Source of the DNA: Eubacteriales bacterium
GTDB taxonomy: Bacteria > Bacillota > Clostridia > Lachnospirales > Lachnospiraceae
Reading direction: 5' to 3'
Assembly: GCA_030536995.1 (NCBI GenBank)
Contig: JAUNOY010000005.1
Coordinates: forward strand, 1-48,437
DNA length: 48,437 nt
Shown here: one piece after another, positions 1-48,437 of the stretch
Numbering within the stretch: the stretch's first letter is position 1
Layout: the number at the start of each line of letters is the position of its first letter
The notes under the pieces: model-generated
What the model was told of the DNA's origin: nothing
The model's database searches: none
What the model saw: only the letters and a program-made list of their open reading frames with translations
Made by a program: the position numbers and the translations under genes

Positions 1-1
1 A

Positions 2-70
2 TTACGTTTTGTGCCTGAGCGAAGCGAAAGGAATGGATATAAAAATGAAAAGAAAAGGCAATTTCTTTAA
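2..70 (+). CDS. Possible 3' end of a response regulator gene (partial)
   Basis: Frame 2 is open from the window edge to a TAA at 68-70 and encodes a basic tail beginning LRFVPERSERNGYK. The first residues recall the C-terminal beta hairpin of OmpR/PhoB-type winged-helix regulators (GxGxRF), and such a gene would be expected just before a HAMP histidine kinase. It overlaps the kinase start at 45, as coupled two-component pairs often do. Only 22 codons are visible, so the assignment rests mainly on context. Confidence 0.35.
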   Translation, partial: LRFVPERSERNGYKNEKKRQFL

Positions 71-1466
71 AAGCCTTCGCTTTCGTATCCTGGTTATTCT
101 TATTATTCTGGGAATTGTGCCGAGTATCATTGTGACAGGAATTGTAATCAGCAATTATGCAAACCGTGCAGTTCTGGTTCGTGCAGAAAGCCTGAAAAAG
201 CAGAGTGATATTTTGTGCAGCCTGTTAATAAAAGAGAATTATTTAAATGACTCCAGCTCGCAGGTGGTGAACAGCAAGCTGGAGTTGTTCTGTAATATCT
301 ATGATGGCCGGATTATTCTGGCAGACAGGGACTTTAAGATAGTCAGAGATACGTATAATGCAGAAGCGGGAAATACTTTGCTTAATCCTCTTGCAATCAG
401 GGCTTTCAGGGGTGAGAAAGCATACGAGTATGACAAGGGAACTGGCTGCCTTTCGCTGGCGGTTCCGGTGAGAAGCCCTGATGTACAGCAGCTTCAGGGA
501 GTGATGCTTGTCGTTGCATCCATGAAGGAGACTGCATCGAATGTAAATGAGCTGAGACAGAAGAGTATCATGATCATAGGCATCATTGTGACGCTGTCAA
601 TTCTTTTGGCATATGTGCTGTCGACAATACTTGTGAAGCCTCTGGCGAGGGTGACGAAAGCAATTGAAGATCTTACAGACGGTTTTCAGAATGAAGAGAT
701 TTCGGTACCTGATTATACGGAAACTGCGTTGATCACGGAAGCCTTTAACAAGATGGTGGCGAGAATGAAGATTTTGGATGAATCGCGCCAGGAATTTGTT
801 TCAAATGTATCTCACGAGTTAAAAACACCAATGACTTCAATGAAGGTTCTTGCGGATTCTCTTGTTGGTCAAAAAGGAGTGCCGGAGGAGCTTTATCAGG
901 AATTTATGAGCGATATTACGGCTGAAATTGACAGAGAGAATAAGATTATCACAGATCTTCTTTCTCTGGTAAAAATGGACAAAAAAGCTGCTGATCTCAA
1001 TATTACCCACATGGATATCAACAAGCTTTTGGAGGATATTCTCAAGCGTCTTCGTCCGATTGCAGACAAGAGGAGCATAGATTTGATTCTTGACAGTTTC
1101 CGGCCTGTGGAGGCTGATGTGGACGAGGTGAAATTTACTCTTGCAATCAGCAACCTGGTGGAAAACGGTATTAAATACAATGTAGACGAAGGATGGGTGA
1201 GAGTTTCTCTGGATGCTGATCACAAGTATTTCTATGTGACAGTGGCAGACTCCGGTATGGGAATTCCGCAGGATTCTGTGGATAAGATTTTTGAAAGATT
1301 TTATCGTGTGGATAAATCCCATTCCAAGGAAATCGGCGGAACAGGACTCGGCCTTGCAATTACCAGAAGTTCGATTGTCATGCATCACGGAGCAATTAAG
1401 GTGTTCAGCAAGGAAGGAGAGGGAACCACATTTTCTGTCCGGATTCCTCTGTCATATATTCCGTAG
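45..1466 (+). CDS. HAMP-domain sensor histidine kinase (PhoR/WalK-like)
   Basis: Membrane sensor kinase of a two-component system. With the ATG at 45 (473 aa) it has a basic N-terminus, a first membrane segment at about residues 14-38, an extracytoplasmic sensor region to about 170, a second membrane segment at 175-197 and a HAMP linker. The HisKA H-box SHELKTP follows with the phospho-acceptor His257. The HATPase domain shows the N-box NLVENGIKY near 370, DSGMGIP near 401, the F-box IFERFYRVD and the G2 box GGTGLGLAI. The frame is open upstream (TTG at 9, ATG at 33); 45 is preferred because AAAGGA at 27-32 lies 12 bases before it, a slightly long spacing. The next gene's ribosome site overlaps its stop codon, so the two are probably co-transcribed. 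The signal sensed is unknown. Confidence 0.93.
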   Translation: MKRKGNFFKSLRFRILVILIILGIVPSIIVTGIVISNYANRAVLVRAESLKKQSDILCSLLIKENYLNDSSSQVVNSKLELFCNIYDGRIILADRDFKIVRDTYNAEAGNTLLNPLAIRAFRGEKAYEYDKGTGCLSLAVPVRSPDVQQLQGVMLVVASMKETASNVNELRQKSIMIIGIIVTLSILLAYVLSTILVKPLARVTKAIEDLTDGFQNEEISVPDYTETALITEAFNKMVARMKILDESRQEFVSNVSHELKTPMTSMKVLADSLVGQKGVPEELYQEFMSDITAEIDRENKIITDLLSLVKMDKKAADLNITHMDINKLLEDILKRLRPIADKRSIDLILDSFRPVEADVDEVKFTLAISNLVENGIKYNVDEGWVRVSLDADHKYFYVTVADSGMGIPQDSVDKIFERFYRVDKSHSKEIGGTGLGLAITRSSIVMHHGAIKVFSKEGEGTTFSVRIPLSYIP

Positions 1467-1476
1467 GAGGTGCCGT

Positions 1477-2409
1477 GTGAAAAAGTTAGTTACAAAAATT
1501 CTTTCAGTATTACTGACCTGTTCTCTTCTGGCAGGCTGCAGTATTGAGGTGAAAGAGAAGAAAGAGAGATCCGGTCATGAGTATTATATATACTACATGA
1601 ATAAGGATGCCACAGCTCTGAAAAAAGAAAAGTATGAGCCGGAACAGGAAACGGCAGATTTTATGCTGAAGGATCTGATGCAGCGTCTGAATAACAAGTC
1701 GTTAGATGGTGAAAGAATTAAGCTTTTGCCGGAAGAGGTGGAGATAACTTCTTATAATATTGCAGATACGATTCTGGTTATAGATTTCAATGGTAAATAT
1801 GCAAAAATGAGCAAGGCAAGAGAAATTCTGGTTCGGGCCGGAGTTGTGAAAACTTTCCTGCAGATTGCCGGAGTGAGTGCGGTGCAGTTTACAGTAAACG
1901 GAGTGGATCTTAAGGACTCACGGGAGCAGGCTGTGGGAAACATGAATAATTCTTCTTTCATGGAATTGAACGGAAATGATGCAGACTCCTACTGTTATGG
2001 GACGTTTACGCTATATTTTACAGATAAAACCGGTAAAAATCTGTTAGAAGAGCAGAGAACTGTGAGATATAAAAGATCGATTCCGAAAGAAAAAGTTATT
2101 CTGGAACAGCTTATGAAAGGCCCTATGGAAAAGGGAAATTATCCTACAATTCCGGAAAATACAGGGGTTTTGAGTGTGACGATTGCAGATAGAATCTGTT
2201 ATCTGACAGTAGACGATGCATTTTCCGACTATGCGCTTGATGTGGCAGATAAGATTCCGATTTATTCCATAGTGAATTCACTTCTTTCCGGGATTGAGGC
2301 TGATAAAGTGCAGATTACGGTAGGCGATGACAGGGAGGGGACTTTCCGGGAAAAAATGCCCCTGTATCGATTTTATGAAAAAAAAGAAGATATTGTAATA
2401 AAGAAATAA
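1477..2409 (+). CDS. GerMN-domain lipoprotein (GerM/LpqB-like)
   Basis: Secreted lipoprotein of 310 aa starting at GTG 1477, six bases after AGGAGG at 1465-1470. The signal peptide ends in LLAGC, giving lipidated Cys21. Two GerMN modules follow, at about residues 50-150 and 175-295; the second contains KEKVILEQLMKGP and ends near QITVGDD. Bacillus GerM also has two GerMN domains and acts in the SpoIIIA-SpoIIQ channel. In Actinobacteria the GerMN lipoprotein LpqB is encoded behind the kinase MtrB and modulates it. Position directly after a histidine kinase fits an LpqB-like accessory role as well as a sporulation role. The domain call is firm, the job is inferred. Confidence 0.85.
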   Translation: MKKLVTKILSVLLTCSLLAGCSIEVKEKKERSGHEYYIYYMNKDATALKKEKYEPEQETADFMLKDLMQRLNNKSLDGERIKLLPEEVEITSYNIADTILVIDFNGKYAKMSKAREILVRAGVVKTFLQIAGVSAVQFTVNGVDLKDSREQAVGNMNNSSFMELNGNDADSYCYGTFTLYFTDKTGKNLLEEQRTVRYKRSIPKEKVILEQLMKGPMEKGNYPTIPENTGVLSVTIADRICYLTVDDAFSDYALDVADKIPIYSIVNSLLSGIEADKVQITVGDDREGTFREKMPLYRFYEKKEDIVIKK

Positions 2410-2449
2410 TAAGGGCAGTAAGAATGCAATCAAGAAATGGAGGAGCGTT

Positions 2450-4648
2450 ATGGGAAGACGCCCTGTATGTATACTGTGTCTGTTTTTGATGGCTTTGCTC
2501 TGGTTGGCTGACTGGATGGGGGTTCCGATGATGCGCGGAAATCCTCTTCCGGCTGACATGAGAGAGGTGCTTGAGAAAGAGACAGAAGTTTCCGCCGTCG
2601 GGGAGGTGGAACGCTGTGCGGACACAGAATTTTCCCAATCTGTTTATCTGAAAAAAGTTTCTGTTATCTATAAATCAAAAAAAGTTTCCATTGGTAATTT
2701 AAGAGTATTTTTAAAAGGCGAACAAAAACTTCCGGCAGGGAGTCTTGTTTTGGCACGCGGAACTCTGGAAGAAGTAAAAGAACCCCGTAATCCCGGGGAG
2801 TTTAACAGTAAACAGTATTATGCGTGCAAACATATTTATTACTTTATGAAAAAAGGGGAAGTTATAAGGAATTCAAAGGGGTATTCCAGGTGGGGACAAT
2901 TTCTTCTGGATATGCAGAGAAAGTTCTCGGATATTTTTGATAAAACGGCAGGCGAAAATGCGCCGGTATTCAGGGCAATCGTATTGGGAGATAAAAGTGA
3001 ACTTGAAGCAGAAACGAAAATGAGATACCAGATGGCAGGGATTATCCATATTCTTGCTATATCCGGGCTTCATATCAGCGTTCTCGGAACGGGGTTGTAT
3101 AATCTTTTGATGCGGATTGGGATTGGAATCTGGCCATCGGGTCTTCTTTCATTGTCAGTTATTCTCAGCTATGGGATTATGACAGGAGAAAGCGTATCAA
3201 CAATAAGAGCTGTAACGATGTTTCTTGTCAGCGTGGGGGCGAAAATTACGGGGCGGATTTATGATATGCCGACGGCTCTTTCTTTGGCAGCTATACTAAT
3301 CCTTCTGGAATCACCGGCATATTTTCTTGATGGTGGATTTTGGCTGTCTTTTGCGGCTGTTGTGGGGATTGGAGCAGTAGTGCCTGTATTCTGCGGTGTT
3401 TTTAAAGTAAATGGCAAGATGGGGAAAGCGCTGATATCCTCTCTTGCTGTACAGGTAGTGACTCTCCCGGTGATGTTGTGGTTTTACGGGGAAGTTTCGG
3501 CGATTGGTATTTTTCTTAATTTAATTGTGTTACCTACAGTGGGAGTTGTTCTGGGGAGTGGCGTGGCAGCTGCAATTTTGGGCTTGGTATGGAAAGCAGG
3601 TGCGGCTGTAATTGTAATGCCCGGACGTGGGCTTCTCTGGCTGTATGAAGGATTGTGTATATTGGGGGAAAAGCTTCCGTTTTGTACGTGGGTTGGTGGA
3701 CAGCCGAAACATTGGCAGATTCTGACGTATTACATAGTTTTGGCAGCGGCAGCTGTAATATGGAAGTGCAGAAGTCGTTCTAAATGGGTTTTGTTATTTC
3801 TTGTCACAGGGATAATGGTGCTGGCGTGGAGACCTGAAACAGATTTGAGGATTACATGTCTTGATATTGGGCAGGGAGATGCGATTGCCCTGGAGACTCC
3901 TTCGGGGCAGACGTTTCTTATAGATGGAGGAAGCAGCAATAAAAAAGAGATATGCAGATATCAGATTCTTCCGTATTTGAAAAATCGCGGCATTTCTTAT
4001 ATAGAAGCAGTCTTTATCTCTCATACGGATAACGACCATATCAGTGGAATACAGGAGTTTCTTGACTATCAGGCTGCCGGGGTCAGTTCGGTAAAAATGG
4101 GAAGTCTGGTTCTTCCAAAGTGGGAGAATCCTCCGGATGCGTGGAAAAAACTGGCTGAGTCTGCAAGGAGAGCAGGGGTGAAAGTATTAACAGCAAAGTC
4201 CGGGGATGTCTTTTATGGAAAAAATATAGAATTAAGAGTGCTTGCACCGGGGAAAGAAGCCAGGGGAGAAAACGTAAATGAAGAAGGAATGGTACTGGAA
4301 ATGGTTTACGGGAGTTTTAAGGGGATTTTTACAGGTGATATTGGAATAGAGACAGAAGAGAAGCTTCTTGAGGAGAAAGTATTGGAAGATGTTTCATATC
4401 TGAAAGTAGGGCATCATGGCTCCGGATATTCTACAGGAGAAGCTTTTCTGCAAACGATTTTACCGGAGTTTGCTGTGATTTCAGTATCGGAAACAAACAC
4501 ATATGGTCATCCTTCAGGAGAAACGATGCAACGTCTTCAAAAAGCAGGGGCAAAGGTATATTGTACAAAAGACCGGGGAGCGGTTACTGCAGAGGTGAGC
4601 CGTTCCGGTACAGTGAGTATTAAATCTTACCTGGAAAAAAGAAAATAA
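2450..4648 (+). CDS. comEC: DNA internalization-related competence protein ComEC/Rec2
   Basis: Polytopic membrane protein expected to form the channel that passes single-stranded DNA into the cell during transformation. The 732 aa show an N-terminal soluble DUF4131-like part, a central competence domain with many hydrophobic segments (motif AISGLHISVLG near residue 205), and a C-terminal metallo-beta-lactamase-like domain from about 465. That domain has SHTDNDHISG near 525 and VGHHGSGYSTG near 655, retaining metal-ligand-type residues. Length is normal for the family. GGAGGAG at 2439-2445 precedes the ATG by four bases. It ends at a strong bidirectional terminator. comF lies 16 kb downstream. 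Whether the host is naturally competent cannot be judged here. Confidence 0.95.
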   Translation: MGRRPVCILCLFLMALLWLADWMGVPMMRGNPLPADMREVLEKETEVSAVGEVERCADTEFSQSVYLKKVSVIYKSKKVSIGNLRVFLKGEQKLPAGSLVLARGTLEEVKEPRNPGEFNSKQYYACKHIYYFMKKGEVIRNSKGYSRWGQFLLDMQRKFSDIFDKTAGENAPVFRAIVLGDKSELEAETKMRYQMAGIIHILAISGLHISVLGTGLYNLLMRIGIGIWPSGLLSLSVILSYGIMTGESVSTIRAVTMFLVSVGAKITGRIYDMPTALSLAAILILLESPAYFLDGGFWLSFAAVVGIGAVVPVFCGVFKVNGKMGKALISSLAVQVVTLPVMLWFYGEVSAIGIFLNLIVLPTVGVVLGSGVAAAILGLVWKAGAAVIVMPGRGLLWLYEGLCILGEKLPFCTWVGGQPKHWQILTYYIVLAAAAVIWKCRSRSKWVLLFLVTGIMVLAWRPETDLRITCLDIGQGDAIALETPSGQTFLIDGGSSNKKEICRYQILPYLKNRGISYIEAVFISHTDNDHISGIQEFLDYQAAGVSSVKMGSLVLPKWENPPDAWKKLAESARRAGVKVLTAKSGDVFYGKNIELRVLAPGKEARGENVNEEGMVLEMVYGSFKGIFTGDIGIETEEKLLEEKVLEDVSYLKVGHHGSGYSTGEAFLQTILPEFAVISVSETNTYGHPSGETMQRLQKAGAKVYCTKDRGAVTAEVSRSGTVSIKSYLEKRK

Positions 4649-4680
4649 GAATCTCACCAAATTATGGGAGATTCTTATTT
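4647..4680. terminator. Bidirectional terminator between comEC and lysO genes
   Basis: AAGAATCTC (4647-4655) pairs perfectly with GAGATTCTT (4668-4676), with an extra CC/GG pair in the loop. A short T-rich tract follows on the + strand and an A-rich stretch precedes it, so it can serve both converging units. The stem begins inside the comEC stop codon. Confidence 0.8.
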
Positions 4681-4699
4681 CCTTAAATATTGTTTTGGA

Positions 4700-5302
4700 T
4701 TACATCATATTCAGGCACGAAGAAATTAGAAATGGAACCATAAGGGAGCAGATTACGCCATTAAAAACAGATAGGACTACGGTTTCTTCGTTTGTGTATT
4801 TTAAAATGATAGGCAGGGTAGTGTCTTCGCTTGTTGCTCCTGCCGGAGCAATGCAGGTATAGTAATTAAAATGTCCTGCGAGAAAAGGAATGAGAATAAA
4901 AGAAAACATTTCTCTCATGAGGTTGCTCATAAAAGCAATGCTGCCAAACTCTGCACTGACTAGACTGCTGATGGTAACACCTGCAAGGCTGTACCAGCCC
5001 ATGCCGCTGGTAATGGCGGTTCCGTATCCGATGGGTATTTTCAGGATCAGAGAACAAATGATACCGCCCAAAAAAGAACCGGCAATAATTCCTAATGGAA
5101 TAATAAAAATTTTTATATGGTATTCTTTTATTTTGGAAAAAATGCCTTTTTGCATTCCAATGCTGATTCCTACGGAAAACATCAAAATATATAAAATTAT
5201 ATTTGAGTGATTGCTGATAAAGTTTAGAAAAGTAAGTTCAATACCGGACATTCCGTATAACAATCCTATGCCTAAAGCACAAATCATAAATAAGACAATC
5301 AT
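4700..5302 (-). CDS. lysO: LysO-family lysine exporter, C-terminal subunit
   Basis: Integral membrane protein (200 aa) matching the C-terminal part of LysO (YbjE, DUF340), which exports L-lysine. It shows about six hydrophobic segments and the family hallmark GMGWYSLAGVTISS near residues 100-113. Two conserved acidic and polar stretches (SAEFGSIAFMSNLMRE, PAGATSEDTTLP) lie within membrane regions. E. coli LysO is one chain of about 300 aa; here the N-terminal third is a separate upstream gene, and the two overlap by four bases (ATGA, 5299-5302), implying translational coupling and a two-subunit transporter. No lysine riboswitch is visible upstream. Confidence 0.85.
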   Translation of the reverse strand: MIVLFMICALGIGLLYGMSGIELTFLNFISNHSNIILYILMFSVGISIGMQKGIFSKIKEYHIKIFIIPLGIIAGSFLGGIICSLILKIPIGYGTAITSGMGWYSLAGVTISSLVSAEFGSIAFMSNLMREMFSFILIPFLAGHFNYYTCIAPAGATSEDTTLPIILKYTNEETVVLSVFNGVICSLMVPFLISSCLNMM

Positions 5303-5595
5303 TTATCCACCTCGTTTTTTTGACTGGAATTTTTCTTCTTCATAAATTTTTGGGTAAGGAAAAAAACTATGAGAATTGACAATACTGTAGGTACTGCGAA
5401 AAACAATAAACTTGACAATCCTAAGGAAGATAAATCTTTAAGGAGATTTTCGTTTCTGCCTAATGTTATACCCATAGAAAGAATTAAAAGAAAAGTACAT
5501 GTAAGGGATATGAATTCGTTCCCTTTTCTGATACGACGTGATACAAGAAAGCGTCCTGCAAGAATACCAAGACACATAATGATTATGACATCCAT
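5299..5595 (-). CDS. LysO-family transporter, N-terminal subunit
   Basis: Small membrane protein of 98 aa with three hydrophobic segments and the stretch LSMGITLGRNENLLKDLSSLG, as in the N-terminal part of LysO/DUF340 proteins. The ATG at 5595 is chosen because AAAGGAG at 5607-5613 precedes it by 11 bases and homologous sequence starts at MDVIIIMCLG; a longer reading from 5706 would add a non-membrane tail and run over the promoter. It overlaps the downstream subunit gene by ATGA. Together they should form the lysine exporter. Confidence 0.8.
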   Translation of the reverse strand: MDVIIIMCLGILAGRFLVSRRIRKGNEFISLTCTFLLILSMGITLGRNENLLKDLSSLGLSSLLFFAVPTVLSILIVFFLTQKFMKKKNSSQKNEVDK

Positions 5596-5635
5596 AATAT
5601 ATACTGCTCCTTTGTTGAAAAACTTTTTAAATACG

Positions 5636-5664
5636 ATTATATCACAGTATACTAATAAAGTGAA
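5636..5664 (-). promoter_or_regulatory. Sigma-A promoter for the lysO pair
   Basis: On the - strand a -35 TTCACT (5659-5664), a 17-base spacer and a perfect -10 TATAAT (5636-5641) lie 41 bases before the start codon. The predicted leader is only about 30 bases, which leaves no room for a lysine riboswitch. Confidence 0.7.
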
Positions 5665-5760
5665 CCCCCTGTTGTTTGGGGAATTTATGATTGTATCTGC
5701 AGACATTCTATACGGAAAACAGTACAGGTAATGGTACTTTGGCTAAAAAGAACAGCATCC

Positions 5761-5789
5761 TTGCGAAAAAGGTGATGCTATGCTAAGAT
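5761..5789 (+). promoter_or_regulatory. Possible promoter for holA
   Basis: TTGCGA (5761-5766), a 17-base spacer and TAAGAT (5784-5789) lie 24 bases upstream of the holA start. Each hexamer matches sigma-A consensus at four of six positions, so this is plausible but weak. Confidence 0.4.
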
Positions 5790-5812
5790 AAATTCACGAA
5801 AAGGAGAGGATT

Positions 5813-6799
5813 ATGAAGCGTATTCAGGAGGATATAAGAACAGGACAATTTAAACATGCCTATCTTTTGTATGGGGATGAGGCATATCTGCGTCAGCAGT
5901 ATAAGCACAAGCTTGCAAAGGCGCTGAATCCGGATGACGATACCATGAATTTCAGCCGGTTTGAGGGAAAAGGGATTGATGTGAGAGAACTGATTGATTT
6001 ATGTGAAACAATGCCTTTTTTTGCAGACAGGAGAGTTGTACTTCTGGAGGATACGGGCTTTTTTAAAAATAAGTGTGATGAACTTGCGGATTATATGAAA
6101 GAACTGCCGGAGTATCTTTATCTGATTTTTGCAGAAACGGAAGTGGATAAGAGAAGCCGGATGTATAAAGCGGTAAAAAACGCTGGCTGTGTGACAGAGT
6201 TTGCAGGTCAGGATGAAAAAACACTGATGCGGTGGGCTGCGGGGATTCTCGGAAAAGAAGGGAAAAAGATCACCCAGAGAGATATGGAACTTCTTTTGAC
6301 AAAGACCGGGACAGATATGGGGAACTTGCGTATGGAGCTTGAAAAGCTGATTTCTTATACGGAAGGAAGAGAAATCATATCTGCAGAAGACATTGAAGAA
6401 ATCTGTACAACACAGACGACAAATAAGATTTTCGATATGGTAAGGGCGGTTACTGAAAAAAATCAGAAGAAGGCACTGGAGCTGTACTATGACCTTCTTA
6501 CCCTGAAAGAGCCTCCCATGCGAATTCTGTTTCTTTTGGCAAAACAATACAGGCAGCTTCTTCTGACAAAAAAAATGACTGCGGAGGGGGCTGCGCAGAG
6601 TGAGATTGCGTCACGGCTTGGAATTCCGTCATTTGCAGTGCGTAATATTGCTGCTTGTGCCCGTTCCTATAAGACAGAGGAATTGGAGGAAGCAGTAGAA
6701 GATTTCGTAAATGCGGAGGAAGCGGTGAAAACAGGACGGTTGGGAGATGTGCTCAGTGTGGAACTGTTGATTGTGAAGTACAGTTCTGTCCGCTCGTGA
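5813..6799 (+). CDS. holA: DNA polymerase III subunit delta
   Basis: Clamp-loader subunit that opens the beta sliding clamp during chromosome replication. The 328 aa open with the typical YLLYGDEAYLRQQY and continue through an AAA+-like fold without a working Walker A, as expected for delta. The segments MPFFADRRVVLLEDTGFF and LRMELEKLISYTEGR are characteristic, and the C-terminal collar domain contains PPMRILFLLAKQYRQLLLT. Length matches the family. A ribosome site AAGGAGAGG sits just before the ATG. It is convergent with rpsT, the usual Firmicute arrangement, and is separated from it by a bidirectional terminator. Confidence 0.96.
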   Translation: MKRIQEDIRTGQFKHAYLLYGDEAYLRQQYKHKLAKALNPDDDTMNFSRFEGKGIDVRELIDLCETMPFFADRRVVLLEDTGFFKNKCDELADYMKELPEYLYLIFAETEVDKRSRMYKAVKNAGCVTEFAGQDEKTLMRWAAGILGKEGKKITQRDMELLLTKTGTDMGNLRMELEKLISYTEGREIISAEDIEEICTTQTTNKIFDMVRAVTEKNQKKALELYYDLLTLKEPPMRILFLLAKQYRQLLLTKKMTAEGAAQSEIASRLGIPSFAVRNIAACARSYKTEELEEAVEDFVNAEEAVKTGRLGDVLSVELLIVKYSSVRS

Positions 6800-6826
6800 G
6801 AAAATTTGATAAAAAAGAGAAAAGAA

Positions 6827-6865
6827 AAAGACAACCACATGACGGTGATGGTTGTCTTTCATTTT
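6827..6865. terminator. Bidirectional terminator between holA and rpsT
   Basis: AAAGACAACCA (6827-6837) pairs perfectly with TGGTTGTCTTT (6849-6859), an 11-bp stem with an 11-base loop. T-rich sequence follows on the + strand, and on the - strand a long T-rich run (complement of 6805-6826) follows the hairpin. It can end both genes. Confidence 0.88.
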
Positions 6866-6918
6866 CATTTATAAGCTTATAATTAAAAACGAATATCTAT
6901 TAGCCGATAAAGCAAAAA

Positions 6919-7182
6919 TTAGTTGATGCTGTTAACGGCTTTGGATAAACGAGAAACTTTTCTAGCGCAGTTGTTTTTGTGGAAAACACCTTTAGATGTA
7001 GCTTTGCTGATTACGGAAACTGCATCTTTTAATGCTACCTCTGCTGCTGCTTTGTCTTTAAGTGCTACTGCAGCCTCAACTTTTTTGATAGCTGTTTTAA
7101 CGGAAGATTTGATAGCTTTGTTTCTAGCAGCTTTAGTTCTGTTTACTAAGATTCTTTTTTTTGCAGATTTGATATTTGCCAA
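6919..7182 (-). CDS. rpsT: Small ribosomal subunit protein bS20
   Basis: Primary 16S rRNA-binding protein of the 30S subunit. The 87-residue product begins ANIKSAKKRI after the initiator, is rich in Lys, Arg and Ala, and ends in the conserved NNCARKVSRLSKAVN region. The start is the UUG at 7182-7180: the ribosome site GGAGGT lies seven bases before it and protein homology begins there. An upstream in-frame UUG at 7197 would place the ribosome site inside the gene. E. coli rpsT also uses UUG, where the weak start is tied to autogenous control. A strong promoter and a stable leader hairpin lie upstream. Confidence 0.96.
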   Translation of the reverse strand: MANIKSAKKRILVNRTKAARNKAIKSSVKTAIKKVEAAVALKDKAAAEVALKDAVSVISKATSKGVFHKNNCARKVSRLSKAVNSIN

Positions 7183-7227
7183 TTCTGACACCTCCAATTC
7201 CGATATGATAATTATTATTGCTGTTTG

Positions 7228-7257
7228 TCATAAGAACAGACACGGGCGTTCTTATGA
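7228..7257 (-). promoter_or_regulatory. Leader hairpin in rpsT 5' UTR
   Basis: TCATAAGAAC and GTTCTTATGA form a perfect 10-bp stem around a 10-base loop in the rpsT leader, about 46 bases before the start codon. No T-run follows, so it is not a terminator. It could be a binding site for S20 autoregulation or an mRNA stabiliser; that role is inference. Confidence 0.55.
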
Positions 7258-7269
7258 ACATGCTTGTAT

Positions 7270-7298
7270 ATTCTATTATAATTAGCGAAAAATGTCAA
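7270..7298 (-). promoter_or_regulatory. Strong sigma-A promoter for rpsT
   Basis: On the - strand a consensus -35 TTGACA (7293-7298), a 17-base spacer and -10 TAGAAT (7270-7275) give a near-ideal vegetative promoter. The transcript should start near 7263, leaving a leader of about 80 bases. Confidence 0.85.
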
Positions 7299-7434
7299 TA
7301 CATATTTCCATAAAAAAAAGAAAAACTAAGAAAAGAGGCTGCTGTTCTGAATAGTTACAGCCGATATAAAAGAGGGCGGAGATGAAACAGTAAAAAGCTC
7401 TTAGTATATTTTGAAGGAATAATGGAGGCAGAGC

Positions 7435-8337
7435 ATGTTGGAAAATTACAAAATCCGGACAGACCTTGCGCTTGAGGCTACAGAACGGTTTACAAAAGAA
7501 AATGTAGAAATCAGAGGCGTGGAAATTCACGAAACCTACAATGAGGAAAAGGATATGCGTATCACTGTGGTAAAAATTACGACAGAGAACGGAGCGCGTA
7601 CGATGGGAAGGCCACAGGGAAGTTATATTACGATTGAAGCCCCTGATCTGTCTGCGCCCGATGAGAATTATCACAGGGACATTTCCGAGGAGATCGCATC
7701 TCATCTGCGGCAGCTTATTGACCTTGACAAAGAACAATCTGTCCTGGTTGTTGGCCTTGGAAACAGGGGAGTGACTGCGGATTCGCTGGGGCCCCGCGTA
7801 GTGGAGAATCTCCATATGACTAGACATATTATAAGAGAGTACGGGCTGAAGAGTACGGGTGAAGAAAAGATGCACCGGACAAGCGGAATCATTCCCGGTG
7901 TAATGGCTCAGACAGGGATGGAAACATCAGAAATTGTTCAAGGTATTGTGACAGAAACAAAGCCGGACGTAGTGATTGCTGTAGATGCGCTTGCGGCGCG
8001 CAGTACAAGAAGACTGAACCGTACGATTCAGATAACGGATACAGGGATAAATCCGGGATCGGGGGTGCAAAATCACAGAATTGGTCTTACAGAAGAAAAT
8101 TTAAAGGTAAAGGTTATTGGAATCGGTGTACCTACAGTGGTGGATGCTGCGACAATTGTCCATGATTCTATGGCTCATCTGCTGGAAGCTCTTGATGAGG
8201 TTGAACAGAAAGAATTTCTGGAAGAAATGATTTCCCCGCATCTTCACAGCATGTTTGTTACGCCGAAGGATGTGGATGAAACTGTGAAATATTTAAGCTT
8301 CACCATATCAGAAGGGTTGAATCTGGCATTTTCCTGA
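7435..8337 (+). CDS. gpr: GPR germination endopeptidase
   Basis: Spore protease that degrades small acid-soluble DNA-protecting proteins at germination. It is made as a zymogen that loses a short N-terminal propeptide; the sequence begins MLENYKIRTDLALEA. The two acidic residues of the aspartic-like active site of this family appear as Asp116 in NRGVTADSLGP and Asp184 in VIAVDALAAR. DTGINPGSGVQNHR and GIGVPTVVDAATI are also conserved. The 300 aa are a little short of Bacillus GPR but normal for clostridia. GGAGG precedes the ATG by eight bases. spoIIP follows 80 bases later. No convincing forespore promoter could be picked out upstream. Confidence 0.96.
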   Translation: MLENYKIRTDLALEATERFTKENVEIRGVEIHETYNEEKDMRITVVKITTENGARTMGRPQGSYITIEAPDLSAPDENYHRDISEEIASHLRQLIDLDKEQSVLVVGLGNRGVTADSLGPRVVENLHMTRHIIREYGLKSTGEEKMHRTSGIIPGVMAQTGMETSEIVQGIVTETKPDVVIAVDALAARSTRRLNRTIQITDTGINPGSGVQNHRIGLTEENLKVKVIGIGVPTVVDAATIVHDSMAHLLEALDEVEQKEFLEEMISPHLHSMFVTPKDVDETVKYLSFTISEGLNLAFS

Positions 8338-8417
8338 AAATTCCGGATATGATTGTCGTGTGTATAGGAGTATAAAACAGGAGTTTTCGTCATAGGATAA
8401 CGTGAGGTGGTGATTAG

Positions 8418-9509
8418 GTGACGAAATTCCAGAAAGCAGTAAGCGTGTGCATGAGTCTGTGTTTTTTTGTGATACTGGCAGTGCTGCCGGGACAGTTTTT
8501 TTTTCGGGAAAATGTGTACAGGCAGTTGCCTCTGTACTGTTTTCTGGAAGAAAAGGCTGCGTCTGCGCCTCCTGCGCAGGATCGGGAAACATACGAAAAA
8601 ATTGTTTCAGCAAACGGTGCGTATCTGGGAGAAAAAATCCGGCAGGAACAGCTCAGGGTGAAACGGCTCAGGGAGGAATCGAAAATGTCTTTGCCAGAGG
8701 AACAGGGGATTGAAACAGCGGTGCTTCCGCACCCTGTTATCGATCTGTCGCCGGAAAAACTTGCGGACAGAGAGTATCTTTTAAATCAGTTTTTTGTGGA
8801 AGATGCGGCAACAGAGGCTTTTCCGGGGCTTTTAAATGCAGCCCGCTTTCTCGAAAAAAAAATGGATATAAAGCAGGATGCTTCTGCGCCGCAGATTCTC
8901 ATTTATCATAGCCATGCTTCGGAAGCCTTTGCGGATTCCAGAGAGGGGGTGCAGGGAGACACAATTGTGGGAGTGGGAAGCCGTCTTGCACAGATTTTAA
9001 AAGAAAAGTACGGATATCATGTGATTCATATAAAGGAAGCCTTTGATATGGCTGGGGGGACGCTGGACAGAAGCAAGGCCTACGATTATGCAGGAGAATT
9101 TCTGACTTCTTTTCTGGAGAAGAATCCGAGCATTGAGGTGATTCTTGATGTACACAGAGACGGCGTACCGGAGGAGCGTCGTTTGGTGACGGAAATAAAC
9201 GGAAAAAAGACAGCTCAGGTTATGTTTTACAATGGTATCAGTTATACAAAGAAACAGGGAAAGGTGCATTATCTGCCGAATCCTTACATAGAAGACAATC
9301 TCGCATTTTCTTTTCAGATGGAGTATCAGGCAGCGCAGTATTATCCGGATTTTTACCGATGCATTTATCTGGCGGGATACAGGTATAACCTGCATTTCAG
9401 ACCAAAGTCCATGCTCCTTGAGGTGGGCGCACAGAATAATACGGTGCAGGAGGCAAAAAATGCCATGGAGCCCTTTGCCGAGCTGTTGAATAAAGTGCTT
9501 CAAGGCTGA
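8418..9509 (+). CDS. spoIIP: Stage II sporulation protein P (SpoIIP)
   Basis: Peptidoglycan amidase/endopeptidase that works with SpoIID and SpoIIM to thin the septal wall and drive engulfment of the forespore. The 363 aa have one N-terminal membrane anchor at about residues 8-28, a low-complexity linker, and a C-terminal SpoIIP amidase domain. Zinc-site motifs are visible as YHSHASEAF near 163, LDVHRDG and LLEVGAQNN near 335. The start is GTG 8418 behind a GAGGTGG ribosome site. The gpr-spoIIP order is common in Clostridia. SpoIID is not in this window. Confidence 0.95.
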   Translation: MTKFQKAVSVCMSLCFFVILAVLPGQFFFRENVYRQLPLYCFLEEKAASAPPAQDRETYEKIVSANGAYLGEKIRQEQLRVKRLREESKMSLPEEQGIETAVLPHPVIDLSPEKLADREYLLNQFFVEDAATEAFPGLLNAARFLEKKMDIKQDASAPQILIYHSHASEAFADSREGVQGDTIVGVGSRLAQILKEKYGYHVIHIKEAFDMAGGTLDRSKAYDYAGEFLTSFLEKNPSIEVILDVHRDGVPEERRLVTEINGKKTAQVMFYNGISYTKKQGKVHYLPNPYIEDNLAFSFQMEYQAAQYYPDFYRCIYLAGYRYNLHFRPKSMLLEVGAQNNTVQEAKNAMEPFAELLNKVLQG

Positions 9510-9585
9510 AAAACGAGTAAAATTATGTGGCTATTTTATGTGCTATCATATATAATTAGGCATATGATGAAAGGAGGTTTTTCAT

Positions 9586-10743
9586 ATGAAGAAAAGAATC
9601 TGGATGGCACTTGCAGCTGCAGGATGCGTGATGATGGCACCGATGACCGTAATGGGAGGAGAAGAAGCCGGTATATCTGGAGATATTTACAGTTTTCAGA
9701 TGGATTATGATGGAGAGATTTTTCAGCTCCCAATGGCATTTTCGGAACTGACGGAAAGAGGCTGGCAATTGAGCAAATACGATGATCCTAAAATGAAAGT
9801 AGGAACGAATTCCTATGCTATGGTCGGATTTGTAAAGGGAGACCTGGAACTCAGGGCAGATGTAATCAATTTCGGTATCAATGAAGCGCCGTTGGAGGAG
9901 TGTCTGATTGGTGGTCTTACTGTGGATGCAAGCTATTCGGAGATGGATTTTGGTGAAACTCCGGTACAGCTTCCGGGCGGAATATTGATGGGAAGTTCTA
10001 ATCTGGACGACATCAAAGCTGCATATGGAGAACCAAGCGATATTTATGAGGGCGATAACTATGTAAAGGTGACCTATGAAAGAGATTCATATCAGGATGT
10101 AGAGCTTTATGTATATAAAGAAAAGAATGCTCTGCTTCAGGCATCGATGAGAAATTTTGCGGAGCCGGAAGATTTCGATAAAGGCAGCGTAAGTACAGAA
10201 GCCCCGGATATTGTAGCTGCGTACAAAGCTCCCACAGAACCGGGAAAGGATTTTATGGATCCTGTAGTAGAGTATTTCGGAGATCTTTATAGGCTTCCTG
10301 CTCCTGTTTCGGCTTTCACAGCGAATGGATGGGAACTTAAGGATGTGGAAGAGGGAGCTTTTGCAGAAGGCGGCGGCCTGGAATTTATTGAGATGATGAA
10401 AGAGAATCAGACTGTGAGGTTCGGTGTTTATAATCTGACAGAAAATGCAGTTACGATTGAGAATTGCTTTGTTACGGAGTTGAAGCATGCAGAGTACGAT
10501 CCGGAAGTGCTTGCAATGAAGTTGGCGGGAGATGTCAGCCTTGGAGCAGAAAGAGAGAATCTGATAGCGCTTGCTAAAGAAAAAGGATTCGTCTGCGAGC
10601 TCGATGAAGAGGGCAGCTACCTGACAATCTATAAAGATAAGGAGACAAAACTGGAGACAAGGCTGGAAGTCTGGTTCAATAAGGATAAGAGTAAATCACA
10701 GGCGGCAAGTCTTACCTACAGGAATGAGATTCTTCCTGAATAA
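9586..10743 (+). CDS. Secreted protein with two tandem repeats, function unknown
   Basis: Exported protein of 385 aa that I do not recognise. An N-terminal Sec signal peptide (MKKRIWMALAAAGCVMMA) probably ends near residue 24; the internal AAGC is a poor lipobox because position -3 is Ala. The mature part holds two related modules: GEIFQLPMAFSELTERGWQL near residue 42 and GDLYRLPAPVSAFTANGWEL near 230. Each is followed by an acidic stretch, an ENC/EEC motif (LEECLIGGLTVD; IENCFVTELKHAE) and a predicted beta-rich end with YLTIYKDKE or YVKVTYERD. Overall composition is acidic. AAAGGAGG at 9570-9577 precedes the ATG. It sits alone between spoIIP and lepA. Confidence 0.8.
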   Translation: MKKRIWMALAAAGCVMMAPMTVMGGEEAGISGDIYSFQMDYDGEIFQLPMAFSELTERGWQLSKYDDPKMKVGTNSYAMVGFVKGDLELRADVINFGINEAPLEECLIGGLTVDASYSEMDFGETPVQLPGGILMGSSNLDDIKAAYGEPSDIYEGDNYVKVTYERDSYQDVELYVYKEKNALLQASMRNFAEPEDFDKGSVSTEAPDIVAAYKAPTEPGKDFMDPVVEYFGDLYRLPAPVSAFTANGWELKDVEEGAFAEGGGLEFIEMMKENQTVRFGVYNLTENAVTIENCFVTELKHAEYDPEVLAMKLAGDVSLGAERENLIALAKEKGFVCELDEEGSYLTIYKDKETKLETRLEVWFNKDKSKSQAASLTYRNEILPE

Positions 10744-10775
10744 AAAACCTGTGTAAAAGATTACATAAAAATCCG

Positions 10776-10805
10776 GTGACAAATCCGAGGTCTGTATGCT
10801 ATAAT
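10776..10805 (+). promoter_or_regulatory. Extended -10 promoter for lepA
   Basis: GTGACA (10776-10781), an 18-base spacer and TATAAT (10800-10805) preceded by TGC at 10797-10799 form an extended -10 promoter. It lies about 50 bases before the lepA ATG and outside the upstream reading frame. Confidence 0.75.
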
Positions 10806-10856
10806 ACAAAATTAGCAAAGAAACAGTTTAGAGAAAGACAGAGGAGGAACTCCTGA

Positions 10857-12665
10857 ATGATAGACCAGAGTAAAATCAGAAATTTCTGTATTATTGCCCA
10901 TATTGACCACGGTAAATCTACCCTGGCCGACCGAATTATTGAGAAGACCGGTCTTCTGACAGAGCGTGAAATGCAGTCCCAGATTCTTGACAACATGGAT
11001 TTGGAGCGTGAGAGAGGAATTACCATTAAATCTCAGGCTGTCCGTATTGTATATAAGGCTCAGGACGGAGAAGAATATATTTTGAATTTAATTGACACAC
11101 CGGGACACGTAGACTTTAACTATGAGGTTTCCCGAAGCCTTGCAGCCTGTGACGGAGCAATTCTTGTGGTAGATGCTGCTCAGGGAATTGAGGCGCAGAC
11201 TCTTGCAAACGTATATCTTGCATTGGACCATGATCTTGATGTGATTCCTGTTATCAACAAAATTGACCTGCCGAGTGCGGATCCTGATCGTGTAGTTGCT
11301 GAGATTGAAGATGTTATTGGGCTGGAAGCTCATGATGCACCGCGGATTTCTGCCAAAACAGGCGTGAATATCGAGGGAGTTCTGGAACAGATTGTTCATA
11401 AGATTCCTGCTCCCCACGGCGATGTGGATGCACCGCTTAAGGCTCTTATTTTTGACTCTATATATGATCCGTATAAAGGGGTGATTGTTTTCTGCCGGCT
11501 CATGGACGGAAGAGTAAAAAAAGGAACTCCTATCCGTATGATGGCTACCGGATTTACCACAGAGGTTGTGGAAGTCGGTACTTTCGGCGCAGGGCAGTTT
11601 ATCCCGTGTGAAGAACTGACAGCAGGTATGGTTGGTTACATTACTGCAAGTATTAAGAATGTCCGCGATACCCGTGTAGGTGATACGATTACCAACAGCA
11701 GCAATCCGTGTGCAGAAGCTCTTCCGGGATATAAAAAAGTAAATCCTATGGTTTACTGCGGACTCTATCCGGCTGACGGCGCGAAATATGGCGATCTTCG
11801 AGATGCTCTTGAGAAGCTTCAGCTAAATGATGCATCTCTGTTTTATGAGCCGGAGACATCGGTGGCTCTTGGGTTCGGATTCCGTTGCGGATTCTTGGGT
11901 CTTCTCCATCTGGAAATTATTCAGGAGCGTCTGGAAAGAGAATATAATCTTGACCTTGTAACTACTGCGCCAAGTGTTATTTATAAGGTTTATAAAACAA
12001 ATGGCGAAGTTATTGACCTGACAAATCCTACCAATCTTCCGGATCCTTCAGAGATTGAGTATATGGAAGAGCCTATGGTAAACGCAGAGATCATGGTGAC
12101 TACTGAATTTATCGGCGCGATCATGGAACTCTGTCAGGAGAGAAGAGGTCAGTATCTCGGGATGGACTATATGGAAGAGACACGTGCGTTACTGAAGTAT
12201 AAGCTGCCTCTCAATGAAATTATTTATGACTTTTTCGACGCTCTGAAATCCAGATCAAGAGGTTACGCGTCACTGGATTACGAGCTTTGCGGATATGAAC
12301 GCAGTGAGCTTGTGAAGCTTGATATTCTTGTAAATAAAGAAGAGGTGGATGCTCTTTCCTTCATTGTACACAGCGAAACAGCCTACGAGAGAGGACGCAA
12401 AATGTGCGAGAAGCTGAAAGATGAGATTCCGAGACAGCTTTTTGAAATTCCGATCCAGGCAGCGATCGGAAGCAAGGTTATTGCCAGAGAAACAGTAAGA
12501 GCCATGCGTAAAGACGTTCTTGCCAAATGCTATGGCGGTGATATTTCACGTAAGAAGAAACTTCTTGAGAAACAGAAGGAAGGCAAGAAGCGTATGCGTC
12601 AGGTAGGTAATGTAGAAATTCCGCAGAAGGCATTTATGAGCGTTCTGAAGCTGGATGATAAATAA
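10857..12665 (+). CDS. lepA: Elongation factor 4 (LepA)
   Basis: Ribosome-associated translational GTPase related to EF-G, linked to ribosome back-translocation and 30S biogenesis. The 602 aa show G1 [10 protein letters not shown] at about residues 13-22, the switch motif [18 protein letters not shown], the specificity motif NKIDLP, and the LepA-specific C-terminal domain (KAIGSK-type [12 protein letters not shown], then [21 protein letters not shown]). Length and end ([10 protein letters not shown]) match the family exactly. A GAGGAGGA ribosome site precedes the ATG. Gene order lepA - lipoprotein - hemW follows, fitting the common lepA-hemW linkage. Confidence 0.98.
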
Positions 12666-12697
12666 TCATCCGCACAGAATGCGCGGGAGGAATTCGG

Positions 12698-13021
12698 ATG
12701 AAAAAAACATATAAAAAAAGCCTGGTCATTTTGATGGTTCTGGTATGCTGTACGCTGATTGGAGGCTGTGGCTGCGGCAAAAAGAAAAAGCCGGACGATG
12801 CCTCTACAAAGGTAATGCAGATTACGATTACGCCTGAGCCGACTCCGACTGCGGCTCCGGAACAGATTAGTTCCGAAGCAGTGTTGAAAAACGGCAATCT
12901 GACTATGGTAAATCTTTATCTGGCACAGAATAAGGATATCCCGGAAGATGTTTCCGGTGATGCAGCAGGAGAAACAAACGATACAGAAACAGAAGGAAAA
13001 GAGAATGGAAGCGAAGAATAA
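12698..13021 (+). CDS. Small lipoprotein of unknown function
   Basis: A 107-aa protein with a lipoprotein signal peptide: basic start, hydrophobic core ILMVLVCCTLIGGC, then a Lys-rich stretch KKKKPDD. The rest is a Thr/Pro-rich linker (TPEPTPTAAPEQ), a short folded-looking part (AVLKNGNLTMVNLYLAQNK) and a very acidic tail. GGGAGGAAT at 12685-12693 precedes the ATG. Its last 17 bases overlap the hemW start, so the two are probably translationally coupled with lepA upstream. I know no function for it; short lipoproteins in this slot look lineage-specific. Confidence 0.75.
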   Translation: MKKTYKKSLVILMVLVCCTLIGGCGCGKKKKPDDASTKVMQITITPEPTPTAAPEQISSEAVLKNGNLTMVNLYLAQNKDIPEDVSGDAAGETNDTETEGKENGSEE

Positions 13022-14156
13022 TAAGACAGCTTCCATGGAAATCTATATTCATATTCCTTTTTGTGCAAAAAAATGTGAATACTGTGATTTTCTTTCCGGC
13101 CCTGCAGGCGGGAAGGAGCAGAGAGCTTATGTACAGGCTCTTTTGAAGGAAATCCGGGCGGCAGAAGAAGGTCAGGGAAGGAGTGTGTCCTCCATATTTA
13201 TTGGAGGCGGCACTCCTTCTCTTTTGAAAGAGGATTTACTTGGAAGTATCCTGAATGAAATATACAAAAAATTTAATCTGGAACCGGGAGCGGAGATTTC
13301 CATTGAGGTTAATCCGGGGACTGTCTCTTCAAAGAAACTGGAGGCCTATCGCAGAATGGGAATTAACCGACTGAGTATCGGTCTGCAGTCAACCGATGAC
13401 AGAGAGCTTAAAACACTGGGGCGGCTTCATAATTATGCACAGTTTCTGGAGACGTATCAGGCTGCCGGAAACGCAGGCTTTGACAACATCAATATTGACC
13501 TGATGAGCGCGTTGCCGGATCAGACGTATGAGGGCTGGGTCGCAAATCTGCGCAGGACAGCAGAGCTTTCGCCTGCTCATATTTCCGCATACAGTCTTAT
13601 TATAGAAGAAGGTACGCCTTTTGCCATGAGAGAGCTTAATCTGCCGGATGAAGAAACAGAATACAGAATGTATGAGGATACAGCAGCAATTCTTGAGGAA
13701 TATGGATATGAGCAGTATGAGATATCTAACTATGCAAAAAAGGGGAGGCGCTGCCGTCACAATGTAGGTTACTGGACGAGATGTGATTATCTGGGATTGG
13801 GGCTTGGAGCAGCATCTCTTTGGGGGAAGAAACGATTTTCCAACACGGCTGACATGGAAGAATATCTGAGAAACAGCGCGTTTCCGGGAAGGATTCGCCT
13901 TATGGAACCGGTTCTTTCCAGGGAGGATGAGATGGCAGAATTTATGTTTCTCGGTCTTCGTATGACAGAGGGAGTTTCCGAAGCTGCTTTCAGACAGGGA
14001 TTTGGCGTGGAAATGAGAGAAATTTACGGAGAAGTCCTGAAAAAATATACAGGCATGGAGCTTCTGGAAGAGAAAGATGGACGGATTTTTCTTACAAGGA
14101 AAGGAATACATGTAAGCAATTCTGTGATGTCAGATTTTCTTTTGGAAACTTCTTGA
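13005..14156 (+). CDS. hemW: Radical SAM protein HemW (heme chaperone / HemN-like)
   Basis: Radical SAM protein of the HemN/HemW family; HemW is a heme-trafficking protein and not a true coproporphyrinogen dehydrogenase. The cluster motif is [14 protein letters not shown] with Cys20, Cys24 and Cys27 in a CxxxCxxC spacing. IGGGTPS and EVNPGTV follow, and a HemN C-terminal domain has [14 protein letters not shown]. The start at ATG 13005 is preferred because AGAAGGA sits seven bases upstream; an ATG at 13035 has no ribosome site. 383 aa is typical. It overlaps the small lipoprotein gene, and its stop codon lies within the -35 box of the uvrA promoter. Confidence 0.94.
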
Positions 14157-14181
14157 CGAACAAATGTTTGTGTATTATACT
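14153..14181 (+). promoter_or_regulatory. SOS-regulated uvrA promoter with LexA box
   Basis: TTGACG (14153-14158), a 17-base spacer and TATACT (14176-14181) form a strong promoter. Within the spacer, CGAACAAATGTTTG (14157-14170) matches the Gram-positive DinR/LexA operator CGAACRNRYGTTYC at 13 of 14 positions. A repressor bound there would cover the promoter, so uvrA should be induced by DNA damage. Confidence 0.88.
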
Positions 14182-14208
14182 GGGAAAAAACAAAAACAGG
14201 AGGAACAG

Positions 14209-17052
14209 ATGGCAGAGAATGTTATGAAAAAGCAGTTCATCAGGATCAGGGGAGCCAATGTAAATAATCTTAAAAATTTAAGTGTGGATATACCGAGAGA
14301 TCAGTTTGTCGTTCTCACAGGTTTGAGTGGTTCGGGCAAGTCTTCTCTGGCATTTGATACGATATATGCAGAGGGGCAGAGACGTTATATGGAGTCTCTT
14401 TCTTCTTATGCAAGACAATTCCTTGGACAGATGGAGAAGCCGGATGTGGAGAGTATTGAGGGACTTCCGCCTGCAATTTCCATTGATCAGAAGTCAACCA
14501 ACAGGAATCCCCGTTCCACAGTAGGAACTGTAACGGAGATTTATGATTATTTCAGGCTTCTTTATGCCCGTGTGGGAATCCCTCACTGCCCAAAATGTGG
14601 AAGAGAGATTAAAAGGCAGACAGTGGACCAGATGGTTGACAGTATTATGGCTATGCCTGAGAGGACGAAGATTCAGCTTCTTGCTCCTGTGGTCAGGGGA
14701 AGGAAGGGAACGCATGCGAAACTTCTTGACCATGCAAAGAGAAGCGGATATGTCCGTGTGCAGATTGACGGAAGTGTATATGAGCTTTCGGAGGAGATTT
14801 CGCTTGATAAGAACATCAAGCATAATATTGAAATTATTGTAGACAGACTTGTGGTTAAGCCGGGAATTGAGAAACGCCTTTCTGATTCCATTGAGACAGT
14901 TCTGGAACTTGCGGATGGTCTTCTGACTGTAGATACGATGGATGGAGAACTCCATAATTTCAGCCAGAGCTTTTCCTGCCCGGACTGCGGAGTCAGCGTG
15001 GACGAAATTGAGCCCAGAAGCTTTTCTTTTAACAATCCTTTTGGTGCATGCCCGGATTGTCTTGGTCTTGGATATAAGATGGAATTTGACATTGATCTGA
15101 TGATACCGGATCAGAGTCTGAGCATTGCGCAGGGTGCAATTGCAGTCGTGGGATGGCAATCCTGTACTACTCAGGGCAGCTTTTCCAGAGCAATTCTGGA
15201 TGCTCTTGCAAAGGAGTATAAATTCAGTCTGGAAACACCATTTGAGGATTATCCGGAAAAAATAAAGAATATCATCATTAACGGTACAGATGAACATTCT
15301 GTTAAGGTTTATTATAAGGGACAGAGAGGAGAGGGCGTATACGATGTGGCATTTCCGGGACTTATCCGGAATGTAGAACAGCGTTACAGAGAGACCGGTT
15401 CAGAGACCATGAAGCAGGAATATGAATCTTTTATGCGGATCACACCGTGTAAGACCTGCAAGGGACAGCGTTTGAAGAAGGAATCTCTGTCAGTTACGGT
15501 TGCAGATAAGAATATTTATGAAGTGACCAATCTTTCCATAGAGAATCTGAAGAAGTTTCTGGAGGAAATGCAGCTTTCCGACCAGCAGCTTCTTATAGGA
15601 AAGCAGATACTGAAGGAAATCAAAGCCCGCGTTAGTTTTCTTTCAGATGTAGGTCTGGACTATCTTTCTCTAGGGAGAGCTACAGCGACGCTCTCGGGAG
15701 GAGAGGCACAGAGAATCCGACTTGCTACACAGATTGGTTCTGGTCTGGTGGGAGTTGCTTATATTCTTGATGAACCGAGTATCGGACTTCACCAGAGAGA
15801 CAATGACAAGCTTCTTCAGTCGTTGATGAAGCTGCGTGATCTGGGGAACAGCCTTATTGTGGTGGAGCATGATGAAGATACTATGCGGGCGGCAGACTGT
15901 GTGGTAGATATTGGACCGGGAGCAGGAGAACATGGCGGCCAGTTAGTAGGAATCGGTACTGCAGAGGAGCTGATGAAGAATGAAAAGTCCATCACAGGAG
16001 CATATCTCAGTAAAAAAATAAAGATTCCTGTTCCGAAGGAGCGACGGATTCCCGTGGATTTTCTTACGATTAAAGGGGCATCCGAGAATAATCTTAAGAA
16101 TATAAACGTAGATATTCCACTGGGAGTTATGACTTGTGTAACCGGTGTTTCCGGTTCAGGGAAGAGCTCTCTGATTAATGAAATTCTTTATAAACGCCTT
16201 GCAAGAGATTTGAATCGTGCGAGGATTATTCCGGGGAAACATAAGGACTTGATCGGTGTGGAGAAGCTTGATAAGGTTATCAATATCGATCAGTCTCCGA
16301 TCGGGCGGACACCGAGATCGAATCCGGCTACTTATACAGGGGTATTTGACCAGATCAGAGATCTTTTTGCAGCTACTTCGGATGCCAAGGCAAAGGGATA
16401 CAAGAAGGGGCGCTTCAGCTTTAATGTTAAGGGAGGACGATGCGAAGCGTGCAGCGGAGACGGTATCATAAAGATAGAAATGCATTTCCTTCCGGATGTC
16501 TATGTACCTTGTGAGGTATGTAAGGGTAAGCGTTATAACAGGGAAACTCTGGAAGTAAAGTATAAGGATAAGAATATTTATGATGTCCTGAATATGACCG
16601 TGGAGGAGGCGTTGCCATTCTTCGAGAATATTCCGTCTATCAGAAGAAAAATAGAGACACTTTATGACGTTGGACTTTCCTATATCAGACTGGGTCAGCC
16701 TTCTACAGAGCTTTCGGGAGGAGAGGCACAGAGAATAAAGCTTGCCACTGAGCTGAGTAAGAGAAGCACGGGTAAGACGATTTATATTCTGGACGAGCCG
16801 ACAACAGGCCTTCATTTCGCAGATGTGCATAAACTGATTGAGATTTTGAAACGTCTTTCAGAGGGAGGCAATACGGTTGTTGTTATCGAGCATAATCTTG
16901 ATGTTATAAAGACGGCGGATTATATTATTGACATAGGCCCGGAAGGCGGAGACAGAGGGGGAACCGTTATCGCGAAGGGAACGCCTGAGGAGATTGCAGC
17001 GAACCTTGTTTCCTATACGGGTAAATATATAAAAAAATATCTGGAAGACTGA
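14209..17052 (+). CDS. uvrA: UvrABC system protein A
   Basis: Damage-recognition ATPase of nucleotide excision repair. The 947 aa carry two ABC modules: Walker [12 protein letters not shown] near residue 38 and [11 protein letters not shown] near 645, each with the signature LSGGEAQRI (near 490 and 835). Zinc-finger cysteines are visible in the CPKCG insertion, in CPDCG...CPDC and in CEACSGDG...[11 protein letters not shown] longer frame opens at 14164, but ATG 14209 follows AGGAGGA at 14198-14204 and gives the standard N-terminus; the 14164 codon would lie inside the promoter. uvrB is not adjacent. Control by LexA is supported by the operator upstream. Confidence 0.98.
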
Positions 17053-17059
17053 CCGGGGC

Positions 17060-17088
17060 TTTTCTTTTTCGAAATTATTGTATATAAT
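17060..17088 (+). promoter_or_regulatory. Possible mreB promoter
   Basis: A perfect -10 TATAAT (17083-17088) lies 17 bases after a poor -35 (TTTTCT, 17060-17065). It would give an mRNA leader of about 115 bases before the mreB-family gene. Confidence 0.45.
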
Positions 17089-17104
17089 GAGAGAAACAAA
17101 AAGT

Positions 17105-17183
17105 ACAGATGATTTCCCAACAGGGCATCTGTTAATAAAAAAACTAGAATAACAATATAAGAGAACGCCGGGAGTACTTCCGG
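17105..17183 (+). other. Structured leader with two hairpins before mreB
   Basis: ACAGATG (17105-17111) pairs with CATCTGT (17126-17132), and inside it CCC pairs with GGG around an AACA loop, leaving a four-base bulge. Further on, CCGGGAGT (17168-17175) pairs with ACTTCCGG (17176-17183) with one G-T wobble. Neither is followed by a T-run. The second lies 15 bases before the ribosome site and could influence translation; no known riboswitch family was recognised. Confidence 0.4.
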
Positions 17184-17212
17184 TGAATGCGATAAACAGA
17201 AAGGAAACATGT

Positions 17213-18202
17213 ATGCCAGCAAATGATATCGGAATCGACCTGGGGACCAGGAACAGCCTGGTGTACTCCACCGGGAAAGGGCTTGTCCTGAAAGAACCAT
17301 CTGTGGTGGTTTATGATAAAAATTCAGAAAAAATCAAAGCAATCGGGGAAGAAGCCAGGCAGATGTCGGGACATGCGATTTCCGATATGGCAGTTATACG
17401 TCCGATTCGCCAGGGTGTTATTGTTGATTATACGGTAATGGAGAAGATGCTGAAATACTTTGTCTCAAGAGCGCTTGGAAGGCGGGCTTTCCGCAAGCCG
17501 CGCATCAGTATTTGTGTACCAAGCGGTATTACCGAGATTGAGCGCAAGGCTGTGGAGGAGGCGACCTATCAGGCAGGTGCAAGAGAGGTGTTTCTGGTAG
17601 AGGAGCCCATTGCAGCAGCGATTGGAGCCGGTGTGGATGTGACAAAACCATTTGGTAATCTGATTGTTGACATCGGTGCGGGAACGACAGATGTGGCAGT
17701 TATTTCACTGGCAGGAGTCGTGGTTTCCGGTTCTATCAAGGTTGCGGGAGATTCTTTTGATCAGGCTATTATGAATTATATAAGGGAGAAGCACAGCCTT
17801 TTTATAGGAGAAGATCTGGCAGAAAAGATAAAGATACAGATTGGAACTGCCTGCGAGGAAGCAGAACCAAGAACGATGGAAGTAAAAGGCAGAAATGTAA
17901 TTACCGGACTTCCGAAGGTGACAACTCTGACTTCTGAGGAAATCAGAATGGCATTGAAGGATGCTACAAACCAGATTGTGGAAACCGTCCACGGAGTCCT
18001 TGAAAAAACACCGCCGGAGCTTGCTGCCGATATTGTAGACAGAGGGATTGTCCTCACAGGAGGCGGAGCTATGCTTCACGGTATGGATACACTGATTGAA
18101 CAGAGGACAGGGGTAAGTACGCTTATTGTTCAGGATGCCATGGGCGTCGTTGCTGTCGGTACAGGCAGATATGCTGAGGTTATGGCGAAATTCGAAGGAT
18201 AA
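17213..18202 (+). CDS. mreB: MreB/Mbl-family rod-shape actin homologue
   Basis: Bacterial actin that forms membrane-associated filaments guiding lateral wall synthesis. The 329 aa have the phosphate-1 motif DIGIDLGTRNSLVY, VPSGITEIERKAV, the phosphate-2 motif LIVDIGAGTTDVAVI and the adenosine motif IVLTGGGAMLHGM. ATG 17213 is chosen because AGAAAGGA at 17198-17205 lies seven bases upstream and MreB homology starts there. No mreC or mreD follows; a stand-alone copy could be an Mbl/MreBH-like paralogue, which sequence alone does not settle. A strong terminator follows at once, so it appears monocistronic. Confidence 0.93.
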   Translation: MPANDIGIDLGTRNSLVYSTGKGLVLKEPSVVVYDKNSEKIKAIGEEARQMSGHAISDMAVIRPIRQGVIVDYTVMEKMLKYFVSRALGRRAFRKPRISICVPSGITEIERKAVEEATYQAGAREVFLVEEPIAAAIGAGVDVTKPFGNLIVDIGAGTTDVAVISLAGVVVSGSIKVAGDSFDQAIMNYIREKHSLFIGEDLAEKIKIQIGTACEEAEPRTMEVKGRNVITGLPKVTTLTSEEIRMALKDATNQIVETVHGVLEKTPPELAADIVDRGIVLTGGGAMLHGMDTLIEQRTGVSTLIVQDAMGVVAVGTGRYAEVMAKFEG

Positions 18203-18209
18203 AGCAGGG

Positions 18210-18236
18210 GGGTGCTGCAGATGCAGCGCCCTTTTT
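18210..18236 (+). terminator. Rho-independent terminator of mreB
   Basis: GGGTGCTGC pairs with GCAGCGCCC through a ten-position stem (one G-T wobble) around a tiny loop, followed by five T residues at 18232-18236. It starts eight bases after the mreB stop codon. Confidence 0.9.
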
Positions 18237-18283
18237 GGCATTAGAAGCCGGATTATAAAATGTACAGAAATGGAGAGATATGA

Positions 18284-20527
18284 ATGAGTGAGACTGTAAC
18301 CGGATACATAGACCATATTATTTTCCGGAATGAAGAAAATGGATATACAGTTATGGTTTTGAAAGAAACAGGAAATGAGGAGGAGCTTACTTGTGTGGGG
18401 ACATTCCCGGCAGTGAACCAGGGAGCTTCCATAGAAGCGTCAGGAGAATATACCCATCATCCTGTTTACGGTAAACAGTTTCAGATTGAGAGTTTCCAGG
18501 AGAAGATGCCGGAAGATGCAATGGCAATGGAGAGGTACCTGGGATCCGGAGCAATCAAGGGAATCGGTGCTGCTCTTGCAGCCAGAATTGTGCGCCGTTT
18601 CGGAGAGGATACTTTTCGGATAGTGGAGGAGGAGCCGGAACGTCTGGCGGAAGTGAAAGGAATCAGTGAAAAGAAAGCAAGAGAAATTGCGGCGCAGGTA
18701 ACTGAGAAGGCAGAAATGCGCAAAGTTATGATTTTTCTTCAGAAATATGGGATTTCGCTTAATCTCGGAGCAAAAATTTATCAGAAGTATGGACAGTCTG
18801 TGTATGGTGTGCTACAGGAGAATCCATACCGCCTTGCTGAAGATATCAGCGGAGTAGGGTTTAAAATCGCAGATGAGATTGCTGCCCGTATCGGAATCCA
18901 TACAGATTCAGATTACAGAATCAGGAGCGGAATGTTATATACTCTGTTAATCGCTTCTTCAGAAGGGCATACGTATCTTCCAAAGGAGATTCTGTTTGAC
19001 AGATGTTCCGGTCTTTTGGGGGTGGACGTTTCCTATATGGAAAAACATCTCATGGATATGACAATTGACCGAAAACTGATACAAAAGGAAATTAACGGGA
19101 ATGTTGCAGTCTATCCCAGTAAATACTATTATCTGGAAATGAATACGGCGAGGATGCTGTGTGAGCTGAATGTGCGGTGCCCGGAAGATGAGGAATTTGT
19201 GAAGCGCCGTTTGGTTCAGATTGAGAAGGAGACTGGGACAGTTCTCGATGAAATGCAGAAAAAGGCAGTTTTTGAGGCTTCCAGTCATGGACTTTTCATA
19301 TTGACAGGAGGTCCCGGTACAGGAAAAACAACAACGATTAACGCTATTATACGATTTTTCGAGGGAGAAGGGGCTGAACTTCGTCTTGCAGCGCCTACCG
19401 GACGGGCTGCGAAGCGTATGACTGAGGCGACCGGATATGAAGCTCAGACAATTCACAGACTGTTGGAACTTAACGGAATCCCTGAGGATGATCGGGAGGG
19501 GCAGGCTGTAAAATTTGAAAGAAATGCAGAAAATCCACTGGAAGCAGACGTCATTATTATTGATGAAATGTCCATGGTTGATATTCATCTGATGCATTCG
19601 CTTCTTCTTGCTGTGTCTGCAGGAACGAGACTGATTCTTGTAGGAGATGAAAACCAGCTTCCAAGCGTTGGCCCCGGAAATGTGCTTCGGGATATTATCA
19701 GGAGCGGGGAATTTTCTGTAGTTGAGTTAAAAAAAATCTTCCGTCAGGCTGCTGAGAGCGACATTGTAGTAAATGCTCATAAGATTAACCGAGGAGAACA
19801 GGTGGAAATATCCAATAAAAGTCGTGATTTCTTTTTTTTGAAACGATATAATGCGGATATTATTATCCGTGTGGTAATTGCGCTGATTCAGGAAAAACTT
19901 CCCCGATATGTGGAAGCCAGACCTTTTGAGATACAGGTGCTTACACCTATGAGGAAAGGACTTCTCGGAGTGGAAAGGCTGAATCAGATTCTTCAGAGAT
20001 ATCTGAACCCTCCGGATGGTAAAAAAAAGGAAAAGGATTTCGGCAGCAGACTGTTCCGGGAAGGCGACAAAGTAATGCAGATTAAGAACAACTATCAGCT
20101 TGAGTGGGAAGTAAGAGGAAAATATGGGATTCCGGTGGAAGAGGGAATCGGAGTTTTTAACGGTGATATGGGAATCCTGAAAGAAATCAATGAGTTTGCG
20201 GAGACGGCAGAGGTGGAATTTGAAGATGGACGCTTTGTTCAGTATTCCTTTAAACAGCTCGAAGAGCTAGAGCTTGCTTATGCAATTACCATCCACAAAT
20301 CTCAGGGCTCGGAATATCCGGCAGTGATTTTGCCGATTCTTTCCGGTCCCCGGATGCTTTTAAACCGTAATCTTCTCTATACTGCAGTGACTAGGGCAAG
20401 GAAATGTGTGACTGTGGTGGGAGATGAAGGAACTTTTGCAGAGATGATTCGTAATGAGAAGCAGCAGAAACGCTACAGTTCCCTGGATCTGAGAGTGAAA
20501 GAGTTTGCTTCGGAGGATACAGTTTGA
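18284..20527 (+). CDS. recD2: ATP-dependent RecD2-like DNA helicase
   Basis: Superfamily 1B 5'-3' helicase acting in replication-fork maintenance and repair, independent of RecBC. The 747 aa have an N-terminal OB-like region, helix-hairpin-helix repeats (GSGAIKGIGAALAARIV, AEVKGISEKKA), Walker A GGPGTGKTTT near residue 342, Walker B IIDEMSMVD, GDENQLPSVGPGN, and C-terminal helicase motifs TIHKSQGSEYPAV and LLYTAVTRARK. This is the long RecD2 form typical of Firmicutes. ATG 18284 follows GGAGAG. Its stop codon overlaps the comF start (TTGA). Confidence 0.96.
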   Translation: MSETVTGYIDHIIFRNEENGYTVMVLKETGNEEELTCVGTFPAVNQGASIEASGEYTHHPVYGKQFQIESFQEKMPEDAMAMERYLGSGAIKGIGAALAARIVRRFGEDTFRIVEEEPERLAEVKGISEKKAREIAAQVTEKAEMRKVMIFLQKYGISLNLGAKIYQKYGQSVYGVLQENPYRLAEDISGVGFKIADEIAARIGIHTDSDYRIRSGMLYTLLIASSEGHTYLPKEILFDRCSGLLGVDVSYMEKHLMDMTIDRKLIQKEINGNVAVYPSKYYYLEMNTARMLCELNVRCPEDEEFVKRRLVQIEKETGTVLDEMQKKAVFEASSHGLFILTGGPGTGKTTTINAIIRFFEGEGAELRLAAPTGRAAKRMTEATGYEAQTIHRLLELNGIPEDDREGQAVKFERNAENPLEADVIIIDEMSMVDIHLMHSLLLAVSAGTRLILVGDENQLPSVGPGNVLRDIIRSGEFSVVELKKIFRQAAESDIVVNAHKINRGEQVEISNKSRDFFFLKRYNADIIIRVVIALIQEKLPRYVEARPFEIQVLTPMRKGLLGVERLNQILQRYLNPPDGKKKEKDFGSRLFREGDKVMQIKNNYQLEWEVRGKYGIPVEEGIGVFNGDMGILKEINEFAETAEVEFEDGRFVQYSFKQLEELELAYAITIHKSQGSEYPAVILPILSGPRMLLNRNLLYTAVTRARKCVTVVGDEGTFAEMIRNEKQQKRYSSLDLRVKEFASEDTV

Positions 20528-21231
20528 AAAAATTGACAGAAAGTTTTCTGAATATTTTATATCCCAGACGCTGCCCTCTTTGCCATGAGATTCTGAAGGA
20601 ACAGAACAGCCTGATATGTGAAACGTGCAGAAAGACACTGCATCCCATAGAAGAGCCGAGATGTTATAAATGTGGAAAACCGGTCAGGGAAGGAGAAGAA
20701 TATTGTTCTGACTGTGCATCAGTACAGCACTTTTATGACAGGGGAAGAGGGATTTTTGTGTACAACGAGAAGATGAGACAGTCTCTTGTACGCTATAAAT
20801 ATTACGGGTGCAGGGAATATGGGGATTTTTACAGCCGTGCCATGTATCTGTATGGGAAAAATGAAATTGCTCTCTGGAAGCCGGAGCTTATTGTTCCGGT
20901 ACCTGTCCACAGGACAAAGGAAAGAAAGAGAGGATTTAACCAGTCTGCATATCTGGCAGAAAGAATAAGCAGATATACGGGGATTCCGGCTGATTTGACC
21001 CTCGTAAAGAAAATCAGAAAAACCAAATCGCAGAAAAAACTTACCGTCTATCAAAGGCAGGAGAATCTGAAAAAGGCTTTCTGTGTACAGCATTCTGTAA
21101 GTGCGGGGAGAATTCTTGTAGTAGACGACGTCTATACTACGGGAAGTACCATAGATGCAATGGCACGATGCCTGAAAGAAAAAGGGGCTGAAAAGATATA
21201 TTTCCTTACAGTCTGTATCGGGGAAAGATGA
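20524..21231 (+). CDS. comF: ComF family protein (phosphoribosyltransferase-like)
   Basis: ComF/GntX-type protein associated with late steps of DNA uptake. The 235 aa contain N-terminal zinc-ribbon cysteines (RRCPLCHEIL, CETCRK, CYKCGKP, CSDC) and a C-terminal PRTase fold whose PRPP-binding loop is ILVVDDVYTTGST at about residues 197-209. It starts at UUG 20524, five bases after GGAGGA; the start shares TTGA with the recD2 stop, so translation is coupled. comEC lies 16 kb upstream; no comFA neighbour is present. Confidence 0.92.
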   Translation: MKKLTESFLNILYPRRCPLCHEILKEQNSLICETCRKTLHPIEEPRCYKCGKPVREGEEYCSDCASVQHFYDRGRGIFVYNEKMRQSLVRYKYYGCREYGDFYSRAMYLYGKNEIALWKPELIVPVPVHRTKERKRGFNQSAYLAERISRYTGIPADLTLVKKIRKTKSQKKLTVYQRQENLKKAFCVQHSVSAGRILVVDDVYTTGSTIDAMARCLKEKGAEKIYFLTVCIGER

Positions 21232-21241
21232 TAAAAAAACC

Positions 21242-21270
21242 TTTTCATAGGTTTGGATATATGTTACAAT
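21242..21270 (+). promoter_or_regulatory. Extended -10 promoter upstream of the cdaA cluster
   Basis: TTTTCA (21242-21247), a 17-base spacer and TACAAT (21265-21270) preceded by TGT form an extended -10 promoter 64 bases before the first membrane-protein gene. It probably drives the run through cdaR. Confidence 0.65.
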
Positions 21271-21334
21271 TAATAATATATGGTTCTTAGCGTATGTAGG
21301 AATGGATCAGTGAGAAACTTGTAAGGAGTAATTT

Positions 21335-21769
21335 ATGTTAAATGAAGAGAAAGTAAAAATCATGAATCGGCTCGCTATGTACGAAAAGCGGGAAGGGAAG
21401 AAATATCTGCCGGTCAGCAAGTATTACAGAACAGATTATATCGGACTTGCGCTGATTAAGAATTTTTTTCTGGCAACCATAGGTTATGGTCTGATATTAT
21501 GTGCAGTTGCTGCCTATTTAGGTGAATATCTCCTGGCGAATATCCACAAGATGAACCTGGTGAATCTGGGAATCTATGTTGTTGCAGGATATGTGGTCAT
21601 GCTTGCAGTATATTCAGTGCTGACCTATATTTTATATTCCGTTAAATATCATAAAGCGAAGAAAAGTGTGAAATTTTATTATGAACAGCTTACAGCATTG
21701 AATAAGATTTACAGCCGTGAGGAGAAAAAAACAACTGGCAGGGGAACCGCAGGAGGATATAAAAAATGA
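21335..21769 (+). CDS. Uncharacterised two-TM membrane protein
   Basis: A 144-aa protein with a charged cytoplasmic N-terminus (MLNEEKVKIMNRLAMYEKRE), two membrane segments at about residues 45-67 and 77-102, and a basic C-terminal tail with short helix-forming stretches (KKSVKFYYEQLTALNKIYSREEKK). No family is recognised. AAGGAG at 21321-21326 precedes the ATG. Its stop overlaps the start of the larger membrane-protein gene by ATGA (21766-21769), which implies a two-component complex. Both precede cdaA on the same strand. Confidence 0.75.
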   Translation: MLNEEKVKIMNRLAMYEKREGKKYLPVSKYYRTDYIGLALIKNFFLATIGYGLILCAVAAYLGEYLLANIHKMNLVNLGIYVVAGYVVMLAVYSVLTYILYSVKYHKAKKSVKFYYEQLTALNKIYSREEKKTTGRGTAGGYKK

Positions 21770-22860
21770 CAGCTTTACTGGAATTGAAGCAAAAAATTAA
21801 AAATTTATACGGACAGAATGAAATTTATATCCTGCCTGTATTGAAATTTGCACTGGCACTCATCTATTTCTTATGGATTAATGAAAAAATGGGATACATG
21901 AGCCAGCTTAACAATCTGATTATTGTGCTGATTCTGGCGCTTATCTGTTCGATTATGCCGCCGGCGGTAACAATCTTTGTAGGATTTGTTCTGATGTTAG
22001 GGCACGCATATGCATTGGGAATAGAAGTTGCAGCATTTTTGTTGGTTCTGATTCTGTTTATGCTGATTCTGTTTCTGAGATTCAGCGCCGGTAGTAATAT
22101 TGTACTTGTGTTTACACCACTGTCCTTTACCTGCGGTGTTCCGGCTCTTCTTCCAATAGGATGCGGGCTTTTAAGCGGTCCGGCCTCCGCTCTTCCAGCA
22201 GGATGCGGTATTATCATCTATTATTTTGTTCGTTTTGTCCGGGCACAGTCGGCATATCTGGCTAATCCGGATGTGCTTCTCACAGAGAAGCTTAAAATGA
22301 TGGCAGACGGGCTGGTTCAGAACTGGGGAATGTGGATTACGATTGTTGCCTTTATTGCAACAATTCTTATTGTTAATCTGATCCGCACACGCTCTTTTGA
22401 TTATGCATGGAGAATTGCAATCCTTGTGGGCGGAGTAACTTATATACTGGTTCTTCTGGCAGCGGGTTACTGTCTGGATCTGACTTTTAACATCATTCCG
22501 ATGGTTATTTATACAGTGGTTTCAGTTCTTGTGGGGATTGTACTGGAATTCTTCGTTTTCGGAGGAGATTACAGCCGCACGGAGAGACTGGAATATGAGG
22601 ATGATGAGTATTACTACTATGTAAAGGCTGTGCCTAAAGCAGCGGTTGCAGCTACAGAGCGCAGCATCAAAAAAATTAATGCGGAACCAAGCACAGAAGA
22701 GAAGGTTTTTGAAGAAAAAACGGGTGCTTATGCAAATCCGATTTTTCACGAAGACGATATACAGGAGCCGGCTCAGAGTGAAGCGCCCGTGTTAAGAAAA
22801 AAGAGAATGGATGATGTGGACTTTGAGAGAAAACTTGAAGAATCTCTGAAAGATCTCTAA
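21766..22860 (+). CDS. Uncharacterised polytopic membrane protein
   Basis: A 364-aa protein with roughly eight or nine hydrophobic segments up to about residue 265 and a cytoplasmic C-terminal tail of about 100 aa. The tail starts with an acidic, Tyr-rich patch (EYEDDEYYYYVKAVPK) and ends in a charged helix (DDVDFERKLEESLKDL). A Gly/Pro/Cys-rich loop (TCGVPALLPIGCGLL, SALPAGCGIII) lies mid-protein. I cannot place it in a known family. It is coupled to the preceding gene by ATGA and lies 21 bases before cdaA, so a link to c-di-AMP or envelope biology is possible but inferred. Confidence 0.75.
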   Translation: MTALLELKQKIKNLYGQNEIYILPVLKFALALIYFLWINEKMGYMSQLNNLIIVLILALICSIMPPAVTIFVGFVLMLGHAYALGIEVAAFLLVLILFMLILFLRFSAGSNIVLVFTPLSFTCGVPALLPIGCGLLSGPASALPAGCGIIIYYFVRFVRAQSAYLANPDVLLTEKLKMMADGLVQNWGMWITIVAFIATILIVNLIRTRSFDYAWRIAILVGGVTYILVLLAAGYCLDLTFNIIPMVIYTVVSVLVGIVLEFFVFGGDYSRTERLEYEDDEYYYYVKAVPKAAVAATERSIKKINAEPSTEEKVFEEKTGAYANPIFHEDDIQEPAQSEAPVLRKKRMDDVDFERKLEESLKDL

Positions 22861-22881
22861 AATAAAAGAAAGGAGAACAAT

Positions 22882-23769
22882 ATGAAGGATATTGCCATTG
22901 AGCTTGCAGACTATTTATCAAGAATCGCACTTCCCAAGATCGGGATTATTGATGTGATACAGATTATTGTCATTGCGTTTTTTGTGTACCAGTTTATGAT
23001 CTGGATTAAATACACGCGGGCATATACTCTGCTGAAGGGCATTGTTCTTGTTCTCCTCTTTATTTTTCTTGCGTATATCTTTAAAATGAATACGATTCTG
23101 TGGATTTTTTCCAATCTGGCAAGTACGCTTATCGTGGGCGTTGTTGTTATCTTCCAGCCGGAGCTTCGCAAGGTTTTGGAGCAGCTCGGACAGAAGAAGA
23201 TTATGTCGGCCATCATCCCTTTCGGTTCGGATAGAGAAGTACAGGAACGATTCACAGATAAGACGATCAGTGAGTTGATCAAGGCATGTTTTGATATGGG
23301 CGAGGTAAAGACCGGAGCTCTGATTGTAATAGAGCAGTCAGAGCTTCTGACAGATTATATAAGGACAGGCATTAATCTGGATGCTATTCTCACCAGTCAG
23401 CTTCTTATTAATATTTTTGAACATAATACACCGCTTCATGACGGGGCAGTAATCGTAAGAGGAAACCGTATTGTAGCAGCTACATGTTATCTTCCTCTTT
23501 CTGATAATATGGAACTCAGTAAACAGCTTGGTACCCGTCACAGAGCAGGGGTGGGAATCAGTGAACAGACAGATTCTCTTACCATTATCGTTTCCGAAGA
23601 GACAGGGCAGGTTTCAGTGGCTTACAGAGGACGGCTGATTCGCGGCGTAAACAGTGCCAAACTTCGTGAAATGCTTGTGATTGCACAGAATAAGAAGGTT
23701 GTAGATAACAAGAAGCTTAGGCATTTGCTGAAAGGGAGAATAAAACATGAAGAGAAAACTAACAGATAA
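22882..23769 (+). CDS. cdaA: Diadenylate cyclase CdaA
   Basis: Membrane enzyme that condenses two ATP into the second messenger c-di-AMP, which controls potassium, osmolyte and wall homeostasis. The 295 aa have three N-terminal hydrophobic segments, a short coiled region and a DAC domain. Its active-site motifs are intact: DGAVIVRGNRI with D187-G188-A189 and LGTRHRAG with R219-H220-R221. AAAGGAGAACA precedes the ATG. It overlaps cdaR by 23 bases. In Bacillus the order is cdaA-cdaR-glmM; here glmM is absent and an HPr-like gene follows cdaR. Confidence 0.97.
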   Translation: MKDIAIELADYLSRIALPKIGIIDVIQIIVIAFFVYQFMIWIKYTRAYTLLKGIVLVLLFIFLAYIFKMNTILWIFSNLASTLIVGVVVIFQPELRKVLEQLGQKKIMSAIIPFGSDREVQERFTDKTISELIKACFDMGEVKTGALIVIEQSELLTDYIRTGINLDAILTSQLLINIFEHNTPLHDGAVIVRGNRIVAATCYLPLSDNMELSKQLGTRHRAGVGISEQTDSLTIIVSEETGQVSVAYRGRLIRGVNSAKLREMLVIAQNKKVVDNKKLRHLLKGRIKHEEKTNR

Positions 23770-25048
23770 TATCCCTCTGAAGATTATGTCCCTGGCAGTT
23801 GCAGTCCTTGTATGGCTGATAGTTGTAAACATTGATAATCCGATGGAAACGCAGTATTACACGGTGTCCAATGTGGAAATCGTCAACAAAGACTATATTG
23901 AATCTCCGGAAACAGGTGGAAAAATGTGTCTGCCTGAGGTAGATCAGGGAAGTATAAGGGTGGCGATCACCGCGCAGAGGAAGGTTCAGAACAGAATCAG
24001 TTCCTCAGATATTACAGCAACAGCAGACCTGCAGCAGGCGATCAGTCTTGATACAACACCGGTTATGGTGCCGATTACTGCATCATGTCCGGGAATTCCG
24101 GCGGAGGCTATCAGAGTGATGCCGCAGAATTTAAGTGTTTATCTGGATGATAAGGAAACACAGGAATTTGTTGTCAATGTGAGCAAGAGCGAATCGAAAC
24201 CTGCCAGAGATTATGAAGTGGGAACACTTACCTCCAATCCGGAGAAAGTCAGGATTACAGGGCCGAAGTCTCTAATGGGTAAAATAGACAGAGTAAGTGC
24301 TGCTATAAACGTGACAGGAAGAAGCGAAGATTTTTCACAGGATAAAATACTAACGATTTACGATAGGAATCAGGATCCGTTGACAGATGCAGAGATGAAT
24401 TCTCTGAGAATAGAGAATAATGGAAAAGTGACTGTATCAGCGAAACTGTGGAAGGTGCGCAAAGATGTGAAGCTTACAGCAGCTTATATGGGTGAACCGG
24501 CAGACGGATATCAGGTAGGAACAGTGAATACGCTTCCGGATACGATCAGTGTGGCAGGAAGTCAGGAGGCGTTGGATACGCTGGCGCAGAATAATAATGT
24601 GATTGAAATTCCAGGGGAAGAGGTAGATATTTCCGGGAAATCCAGAGATGCGGAGATTAAGGTAAGTCTTATCGATGTTCTTCCGGCAGGACTGAAGCTT
24701 GTCAGCGATTCCAGTGAAGATGTATGGGTAACCGTAAATATTCTTCCGTTCGGCAGTGAGGCGTTTGACTTCCTTACGAAAGAAATTGAAGTGAAGAATA
24801 AACCGAAAGATCTTCAGATTGCTTTTGAGACTGCGCAGATTGAAATTCGTATCAAGTCAGAAGGTGACAATTTAGACAAGTTGAATGTGGAGAAGGACGT
24901 TAAAGTTTCTATTGACCTGAAAGGGAAGGAAGAAGGAAGCTACGAGGTTCCCGTTGACATTAAGCTGCCTGAAGGCTATGAACTGGTGGACGATGTGGTT
25001 ACGGAAGTCGTGATTTCAGCAGGAACAGTTGTGGAGGAAGAGGAATAA
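23747..25048 (+). CDS. cdaR: YbbR-domain protein, CdaA regulator
   Basis: Extracytoplasmic regulator that binds CdaA through its membrane anchor and modulates c-di-AMP synthesis. The 433 aa begin with one membrane segment (IMSLAVAVLVWLIVVNID) followed by four beta-rich YbbR repeats. Repeat signatures include PVMVPITASCPG, YEVGTLTSNPEKVRITGP, YQVGTVNTLPDTISVAG and a final PVDIKLPEGYELVDDV. The ATG at 23747 lies inside the cdaA 3' end with GGGAG upstream, so expression is coupled. The acidic C-terminus (VEEEE) is typical. Confidence 0.94.
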   Translation: MKRKLTDNIPLKIMSLAVAVLVWLIVVNIDNPMETQYYTVSNVEIVNKDYIESPETGGKMCLPEVDQGSIRVAITAQRKVQNRISSSDITATADLQQAISLDTTPVMVPITASCPGIPAEAIRVMPQNLSVYLDDKETQEFVVNVSKSESKPARDYEVGTLTSNPEKVRITGPKSLMGKIDRVSAAINVTGRSEDFSQDKILTIYDRNQDPLTDAEMNSLRIENNGKVTVSAKLWKVRKDVKLTAAYMGEPADGYQVGTVNTLPDTISVAGSQEALDTLAQNNNVIEIPGEEVDISGKSRDAEIKVSLIDVLPAGLKLVSDSSEDVWVTVNILPFGSEAFDFLTKEIEVKNKPKDLQIAFETAQIEIRIKSEGDNLDKLNVEKDVKVSIDLKGKEEGSYEVPVDIKLPEGYELVDDVVTEVVISAGTVVEEEE

Positions 25049-25095
25049 AAGCAGCAGATAGCTAAGAAATTATACAGAATAGGGGTGTATAAAAG

Positions 25096-25359
25096 ATGAT
25101 CAGGCATAAGGTGACGATCAAAAACCCTACAGGTCTTCATTTAAGACCTGCAGGGAATCTATGCAAGGAGGCTATGAAATATAAATGTTCGGTTTCATTT
25201 ATTTTTAATGGCAGCATTGCAAATGCAAAAAGTGTTCTCAGTGTACTTGGGGCATGTGTGAAGTGCGGAAATGAGATAGAACTTATCTGTGAGGGAGAAG
25301 ATGAGGAAGAGGCTATGAATGCCCTCGTAAATGCAGTCGAGAGCGGACTCGGGGAATGA
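25096..25359 (+). CDS. HPr-family phosphocarrier protein
   Basis: An 87-aa HPr-fold protein. The active-site loop is NPTGLHLRPA with His15, the residue phosphorylated by enzyme I in sugar PTS, and Ser46 lies in NAKSVLS, the site used by HPr kinase in Firmicutes. Keeping both separates it from Crh, which lacks His15. The downstream loop is unusual (GACVKCGNEIEL in place of the common MSLGI type) and carries two extra cysteines. No ptsI or other PTS gene is nearby, so it may be an auxiliary copy. It sits 47 bases after cdaR and may share its transcript. Confidence 0.88.
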   Translation: MIRHKVTIKNPTGLHLRPAGNLCKEAMKYKCSVSFIFNGSIANAKSVLSVLGACVKCGNEIELICEGEDEEEAMNALVNAVESGLGE

Positions 25360-25400
25360 AATGGTAAGATACAGGTGTAAATTTTAAAGGAGGAGTTATT

Positions 25401-27953
25401 ATGAAAAGAAAATTAATTTCAGTTCTTCTTAGTATCTCAATGTGCCTGACTATGGTTTCGCCGGCAGGTGCAGCATCCTTTGGTTCTGAAAAGGAGACGG
25501 GTTCAGCGTTAATGGAAGCAGGAGAAGAAACAGAGTTTGGTACAGATTCCGCACAGGAAGAATCTGCAGAAGATGTTTCTGATATTTTCTCTTCAGGAGA
25601 AGATGTTCCGGAGTCAAACGTGGGAGAAGAAGGATTCCAGGATACGGCTGTTCAGGATAAACCGGCAGAAGAGGAGGAATTCCTTCCAGGAGTAATGGAG
25701 GAAGAGATTCCTCTGGCAGAAGCAGGAGATGCTATTCTTGTAGATGCGCAGGCATGGGAGAAAGATGGAGAGCACTTTAAGCTTCGCAAAGCAGTTTCCT
25801 CTGAACAGAAACAGGAGGAAATTTCCGCACAGGAAGAGATTCCATTGGATGTTGCTGAAGATGGAGAGACAGCTTTTTTGTCAGGAGAAGAAATCCTGGA
25901 AGCAGATAACGCGGAAGGAATGGATGCAGGAGAGGTTCCGGAAACCGAAACAGCTCCGCAGCCGGAGGAAGTTCCGCCTGCACAGGCAACTTCCGATTAT
26001 TATACAGAGGCGGATGGAATTCTCTGTATTTCCACAGAATATAAAAATACAGTACATAACGGATACTACCTTTTTGATGAGAATGGTTACCTTGTAACAG
26101 GGCAGAAAGAGGTAAAGAGTGGAAATCTCGGACAGACAGAGGATACGGAATTCTGGTTCAGAGATATTGCCAATGCAGCGGTTTATCCAGAATTTGAAGG
26201 AGAGGAAATCAGTCCATATTCTTCCAGTCTGGGGCAGCAGATAAGAGATGACTGGGCATGGACAGGAAGTACTTTCCGTCACTATGACAGGAATGGCAGA
26301 TATATGACTGTATCCCAGGTAGATGCTCTTTATAAGCAGGAGGGCAGATATACAGGTTATTATAAAATCGGAAATGATTATTATTGTCTGAAAGAAGACG
26401 GAACACCGAGAACGGGAGAGATTACTCTGAAGGCAGGTTCCTCTTCCTCGAAATATTATTTCCAGCCCGTAGTCTCAGAGGGGGAAATACCAGGAAAGAT
26501 GTATTATAAAGGCTGGCTCACTCATAAGACGTCAAAGGGTGACAGATGGGTATATTATAACCAGGGTGTCACAAATCCGAAAGATATAGGTAAAGCGCTT
26601 GAGCGCGGAATTATTGCGACTCGTCTTGATATTGATAAAATGGGAAATTATACGTATCTGATCGATCAGAACGGATATATTATCAAGAGTACCATGAAAA
26701 AGGCTGCAAACGGGGCATACTATTGCACGGATTCCAGAGGTGTGATATATAGAGACAGACTTGTAAAGTACAGAGATTACAGATACTATTTCACTTCTGA
26801 CGGCAAGCGCGCAACCTGGAAGAATAAATGGCATGTATGCAAAGGTGCCGGAAACCGATACTATTATTTCGGTTCTTCCGCAGGACGCGTACAGGAGAAG
26901 AAGGGATGGCAGAAAGTTCCGAATTCCAAAGGTAAATTTTCAGGATGGTTCTATTTCCCATCTTCAGGAAATCATTATATCAATAAGCTTACCTCTTCCG
27001 GATACTATTTCACAAGCAAGGGAAAACTTGCCGGCGGAATCCAGGAGATTAACGGAAAAAAATATCTGTTCGCTGTATCCGATGAAAAAACACATCGCGG
27101 TAAAATGTACAAGAGCACTTTGGTTCGTTACAGAAACAGATGGTACTATGCAGATGCCGATGGTGTTCTGAAAAAGAGCGGATGGAAAAAAATCAGCGGT
27201 AATTACTACTACTTTGATGATTACAAAGCAGTGACAAAGAAATTTATCAAGAAAAACGGAGTAAACGGTTATCTGGATGCCAACGGTAAATTTACTCAGG
27301 GCTGGGTAATCGTGAGCAATGCGAAGAATCAGGTGAAATATATCAATCCGGACGGAGATGACTTTGTTAAGAACGGAAGCAAATGGATTGATGGTCTTCT
27401 GTATTATTTTGACAAAAACGGATACAGAATCAATGACCTTACAAATATCTACAAACAGCCGTATTATTATACAGTAGACCGTGTCAATGGTGTAATGACA
27501 GTTTACAATGCTGCGAAGACAGTCCCCGTGAAATCAATCCGTGTATCAGTAGGACTTCCGGGTACACCGACTCCTTTGGGAGGGCCGTACAATCTGACCC
27601 CGTATGGCAGATGGCAGGCTCTCATGGGGCCATCCTGGGGACAGTACGGAACTCATGTAGATGGCGCCGGACAGGGCGGAATCTTCGTGCACTCTGTAGC
27701 CTGTGCACAGGCAAATCATTATAATCTTCCGGCAGATGCATATAATATGCTTGGAAAACCTGCGTCCCATGGATGTATTCGTGCATGTGTAGCAGATGCG
27801 AAATGGGTATATGAGCACAGCAGAGGCGGCAGATTATATGTGTTTGATGGTAAAGCAAACAGTAACGAAGCTATGAAGGGACCTCTTGGAAGAAGAGCGC
27901 TTGTTCCGTTGAAGTACCCATATAACTTTGATCCGACAGACCCGGCAATTTAG
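25401..27953 (+). CDS. Wall-binding L,D-transpeptidase (YkuD domain)
   Basis: Secreted 850-aa protein expected to form 3-3 peptidoglycan cross-links or attach proteins to the wall. It has a Sec signal peptide (MKRKLISVLLSISMCLTMVS, cut near AGAAS), then about 180 residues that are extremely Glu-rich and probably disordered. A long array of degenerate cell-wall-binding repeats follows (RYYFTSDGKR, YYYFDDYKA, LLYYFDKNGYRI), with the YkuD catalytic domain at the end. The active site is SHGCIRACVADAKW with H790 and nucleophile C792. AAAGGAGGAG precedes the ATG. A very strong terminator follows, so it is probably the last gene of its transcript. Confidence 0.92.
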   Translation: MKRKLISVLLSISMCLTMVSPAGAASFGSEKETGSALMEAGEETEFGTDSAQEESAEDVSDIFSSGEDVPESNVGEEGFQDTAVQDKPAEEEEFLPGVMEEEIPLAEAGDAILVDAQAWEKDGEHFKLRKAVSSEQKQEEISAQEEIPLDVAEDGETAFLSGEEILEADNAEGMDAGEVPETETAPQPEEVPPAQATSDYYTEADGILCISTEYKNTVHNGYYLFDENGYLVTGQKEVKSGNLGQTEDTEFWFRDIANAAVYPEFEGEEISPYSSSLGQQIRDDWAWTGSTFRHYDRNGRYMTVSQVDALYKQEGRYTGYYKIGNDYYCLKEDGTPRTGEITLKAGSSSSKYYFQPVVSEGEIPGKMYYKGWLTHKTSKGDRWVYYNQGVTNPKDIGKALERGIIATRLDIDKMGNYTYLIDQNGYIIKSTMKKAANGAYYCTDSRGVIYRDRLVKYRDYRYYFTSDGKRATWKNKWHVCKGAGNRYYYFGSSAGRVQEKKGWQKVPNSKGKFSGWFYFPSSGNHYINKLTSSGYYFTSKGKLAGGIQEINGKKYLFAVSDEKTHRGKMYKSTLVRYRNRWYYADADGVLKKSGWKKISGNYYYFDDYKAVTKKFIKKNGVNGYLDANGKFTQGWVIVSNAKNQVKYINPDGDDFVKNGSKWIDGLLYYFDKNGYRINDLTNIYKQPYYYTVDRVNGVMTVYNAAKTVPVKSIRVSVGLPGTPTPLGGPYNLTPYGRWQALMGPSWGQYGTHVDGAGQGGIFVHSVACAQANHYNLPADAYNMLGKPASHGCIRACVADAKWVYEHSRGGRLYVFDGKANSNEAMKGPLGRRALVPLKYPYNFDPTDPAI

Positions 27954-27965
27954 ACTTATAGGCAA

Positions 27966-28011
27966 GGCAGTGTTTCAGGAGCAGTGAGCTCCCGGAAACA
28001 CTGCCTTTTTT
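27966..28011 (+). terminator. Strong intrinsic terminator after the L,D-transpeptidase gene
   Basis: GGCAGTGTTTC (27966-27976) pairs perfectly with GAAACACTGCC (27995-28005). An inner GGAGC/GCTCC stem extends it, and six T residues follow (28006-28011). Confidence 0.95.
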
Positions 28012-28013
28012 AC

Positions 28014-28042
28014 TTGATATTTAAGAAAGGGATGTGTATAAT
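28014..28042 (+). promoter_or_regulatory. Sigma-A promoter for the lysozyme gene
   Basis: TTGATA (28014-28019), a 17-base spacer and TATAAT (28037-28042) begin three bases after the preceding T-run. The predicted leader is about 85 bases, with no recognisable riboswitch. Confidence 0.85.
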
Positions 28043-28133
28043 AAAATGTAATATAATTGTAACTTATTTTAAAATTGCCGTACTCTGCTCAGAAACAGGA
28101 TAGGGTATAAAGACAAAGGGGATAAGACTGAAA

Positions 28134-29513
28134 ATGAAAAAATTAAAAAAATGGTTAGCAGCGGCTCTGGCTGCTGCAGTTGTAAGTACAGCCGGTTTCA
28201 CAGCTACGGTTTCAGCGCAGTCATCGGGATATCAGCGATGGGACACAGTGGCGGAGGAAGAACGAGTTCCTGCAGCTTTTGCGAAGGATAAGGACGAAAA
28301 AAAGAAAATAGACCCCAAGGCATGGAAGAAAATAAACGGTGTCTGTTACAATGGAATCGGGAAGAAAATTCCGGGGGCAATTACAAGGGGGATTGATATA
28401 TCTGAATGGCAGGGCAGGCCAAATTGGAAAAAAATAAAAAAATCCGATGTAGATTTTGCTTTTATACGTATTTCCTATGGAACGGGACACATGGATAAAT
28501 CCTACGATTATAATATGCTTCAGGCAGAAGAGGCAGGAGTTCCGGTGGGAACCTATGTCTACAGTCTGGCAACCACCACAGATCAGGCTCTGGAGGAAGC
28601 GAAGCTTGCCATCGAAAAAATGGATGGCTACAAGGTATCCTACCCGGTTGTATTCGATTTGGAAGATTCCAGAATGGAAGGTCTTACAAGAAAGCAGGTT
28701 TCTAATCTTGCAAAGACGTTCTGCGAGGAAGTAAAAAAAGCAGGTTATTATCCTATGGTATACTGTAATACCAACTGGTATGACAATGAGGTGGATTGGG
28801 ATATCCTTGGAGAATACGATGTATGGCTTGCGAAATACGGAGATAAGATTCCGGCTCCTTCCCATGAAGATTATGATTATACAATCTGGCAGTGTACAGA
28901 TGGATATGGGGGCGGACTTTTAAATCCTACAAAGGGGCTGATTGATGGTATTGATGATAATGTGGATATAAATTTTGGCTTCGTAGATTACACGAAGATT
29001 ATCAAGCCGAGAAAATATACAGCATCCGGATATAAACCTTCCAGTCATCCTTCAATTGATATTGACGGAAATAAATGGGGTTCCATAAACGGCTGGAGAA
29101 AAGAAAACGGAAAGACTTACTATTATGTAAATAACAGAAAGGTTACGGGCGTTAAAAAAATCGACGGGAAATATTATCGCTTTAGTACAAAAACAGGCGC
29201 TATGTATACAAACCGCAGAATTGTAGATACAAAAGGAAATATTTGTTATTATGGTGCGGATGGCGCACGTTATGCAAACGGATTCCACAAAGTAAAAATT
29301 AACGGAAAAATGAAAACATTTTATTTCAGCAAATCGGGAATTGCCCATAAAGGCTGGGCAACGATTGACGGAAAAAAATATTACTTCTACAAAGGAACAT
29401 CTGTTAATTCCGGGACAAGAGCAGAAAATATAACCCTTACAAGTTCCAAAAACGTTGTTTCTGTTTTTGATAAAAACGGTGTCTGCATCAAGCAGTACCA
29501 AAAGAAAAAATAA
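28134..29513 (+). CDS. GH25 lysozyme with cell-wall-binding repeats
   Basis: Secreted N-acetylmuramidase of 459 aa. A signal peptide (MKKLKKWLAAALAAAVVSTA) is cut near VSA-QS. The glycoside hydrolase 25 domain covers about residues 84-285, with the catalytic-type residues Asp88 in RGIDISEWQG and Asp175/Glu177 in VVFDLED, plus the conserved YTIWQCTDGYGG. The C-terminal third carries wall-binding modules such as GKTYYYVNNRKVTGVKKIDG and GWATIDGKKYYFYKG. AAAGGGGAT is 12 bases before the ATG, a long spacing. It probably remodels the wall or acts as an autolysin. It stands between the L,D-transpeptidase and the glycan operon. Confidence 0.94.
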   Translation: MKKLKKWLAAALAAAVVSTAGFTATVSAQSSGYQRWDTVAEEERVPAAFAKDKDEKKKIDPKAWKKINGVCYNGIGKKIPGAITRGIDISEWQGRPNWKKIKKSDVDFAFIRISYGTGHMDKSYDYNMLQAEEAGVPVGTYVYSLATTTDQALEEAKLAIEKMDGYKVSYPVVFDLEDSRMEGLTRKQVSNLAKTFCEEVKKAGYYPMVYCNTNWYDNEVDWDILGEYDVWLAKYGDKIPAPSHEDYDYTIWQCTDGYGGGLLNPTKGLIDGIDDNVDINFGFVDYTKIIKPRKYTASGYKPSSHPSIDIDGNKWGSINGWRKENGKTYYYVNNRKVTGVKKIDGKYYRFSTKTGAMYTNRRIVDTKGNICYYGADGARYANGFHKVKINGKMKTFYFSKSGIAHKGWATIDGKKYYFYKGTSVNSGTRAENITLTSSKNVVSVFDKNGVCIKQYQKKK

Positions 29514-29637
29514 AATGCTTACCCGGAAGATATAACATAAGTTTTGGCGAAAATATACATTGAATTTACAGTGTGATTGTGAGAAAATAATAAGGATACG
29601 GAACTAAATTCATTATAACAAAATACAGAGGATATAA

Positions 29638-30768
29638 ATGATTGATTTTAACAGACCTGCGTTTGTAGGGAAAGAAATGGATTATATCATGGATGCCGTA
29701 AAGCGCGGAATGCTCTGCGGAGACGGGATTTATACGAAGAAGTGCTCCAGATGGATGGAGGAAAGGTTTAAGATAAATCATACATTGCTTACAACCTCAT
29801 GCACCCATGCCCTTGAAATGGCAGCATATCTGGCTGGAATTGAGGATGGCGACGAGGTAATCATGCCATCCTATACGTTCGTTTCCACAGCAGATGCTTT
29901 CGTGCTCCGTGGTGCAAAAATTGTATTTGTGGATATCAGACCGGATACAATGAATATAGATGAACAGCTTATTGAACAGGCGATTACACCCAGAACGAAG
30001 GCGATTGTACCTGTTCATTACGCAGGGGTTGCCTGTGAAATGGATACAATTATGAAGTTGGCTCTGAAGTATGATCTGAAAGTTATCGAGGATGCGGCGC
30101 AGGGGGTGGATGCTTCCTATAAGGGCAGAGCTCTTGGAACAATTGGTGATTTCGGCTGTTACAGCTTTCATGAGACGAAGAATTACACCATGGGAGAAGG
30201 TGGTGCGCTTCTTTTTCAGAAGGAAGAATATCTGGAAAAGGCGGAAATTCTCCGTGAAAAGGGAACAGACAGGAGTCGTTTTTTTCGGGGACAGGTAGAT
30301 AAGTACCGCTGGATGGACTATGGTTCATCCTATCTTCCAAGTGAGCTGAATGCGGCTTATCTTTACGCACAGTTGGAAGAGGCAGACAAAATCAGCCGTA
30401 AGCGTATGGAAATATATAATTACTATCACAGAAATCTGAAGGGGTTGGCTGACGAAGGAAAGATAGAACAGCCTTTCGTTCCGGATGGATGTACCCATAA
30501 TGCGCATATGTATTATCTGAAAGTAAGGAATATGGATGTTCGTACAAGACTGCTCAGATACCTTCGGGAAAATGGAATCAACAGCGTATTTCATTATGTA
30601 CCGCTTCATTCTTCTCCTGCAGGACTCAGGTTCGGTAGATTTTCAGGAGAAGATGTATATACGACCAGAGAGAGTGAGCGTCTGTTAAGACTGCCCATGT
30701 TTTATAATTTGGATATGGAACAGGTTAAGAGAATTGTCGATGTACTTGCTGCGTTTGACGAATTTTAA
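29638..30768 (+). CDS. rffA: dTDP-4-amino-4,6-dideoxygalactose transaminase (WecE/RffA type)
   Basis: PLP-dependent sugar aminotransferase of the DegT/DnrJ/EryC1/StrS family. From memory it resembles enterobacterial WecE closely along its whole 376 aa: GDEVIMPSYTFVSTADAFVL, RPDTMNIDEQLIE, VPVHYAGVACEMDTIM, RSRFFRGQVDKY and ESERLLRLPMFYNL. The Schiff-base lysine is Lys181 in FHETKNYTMGEGG, the same position as in E. coli. WecE makes dTDP-4-amino-4,6-dideoxy-D-galactose from dTDP-4-keto-6-deoxy-D-glucose. The genes that make its substrate (rmlA, rmlB) are not in this window. AGAGGAT precedes the ATG. It opens the glycan operon. Confidence 0.9.
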   Translation: MIDFNRPAFVGKEMDYIMDAVKRGMLCGDGIYTKKCSRWMEERFKINHTLLTTSCTHALEMAAYLAGIEDGDEVIMPSYTFVSTADAFVLRGAKIVFVDIRPDTMNIDEQLIEQAITPRTKAIVPVHYAGVACEMDTIMKLALKYDLKVIEDAAQGVDASYKGRALGTIGDFGCYSFHETKNYTMGEGGALLFQKEEYLEKAEILREKGTDRSRFFRGQVDKYRWMDYGSSYLPSELNAAYLYAQLEEADKISRKRMEIYNYYHRNLKGLADEGKIEQPFVPDGCTHNAHMYYLKVRNMDVRTRLLRYLRENGINSVFHYVPLHSSPAGLRFGRFSGEDVYTTRESERLLRLPMFYNLDMEQVKRIVDVLAAFDEF

Positions 30769-30783
30769 TTACGGGAGAACAAT

Positions 30784-32046
30784 ATGAAAAAATGGAAAAA
30801 AGTACTCTGCTCGGTGATGGCAGGGATCATAGTGGCTGCCCTGCCTGTACAGGCGGCAGTTGTGGATCAGGAAATAAAGGCTGCAATTGAGACAAATGAT
30901 ATACCGCCGTGGCCGAAAGCTTCTGACTTGATGGCCGAAAGCGGTATTCTGATGGAATTTTCCACCGGAACTGTTATTTACAGTAAAGGAGGAGACCAGC
31001 GCATTTCTCCATCCGGTCTCACGAAGCTGATGACAATTCTGCTGGCAGTTGAAAATTCTGCTTTCACAGATCAGGTTACTTTTACAGACATCTGTCTTGC
31101 TAAGGCAGATCCGGAAAAAAATCTGGGGCTTGTGGCAGGAGAAACACTGACTATGGAACAGTGTCTGAAGGCTATGACCCTGGAAAATTCATATGAGATT
31201 GCAGCTCAGGTTGCTGAAAATCTGGGACCGTCTGAGGCGCAGTTTGTTGCAAAAATGAACGAGAGAGCAAAAGCAATTGGTTGTAAAAACACGAATTTTA
31301 CCAATGCGGGCGGAAATTTCGATCCGAATCAGTATACGACAGCCCGAGATATGACCAAAATATTTCGAGAGGGCTTAAAGAATAAAATGTTCCGAAAAAT
31401 AATAAGAACATCGAAGCTCACGGTAGGTCCTACGAATCTCAACGGTATGGAACGGTCCGTGTCAACCTATCATCCGATCCGCTCCAAATATTCGAGTATT
31501 TTTGATCCGGACTGTATGGGCGGTACATTTTCTGTATCTCAGGAGGCAGGAAGCAGTCTTGCCACAGCAGTGAAAAAAAATGGAGTTATTTATATTTCAG
31601 TAGTGCTGAATGATGTGGATATCAATCAGGCGGGAGTAGATACCCAGTATCTTATGAAATACGGATATGAGAATTTTCAGAAGATTCCGGTAAACGGAGG
31701 GAGCGTGGTAATCCCCAACGGAATGTCAGTGGCAGATCTCCAGATAAGTGAACAAAAATCCGGAGATAAAGTGCGCCAGTTTTATGCTGTGGATAACTAT
31801 AGAGTTGGACGCGGTGTGAAGCAGGAGGCGGTTCCGGCTCCGGAGGTACGTTCTGACGAGCAGATTACGGAAGAACAGACAGATAGAATGAGACAGACGC
31901 CTGTTGAGGAAGCAAAAGAAAACGGTCTTTCTGATACAGCCAGAATACTTTTGGGAGTCATGGCGGTCATGGTGATCATTCTTATCATTCTTTGTATCCT
32001 TCTTGCAATCAAAGATCATAAAGAACGCAGATACTACGAAGATTAG
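30784..32046 (+). CDS. Degenerate PBP5-family D-Ala-D-Ala carboxypeptidase homologue (probable pseudoenzyme)
   Basis: A 420-aa secreted, C-terminally membrane-anchored protein with the DacF/PBP5 (peptidase S11) fold. It has a signal peptide ending near VQAA and a final membrane segment (LLGVMAVMVIILIILCILLA). All three catalytic motifs are altered. SxxK reads P76-S-G-L-T-K81, so the nucleophile position (K-3) is Gly78. SxN aligns with N135-S-Y137. KTG aligns with T247-F-S249. The surrounding scaffold is retained (KLMTILLAVENS, FVAKMNERAKAIGCKNTNFTN). Hydrolytic activity is therefore unlikely; a binding or scaffolding role in wall-polymer assembly is possible. It lies 15 bases after rffA. Confidence 0.85.
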   Translation: MKKWKKVLCSVMAGIIVAALPVQAAVVDQEIKAAIETNDIPPWPKASDLMAESGILMEFSTGTVIYSKGGDQRISPSGLTKLMTILLAVENSAFTDQVTFTDICLAKADPEKNLGLVAGETLTMEQCLKAMTLENSYEIAAQVAENLGPSEAQFVAKMNERAKAIGCKNTNFTNAGGNFDPNQYTTARDMTKIFREGLKNKMFRKIIRTSKLTVGPTNLNGMERSVSTYHPIRSKYSSIFDPDCMGGTFSVSQEAGSSLATAVKKNGVIYISVVLNDVDINQAGVDTQYLMKYGYENFQKIPVNGGSVVIPNGMSVADLQISEQKSGDKVRQFYAVDNYRVGRGVKQEAVPAPEVRSDEQITEEQTDRMRQTPVEEAKENGLSDTARILLGVMAVMVIILIILCILLAIKDHKERRYYED

Positions 32047-32107
32047 AGGAAAGCACAGCAGTTTGGAAATATTTTCGAAGAGATTATATAGAAAAGAGGA
32101 AAATAAA

Positions 32108-32668
32108 ATGGGAAAAATTACGGTAACACAGTGCGGCGATATTAAAGGTTTAAAAGTAGTAGAACCGGCAGTTTTTGGGGATGAACGCGGTTATTTCATG
32201 GAGACCTACAATTACAATGATTTTAAGGAAGCAGGAATTGACGTACAGTTTGTACAGGACAATCAGTCCAGTTCCAGAAAGGGGGTTCTTCGCGGACTCC
32301 ACTTCCAGATCAATTACCCTCAGGACAAGCTAGTGCGCGTGGTAAGCGGTGAAGTTTTTGATGTGGCTGTAGACCTTCGCAAGGATTCAGAAACCTATGG
32401 CAAATGGTATGGTGTAATTCTTTCCGCAGAAAATAAAAAACAGTTTTTTATTCCTAAGGGATTTGCACATGGATTTCTGGTGCTCTCCGATAATGCGGAA
32501 TTTGCATATAAGTGCTCTGACTTTTATCATCCAAACGATGAGGGCGGTCTTATCTGGAATGACCCGGAGATTGGTGTAGAGTGGCCTGTTCAGGATGGTG
32601 TAGAGCTTATATTTTCCGAGAAAGACCAGAAATGGGGAAGCTTTGCCCAGTACAACAGCGAAAAATAA
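32108..32668 (+). CDS. rfbC: dTDP-4-dehydrorhamnose 3,5-epimerase
   Basis: RmlC epimerises dTDP-4-keto-6-deoxy-D-glucose at C3 and C5 on the way to dTDP-L-rhamnose. The 186 aa have the cupin-fold hallmarks: DERGYFMETY, QDNQSSSRKGVLRGLHFQ with catalytic His65, KLVRVVSGEVFDVAVDLR, FIPKGFAHGFLVLSD and YKCSDFYHP with the catalytic-type tyrosine. ATG 32108 is preceded by AGAGGA; the frame is open upstream to 32003 but that part overlaps the preceding gene and lacks homology. The partners rmlA, rmlB and rmlD are not in the window and must be elsewhere if rhamnose is made. Confidence 0.95.
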   Translation: MGKITVTQCGDIKGLKVVEPAVFGDERGYFMETYNYNDFKEAGIDVQFVQDNQSSSRKGVLRGLHFQINYPQDKLVRVVSGEVFDVAVDLRKDSETYGKWYGVILSAENKKQFFIPKGFAHGFLVLSDNAEFAYKCSDFYHPNDEGGLIWNDPEIGVEWPVQDGVELIFSEKDQKWGSFAQYNSEK

Positions 32669-32706
32669 TTAAACTGTCAGAATAATAGATAAAAAGGACT
32701 TTTTGA

Positions 32707-33516
32707 ATGGATCAGAAAAAAAATCATATGATAAATAACAAAAAACTGATCGCCTATCTGACGAAAAATGACTTTAAAACAAGGTTTGCAGGCTCTTATT
32801 TCGGGATTGTCTGGGGCTTTATCCAGCCCCTTGTCACAATCCTTCTTTACTGGTTTGTTTTTCAGCTTGCGCTAAAGCCCGGACCGATGACAAATACGGA
32901 CGTACCTTTTGTCCTCTGGCTGATGGCAGGGCTTGTACCCTGGTTCTTTTTCTCAGAAGCAGTGATCAACGGAACCAATTGTTTTCTTGAATATAATTAT
33001 CTGGTAAAAAAAGTAATGTTTGATATTAAAATTCTGCCTCTTGTAAAGGTATTATCTTCTTTATATGTACATGTTTTTTTTGCTGGGATTTTGGCTGTCG
33101 CCTATCTTATCAGTGGGAATTTCCCGGGAATTACTTTTATCCAGGTATTTTATTATTCATTTGCTATGGTGATGCTGTGTCTGGCGATCGTCTATTTTAC
33201 AGCTTCTGTGACTGTGTTTTTTAAAGATACCACTCAGCTTGTGGGAATCGCTATGCAGGTTGGAGTATGGATGACGCCTATTATGTGGAACTTTCAGGAT
33301 ATGGCATCCAGAGTACCGGCAGTCATTCAGGGAATTCTGAAATTAAATCCCATGTTTTATATTGTGCAGGGATATCGTGATGCAATGGTTGACAAAATAT
33401 GGGTCTGGGAACGGGGCGGACTTACTCTGTATTTCTGGTGTTTTGTGTCTGTTCTCTTTTTTATCAGCAGCAGAGTTTACAAAAAACTGAAACCACAGTT
33501 CTCAGATGTACTATAA
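32707..33516 (+). CDS. wzm: Polysaccharide ABC exporter permease (Wzm/TagG family)
   Basis: ABC-2 type membrane subunit that exports a lipid-linked glycan across the cytoplasmic membrane. The 269 aa show six hydrophobic segments and family hallmarks: TKNDFKTRFAGSYFGIVWGF at the N-terminus, QPLVTILLYWFVF, PFVLWLMAGLVPWFFFSE, and the conserved MTPIMWNF plus LNPMFYIVQGYRDA near the C-terminus. AAGGA at 32694-32698 is eight bases before ATG 32707; an ATG at 32728 is an alternative. The ATPase subunit follows 24 bases later. Confidence 0.94.
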   Translation: MDQKKNHMINNKKLIAYLTKNDFKTRFAGSYFGIVWGFIQPLVTILLYWFVFQLALKPGPMTNTDVPFVLWLMAGLVPWFFFSEAVINGTNCFLEYNYLVKKVMFDIKILPLVKVLSSLYVHVFFAGILAVAYLISGNFPGITFIQVFYYSFAMVMLCLAIVYFTASVTVFFKDTTQLVGIAMQVGVWMTPIMWNFQDMASRVPAVIQGILKLNPMFYIVQGYRDAMVDKIWVWERGGLTLYFWCFVSVLFFISSRVYKKLKPQFSDVL

Positions 33517-33540
33517 ACAGTCTGAATGGAGTATAAACGA

Positions 33541-34845
33541 ATGAAAGAAACAGCGATTAAGGTCTCAAATGTTTCCAAGGTTTACCGTCTTTACGATAAA
33601 CCTTCTTTGAGACTGAAAGAAGCGTTCAGTATAAGAAAAAAATCCTATCACAAAGATTTCCACGCCTTAAATGATGTATCTTTTGAAGTGAAGAAAGGCG
33701 AGATGCTTGGAATCATCGGAAAGAACGGGGCGGGCAAATCCACGCTCTTAAAAGTCATTACAGGAGTTCTGACGCCATCCTCCGGACAAGTAGAGATTAA
33801 TGGAAAAATTTCTGCTCTTCTGGAACTTGGCGCAGGCTTTAATCCGGAATATAACGGAATCCAGAATGCCTATCTTTCCGGTACTATGATGGGATTTACA
33901 GAAGAGGAGATGGATGCGAAGCTGGATGGGATCCTGAAATTTGCGGACATCGGGGATTTTGTGAAGCAGCCGGTAAAAACTTATTCCAGCGGTATGTTTG
34001 CACGCCTTGCCTTTGCGGTTGCAATTAGCGTGGAACCGGATATCCTGATCATTGATGAGGCATTATCTGTAGGTGATGTCTTTTTTCAGGCGAAATGTTA
34101 TAAAAGAATGGAAGAACTGAAGAACAGCGGAAAGACCGTCCTTTTTGTCACCCATGATATGGGAAGTGTGATGAAATACTGCGAGCGCTGTATTATCATC
34201 AATAATGGAGGGTTGTATGCGCAGGGACCGACTAAGCCGATGATCGATCTCTACAAGAAGGTTCTTGTAGGACAGGCTCCGGATGCAGCAGTTCTTGACG
34301 AGCATATGATGGAGGAGCTTACATCGGAGATTACAACGACAGAGGTAAGTGCAGATTCCTGGCAGGATTCTATGCTTATTAATCCTAATCATGAGGATTA
34401 CGGGGATGGAAGAGCAACTATTATTTCCTTTGGGATTTTTGACAACAGCGGAAATATCACAAATACTATTTACAAGATGTCGGATTTTACAATCAAAATG
34501 CGGGTGAAATTTGCCCAGCGCATTGAGAATCCGATTTTCGCCTTTTCTATCAAGGATTTAAAGGGAAATGAACTTACGGGAACAAATACCCGAATTGAAA
34601 AAATTGATACAGGATACGTGGAGGCAGGGGAAACCATTGAAGTGGCTTTTACCCAGAAAATGATTCTTCAGGGAGGACAGCAGTTGATTTCCCTTGGTTG
34701 TACAGGATTTGAAAACGATGAGTTGGTAGTTTATCATCGCCTTTACGATATCTGCTGCCTTCAGGTGATTGCCGATAAGACAACGGTGGGATACTGTGAT
34801 ATGGATTCAAAGGTGAAGTATACAAGGAGCGTTACAAATGGCTAA
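33541..34845 (+). CDS. wzt: Polysaccharide ABC exporter ATPase with C-terminal glycan-recognition domain (Wzt)
   Basis: ATPase of the exporter, 434 aa. Walker A is GIIGKNGAGKSTLL at about residues 57-70, the signature is YSSGMFARLAFAVAI, Walker B is DILIIDEALSVGD and the H-loop is VTHDMGSV. After about residue 270 there is a beta-sandwich Wzt_C domain (GDGRATIISFGIFDNSGN onward). In E. coli O9a this domain binds the modified non-reducing end of the finished chain and licenses export. ATG 33541 is chosen because GGAG at 33528-33531 lies nine bases upstream; ATG 33526 has no ribosome site. It overlaps the next gene by eight bases. The methyltransferase and kinase-like genes downstream could provide the recognised cap. 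Confidence 0.93.
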   Translation: MKETAIKVSNVSKVYRLYDKPSLRLKEAFSIRKKSYHKDFHALNDVSFEVKKGEMLGIIGKNGAGKSTLLKVITGVLTPSSGQVEINGKISALLELGAGFNPEYNGIQNAYLSGTMMGFTEEEMDAKLDGILKFADIGDFVKQPVKTYSSGMFARLAFAVAISVEPDILIIDEALSVGDVFFQAKCYKRMEELKNSGKTVLFVTHDMGSVMKYCERCIIINNGGLYAQGPTKPMIDLYKKVLVGQAPDAAVLDEHMMEELTSEITTTEVSADSWQDSMLINPNHEDYGDGRATIISFGIFDNSGNITNTIYKMSDFTIKMRVKFAQRIENPIFAFSIKDLKGNELTGTNTRIEKIDTGYVEAGETIEVAFTQKMILQGGQQLISLGCTGFENDELVVYHRLYDICCLQVIADKTTVGYCDMDSKVKYTRSVTNG

Positions 34846-36649
34846 ATTAAAGAAACTGGCGGCTATGGCAGGCCTGTGTATCAGGGAACCGGAAACCCTG
34901 CTCAAAGGCGTGAAATATCTGAAAAACCACGGCGCTGCAGGATTTATGGAGAATTTAAAAGGCAGAGCGGAATATGAGACAAACCCGGATGTGTTCAGCT
35001 ATCTTGTGGGGCTGGAAAAGAAGGGGCCATTTAATGGAGAGATTAAATTTTCTGTTATCATGCCTGTCTATAATGTTGAGGTAAAATGGCTGGAAAAGGC
35101 AATACAGTCGGTACAGAATCAAAATTATGTCAACTGGGAATTGTGTATTGCCGATGACTGTTCTACAAAAGAAGAGACAAGGGAATATTTAAAAAAGATA
35201 GATGATCCGAAAATCCATATTAAGATGCTGGAAAAAAACTGCGGTATTTCTGAGGCTACAAATGCGGCTGCAGAAATGGCAGACGGAGATTATCTTGTGC
35301 TTATGGATAATGACGATGAATTGTCTTTTTTTGCTCTTTTCGGATTTTATAAGAATATTATGAATACAAAGGCGGATATTATCTACAGCGATCAGGATAT
35401 TATTGATGAAAATGGTAATCACAGAGAGCCGCTGTTTAAGCCGGACTGGTCACCTGACCTGATGAGAAGTCAAATGTATGTGGGACATCTTCTGGGCTTT
35501 AGAAGAAGTCTTTTCAAGGCGGTTGGCGGGTTCCGAAGCAAGTTTAACGGAAGTCAGGATTACGATCTGTTTCTTCGTATGAGTGAGAAGACAGATAATA
35601 TTCAGCATGTATCCAAAATCTGTTATTCATGGAGAGCGCTTCCAAGTTCTACGGCGGCAAATCCTGATTCCAAACCTTATGCTCAGACTGCAGGGCTGAT
35701 GGCAGTTTCCGAGCATCTGGAACGTACCTTTGGAAAGGGAAATGCCGAAGCTTTTGAGACAGAAGATTTATTTGTTTATGATGTGAGATACAAGTTGGAA
35801 GAGAAACCTCTGGTGTCCATTATCATGCCTACAAAGGATGCTGTGAATTATCTTCGTGAGGTAATCGACAGCATTGAGGAGAAGACCGAGTATCCGAATT
35901 ATGAAGTACTGATTCTGGACAACAACTCAGAGAAAGAAGAAACCTTCCGATATTTTGAGGAAGTTACAGAAAAATACAGCAATGTTCGCGTAGTGAAAGC
36001 AGAGCTTCCGTTTAACTGGTCCTTACTGAATAATTTCGGTATGAAACAGGCAAAAGGCGATGTTTTTATTTTCATGAACAACGATATGAAAGTAATTTCA
36101 CCTCAGTGGATGACCCGTCTTACAGAAAAAGCGCTTCGCCCTGACTGTGGAGTAGTTGGAGGGCTTCTCCTGTATGAGGATGGAACGATTCAGCATGCAG
36201 GCGTTGTCTGCGGAATCGGAGGATGGGCAGATCATGTATTTAAGGGGATGAAGCCGGTGCATTACGGTTCTCCGTTCATGTCTCCTATGGTGACCAGAAA
36301 CGTGACCGCAGTGACGGGGGCATGTATGGCTATTTCCAGAAAAACAATTGAGGAAATTGGGACATTCAATGAGAATTTCATTGTATGCGGCAGCGATGTG
36401 GAAATCTGTATTCGTGCGCTGCAGTGTGGAAAGGTCAATATTTATGATCCTTATGTAAGGCTGTATCATTATGAATCCAAGAGTCGTGACCCGAAAGATA
36501 TTCCGGAGGTTGATTTTACTCTTTCCCACGAGATGTATATGGCTTATAACTGTCTGAAAGACCCTTACTATAACGAAAATCTTGATTATATGAGCAGCGT
36601 CCCGAAAGTGTCAGTAAAAAAACAGGACGCAGGCAGGAGGAGAAAATGA
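34838..36649 (+). CDS. Tandem family-2 glycosyltransferase (two GT-A domains)
   Basis: A 603-aa cytoplasmic enzyme with two GT2 modules. The first begins at KFSVIMPVYN near residue 70 and has the metal-binding motif LMDNDDE near 157. The second begins at LVSIIMPTKD near 325 and has FMNNDM near 412, then TGACMAISRK and CGSDVEICIR. An amphipathic N-terminal helix region (LKGVKYLKNHGAAGF) may attach it to the membrane. Such twin-domain enzymes build rhamnan-type backbones by alternating linkages. Donor sugar cannot be read from sequence; rhamnose is likely from context. It overlaps wzt by eight bases and the next gene by ATGA. Confidence 0.9.
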   Translation: MAKLKKLAAMAGLCIREPETLLKGVKYLKNHGAAGFMENLKGRAEYETNPDVFSYLVGLEKKGPFNGEIKFSVIMPVYNVEVKWLEKAIQSVQNQNYVNWELCIADDCSTKEETREYLKKIDDPKIHIKMLEKNCGISEATNAAAEMADGDYLVLMDNDDELSFFALFGFYKNIMNTKADIIYSDQDIIDENGNHREPLFKPDWSPDLMRSQMYVGHLLGFRRSLFKAVGGFRSKFNGSQDYDLFLRMSEKTDNIQHVSKICYSWRALPSSTAANPDSKPYAQTAGLMAVSEHLERTFGKGNAEAFETEDLFVYDVRYKLEEKPLVSIIMPTKDAVNYLREVIDSIEEKTEYPNYEVLILDNNSEKEETFRYFEEVTEKYSNVRVVKAELPFNWSLLNNFGMKQAKGDVFIFMNNDMKVISPQWMTRLTEKALRPDCGVVGGLLLYEDGTIQHAGVVCGIGGWADHVFKGMKPVHYGSPFMSPMVTRNVTAVTGACMAISRKTIEEIGTFNENFIVCGSDVEICIRALQCGKVNIYDPYVRLYHYESKSRDPKDIPEVDFTLSHEMYMAYNCLKDPYYNENLDYMSSVPKVSVKKQDAGRRRK

Positions 36650-37881
36650 AAAATTTAGTAAAAGGAGTGATTCGCAAAGCTGCTCATGCAGCAATTGAGA
36701 AGACAACTCCAATGGATACGAATATTGCGGAAATCACTCCTTATACTTTCCGTAAGATAGATTTCCCTGAAAAAAGAATTAATCTTCTTGTTCCGTCCAT
36801 TAATCCGGAGCATGTATTTGGCGGAATATCTACAGCGCTGAAATTTTTCGGTGAGTTAGGAGAAAAGACTGGCTATGCCATGCGTATGATTCTGGTGGAT
36901 GCTGCACCCTCCGAGGAGGCAAAGAAGAATTTCAGCGATGTGTACACTTTTGTGGATATGGCAGAAGACTCTTTGGAAAGAAAGCAGATTGTAGCGTACA
37001 GTGACCGCGCAGGCAAAAGTATTCCTGTTTCCGTAAATGATATTTTTATGTTTACGGGTTGGTGGACTGCACACTGTGCGCAGGAAGCTTATGAGGAATT
37101 CGAAGAAAAAGAAGGAATTGTACCAAATATTTTTATTAATTTTATTCAGGACTTTGAGCCGGGATTTTATCCCTGGTCATCCAGGTATCTTCTTGCGGAG
37201 GCGACCTATAAGAATCGTTATCCGCAGATTGGAGTGTTCAATACAGGACTTCTCCATGATTATTTCAAAAATAACGGTTTTTCTTTTGCTCATGAATTTG
37301 TCTTTGAGCCTGTGCTCAATGCAAGTTTGAAAGCTCAGCTTCCGAAAGAAGGGGAAACAGTAGAGAAAAAGAAACAGATTCTTCTTTACGGAAGACCGGG
37401 AACCGAGAGAAATGCATTTAACCTGATTGTTGCGATTCTGAAAAAATGGGTGACAATGCAGGAAAATGCAGAAGAATGGACGATTCTTTCTGCAGGAGAA
37501 CAGCATGAGCCTGTAGAACTTGGAAACGGAATGGCAATCCGCTCTGTGGGCAAACTTACTCTGGAGGAGTACGCGCGAACTCTGAGAGAATCCTATGCAG
37601 GAATTTCCCTGATGGCGTCCCCTCATCCAAGTTATCCGCCTCTGGAAATGTCTGTTTTTGATATCAAGGTTATGACAAATACATTTGCAAATAAGAATTT
37701 AAAAGATTTCAATGAAAATATTATTTCCATGGATAATATCAGCCCGGTTAATATGGCAAGACGTCTGAAAGAAATATGTGATGGATATACAGCTACGGTA
37801 CAGCACAGAGAGTCCAACCCGAAATATCTGGAAAACACAGAGTTGTTTTCCTTTATTGATGAGATTAAGACTTTGCTGTAG
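36646..37881 (+). CDS. WsaF-like rhamnosyltransferase
   Basis: A 411-aa GT-B glycosyltransferase resembling WsaF, the rhamnosyltransferase of the Geobacillus S-layer glycan. The N-terminal domain has RINLLVPSINPEHVFGGIST and ALKFFGELGEKTG; the middle has IFINFIQDFEPGFYPWSSRY; the C-terminal domain has ILLYGRPGTERNAFNLIVAI, ILSAGEQHEPVELGNG and GISLMASPHPSYPPLEM, where the donor nucleotide would bind. GGAGGAGAAA precedes the ATG and the start overlaps the preceding stop by ATGA. It supports a rhamnose-containing product for the operon. Confidence 0.85.
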   Translation: MKNLVKGVIRKAAHAAIEKTTPMDTNIAEITPYTFRKIDFPEKRINLLVPSINPEHVFGGISTALKFFGELGEKTGYAMRMILVDAAPSEEAKKNFSDVYTFVDMAEDSLERKQIVAYSDRAGKSIPVSVNDIFMFTGWWTAHCAQEAYEEFEEKEGIVPNIFINFIQDFEPGFYPWSSRYLLAEATYKNRYPQIGVFNTGLLHDYFKNNGFSFAHEFVFEPVLNASLKAQLPKEGETVEKKKQILLYGRPGTERNAFNLIVAILKKWVTMQENAEEWTILSAGEQHEPVELGNGMAIRSVGKLTLEEYARTLRESYAGISLMASPHPSYPPLEMSVFDIKVMTNTFANKNLKDFNENIISMDNISPVNMARRLKEICDGYTATVQHRESNPKYLENTELFSFIDEIKTLL

Positions 37882-37890
37882 GAGGTTTAT

Positions 37891-38802
37891 GTGGAAGAGA
37901 GAATTGGAAATGTAGTGTTGGATTATACATTTTATAAAGGAACAGACCAGTACAGCGATGGAGAGATAGAGGATGTGCTTCTTTCTCTGATTCAGAAAGA
38001 TCCGGATGTGGACAGGATTATCCGAGAGGATAAAAGATGGCCGGTCTTATATCATTTTTCTCCGATCAGGCAGAATATAGTGGAGTGGTATCCCTTTAAA
38101 AAGGATGCCAGCGTTTTGGAGATCGGTGCAGGCTGCGGTGCGATCACAGGTGGTTTGTCTAAAAAGGCAAAGTCTGTCACCTGTGTGGATCTGTCCCGTC
38201 GTCGTTCCCTTATCAATGCGACCAGGAATCAGAAGTGTGACAATGTGCGTATTATGGTGGGGAATTTTAATGATATTGTTCTGGAAGAAAAATTTGATTA
38301 TATTACGCTTATCGGCGTGATGGAATATGCTGCATACTATACAGAAGGAACAGAGCCTTTCAGAGGATTTCTGGAAAATATTGCGAAGCTTCTCAAGCCA
38401 GATGGAAAGGTTCTTATAGCCATTGAGAATAAATTCGGCATGAAATACTGGGCAGGCTGCAGGGAAGACCATACAGGAGGATTCTTTGACGGTCTGGAAG
38501 GGTATCATCAGACAGACAGCAAGGTGCGAACATTTGGAAAAGAGGAGTTGAAGGAAATTTTAAATTCGGCAGGTTACGGGGAAACACAATTTTATTATCC
38601 GTTCCCTGATTATAAGTTTCCTCAGCAGATCTTTTCAGACGACTATCTGCCGTCGCCGGAAGATTTGGTATGTTCCCTGGAATCCTACGACGCAGATCGT
38701 CTGCGTTTGTTTGACGAGACTTCTGTGTTCAGAAATGTGGTAAATGCAGGTAAGTTCGACTTTTTTGCAAATTCATATTTCATTGAAGCAGGCAGAAAGT
38801 AG
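37891..38802 (+). CDS. SAM-dependent methyltransferase, likely glycan-modifying
   Basis: A 303-aa class I methyltransferase. Motif I is VLEIGAGCGAITGGL near residues 75-89, motif II ends in TCVDLSRRRSLINATR, and the motif IV region is FDYITLIGVMEYAAYY. LLKPDGKVLIAIENKFGMKYWAG is followed by a substrate region (EDHTGGFFDGLEGYHQ). This arrangement with an N-terminal lead-in resembles the methyltransferase half of WbdD-type chain terminators. It starts at GTG 37891, five bases after GGAGG. The kinase-like gene follows 10 bases after its stop, and the pair sits downstream of the Wzm/Wzt exporter. A role in capping the glycan end is inferred; transfer to an internal sugar is the alternative. Confidence 0.88.
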   Translation: MEERIGNVVLDYTFYKGTDQYSDGEIEDVLLSLIQKDPDVDRIIREDKRWPVLYHFSPIRQNIVEWYPFKKDASVLEIGAGCGAITGGLSKKAKSVTCVDLSRRRSLINATRNQKCDNVRIMVGNFNDIVLEEKFDYITLIGVMEYAAYYTEGTEPFRGFLENIAKLLKPDGKVLIAIENKFGMKYWAGCREDHTGGFFDGLEGYHQTDSKVRTFGKEELKEILNSAGYGETQFYYPFPDYKFPQQIFSDDYLPSPEDLVCSLESYDADRLRLFDETSVFRNVVNAGKFDFFANSYFIEAGRK

Positions 38803-38812
38803 AGGTGTCAAA

Positions 38813-40081
38813 TTGAAGAAAATCTTTTCGAAATTTACAAGAGAGAGGGATGTACGTTTTCAGATTGAGACTTCCATTTATCTGGAAAACGGAGAAAAGT
38901 TTGCGCAGAAGCGTCCCCTTACAGATTCTGCAGCACCTCATGTCGCTGCTTTATATGAGAACTGTAAATATTTCCGTGAAAAAGGCGTAACTCTTTTTAC
39001 AGAATGTGAACCATTTGAAGATGGAGTGCGTTTTCCTTTTGTAAAAGGTGTGACGTATTACACACAGATTCTGCAAGCGGTTGAAGACGGAGACAGAACC
39101 CGATTCGACGGTCTTCTTGAAACGTATAAGACTCTGGTGGAGGAAAGCTGTGGTAAGGAGTTTGCAGAGTTTGAAACTTCTGCAGAATTTGAAGCAGTTT
39201 TCGGGAAAATTCCGGAACTGAAAGAAAAGAAAGCCTGCAGAAAACTGGATATTGATCTGACTCTGGATAATCTGATTCTTCTTCCGAATGGAGAAAACCG
39301 TATCATTGATTATGAGTGGATGTTTGATTTTTTGGTTCCTGTAGAATTTGTTTACTACAGGGCTGCGCTTGCGCTTTATGTGCGAAACGGTGAAGGAATG
39401 AATGCATTTGCAGGAAGAGATGAGCTGTTTGGCAAATTCGGCCTGGGCAGGAAAGAACAGGAAATCTACGGGCAGATGAACGAGGCATTTAATGCTTATA
39501 CCTCCGGTGGGGAGAAATCTTTCCATAAGGCACTGAAAAAATATGCAAAGAAGTCACATACTCTTTCTGAATGGGCAAAACAATCCTGCAGTGTTGTCCA
39601 GCTCTATATCAGTGAGGATGCATCCTTTGAAAATGCAGTATGTCTGGATTTCGAAGCAGGAGAAAAAATTGATCTGCAGATTGATCTGAAGGAGTTTAAA
39701 GACGTGAGAATGATTCGTCTTGATCCTCTGAACGTACCGGTAACGATTCATGATTTTTCTTTTTTCTTTACAGTGAACGGGGAAGAAAAGAGAGTCGAGC
39801 CGATTGGTTTTCGCCATAATGCGATGATGGTTTATCAGGAAAGTTATGTTTTTGCAGAGGAAGACCCTCAGATTATATGGGATATTCCTGAGGGGATGAA
39901 ACCGGAAAAGCTTCACATCACATATTCCATCGGTGAACAGGAGGATGGACGGACGCTTATGAAAGCGCAGATGGAGGAACTTAAAGCAAAGGAAAAGAAG
40001 CTTTCCTATATTGAGGGAACCAAAGCTTACAGAATCTTCCTTGAGAAAAAAGTAAATGCAGTATTTGGAGGGGAAAATTGA
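38813..40081 (+). CDS. Kinase-like protein with beta-sandwich and C-terminal coil (WbdD-kinase-like)
   Basis: A 422-aa protein, start UUG 38813 five bases after AGAGGTG. The N-terminal half looks like a small-molecule/APH-type kinase: a strand pair with Lys33 (FAQKRPL), a catalytic-loop pattern D148-L-T-L-D-N153, and a DFG-equivalent Asp166 in RIIDYEW. Residues about 280-395 look like a beta-sandwich (VRMIRLDPLNVPVTI). A short heptad-like coil (MKAQMEELKAKEKKLSYIEG) and an AYRIFLEKK tail end it. WbdD of E. coli O9a joins a methyltransferase, a kinase and a coiled-coil in one chain and terminates O-antigen; here the first two are adjacent genes. The kinase assignment is from motif reading only. 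Confidence 0.65.
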   Translation: MKKIFSKFTRERDVRFQIETSIYLENGEKFAQKRPLTDSAAPHVAALYENCKYFREKGVTLFTECEPFEDGVRFPFVKGVTYYTQILQAVEDGDRTRFDGLLETYKTLVEESCGKEFAEFETSAEFEAVFGKIPELKEKKACRKLDIDLTLDNLILLPNGENRIIDYEWMFDFLVPVEFVYYRAALALYVRNGEGMNAFAGRDELFGKFGLGRKEQEIYGQMNEAFNAYTSGGEKSFHKALKKYAKKSHTLSEWAKQSCSVVQLYISEDASFENAVCLDFEAGEKIDLQIDLKEFKDVRMIRLDPLNVPVTIHDFSFFFTVNGEEKRVEPIGFRHNAMMVYQESYVFAEEDPQIIWDIPEGMKPEKLHITYSIGEQEDGRTLMKAQMEELKAKEKKLSYIEGTKAYRIFLEKKVNAVFGGEN

Positions 40082-41421
40082 AAAAAGAACTGACAGTCTG
40101 GATGAAAAGGCGAAAAGCACAGCTTGTTTTTACAGGAATCCTCTTTATTCTGCTGGCGTTCTGGGCACTTGTAATGCCCTTTGAGGCTGCGCCGGATGAG
40201 GGAATGCGTTTCCAGATACCGGAATATATTGCCAGATATCACAGTCTCCCTGACGGGAGAGATGAGGCGCTTCGCAATCCCCAGTGGGGAATTTCCTATG
40301 GTTTCGGACCTCAGCTTACTTATATTCTGCAGGCGATTTTTATGTCTGTTATGGCTGTATTTACGCAGGCAAAAGGTTCTGCCATGTTTGCAGCCAGAAT
40401 GGTCAGTGTTCTGGCGGGTACGGGAACGATATGGATGAGTATACTGATCAGTGAAAAGCTGTTTGAAAAAAAATACAGGAAACTGTTTGTGGCGCTGGTA
40501 AGTCTTCTGCCCCAGTTTCTTTACCTTTCTACCTATATCAATAATGATGCGCTGGCTTTATTCGGAACAGCAGTAATCGTATACATGTGGATATGCGGGA
40601 GTGAATCCGGCTGGAATATCAGAAGCTGTATCGGGATTACAGCAGGAATTGTAATCTGTACGCTTACATATTTTAATTCCTACGGGTTTATTCTGTGCAG
40701 CATCTTCTTTCTTTTCGGTAGTTTGTTTATGCAAAAGAAGCCGCTGAAAGAAATTGCAGGTAAATCTCTTTTTATTGCAGCGCTTGTACTGTTTCTCACG
40801 TCCTGGTATTTCATTAGGAATTATTTCCTGTATGATGGAGATATTCTGGGAATGAAAATCAGTACGGAGTATGCGGAAATGTACGCAATAGACAGTCTGA
40901 AGCCTTCTATGCGCCGGACACCGGCAAATACAGGAACCTCTCTGGCAGCAATGTTTTTCGGAGAATCGCAGTGGTTTGCAGTGAGTTGGAAGAGTTTTGT
41001 AGGTGTATTCGGGCATATGGCTGTTTATATGCGCCAGTGGCAGTATTATTTTTATGCATTTCTGTTCTGGATTGGGGCAGGAGGAATTTTTTTCAGAAAA
41101 AAGGCAGGGAACAGGAAGAGAGAAAGCCGTCTGTTTACAGGGGTGATGGCTGCGGCAGGAGTGATACCGTTTGCTCTGTCTCTGTATAATTCCTACTATT
41201 CTGATTATCAGCCTCAGGGACGTTATCTTATGCCCATGCTGATTCCTATGATGTATTTTGTAACGAAAGGTCTTCAGAATGTGTTAGAGCATTTTATAAA
41301 ACCGGAACAGACAGAGCGGGTAATTCGTATAATTACAGTAATACTTTTGGGAATTATGATTTATGTGTATATAGGAATCTGGTTCATGACATATAAAGAC
41401 GGATTGAATCTTTTGACCTGA
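40078..41421 (+). CDS. Polytopic membrane glycosyltransferase-like protein (DUF2142/GT-C)
   Basis: A 447-aa membrane protein with about eleven hydrophobic segments. The first extracytoplasmic loop carries PFEAAPDEGMRFQIPEYI, the acidic (P)DE motif of DUF2142 and related GT-C enzymes that use polyprenyl-phosphate sugars outside the membrane. The conserved TYINNDALALFG and a late loop YSDYQPQGRYLMP also fit. It may add a side-branch sugar after export. Start is UUG 40078 in a TTGA overlap with the kinase-like gene, behind GGAGGGG. A very strong bidirectional terminator follows, ending the operon. Confidence 0.82.
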   Translation: MKKELTVWMKRRKAQLVFTGILFILLAFWALVMPFEAAPDEGMRFQIPEYIARYHSLPDGRDEALRNPQWGISYGFGPQLTYILQAIFMSVMAVFTQAKGSAMFAARMVSVLAGTGTIWMSILISEKLFEKKYRKLFVALVSLLPQFLYLSTYINNDALALFGTAVIVYMWICGSESGWNIRSCIGITAGIVICTLTYFNSYGFILCSIFFLFGSLFMQKKPLKEIAGKSLFIAALVLFLTSWYFIRNYFLYDGDILGMKISTEYAEMYAIDSLKPSMRRTPANTGTSLAAMFFGESQWFAVSWKSFVGVFGHMAVYMRQWQYYFYAFLFWIGAGGIFFRKKAGNRKRESRLFTGVMAAAGVIPFALSLYNSYYSDYQPQGRYLMPMLIPMMYFVTKGLQNVLEHFIKPEQTERVIRIITVILLGIMIYVYIGIWFMTYKDGLNLLT

Positions 41422-41427
41422 TGAAAT

Positions 41428-41473
41428 AAAAAAGGATGGAAAACCGATTTTGCCGGTTTTTCATCCTTTTTTT
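41428..41473. terminator. Long bidirectional terminator
   Basis: A 19-bp stem (41428-41446 with 41454-41472, one G-T wobble) closes a seven-base loop. It begins with six A residues and ends with seven T residues, so it works on both strands. It ends the + strand glycan operon and the - strand PBP5-like gene. Confidence 0.96.
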
Positions 41474-41474
41474 A

Positions 41475-42719
41475 TCACGATTTGATGATACGGATCATAA
41501 GGAAGAGAAGAAGGAGGAGAACGGAAATTCCGATTCCGCCAATAACATAATACATGGTGTTGTTTCTGGTGGCAGAAAAGTCTTTTGCCTCTTTCATATT
41601 TTTTTCGCCAATTTCTGCTTTGGTGTCTTCTGCTGCAACCTCGTTTTCGAGAGTGGCAGTTCCGACTCTTGTATCTCCGAAATAATAGCTTCTGCGGATT
41701 TTATCGCCTTTTTCTTTATCCTTGAAGGTAAGGCTGTCCGCAGAGGCGCCGTTTGGAACAAAAACGATTCCTCCGGAAATCCTGTTCAGGTCTTCGTCCG
41801 GAAGTTCCAGCCTGCCGAAATTGTCATAACCGTAATTTAAAAGAGAAATGGCTTCGTCGTCTGTGACTCCGGCTGCGCCGTTAAGCACTACGCAGATAAG
41901 AGTGACTCCGTTTCTGGAAGCCGCGCATACAAGGGTACTGCCGGACGCCTGAGTGTATCCTTCCTTGCCGCCCAGACATCCCTGATAATAGGCAGGGTCT
42001 GCAGTATTGGTCATGGTGAATTTATTGGTAAGGGCACGTTCGCCGCCGGATACGTTGGTAGCCGGAATGGTATAGGACTGGGCTGCGGCGATAGTGCGGA
42101 AGGTATCGTTGTTCATTGCTGCTCGCATGATCAGCGCCATATCGTAGGCTGTAGTGTGCTGATTTTCGTCGGGAAGTCCTGTAGGATTGGTAAAGATGGT
42201 ATCTTTACAGCCGAGCTCTTTTGCACGGGCGTTCATTTTTTCGACAAAGGCTTCTACAGAGCCGCCCACATGTTCTGCAACCTGAAGTGCGATATCGTTG
42301 GCGGAAGCAACCATGATCGCATAAAGGCACTGCTCCATAGTAAAGGTTTCATCAAGCTGGGCAGATATGTTCACACCTCCGTCTGTAACACCGGAAACTC
42401 CGGTAGCCGTCATGGTAACGGTATCTGTAAGCTGGCTGTTCTCAAGAGCTACGAGGGTTGTCATAATTTTGACAGCAGCAGACGGATAAAGAGGCTGGTT
42501 TGCATTTTTGGAAAAAAGAGAAGTCTTTGTGGACGATTCCATAACTACGGCAGCAGTGGACGAAATATCTGCCGCCTGAGGCCAGCCCGGGATTGCATTT
42601 GTCTTAATGGAAGAGGTCTGTTCTGCGCCCTGTGCAGTTGCTGATACAGGCATCTGGAAAAGAAGAGAAGCGCTGATTCCAAGAGCCAGAACAGCAGCGG
42701 TAAGTTTCTTTTTTATCAT
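41475..42719 (-). CDS. PBP5-family D-Ala-D-Ala carboxypeptidase homologue lacking the SxxK serine
   Basis: A 414-aa secreted protein with a C-terminal anchor (MYYVIGGIGISVLLLLLFLM), paralogous to the protein at 30784-32046. Shared landmarks are TNAIPGWPQAADI, KIMTTLVALENSQLTD and FVEKMNARAKELGCKDTIFTN. The SxxK motif reads P79-S-A-A-V-K84, so the nucleophile position K-3 is Ala81, with a Ser one place earlier. SxN is intact (S139-A-N141), and KTG is K252-E-G254. It is probably inactive or strongly altered, though less decayed than its paralogue. TAGGAG lies 12 bases before the ATG. An extended -10 TATACT lies upstream. Confidence 0.85.
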   Translation of the reverse strand: MIKKKLTAAVLALGISASLLFQMPVSATAQGAEQTSSIKTNAIPGWPQAADISSTAAVVMESSTKTSLFSKNANQPLYPSAAVKIMTTLVALENSQLTDTVTMTATGVSGVTDGGVNISAQLDETFTMEQCLYAIMVASANDIALQVAEHVGGSVEAFVEKMNARAKELGCKDTIFTNPTGLPDENQHTTAYDMALIMRAAMNNDTFRTIAAAQSYTIPATNVSGGERALTNKFTMTNTADPAYYQGCLGGKEGYTQASGSTLVCAASRNGVTLICVVLNGAAGVTDDEAISLLNYGYDNFGRLELPDEDLNRISGGIVFVPNGASADSLTFKDKEKGDKIRRSYYFGDTRVGTATLENEVAAEDTKAEIGEKNMKEAKDFSATRNNTMYYVIGGIGISVLLLLLFLMIRIIKS

Positions 42720-42762
42720 AATCAGTATTAACTCCTATGCTAAAATATTTCAAATCTTTAAT

Positions 42763-42771
42763 AGTATAGCA
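42763..42771 (-). promoter_or_regulatory. Extended -10 element for the - strand PBP5-like gene
   Basis: On the - strand TGC followed by TATACT (42763-42768) forms an extended -10 about 44 bases before the start codon. No good -35 lies 17 bases away. Confidence 0.5.
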
Positions 42772-42777
42772 CATTTC

Positions 42778-42806
42778 TTGCAAAAAATATAATAGAATGT
42801 TAAAAT
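42778..42806 (+). promoter_or_regulatory. Promoter for the second glycosyltransferase block
   Basis: TTGCAA (42778-42783), a 17-base spacer and TAAAAT (42801-42806) preceded by TGT give an extended -10 promoter 35 bases before the ATG at 42841. It is back-to-back with the - strand promoter. Confidence 0.7.
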
Positions 42807-42840
42807 AAAATGTAACTAATATGTATCAGAGGTATGGTTT

Positions 42841-44736
42841 ATGAGTAAAAAACAGCCGTCAGGCGGAGGAATACAGTGGGGAAAGGTTCTTAAGAAGCTT
42901 TCACCATATACAATACAGAAAGGGTTCCGTTATCTGAAGCATTACGGCCTGAAAGAATTCTGGGTGAGACTCCATGAGCGTTTCGAACCTGAAGAGGTCC
43001 CCTACGGACCGTGGTATGAGGCTTATGCGCCGGATGAGGCGACTCTGGAGCAGCAGAGGAAAAGGAAATTTAAGGAGCCGCTTCTTTTCAGCGTAGTTGT
43101 CCCGGCTTACAGAACTCCGGTTCTTTTCCTGAAACAGATGATAGAGTCTCTTCTGGCTCAGACTTATGCAAACTGGGAGCTGTGTATAGCAAATGCCAGT
43201 CCTGACGATGAAGAAATGCAGAAGGTTCTGGCAGATTATGCTGCGAAGGACAGTCGTATCCGGTTCCGCAATCTGAAAGAAAATCTTGGAATTGCAGGGA
43301 ATACGAATGTAGCTCTTCAAATGGCAGGAGGAGAATTTGTGGGGCTTCTCGACCATGACGACCTTCTTGCGCCGAATGCCCTTTTTGAGATTGCGCTTGC
43401 ACTGGAGAAACATCCGAATGCAGATGTTGTTTATACAGATGAAGACAAGGTAACGACAGAGTTGGATGAACATTTTCAACCGCATTTGAAACCGGATTTC
43501 AGTCTGGATCTTCTTCGCTCCAATAATTATATCTGTCATTTTTTTCTTGCGCGCCGAAGCGTAATAGAAGAGGCAGGAGGCTTCAGGAAGGAGTTTGATG
43601 GAGCGCAGGATTATGATTTTATTTTCCGTTGTGTGGAAAAAGCAAGGGAAATCCTTCATATACCGGAGATTCTTTACCATTGGAGAACACACAAGGCATC
43701 CACTGCGGACAACCCTGCAAGTAAGATGTATGCGTTTGATGCGGGGAAGAGAGCTATTGAGGCTCATCTTGAACGAACGGGAACAAAAGGCGAGGTCAGC
43801 CATACGCCTGATCTGGGATTTTACAGGGTGAAATATCCGGTGCAGGGAGAACCGCTTATTTCAATTATTATTCCAAATAAGGATGAAAAAGAAACATTGG
43901 AAACCTGCCTGGATTCCATAAGAAAGTCAACATACAGGAATTATGAGATTCTTATCGTGGAAAATAACAGTACCACAGAGGAGATTTTTCGGTATTATAA
44001 AGAACTTTCCGATGAGGAGAACGTCAGGTTGCTTCGTTGGAAAAAAGAATTTAATTACGCAGCTATCAACAATTATGCAGCTTCTCATGCAAAGGGAGAT
44101 TTTCTGTTATTCTTGAACAATGATGTGAAAGCTATCACTGCTGACTGGATAGAGGAGCTTTTAAGTGTATGTCAGCGTCCGGAGGTAGGAGCGGCAGGTG
44201 CGAAACTGATTTATCCGGACGATACGATTCAGCATGCAGGTTGTGTGATCGGAATGGGCGGAATTGCGGGGCATATGTTTGTAGATATGCCTGCAGACCG
44301 TACAGGCTATCTGCATAAGGCGTCGATTCTGCAGGATATGAGCGCGGTTACAGCTGCCTGTATGATGATGAAGCGTGAGGCTTTTGACAGAGCGGGAGGC
44401 TTCACAGAAGAGCTTGCTGTGGCGTTCAATGATGTGGATTTATGCCTGAAGGTAAGAAGCGAAGGCTATCTTATTGTCTATGATCCCTATGCGCAGCTTT
44501 ATCATATGGAATCAAAGACGAGAGGGGCGGAGGACAGTAAAGAAAAAGTTCAGCGCTTCCAGACGGAGATCGAGTATATGAGATGTCATTGGATTGATAT
44601 TTTGAAGAATGGAGATCCATACTATAATAAGAATCTGTCTCTTACGAAATGGAATTATTCACTGAAGCCCCTTCCCGGGATGGGACAGAAGACACTAGGA
44701 GGAAAACATGCAGGAAGTATCGGTCATAATTCCTAA
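42841..44736 (+). CDS. Tandem family-2 glycosyltransferase (two GT-A domains)
   Basis: A 631-aa enzyme with the same layout as the 34838-36649 product. An N-terminal helix region (IQKGFRYLKHYGLKEFW) precedes the first GT2 domain, which starts at LFSVVVPAYR near residue 81 and has LLDHDD near 170. The second domain starts at LISIIIPNKD near 338, with LFLNNDV near 425 and FNDVDLCLKVR. Both metal motifs are present, so both domains look active. Homologues are often named rhamnosyltransferases. AGAGGT at 42829-42834 precedes the ATG by six bases. It overlaps the next gene by 29 bases. Confidence 0.9.
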   Translation: MSKKQPSGGGIQWGKVLKKLSPYTIQKGFRYLKHYGLKEFWVRLHERFEPEEVPYGPWYEAYAPDEATLEQQRKRKFKEPLLFSVVVPAYRTPVLFLKQMIESLLAQTYANWELCIANASPDDEEMQKVLADYAAKDSRIRFRNLKENLGIAGNTNVALQMAGGEFVGLLDHDDLLAPNALFEIALALEKHPNADVVYTDEDKVTTELDEHFQPHLKPDFSLDLLRSNNYICHFFLARRSVIEEAGGFRKEFDGAQDYDFIFRCVEKAREILHIPEILYHWRTHKASTADNPASKMYAFDAGKRAIEAHLERTGTKGEVSHTPDLGFYRVKYPVQGEPLISIIIPNKDEKETLETCLDSIRKSTYRNYEILIVENNSTTEEIFRYYKELSDEENVRLLRWKKEFNYAAINNYAASHAKGDFLLFLNNDVKAITADWIEELLSVCQRPEVGAAGAKLIYPDDTIQHAGCVIGMGGIAGHMFVDMPADRTGYLHKASILQDMSAVTAACMMMKREAFDRAGGFTEELAVAFNDVDLCLKVRSEGYLIVYDPYAQLYHMESKTRGAEDSKEKVQRFQTEIEYMRCHWIDILKNGDPYYNKNLSLTKWNYSLKPLPGMGQKTLGGKHAGSIGHNS

Positions 44737-45664
44737 TTATAACGGGATGGCATATCTGGACGGTGTGCTTGCCAGTCTGGAACAGCAGACAATGAAAAAT
44801 TTTGAAGTGATTCTTGTGGATAACGGCTCTGATGACGGGAGCTGCGCGTTCGTGTCAGAACATTATCCGTGGGTACATTTAATAGAACTGCCGGAGAACT
44901 TCGGGTTCTGCAAAGCAGTGAATGAGGGGATAAAAGCATCCCGCTCCAGATATGTTCTGCTTCTGAATAATGATATTGAAGCGGAAAAAAGCTTTCTTGA
45001 GGAAATGGTAAGTGCGATTAAAAAGCATAAAAAAGCGTTCTCATGCAGTGCGAAGATGATTCAGTTTCACGACAGAGACAAGCTTGATGATGCGGGAAAT
45101 TATTACTGTGCTCTTGGCTGGGCTTATGCACGAGGAAAAGGCAAAGACATTCATGCTTTTGAAAAAGAAGAAAAAGTATTTTCCTGTTGTGCAGGAGCCG
45201 CCATTTACAGAAAGAAGATTCTGGATAAAATCGGTTATTTTGACGAAGAACATTTCGCTTATCTGGAAGATCTGGATATCGGATATCGAGCCAGAATTTA
45301 CGGATTTGAAAACTGGTATGTGCCGAAGGCAGTGGTATATCATGTGGGCAGCGGAACCAGCGGTTCCCGCTATAACCAGTTTAAAACAAGATACTCTTCC
45401 AGAAATAATATATATCTGATTTACAAAAATATGCCTTTCATACAGATTGTTCTGAATCTGCCGTTTCTTCTGGCTGGATTTGGAGTTAAAATTCTGTTTT
45501 TTGCGTGTAAAGGACTTGGCAGAGAGTATATTGCAGGAATCAAAAACGGATTTCAGATCAGCAGGAAGGGTCGGAAAGTGCCGTTTTGTTTTTCTCACTT
45601 CCCGGCATACTGCAAGATTCAGTGGGAACTCTGGATAAATATTCTTCGCCGTTTTCGGGGATAA
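44708..45664 (+). CDS. Family-2 glycosyltransferase (WbbL-like rhamnosyltransferase)
   Basis: A 318-aa single-domain GT-A enzyme. It opens with VSVIIPNYNGMAYLDG, has the metal motif LLLNNDIEAE near residue 85, then CCAGAAIYRKKI and the acceptor-side motif FDEEHFAYLEDLDIGYRAR followed by YHVGSGTSGSR. This is the WbbL/RfbN pattern of rhamnosyltransferases acting early on lipid-linked acceptors. C-terminal hydrophobic and basic stretches suggest membrane attachment. AGGAGGAAAAC precedes the ATG. Sugar specificity is inferred from family and context. Confidence 0.88.
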   Translation: MQEVSVIIPNYNGMAYLDGVLASLEQQTMKNFEVILVDNGSDDGSCAFVSEHYPWVHLIELPENFGFCKAVNEGIKASRSRYVLLLNNDIEAEKSFLEEMVSAIKKHKKAFSCSAKMIQFHDRDKLDDAGNYYCALGWAYARGKGKDIHAFEKEEKVFSCCAGAAIYRKKILDKIGYFDEEHFAYLEDLDIGYRARIYGFENWYVPKAVVYHVGSGTSGSRYNQFKTRYSSRNNIYLIYKNMPFIQIVLNLPFLLAGFGVKILFFACKGLGREYIAGIKNGFQISRKGRKVPFCFSHFPAYCKIQWELWINILRRFRG

Positions 45665-45709
45665 AAATTGTTTTTTCATAAAAAAATTATAAATTCCGGC
45701 AGAGATTAG

Positions 45710-45738
45710 TTGATTTTGCAGGATATCTATTATAATAT
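45710..45738 (+). promoter_or_regulatory. Possible promoter for the sugar transferase gene
   Basis: TTGATT (45710-45715) is followed at 15 bases by a perfect TATAAT (45731-45736) and at 17 bases by TAATAT (45733-45738). Spacing makes the exact -10 uncertain. Confidence 0.5.
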
Positions 45739-45784
45739 AAAGGCTATGAAAAAATCAGGTAATGAAAAAACGAGGTGAAAAAAC

Positions 45785-47188
45785 TTGTTAGTGGACAATG
45801 AAAAAAATTTCAGTCCGGTGAATATGCTCGTTGACGCAGTGGCAGTAGGTCTGTCCTATCTTTTTGCCTGGCTTATACGTTTCGTGGGGCCGTTTTCAGA
45901 TACGGCGGTCAGGGCGAGAAGTTTCGAGCAATATATGATGTGGCTTGTCTTTATTATTCCGCTGTATCTGCTTTTGTATCAGGCTTTTACTTTATACACA
46001 CCGATGCGTATGCAGGGACGCCGTCTTCTGCTGGCGAACATTATTAAGGCAAACAGTTTGGGGCTTCTTATCATTATGTTTACTTTTTACATGATTGATG
46101 AGGGGGAATTTTCCAGATCTACTTATATTATGTTCTACCTTTTCAATATTGTACTGCAATGGGGCTCCCGTATGCTGATGTTTGCTTTTCTCAAAAATAT
46201 GAGAGAGCGCGGACTGAATCAGAAACAGATTATCTGTGTTGGCTACAGCCGTGCAGCAGAGGAGTATATTGACAGGGTGCTTAAGAATCCGCAGTGGGGA
46301 TATATCATTCGCGGAATTCTTGATGACAATGTTCCGGCAGGTACCATGTATAAGGGAATCAAGGTTATCGGTCGTATTGCCAACCTTGATGTTATTCTTC
46401 CTGCAAACCGTCTGGATGAAATTGCAATCACTCTTGGACTGAATGAGTACTATCGTCTGGAGGAGATTGTTGCTTTGTGCGAAAAGTCAGGAGTACACAC
46501 GAAATTTATTCCGGATTATAATAGAATTATCCCTACGAAGCCATATACAGAGGATATTCTCGGACTTCCGGTAATCAACATCCGATATGTCCCGCTCAGT
46601 AATACGTTCAATGCTCTTGTGAAACGTTGCATGGACATTGTCGGTTCTATAGTGGGAATCATCGTTACTTCACCGGTAATGCTTGTTATGTGTATTCTGA
46701 TTAAACTTACATCACCCGGTCCTTTGATCTATAAGCAGGAGAGAGTCGGACTTCATAATAAGACTTTCTGGATGTATAAATTCCGTTCTATGGAAATACA
46801 GCCGGAAGCAGAAGAAAAAAAAGCATGGACTGTTAAAAATGACCCCAGAGTTACAGGGATCGGCAAGTTTATGCGGCGTACAAGTATTGATGAGCTTCCT
46901 CAGCTTTTCAACATATTAAAAGGCAATATGAGTCTTGTAGGGCCAAGACCGGAAAGACCTTTCTTTGTGGAAAAATTCAGGGAAGAAATTCCCAGATATA
47001 TGGTGAAGCACCAGGTTCGCCCGGGACTGACCGGCTGGGCACAGGTAAACGGTTTCCGCGGAGATACGTCTATCAGGAAGCGTATCGAATGTGATCTTTA
47101 TTATATTGAGAACTGGAGTGTAGGATTTGATATAAAGATTATGTTCCTGACGATTTTTAAAGGCTTTGTAAACAAAAACGCATACTAA
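45785..47188 (+). CDS. Polyprenyl-phosphate sugar-1-phosphate transferase (WbaP/WcaJ-like)
   Basis: Initiating enzyme that moves a hexose-1-phosphate onto undecaprenyl phosphate. The 467 aa contain four or five N-terminal membrane segments, a Rossmann-like CoA-binding_3 domain (IICVGYSRAAEEYIDRVL), a membrane hairpin (VGSIVGIIVTSPVMLVMCIL) near residue 285 and the catalytic domain. Motifs include SPGPLIYKQERVGLHNKTF, MYKFRSM near 335, RRTSIDELPQLFNILKGNMS and LVGPRPERPFF. The start is UUG 45785, seven bases after GAGGTG; GTG 45791 is an alternative. The LCP gene follows 16 bases downstream. Confidence 0.94.
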   Translation: MLVDNEKNFSPVNMLVDAVAVGLSYLFAWLIRFVGPFSDTAVRARSFEQYMMWLVFIIPLYLLLYQAFTLYTPMRMQGRRLLLANIIKANSLGLLIIMFTFYMIDEGEFSRSTYIMFYLFNIVLQWGSRMLMFAFLKNMRERGLNQKQIICVGYSRAAEEYIDRVLKNPQWGYIIRGILDDNVPAGTMYKGIKVIGRIANLDVILPANRLDEIAITLGLNEYYRLEEIVALCEKSGVHTKFIPDYNRIIPTKPYTEDILGLPVINIRYVPLSNTFNALVKRCMDIVGSIVGIIVTSPVMLVMCILIKLTSPGPLIYKQERVGLHNKTFWMYKFRSMEIQPEAEEKKAWTVKNDPRVTGIGKFMRRTSIDELPQLFNILKGNMSLVGPRPERPFFVEKFREEIPRYMVKHQVRPGLTGWAQVNGFRGDTSIRKRIECDLYYIENWSVGFDIKIMFLTIFKGFVNKNAY

Positions 47189-47204
47189 GATAAGGGGAAA
47201 AAAT

Positions 47205-48437
47205 ATGGCTAGACCAGGAAAAAAGAAAAGAGTATTATTCATCCTTGAGATTGTGGTTCTTCTTCTGTTTATCGGCGGTCTTTATGTATACGGTCAGATT
47301 ACATCTAGACTGGACAAGGTATCACAGCCGAAAATCGAAAAAGAAAAGATTCTTGTAAACTCTGAGGTTCCCGAAATGACGGGATACACGACTTATGCTG
47401 TTTTCGGTGTAGACAGCCGTGGAGAGGGAAGCTCTCTCTCTGCAAATAACAGCGATACTATGATTATTGTGAGCATCAACAACGATGCCAAAGAGGTGAA
47501 GCTGGTATCCCTGTACAGAGATACCTTCCTGAACATCGGAAACGGAACCTACACAAAGGCGAATGCAGCATATGCATACGGGGGACCGGAACAGGCGATT
47601 TCCATGCTCAATACAAACCTCGACCTGAATATCACAGATTATGCAACAGCTGATTTCAGCGCTCTTGTTGAAATTATTGATGCAGTCGGCGGTCTTGACA
47701 TTCCGCTTTCCTGGGACGAAATTGCCCATGTAAACAGCTACTGTGTAGAGACATCAGAGGTGACAGGCAAATCCTATACACCAATTGAAAGACCGGAGAC
47801 ACAGCCGGCAGATACAGAGGCCCCTATTGGAACGTATCATCTCAATGGTGTACAGGCAACAGCATACTGTCGTATCCGTTACACTTCAAGTCTTGATATG
47901 GGACGTACGGAACGTCAGAGAACAGTCATCAGCATGATTGTGGAAAAGGCCAAGAAAGCCAATATTACAACTTTGTTTAAGATTGTAGATGCAGTATTCC
48001 CGATGGTGGAAACTTCAATCTCCAAGGCAGAGATTCTGAAATTGATTCCGGTTCTTCTGACTTATGACATCGGAGATAAGACTGGATTCCCGTTTGAATA
48101 CAAGTTCTCCAATGTAAAGGGAAGTATCATTGTTCCTACTACACTGGAAAGCAATGTGGCAGAGCTCCATAAGCTTCTCTATGGAGATGCGAATTACAGT
48201 CCTTCTTCAGAGGTTGTGAACAGAAGCAATGAAATCCTCAATGCAGTGGGCGGAGCAGCAAACCTGGAGGATGCGGCAGCAACTCCGTCACCGGATCAGA
48301 CAGAGCCGGAAGACGACTTTATCTGGTCAAACGGTGGAAGCACAAATAATGATTATAACAATAATTACGGGGACGGAAGCAGTGGAAGTACCGGAGGCGG
48401 TGATTACGGGGACGGAAGCAGTGGAAGTACCGGAGGC
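47205..48437 (+). CDS. LytR-CpsA-Psr family ligase (3' end beyond the window)
   Basis: An open frame from ATG 47205 (AGGGGAAA upstream) to the window end, 411 codons with no stop. The product has a basic start, one membrane segment at about residues 10-30 and an LCP domain from about 60 to 280. Conserved features are YAVFGVDSRGE, NNSDTMIIVSI, VSLYRDTFLNI, VGGLDIPL and DMGRTERQRTVISM with the Arg residues that hold the polyprenyl pyrophosphate. LCP enzymes transfer lipid-linked glycans to peptidoglycan. After about residue 360 the chain turns into an acidic, then Gly/Ser/Asn-rich tail ending in a 13-residue repeat. It is the likely attachment step for the glycan encoded upstream. Confidence 0.93.
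   Translation, partial: MARPGKKKRVLFILEIVVLLLFIGGLYVYGQITSRLDKVSQPKIEKEKILVNSEVPEMTGYTTYAVFGVDSRGEGSSLSANNSDTMIIVSINNDAKEVKLVSLYRDTFLNIGNGTYTKANAAYAYGGPEQAISMLNTNLDLNITDYATADFSALVEIIDAVGGLDIPLSWDEIAHVNSYCVETSEVTGKSYTPIERPETQPADTEAPIGTYHLNGVQATAYCRIRYTSSLDMGRTERQRTVISMIVEKAKKANITTLFKIVDAVFPMVETSISKAEILKLIPVLLTYDIGDKTGFPFEYKFSNVKGSIIVPTTLESNVAELHKLLYGDANYSPSSEVVNRSNEILNAVGGAANLEDAAATPSPDQTEPEDDFIWSNGGSTNNDYNNNYGDGSSGSTGGGDYGDGSSGSTGG
48364..48437 (+). repeat. 39-base in-frame tandem repeat in the LCP gene
   Basis: The unit encoding YGDGSSGSTGGGD appears twice, with 35 identical bases at 48364-48398 and 48403-48437. The second copy is cut by the window edge, so more copies may follow. It keeps frame and extends the Gly/Ser-rich tail. 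Confidence 0.9.

Follow-up and report, generated by a model that had tools for sequence, protein, structure and literature searches.

Adjacent methyltransferase and kinase genes as a putative two-chain terminator of an ABC-exported surface glycan in Lachnospiraceae

Bacteria that export finished glycans through a Wzm–Wzt ABC transporter raise the question of how the growing chain is stopped, and a pair of adjacent genes, MT and KIN, raises it for a Gram-positive member of the Lachnospiraceae. The pair lies in a stretch of 48,437 nucleotides, called the window. The preliminary description had read it as a split counterpart of WbdD, the terminator of Escherichia coli O9a. Our analysis suggests that MT and KIN probably do form a two-chain terminator of a Wzm–Wzt-exported surface glycan, adding a phosphate and then a methyl cap that is read by Wzt_C, and that their kinship lies elsewhere.

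The gene pair and its operon

The features of the operon and of the two chains are as follows.

32108..32668, + strand: RmlC, dTDP-4-dehydrorhamnose 3,5-epimerase (PF00908, E 4e-75; read from 32099)
32707..33516, + strand: Wzm, ABC-2 permease (PF01061, E 5.9e-13)
33526..34845, + strand: Wzt ATPase with C-terminal Wzt_C (ABC_tran 2.5e-26, Wzt_C 1.8e-40)
34387..34803, + strand: Wzt_C domain, proposed cap reader (KIN-linked side of the Wzt_C tree)
34838..36649, + strand: two-module GT2 glycosyltransferase (Glycos_transf_2, two stretches)
36646..37881, + strand: WsaF-type rhamnosyltransferase (WsaF_N 2.5e-62, WsaF_C 6.5e-49)
37891..38802, + strand: MT, class I SAM methyltransferase chain, 303 aa (Methyltransf_12, E 1.2e-11)
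38813..40081, + strand: KIN, kinase chain, 422 aa, TTG start (core, beta-sandwich, short C-terminal helices)
38813..39592, + strand: APH-type kinase core, KIN residues 1-260
38909..38911, + strand: Lys33 codon of KIN (invariant in 45/45 aligned sequences)
39254..39271, + strand: catalytic loop D148-x4-N153 of KIN (invariant in 45/45)
39308..39319, + strand: presumed metal-binding loop D166-Y-E-W of KIN (D166, E168, and W169 invariant in 45/45)
39596..39931, + strand: beta-sandwich module, KIN residues 262-373 (strands in the model, low confidence; module profile)
39938..40015, + strand: C-terminal helix or short coil, KIN residues 376-401 (model)
40022..40066, + strand: terminal helix, KIN residues 404-418 (low-confidence model; close relatives end similarly)
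40078..41421, + strand: possible GT-C type membrane glycosyltransferase (weak PMT_2, E 0.0013, under the family cut-off)
45785..47188, + strand: initiating sugar-phosphate transferase, Bac_transf (PF02397, E 1e-72)

A class I methyltransferase followed 10 bases later by a protein with the kinase residues Lys33, D148-x4-N153, and Asp166 had been claimed at this position, and the claim was borne out. The two genes are separate open reading frames with a gap of 10 bases, MT matches Methyltransf_12, and K33, D148, N153, and D166 of KIN are invariant in all 45 aligned sequences. By comparison with kinase families, we take Lys33 to be the ATP-site lysine and D166-Y-E-W to be the metal-binding loop. 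When the predicted structure of 38813-40081 was checked for a kinase fold, an APH-type fold was present; fold comparison and alignment place the D-x4-N motif and the metal-binding Asp within it, and the fold is AmiN-like. The Pfam search returned no match for KIN up to E 1, its single NCBIfam match (E 0.13) is a chance one, and Pfam APH was matched in 3 of 45 family members (best E 0.0045).

The same operon encodes Wzm and a Wzt with an extra C-terminal domain, as previously noted; the matches to PF01061 and Wzt_C bear this out, the latter reaching 138.7 bits against a Pfam cut-off of 30.4. RmlC is encoded just upstream of the MT–KIN operon and the initiating sugar transferase downstream. Farther upstream of the cluster, the products of 25401-27953 (YkuD transpeptidase-like) and 28134-29513 (GH25 lysozyme-like) carry choline-binding repeats. 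Two ORFs on opposite strands, 30784-32046 and 41475-42719, appear by eye to encode related D-Ala-D-Ala carboxypeptidases and flank the exporter-to-KIN stretch on either side.

Relationship to Klebsiella O7 ORF6 and to WbdD

As judged through its homologues and published residue numbers, the closest relative of MT–KIN is the ORF6 terminator of Klebsiella O7, not WbdD. ORF6 of Klebsiella pneumoniae O7 carries, in order, a methyltransferase, a kinase that lacks annotation and is nearest to AmiN, an Ig-like domain, and a coil, followed by two GT2 modules; it adds a phosphate to O3 of the terminal rhamnose and a methyl group to that phosphate, and its D441A mutant gave zero conversion (PMC11231755). 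That paper places ORF6 orthologues in alpha- and gammaproteobacteria and cyanobacteria and homologues in Methanoculleus, and the terms Gram-positive and Firmicut are absent from its main text.

We traced the kinship through homologues and published residue numbers (Kelly and colleagues, PMC11231755). A plasmid search matched four records, the two best of which, from Citrobacter braakii and Pseudomonas asturiensis, encode MT–KIN-like fusions beside wzm-wzt; a second search found only these two fusions. Each of the two scores 208 bits with the MT profile. The Pseudomonas homologue has Y28, Y66, G91, G93, E112, and Y158, the same numbers as the published ORF6 SAM-site residues, and the equivalents in the window MT are Y21, Y54, G79, G81, D100, and Y146, with Asp for Glu at D100. 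Likewise, D148 of the window aligns with Pseudomonas D443, the catalytic Asp of ORF6 being D441 (PMC11231755). Compared as profiles, KIN and seven distant fusion kinases (Citrobacter, Pseudomonas, and five from other families of the phylum) are homologous, with an hhalign value of 99.1 and E 2e-18. Three findings count against the kinship: the KIN profile scores low with the Gram-negative fusions (22.9 bits for Pseudomonas, 4.8 for Citrobacter), the Citrobacter fusion kinase has Glu in place of the DYEW Asp, and the Citrobacter SAM-site residues are one off the ORF6 numbers. The Citrobacter fusion (L096:8944-10893) resides on a conjugative plasmid together with rml, wzm, and wzt.

From its published description, ORF6 resembles the window pair in its methyltransferase family (via homologues), its AmiN-like kinase without family-library annotation, what is probably a beta-sandwich after the kinase, a putative coil, Wzm–Wzt neighbors, and rhamnose genes. 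The window differs in having two chains, no glycosyltransferase on either, a short coil, and a Gram-positive host.

WbdD of E. coli O9a resembles the window pair in its function of phosphorylating and methylating the glycan end, proposed here for MT–KIN, in the order methyltransferase, kinase, coil, in the gene order wzm-wzt-terminator, and in its Wzm and Wzt_C-bearing Wzt neighbors; it differs in being one chain whose C-terminal region (residues 460-708) is longer and contains coiled-coil motifs, and the portion of its description used here mentions no beta-sandwich (PMC3482155). The kinship to WbdD that the preliminary description had drawn found no support. BLASTP of WbdD (E. coli HS) against a fused relative, MT, and KIN gave no usable match, the best with KIN (E 0.008) lying outside the kinase core, and the KIN profile, aligned by hhalign with the one WbdD sequence, reached a probability of 0.2. 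The 50 matches listed for the KIN fold include no WbdD entry, which speaks neither for nor against a fold of the WbdD (eukaryotic-like) subtype. Strong divergence of KIN and MT from a WbdD-type protein would account for the common domain order, for the common gene order (wzm-wzt-WbdD-wbdA in E. coli HS), and for a D-x4-N ... ID motif that WbdD has in common with the distant fusion kinases (an alignment of 20 columns with E 0.0079 and probability 5). Such descent is highly improbable given the hhalign result, the MT profile score of 5.5 bits on WbdD versus 208 on the ORF6-like fusions, and the report that the O7 and WbdD kinases are quite different in sequence and structure (PMC11231755). Our preferred reading of the window pair is a Gram-positive relative of ORF6, divided between two chains, that would work in the manner of WbdD. 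A characterized capping enzyme of the ORF6 kind is already known, and what is new here is the Gram-positive, often two-chain form; no paper on a Gram-positive methyltransferase–kinase terminator was among the literature matches listed.

The beta-sandwich of KIN (residues 262-373), whose strands are modeled at low confidence, had been thought to be without known counterpart. It probably has a described one, the Ig-like fold that follows the ORF6 kinase (PMC11231755). Its profile matches the Pseudomonas homologue weakly, at 7.5 bits, and 30 of 76 KIN proteins, some of them cut, have no match to it, both of which weigh on the other side; the remaining 46 are matched (some partial or duplicate), as are ten non-KIN proteins. 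The N-terminal segments of seven long Wzm proteins, taken as a set, also match the KIN beta-sandwich (hhalign 96.8, E 2.5e-10; singly the matches are weak). The pattern of these matches indicates that the beta-sandwich is a mobile module. The long Wzm proteins have 451-471 aa (L054:12957-14372, L069:13026-14393, L074:14360-15769, L058:5529-6926, L093:3513-4901, L123:108-1463, and L125:1877-3280), and by eye their N-terminal segments consist of a membrane helix and a soluble domain. The ten non-KIN proteins include methyltransferases of 450-497 aa, encoded beside other Wzt_C genes (L120:1552-2904, L124:1865-3244, and L127:3-1493), that carry the beta-sandwich and have no kinase match; it is possible that they are methyl-only terminators.

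The coil of the window KIN is short, a 26-residue helix in the model, which counts against a role in length control. Among the window's nearest stand-alone relatives, the tail after the beta-sandwich ranges from 53 residues (window) to 138 (L040), and such variation would suit a ruler.

Fusion, splitting, and the link to Wzt_C

Relatives of KIN were found by profile search in 215 of 397 genomes of the host's family (194 with the single KIN sequence as query) and in 12 of 398 genomes sampled across the phylum, 4 of these hits belonging to the host's family; the named relatives are Lachnospiraceae. Of the first 45 loci that were read (the window, 4, and 40 more), all had a match to MT, 44 to Wzt, and 40 to Wzm; of a second set of 65 loci, all had a match to MT, 63 to Wzt_C, and 58 to Wzm. 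The choice of loci was non-random: the first 40 were among the best KIN matches, and 15 of the next 20 were picked by Wzt_C position. One of the loci without a Wzt_C match (L039) is a 4-kb contig.

The relation between the two chains was followed across 70 loci, namely the 65 of the second set together with L128, L129, L130, L134, and L135; three loci were left out, namely L133 and two that contig edges truncate, L131 and L132. MT and KIN form one chain in 35 loci and are encoded by adjacent genes in the other 35, and the KIN tree requires 14 changes between the fused and split states, at least 9 of them forced by supported branches. This repeated switching argues that MT and KIN act together. 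The KIN chain also bears a GT2 module in 21 of the 70 loci. In L133, KIN has a GT2 module and MT is absent within the 15 kb read, which counts against the terminator reading. One locus scored as fused (L068; also L114, genome G205) has broken frames: Wzt, Wzt_C, and MT are spread over a number of short frames that look broken or misassembled, and the pieces were searched as they stand.

The family survey of co-occurrence that had been suggested came out in favor of a link. Wzt_C is present in 240 of the 397 genomes and in 202 of the 215 with KIN; 38 genomes have Wzt_C only, 13 have KIN only, and 144 have neither (Fisher p 2.6e-55, uncorrected for relatedness). Some exceptions lie at contig ends: in G170 and G362, with strong Wzt_C and no KIN, Wzt_C is less than 300 bases from the end of the contig, and in G170 (L099) a piece of MT is cut at that same end. 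Among the KIN-only genomes, five have weak KIN matches of 9.7e-7 to 3.5e-4 (G005, G186, G265, G299, and G338); of the remaining eight, all but G277 and G312 were read (L128-L133). MT–KIN occurs without an adjoining Wzt_C in L094, L128, L129, L134, and L135, where the contig was read on both sides, and this counts against the link; L128, L129, and L134 have an ABC protein without the Wzt_C domain within the stretch read.

A Wzt_C tree was built from 31 KIN rows (the window plus 30 loci drawn at random from the KIN loci collected), 19 further rows from the same family, O9, and both Gram-negative fusions, leaving out matches shorter than 100 residues and second copies of one locus. A branch with 98/95 support separates all 31 KIN rows from every other row. 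The grouping of the two Gram-negative rows with O9, apart from the same-family KIN clade, counts against the terminator reading. Nine of the 19 other rows come from loci of about 2-3.4 kb, for which the absence of KIN rests on the genome profile search; one row (L116) belongs to a genome with KIN elsewhere (G300), and another (L119) is very long and unsure. Neither MT nor KIN was matched in any of 12 other Wzt_C loci (L136-L147; 11-20 kb read of each). The earlier idea of a two-chain capping module tied to a Wzt_C exporter is supported computationally by the fused MT–KIN relatives and by this one-group linkage, the capping itself being predicted.

Proposed mechanism and alternatives

In the mechanism that we favor, a surface glycan, probably rhamnose-rich, would be exported by Wzm–Wzt. 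KIN would phosphorylate its non-reducing terminal sugar, and MT would methylate that terminal phosphate, as single-chain ORF6 of O7 does. The methyl-phosphate cap would stop chain elongation, and Wzt_C would read it as the signal for export. The likely role of the beta-sandwich is to hold the glycan; the C-terminal helices would anchor the enzyme at the membrane or on the polymerase, and they may also determine how long the chain grows. In Aquifex, a Wzt domain has been shown to read a methylated cap (PMC9445017). The Clostridioides difficile SLCT-11 S-layer glycan, which is also Gram-positive and ABC-exported, carries a phosphate on its non-reducing terminal rhamnose, providing a Gram-positive precedent for a phosphate end; it differs from the proposed cap in that the phosphate is cyclic, a comparison by description rather than by genes, and the main text of that report mentions neither kinase nor methyltransferase (PMC6254364). 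WsaE/WsaF of Geobacillus stearothermophilus, likewise compared by description, shares with the window a Gram-positive host, Wzm–Wzt export, a WsaF homologue, rhamnose, and a methylated end, whereas WsaE combines a methyltransferase with two GT modules, has no kinase described, and makes a 2-O-methyl cap (PMC2943079).

These two systems lend some weight to a terminator with another cap, in which MT would methylate a sugar hydroxyl, as WsaE places a 2-O-methyl on rhamnose (PMC2943079), or the phosphate would end cyclic, as in the 2,3-cyclophosphoryl-rhamnose of SLCT-11 (PMC6254364); the two-chain split would let both reactions part. We think this unlikely, since MT belongs by its homologues to the ORF6 family and ORF6 methylates the phosphate (PMC11231755). 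A doubtful but somewhat better-placed alternative is that the cap neither fixes length nor gates export, the coil and Wzt_C serving other roles. The short coil of the window and the five KIN loci without adjoining Wzt_C would fit such a cap, whereas the presence of Wzt_C in nearly all KIN genomes and the single group formed by the sampled Wzt_C domains argue for coupling to export.

It is also conceivable that the pair belongs to a small-molecule pathway of the LicA phosphocholine type, in which a small alcohol such as choline or ethanolamine would be phosphorylated by KIN, methylated by MT, and then used to decorate the wall. A distant relative (L165:8927-11200) that joins MT-like, KIN-like, and cytidylyltransferase parts on one chain counts against the terminator reading, whereas the Pfam scan found a cytidylyltransferase in none of eight other relatives nor in the window KIN. 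Because the KIN chain bears a GT2 module in 21 of 70 loci, MT–KIN tracks one Wzt_C group, and the characterized homologue ORF6 phosphorylates the glycan itself (PMC11231755), we regard such a pathway as quite improbable.

Returning to the two-chain terminator, one could speculate further that stopping (phosphate, by KIN) and export licence (methyl, by MT) are separable in the split form, in about half of the family's species, so that stopped but unexported chains could be held, and that the beta-sandwich of the terminators, the methyltransferase-only relatives, and some permeases forms a common glycan-reading system; we offer this extension tentatively and think it rather unlikely.

If the terminator reading is true, a surface-glycan end group would be predicted for a large share of a gut bacterial family, with KIN in 215 of the 397 genomes sampled, and a capping chemistry described for Gram-negative O antigens would extend to Gram-positives. 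Moreover, the splitting and fusing of MT and KIN, their varied tails, and the matching Wzt_C group would offer a series, made by nature, in which the coupling of capping, length, and export could be studied.
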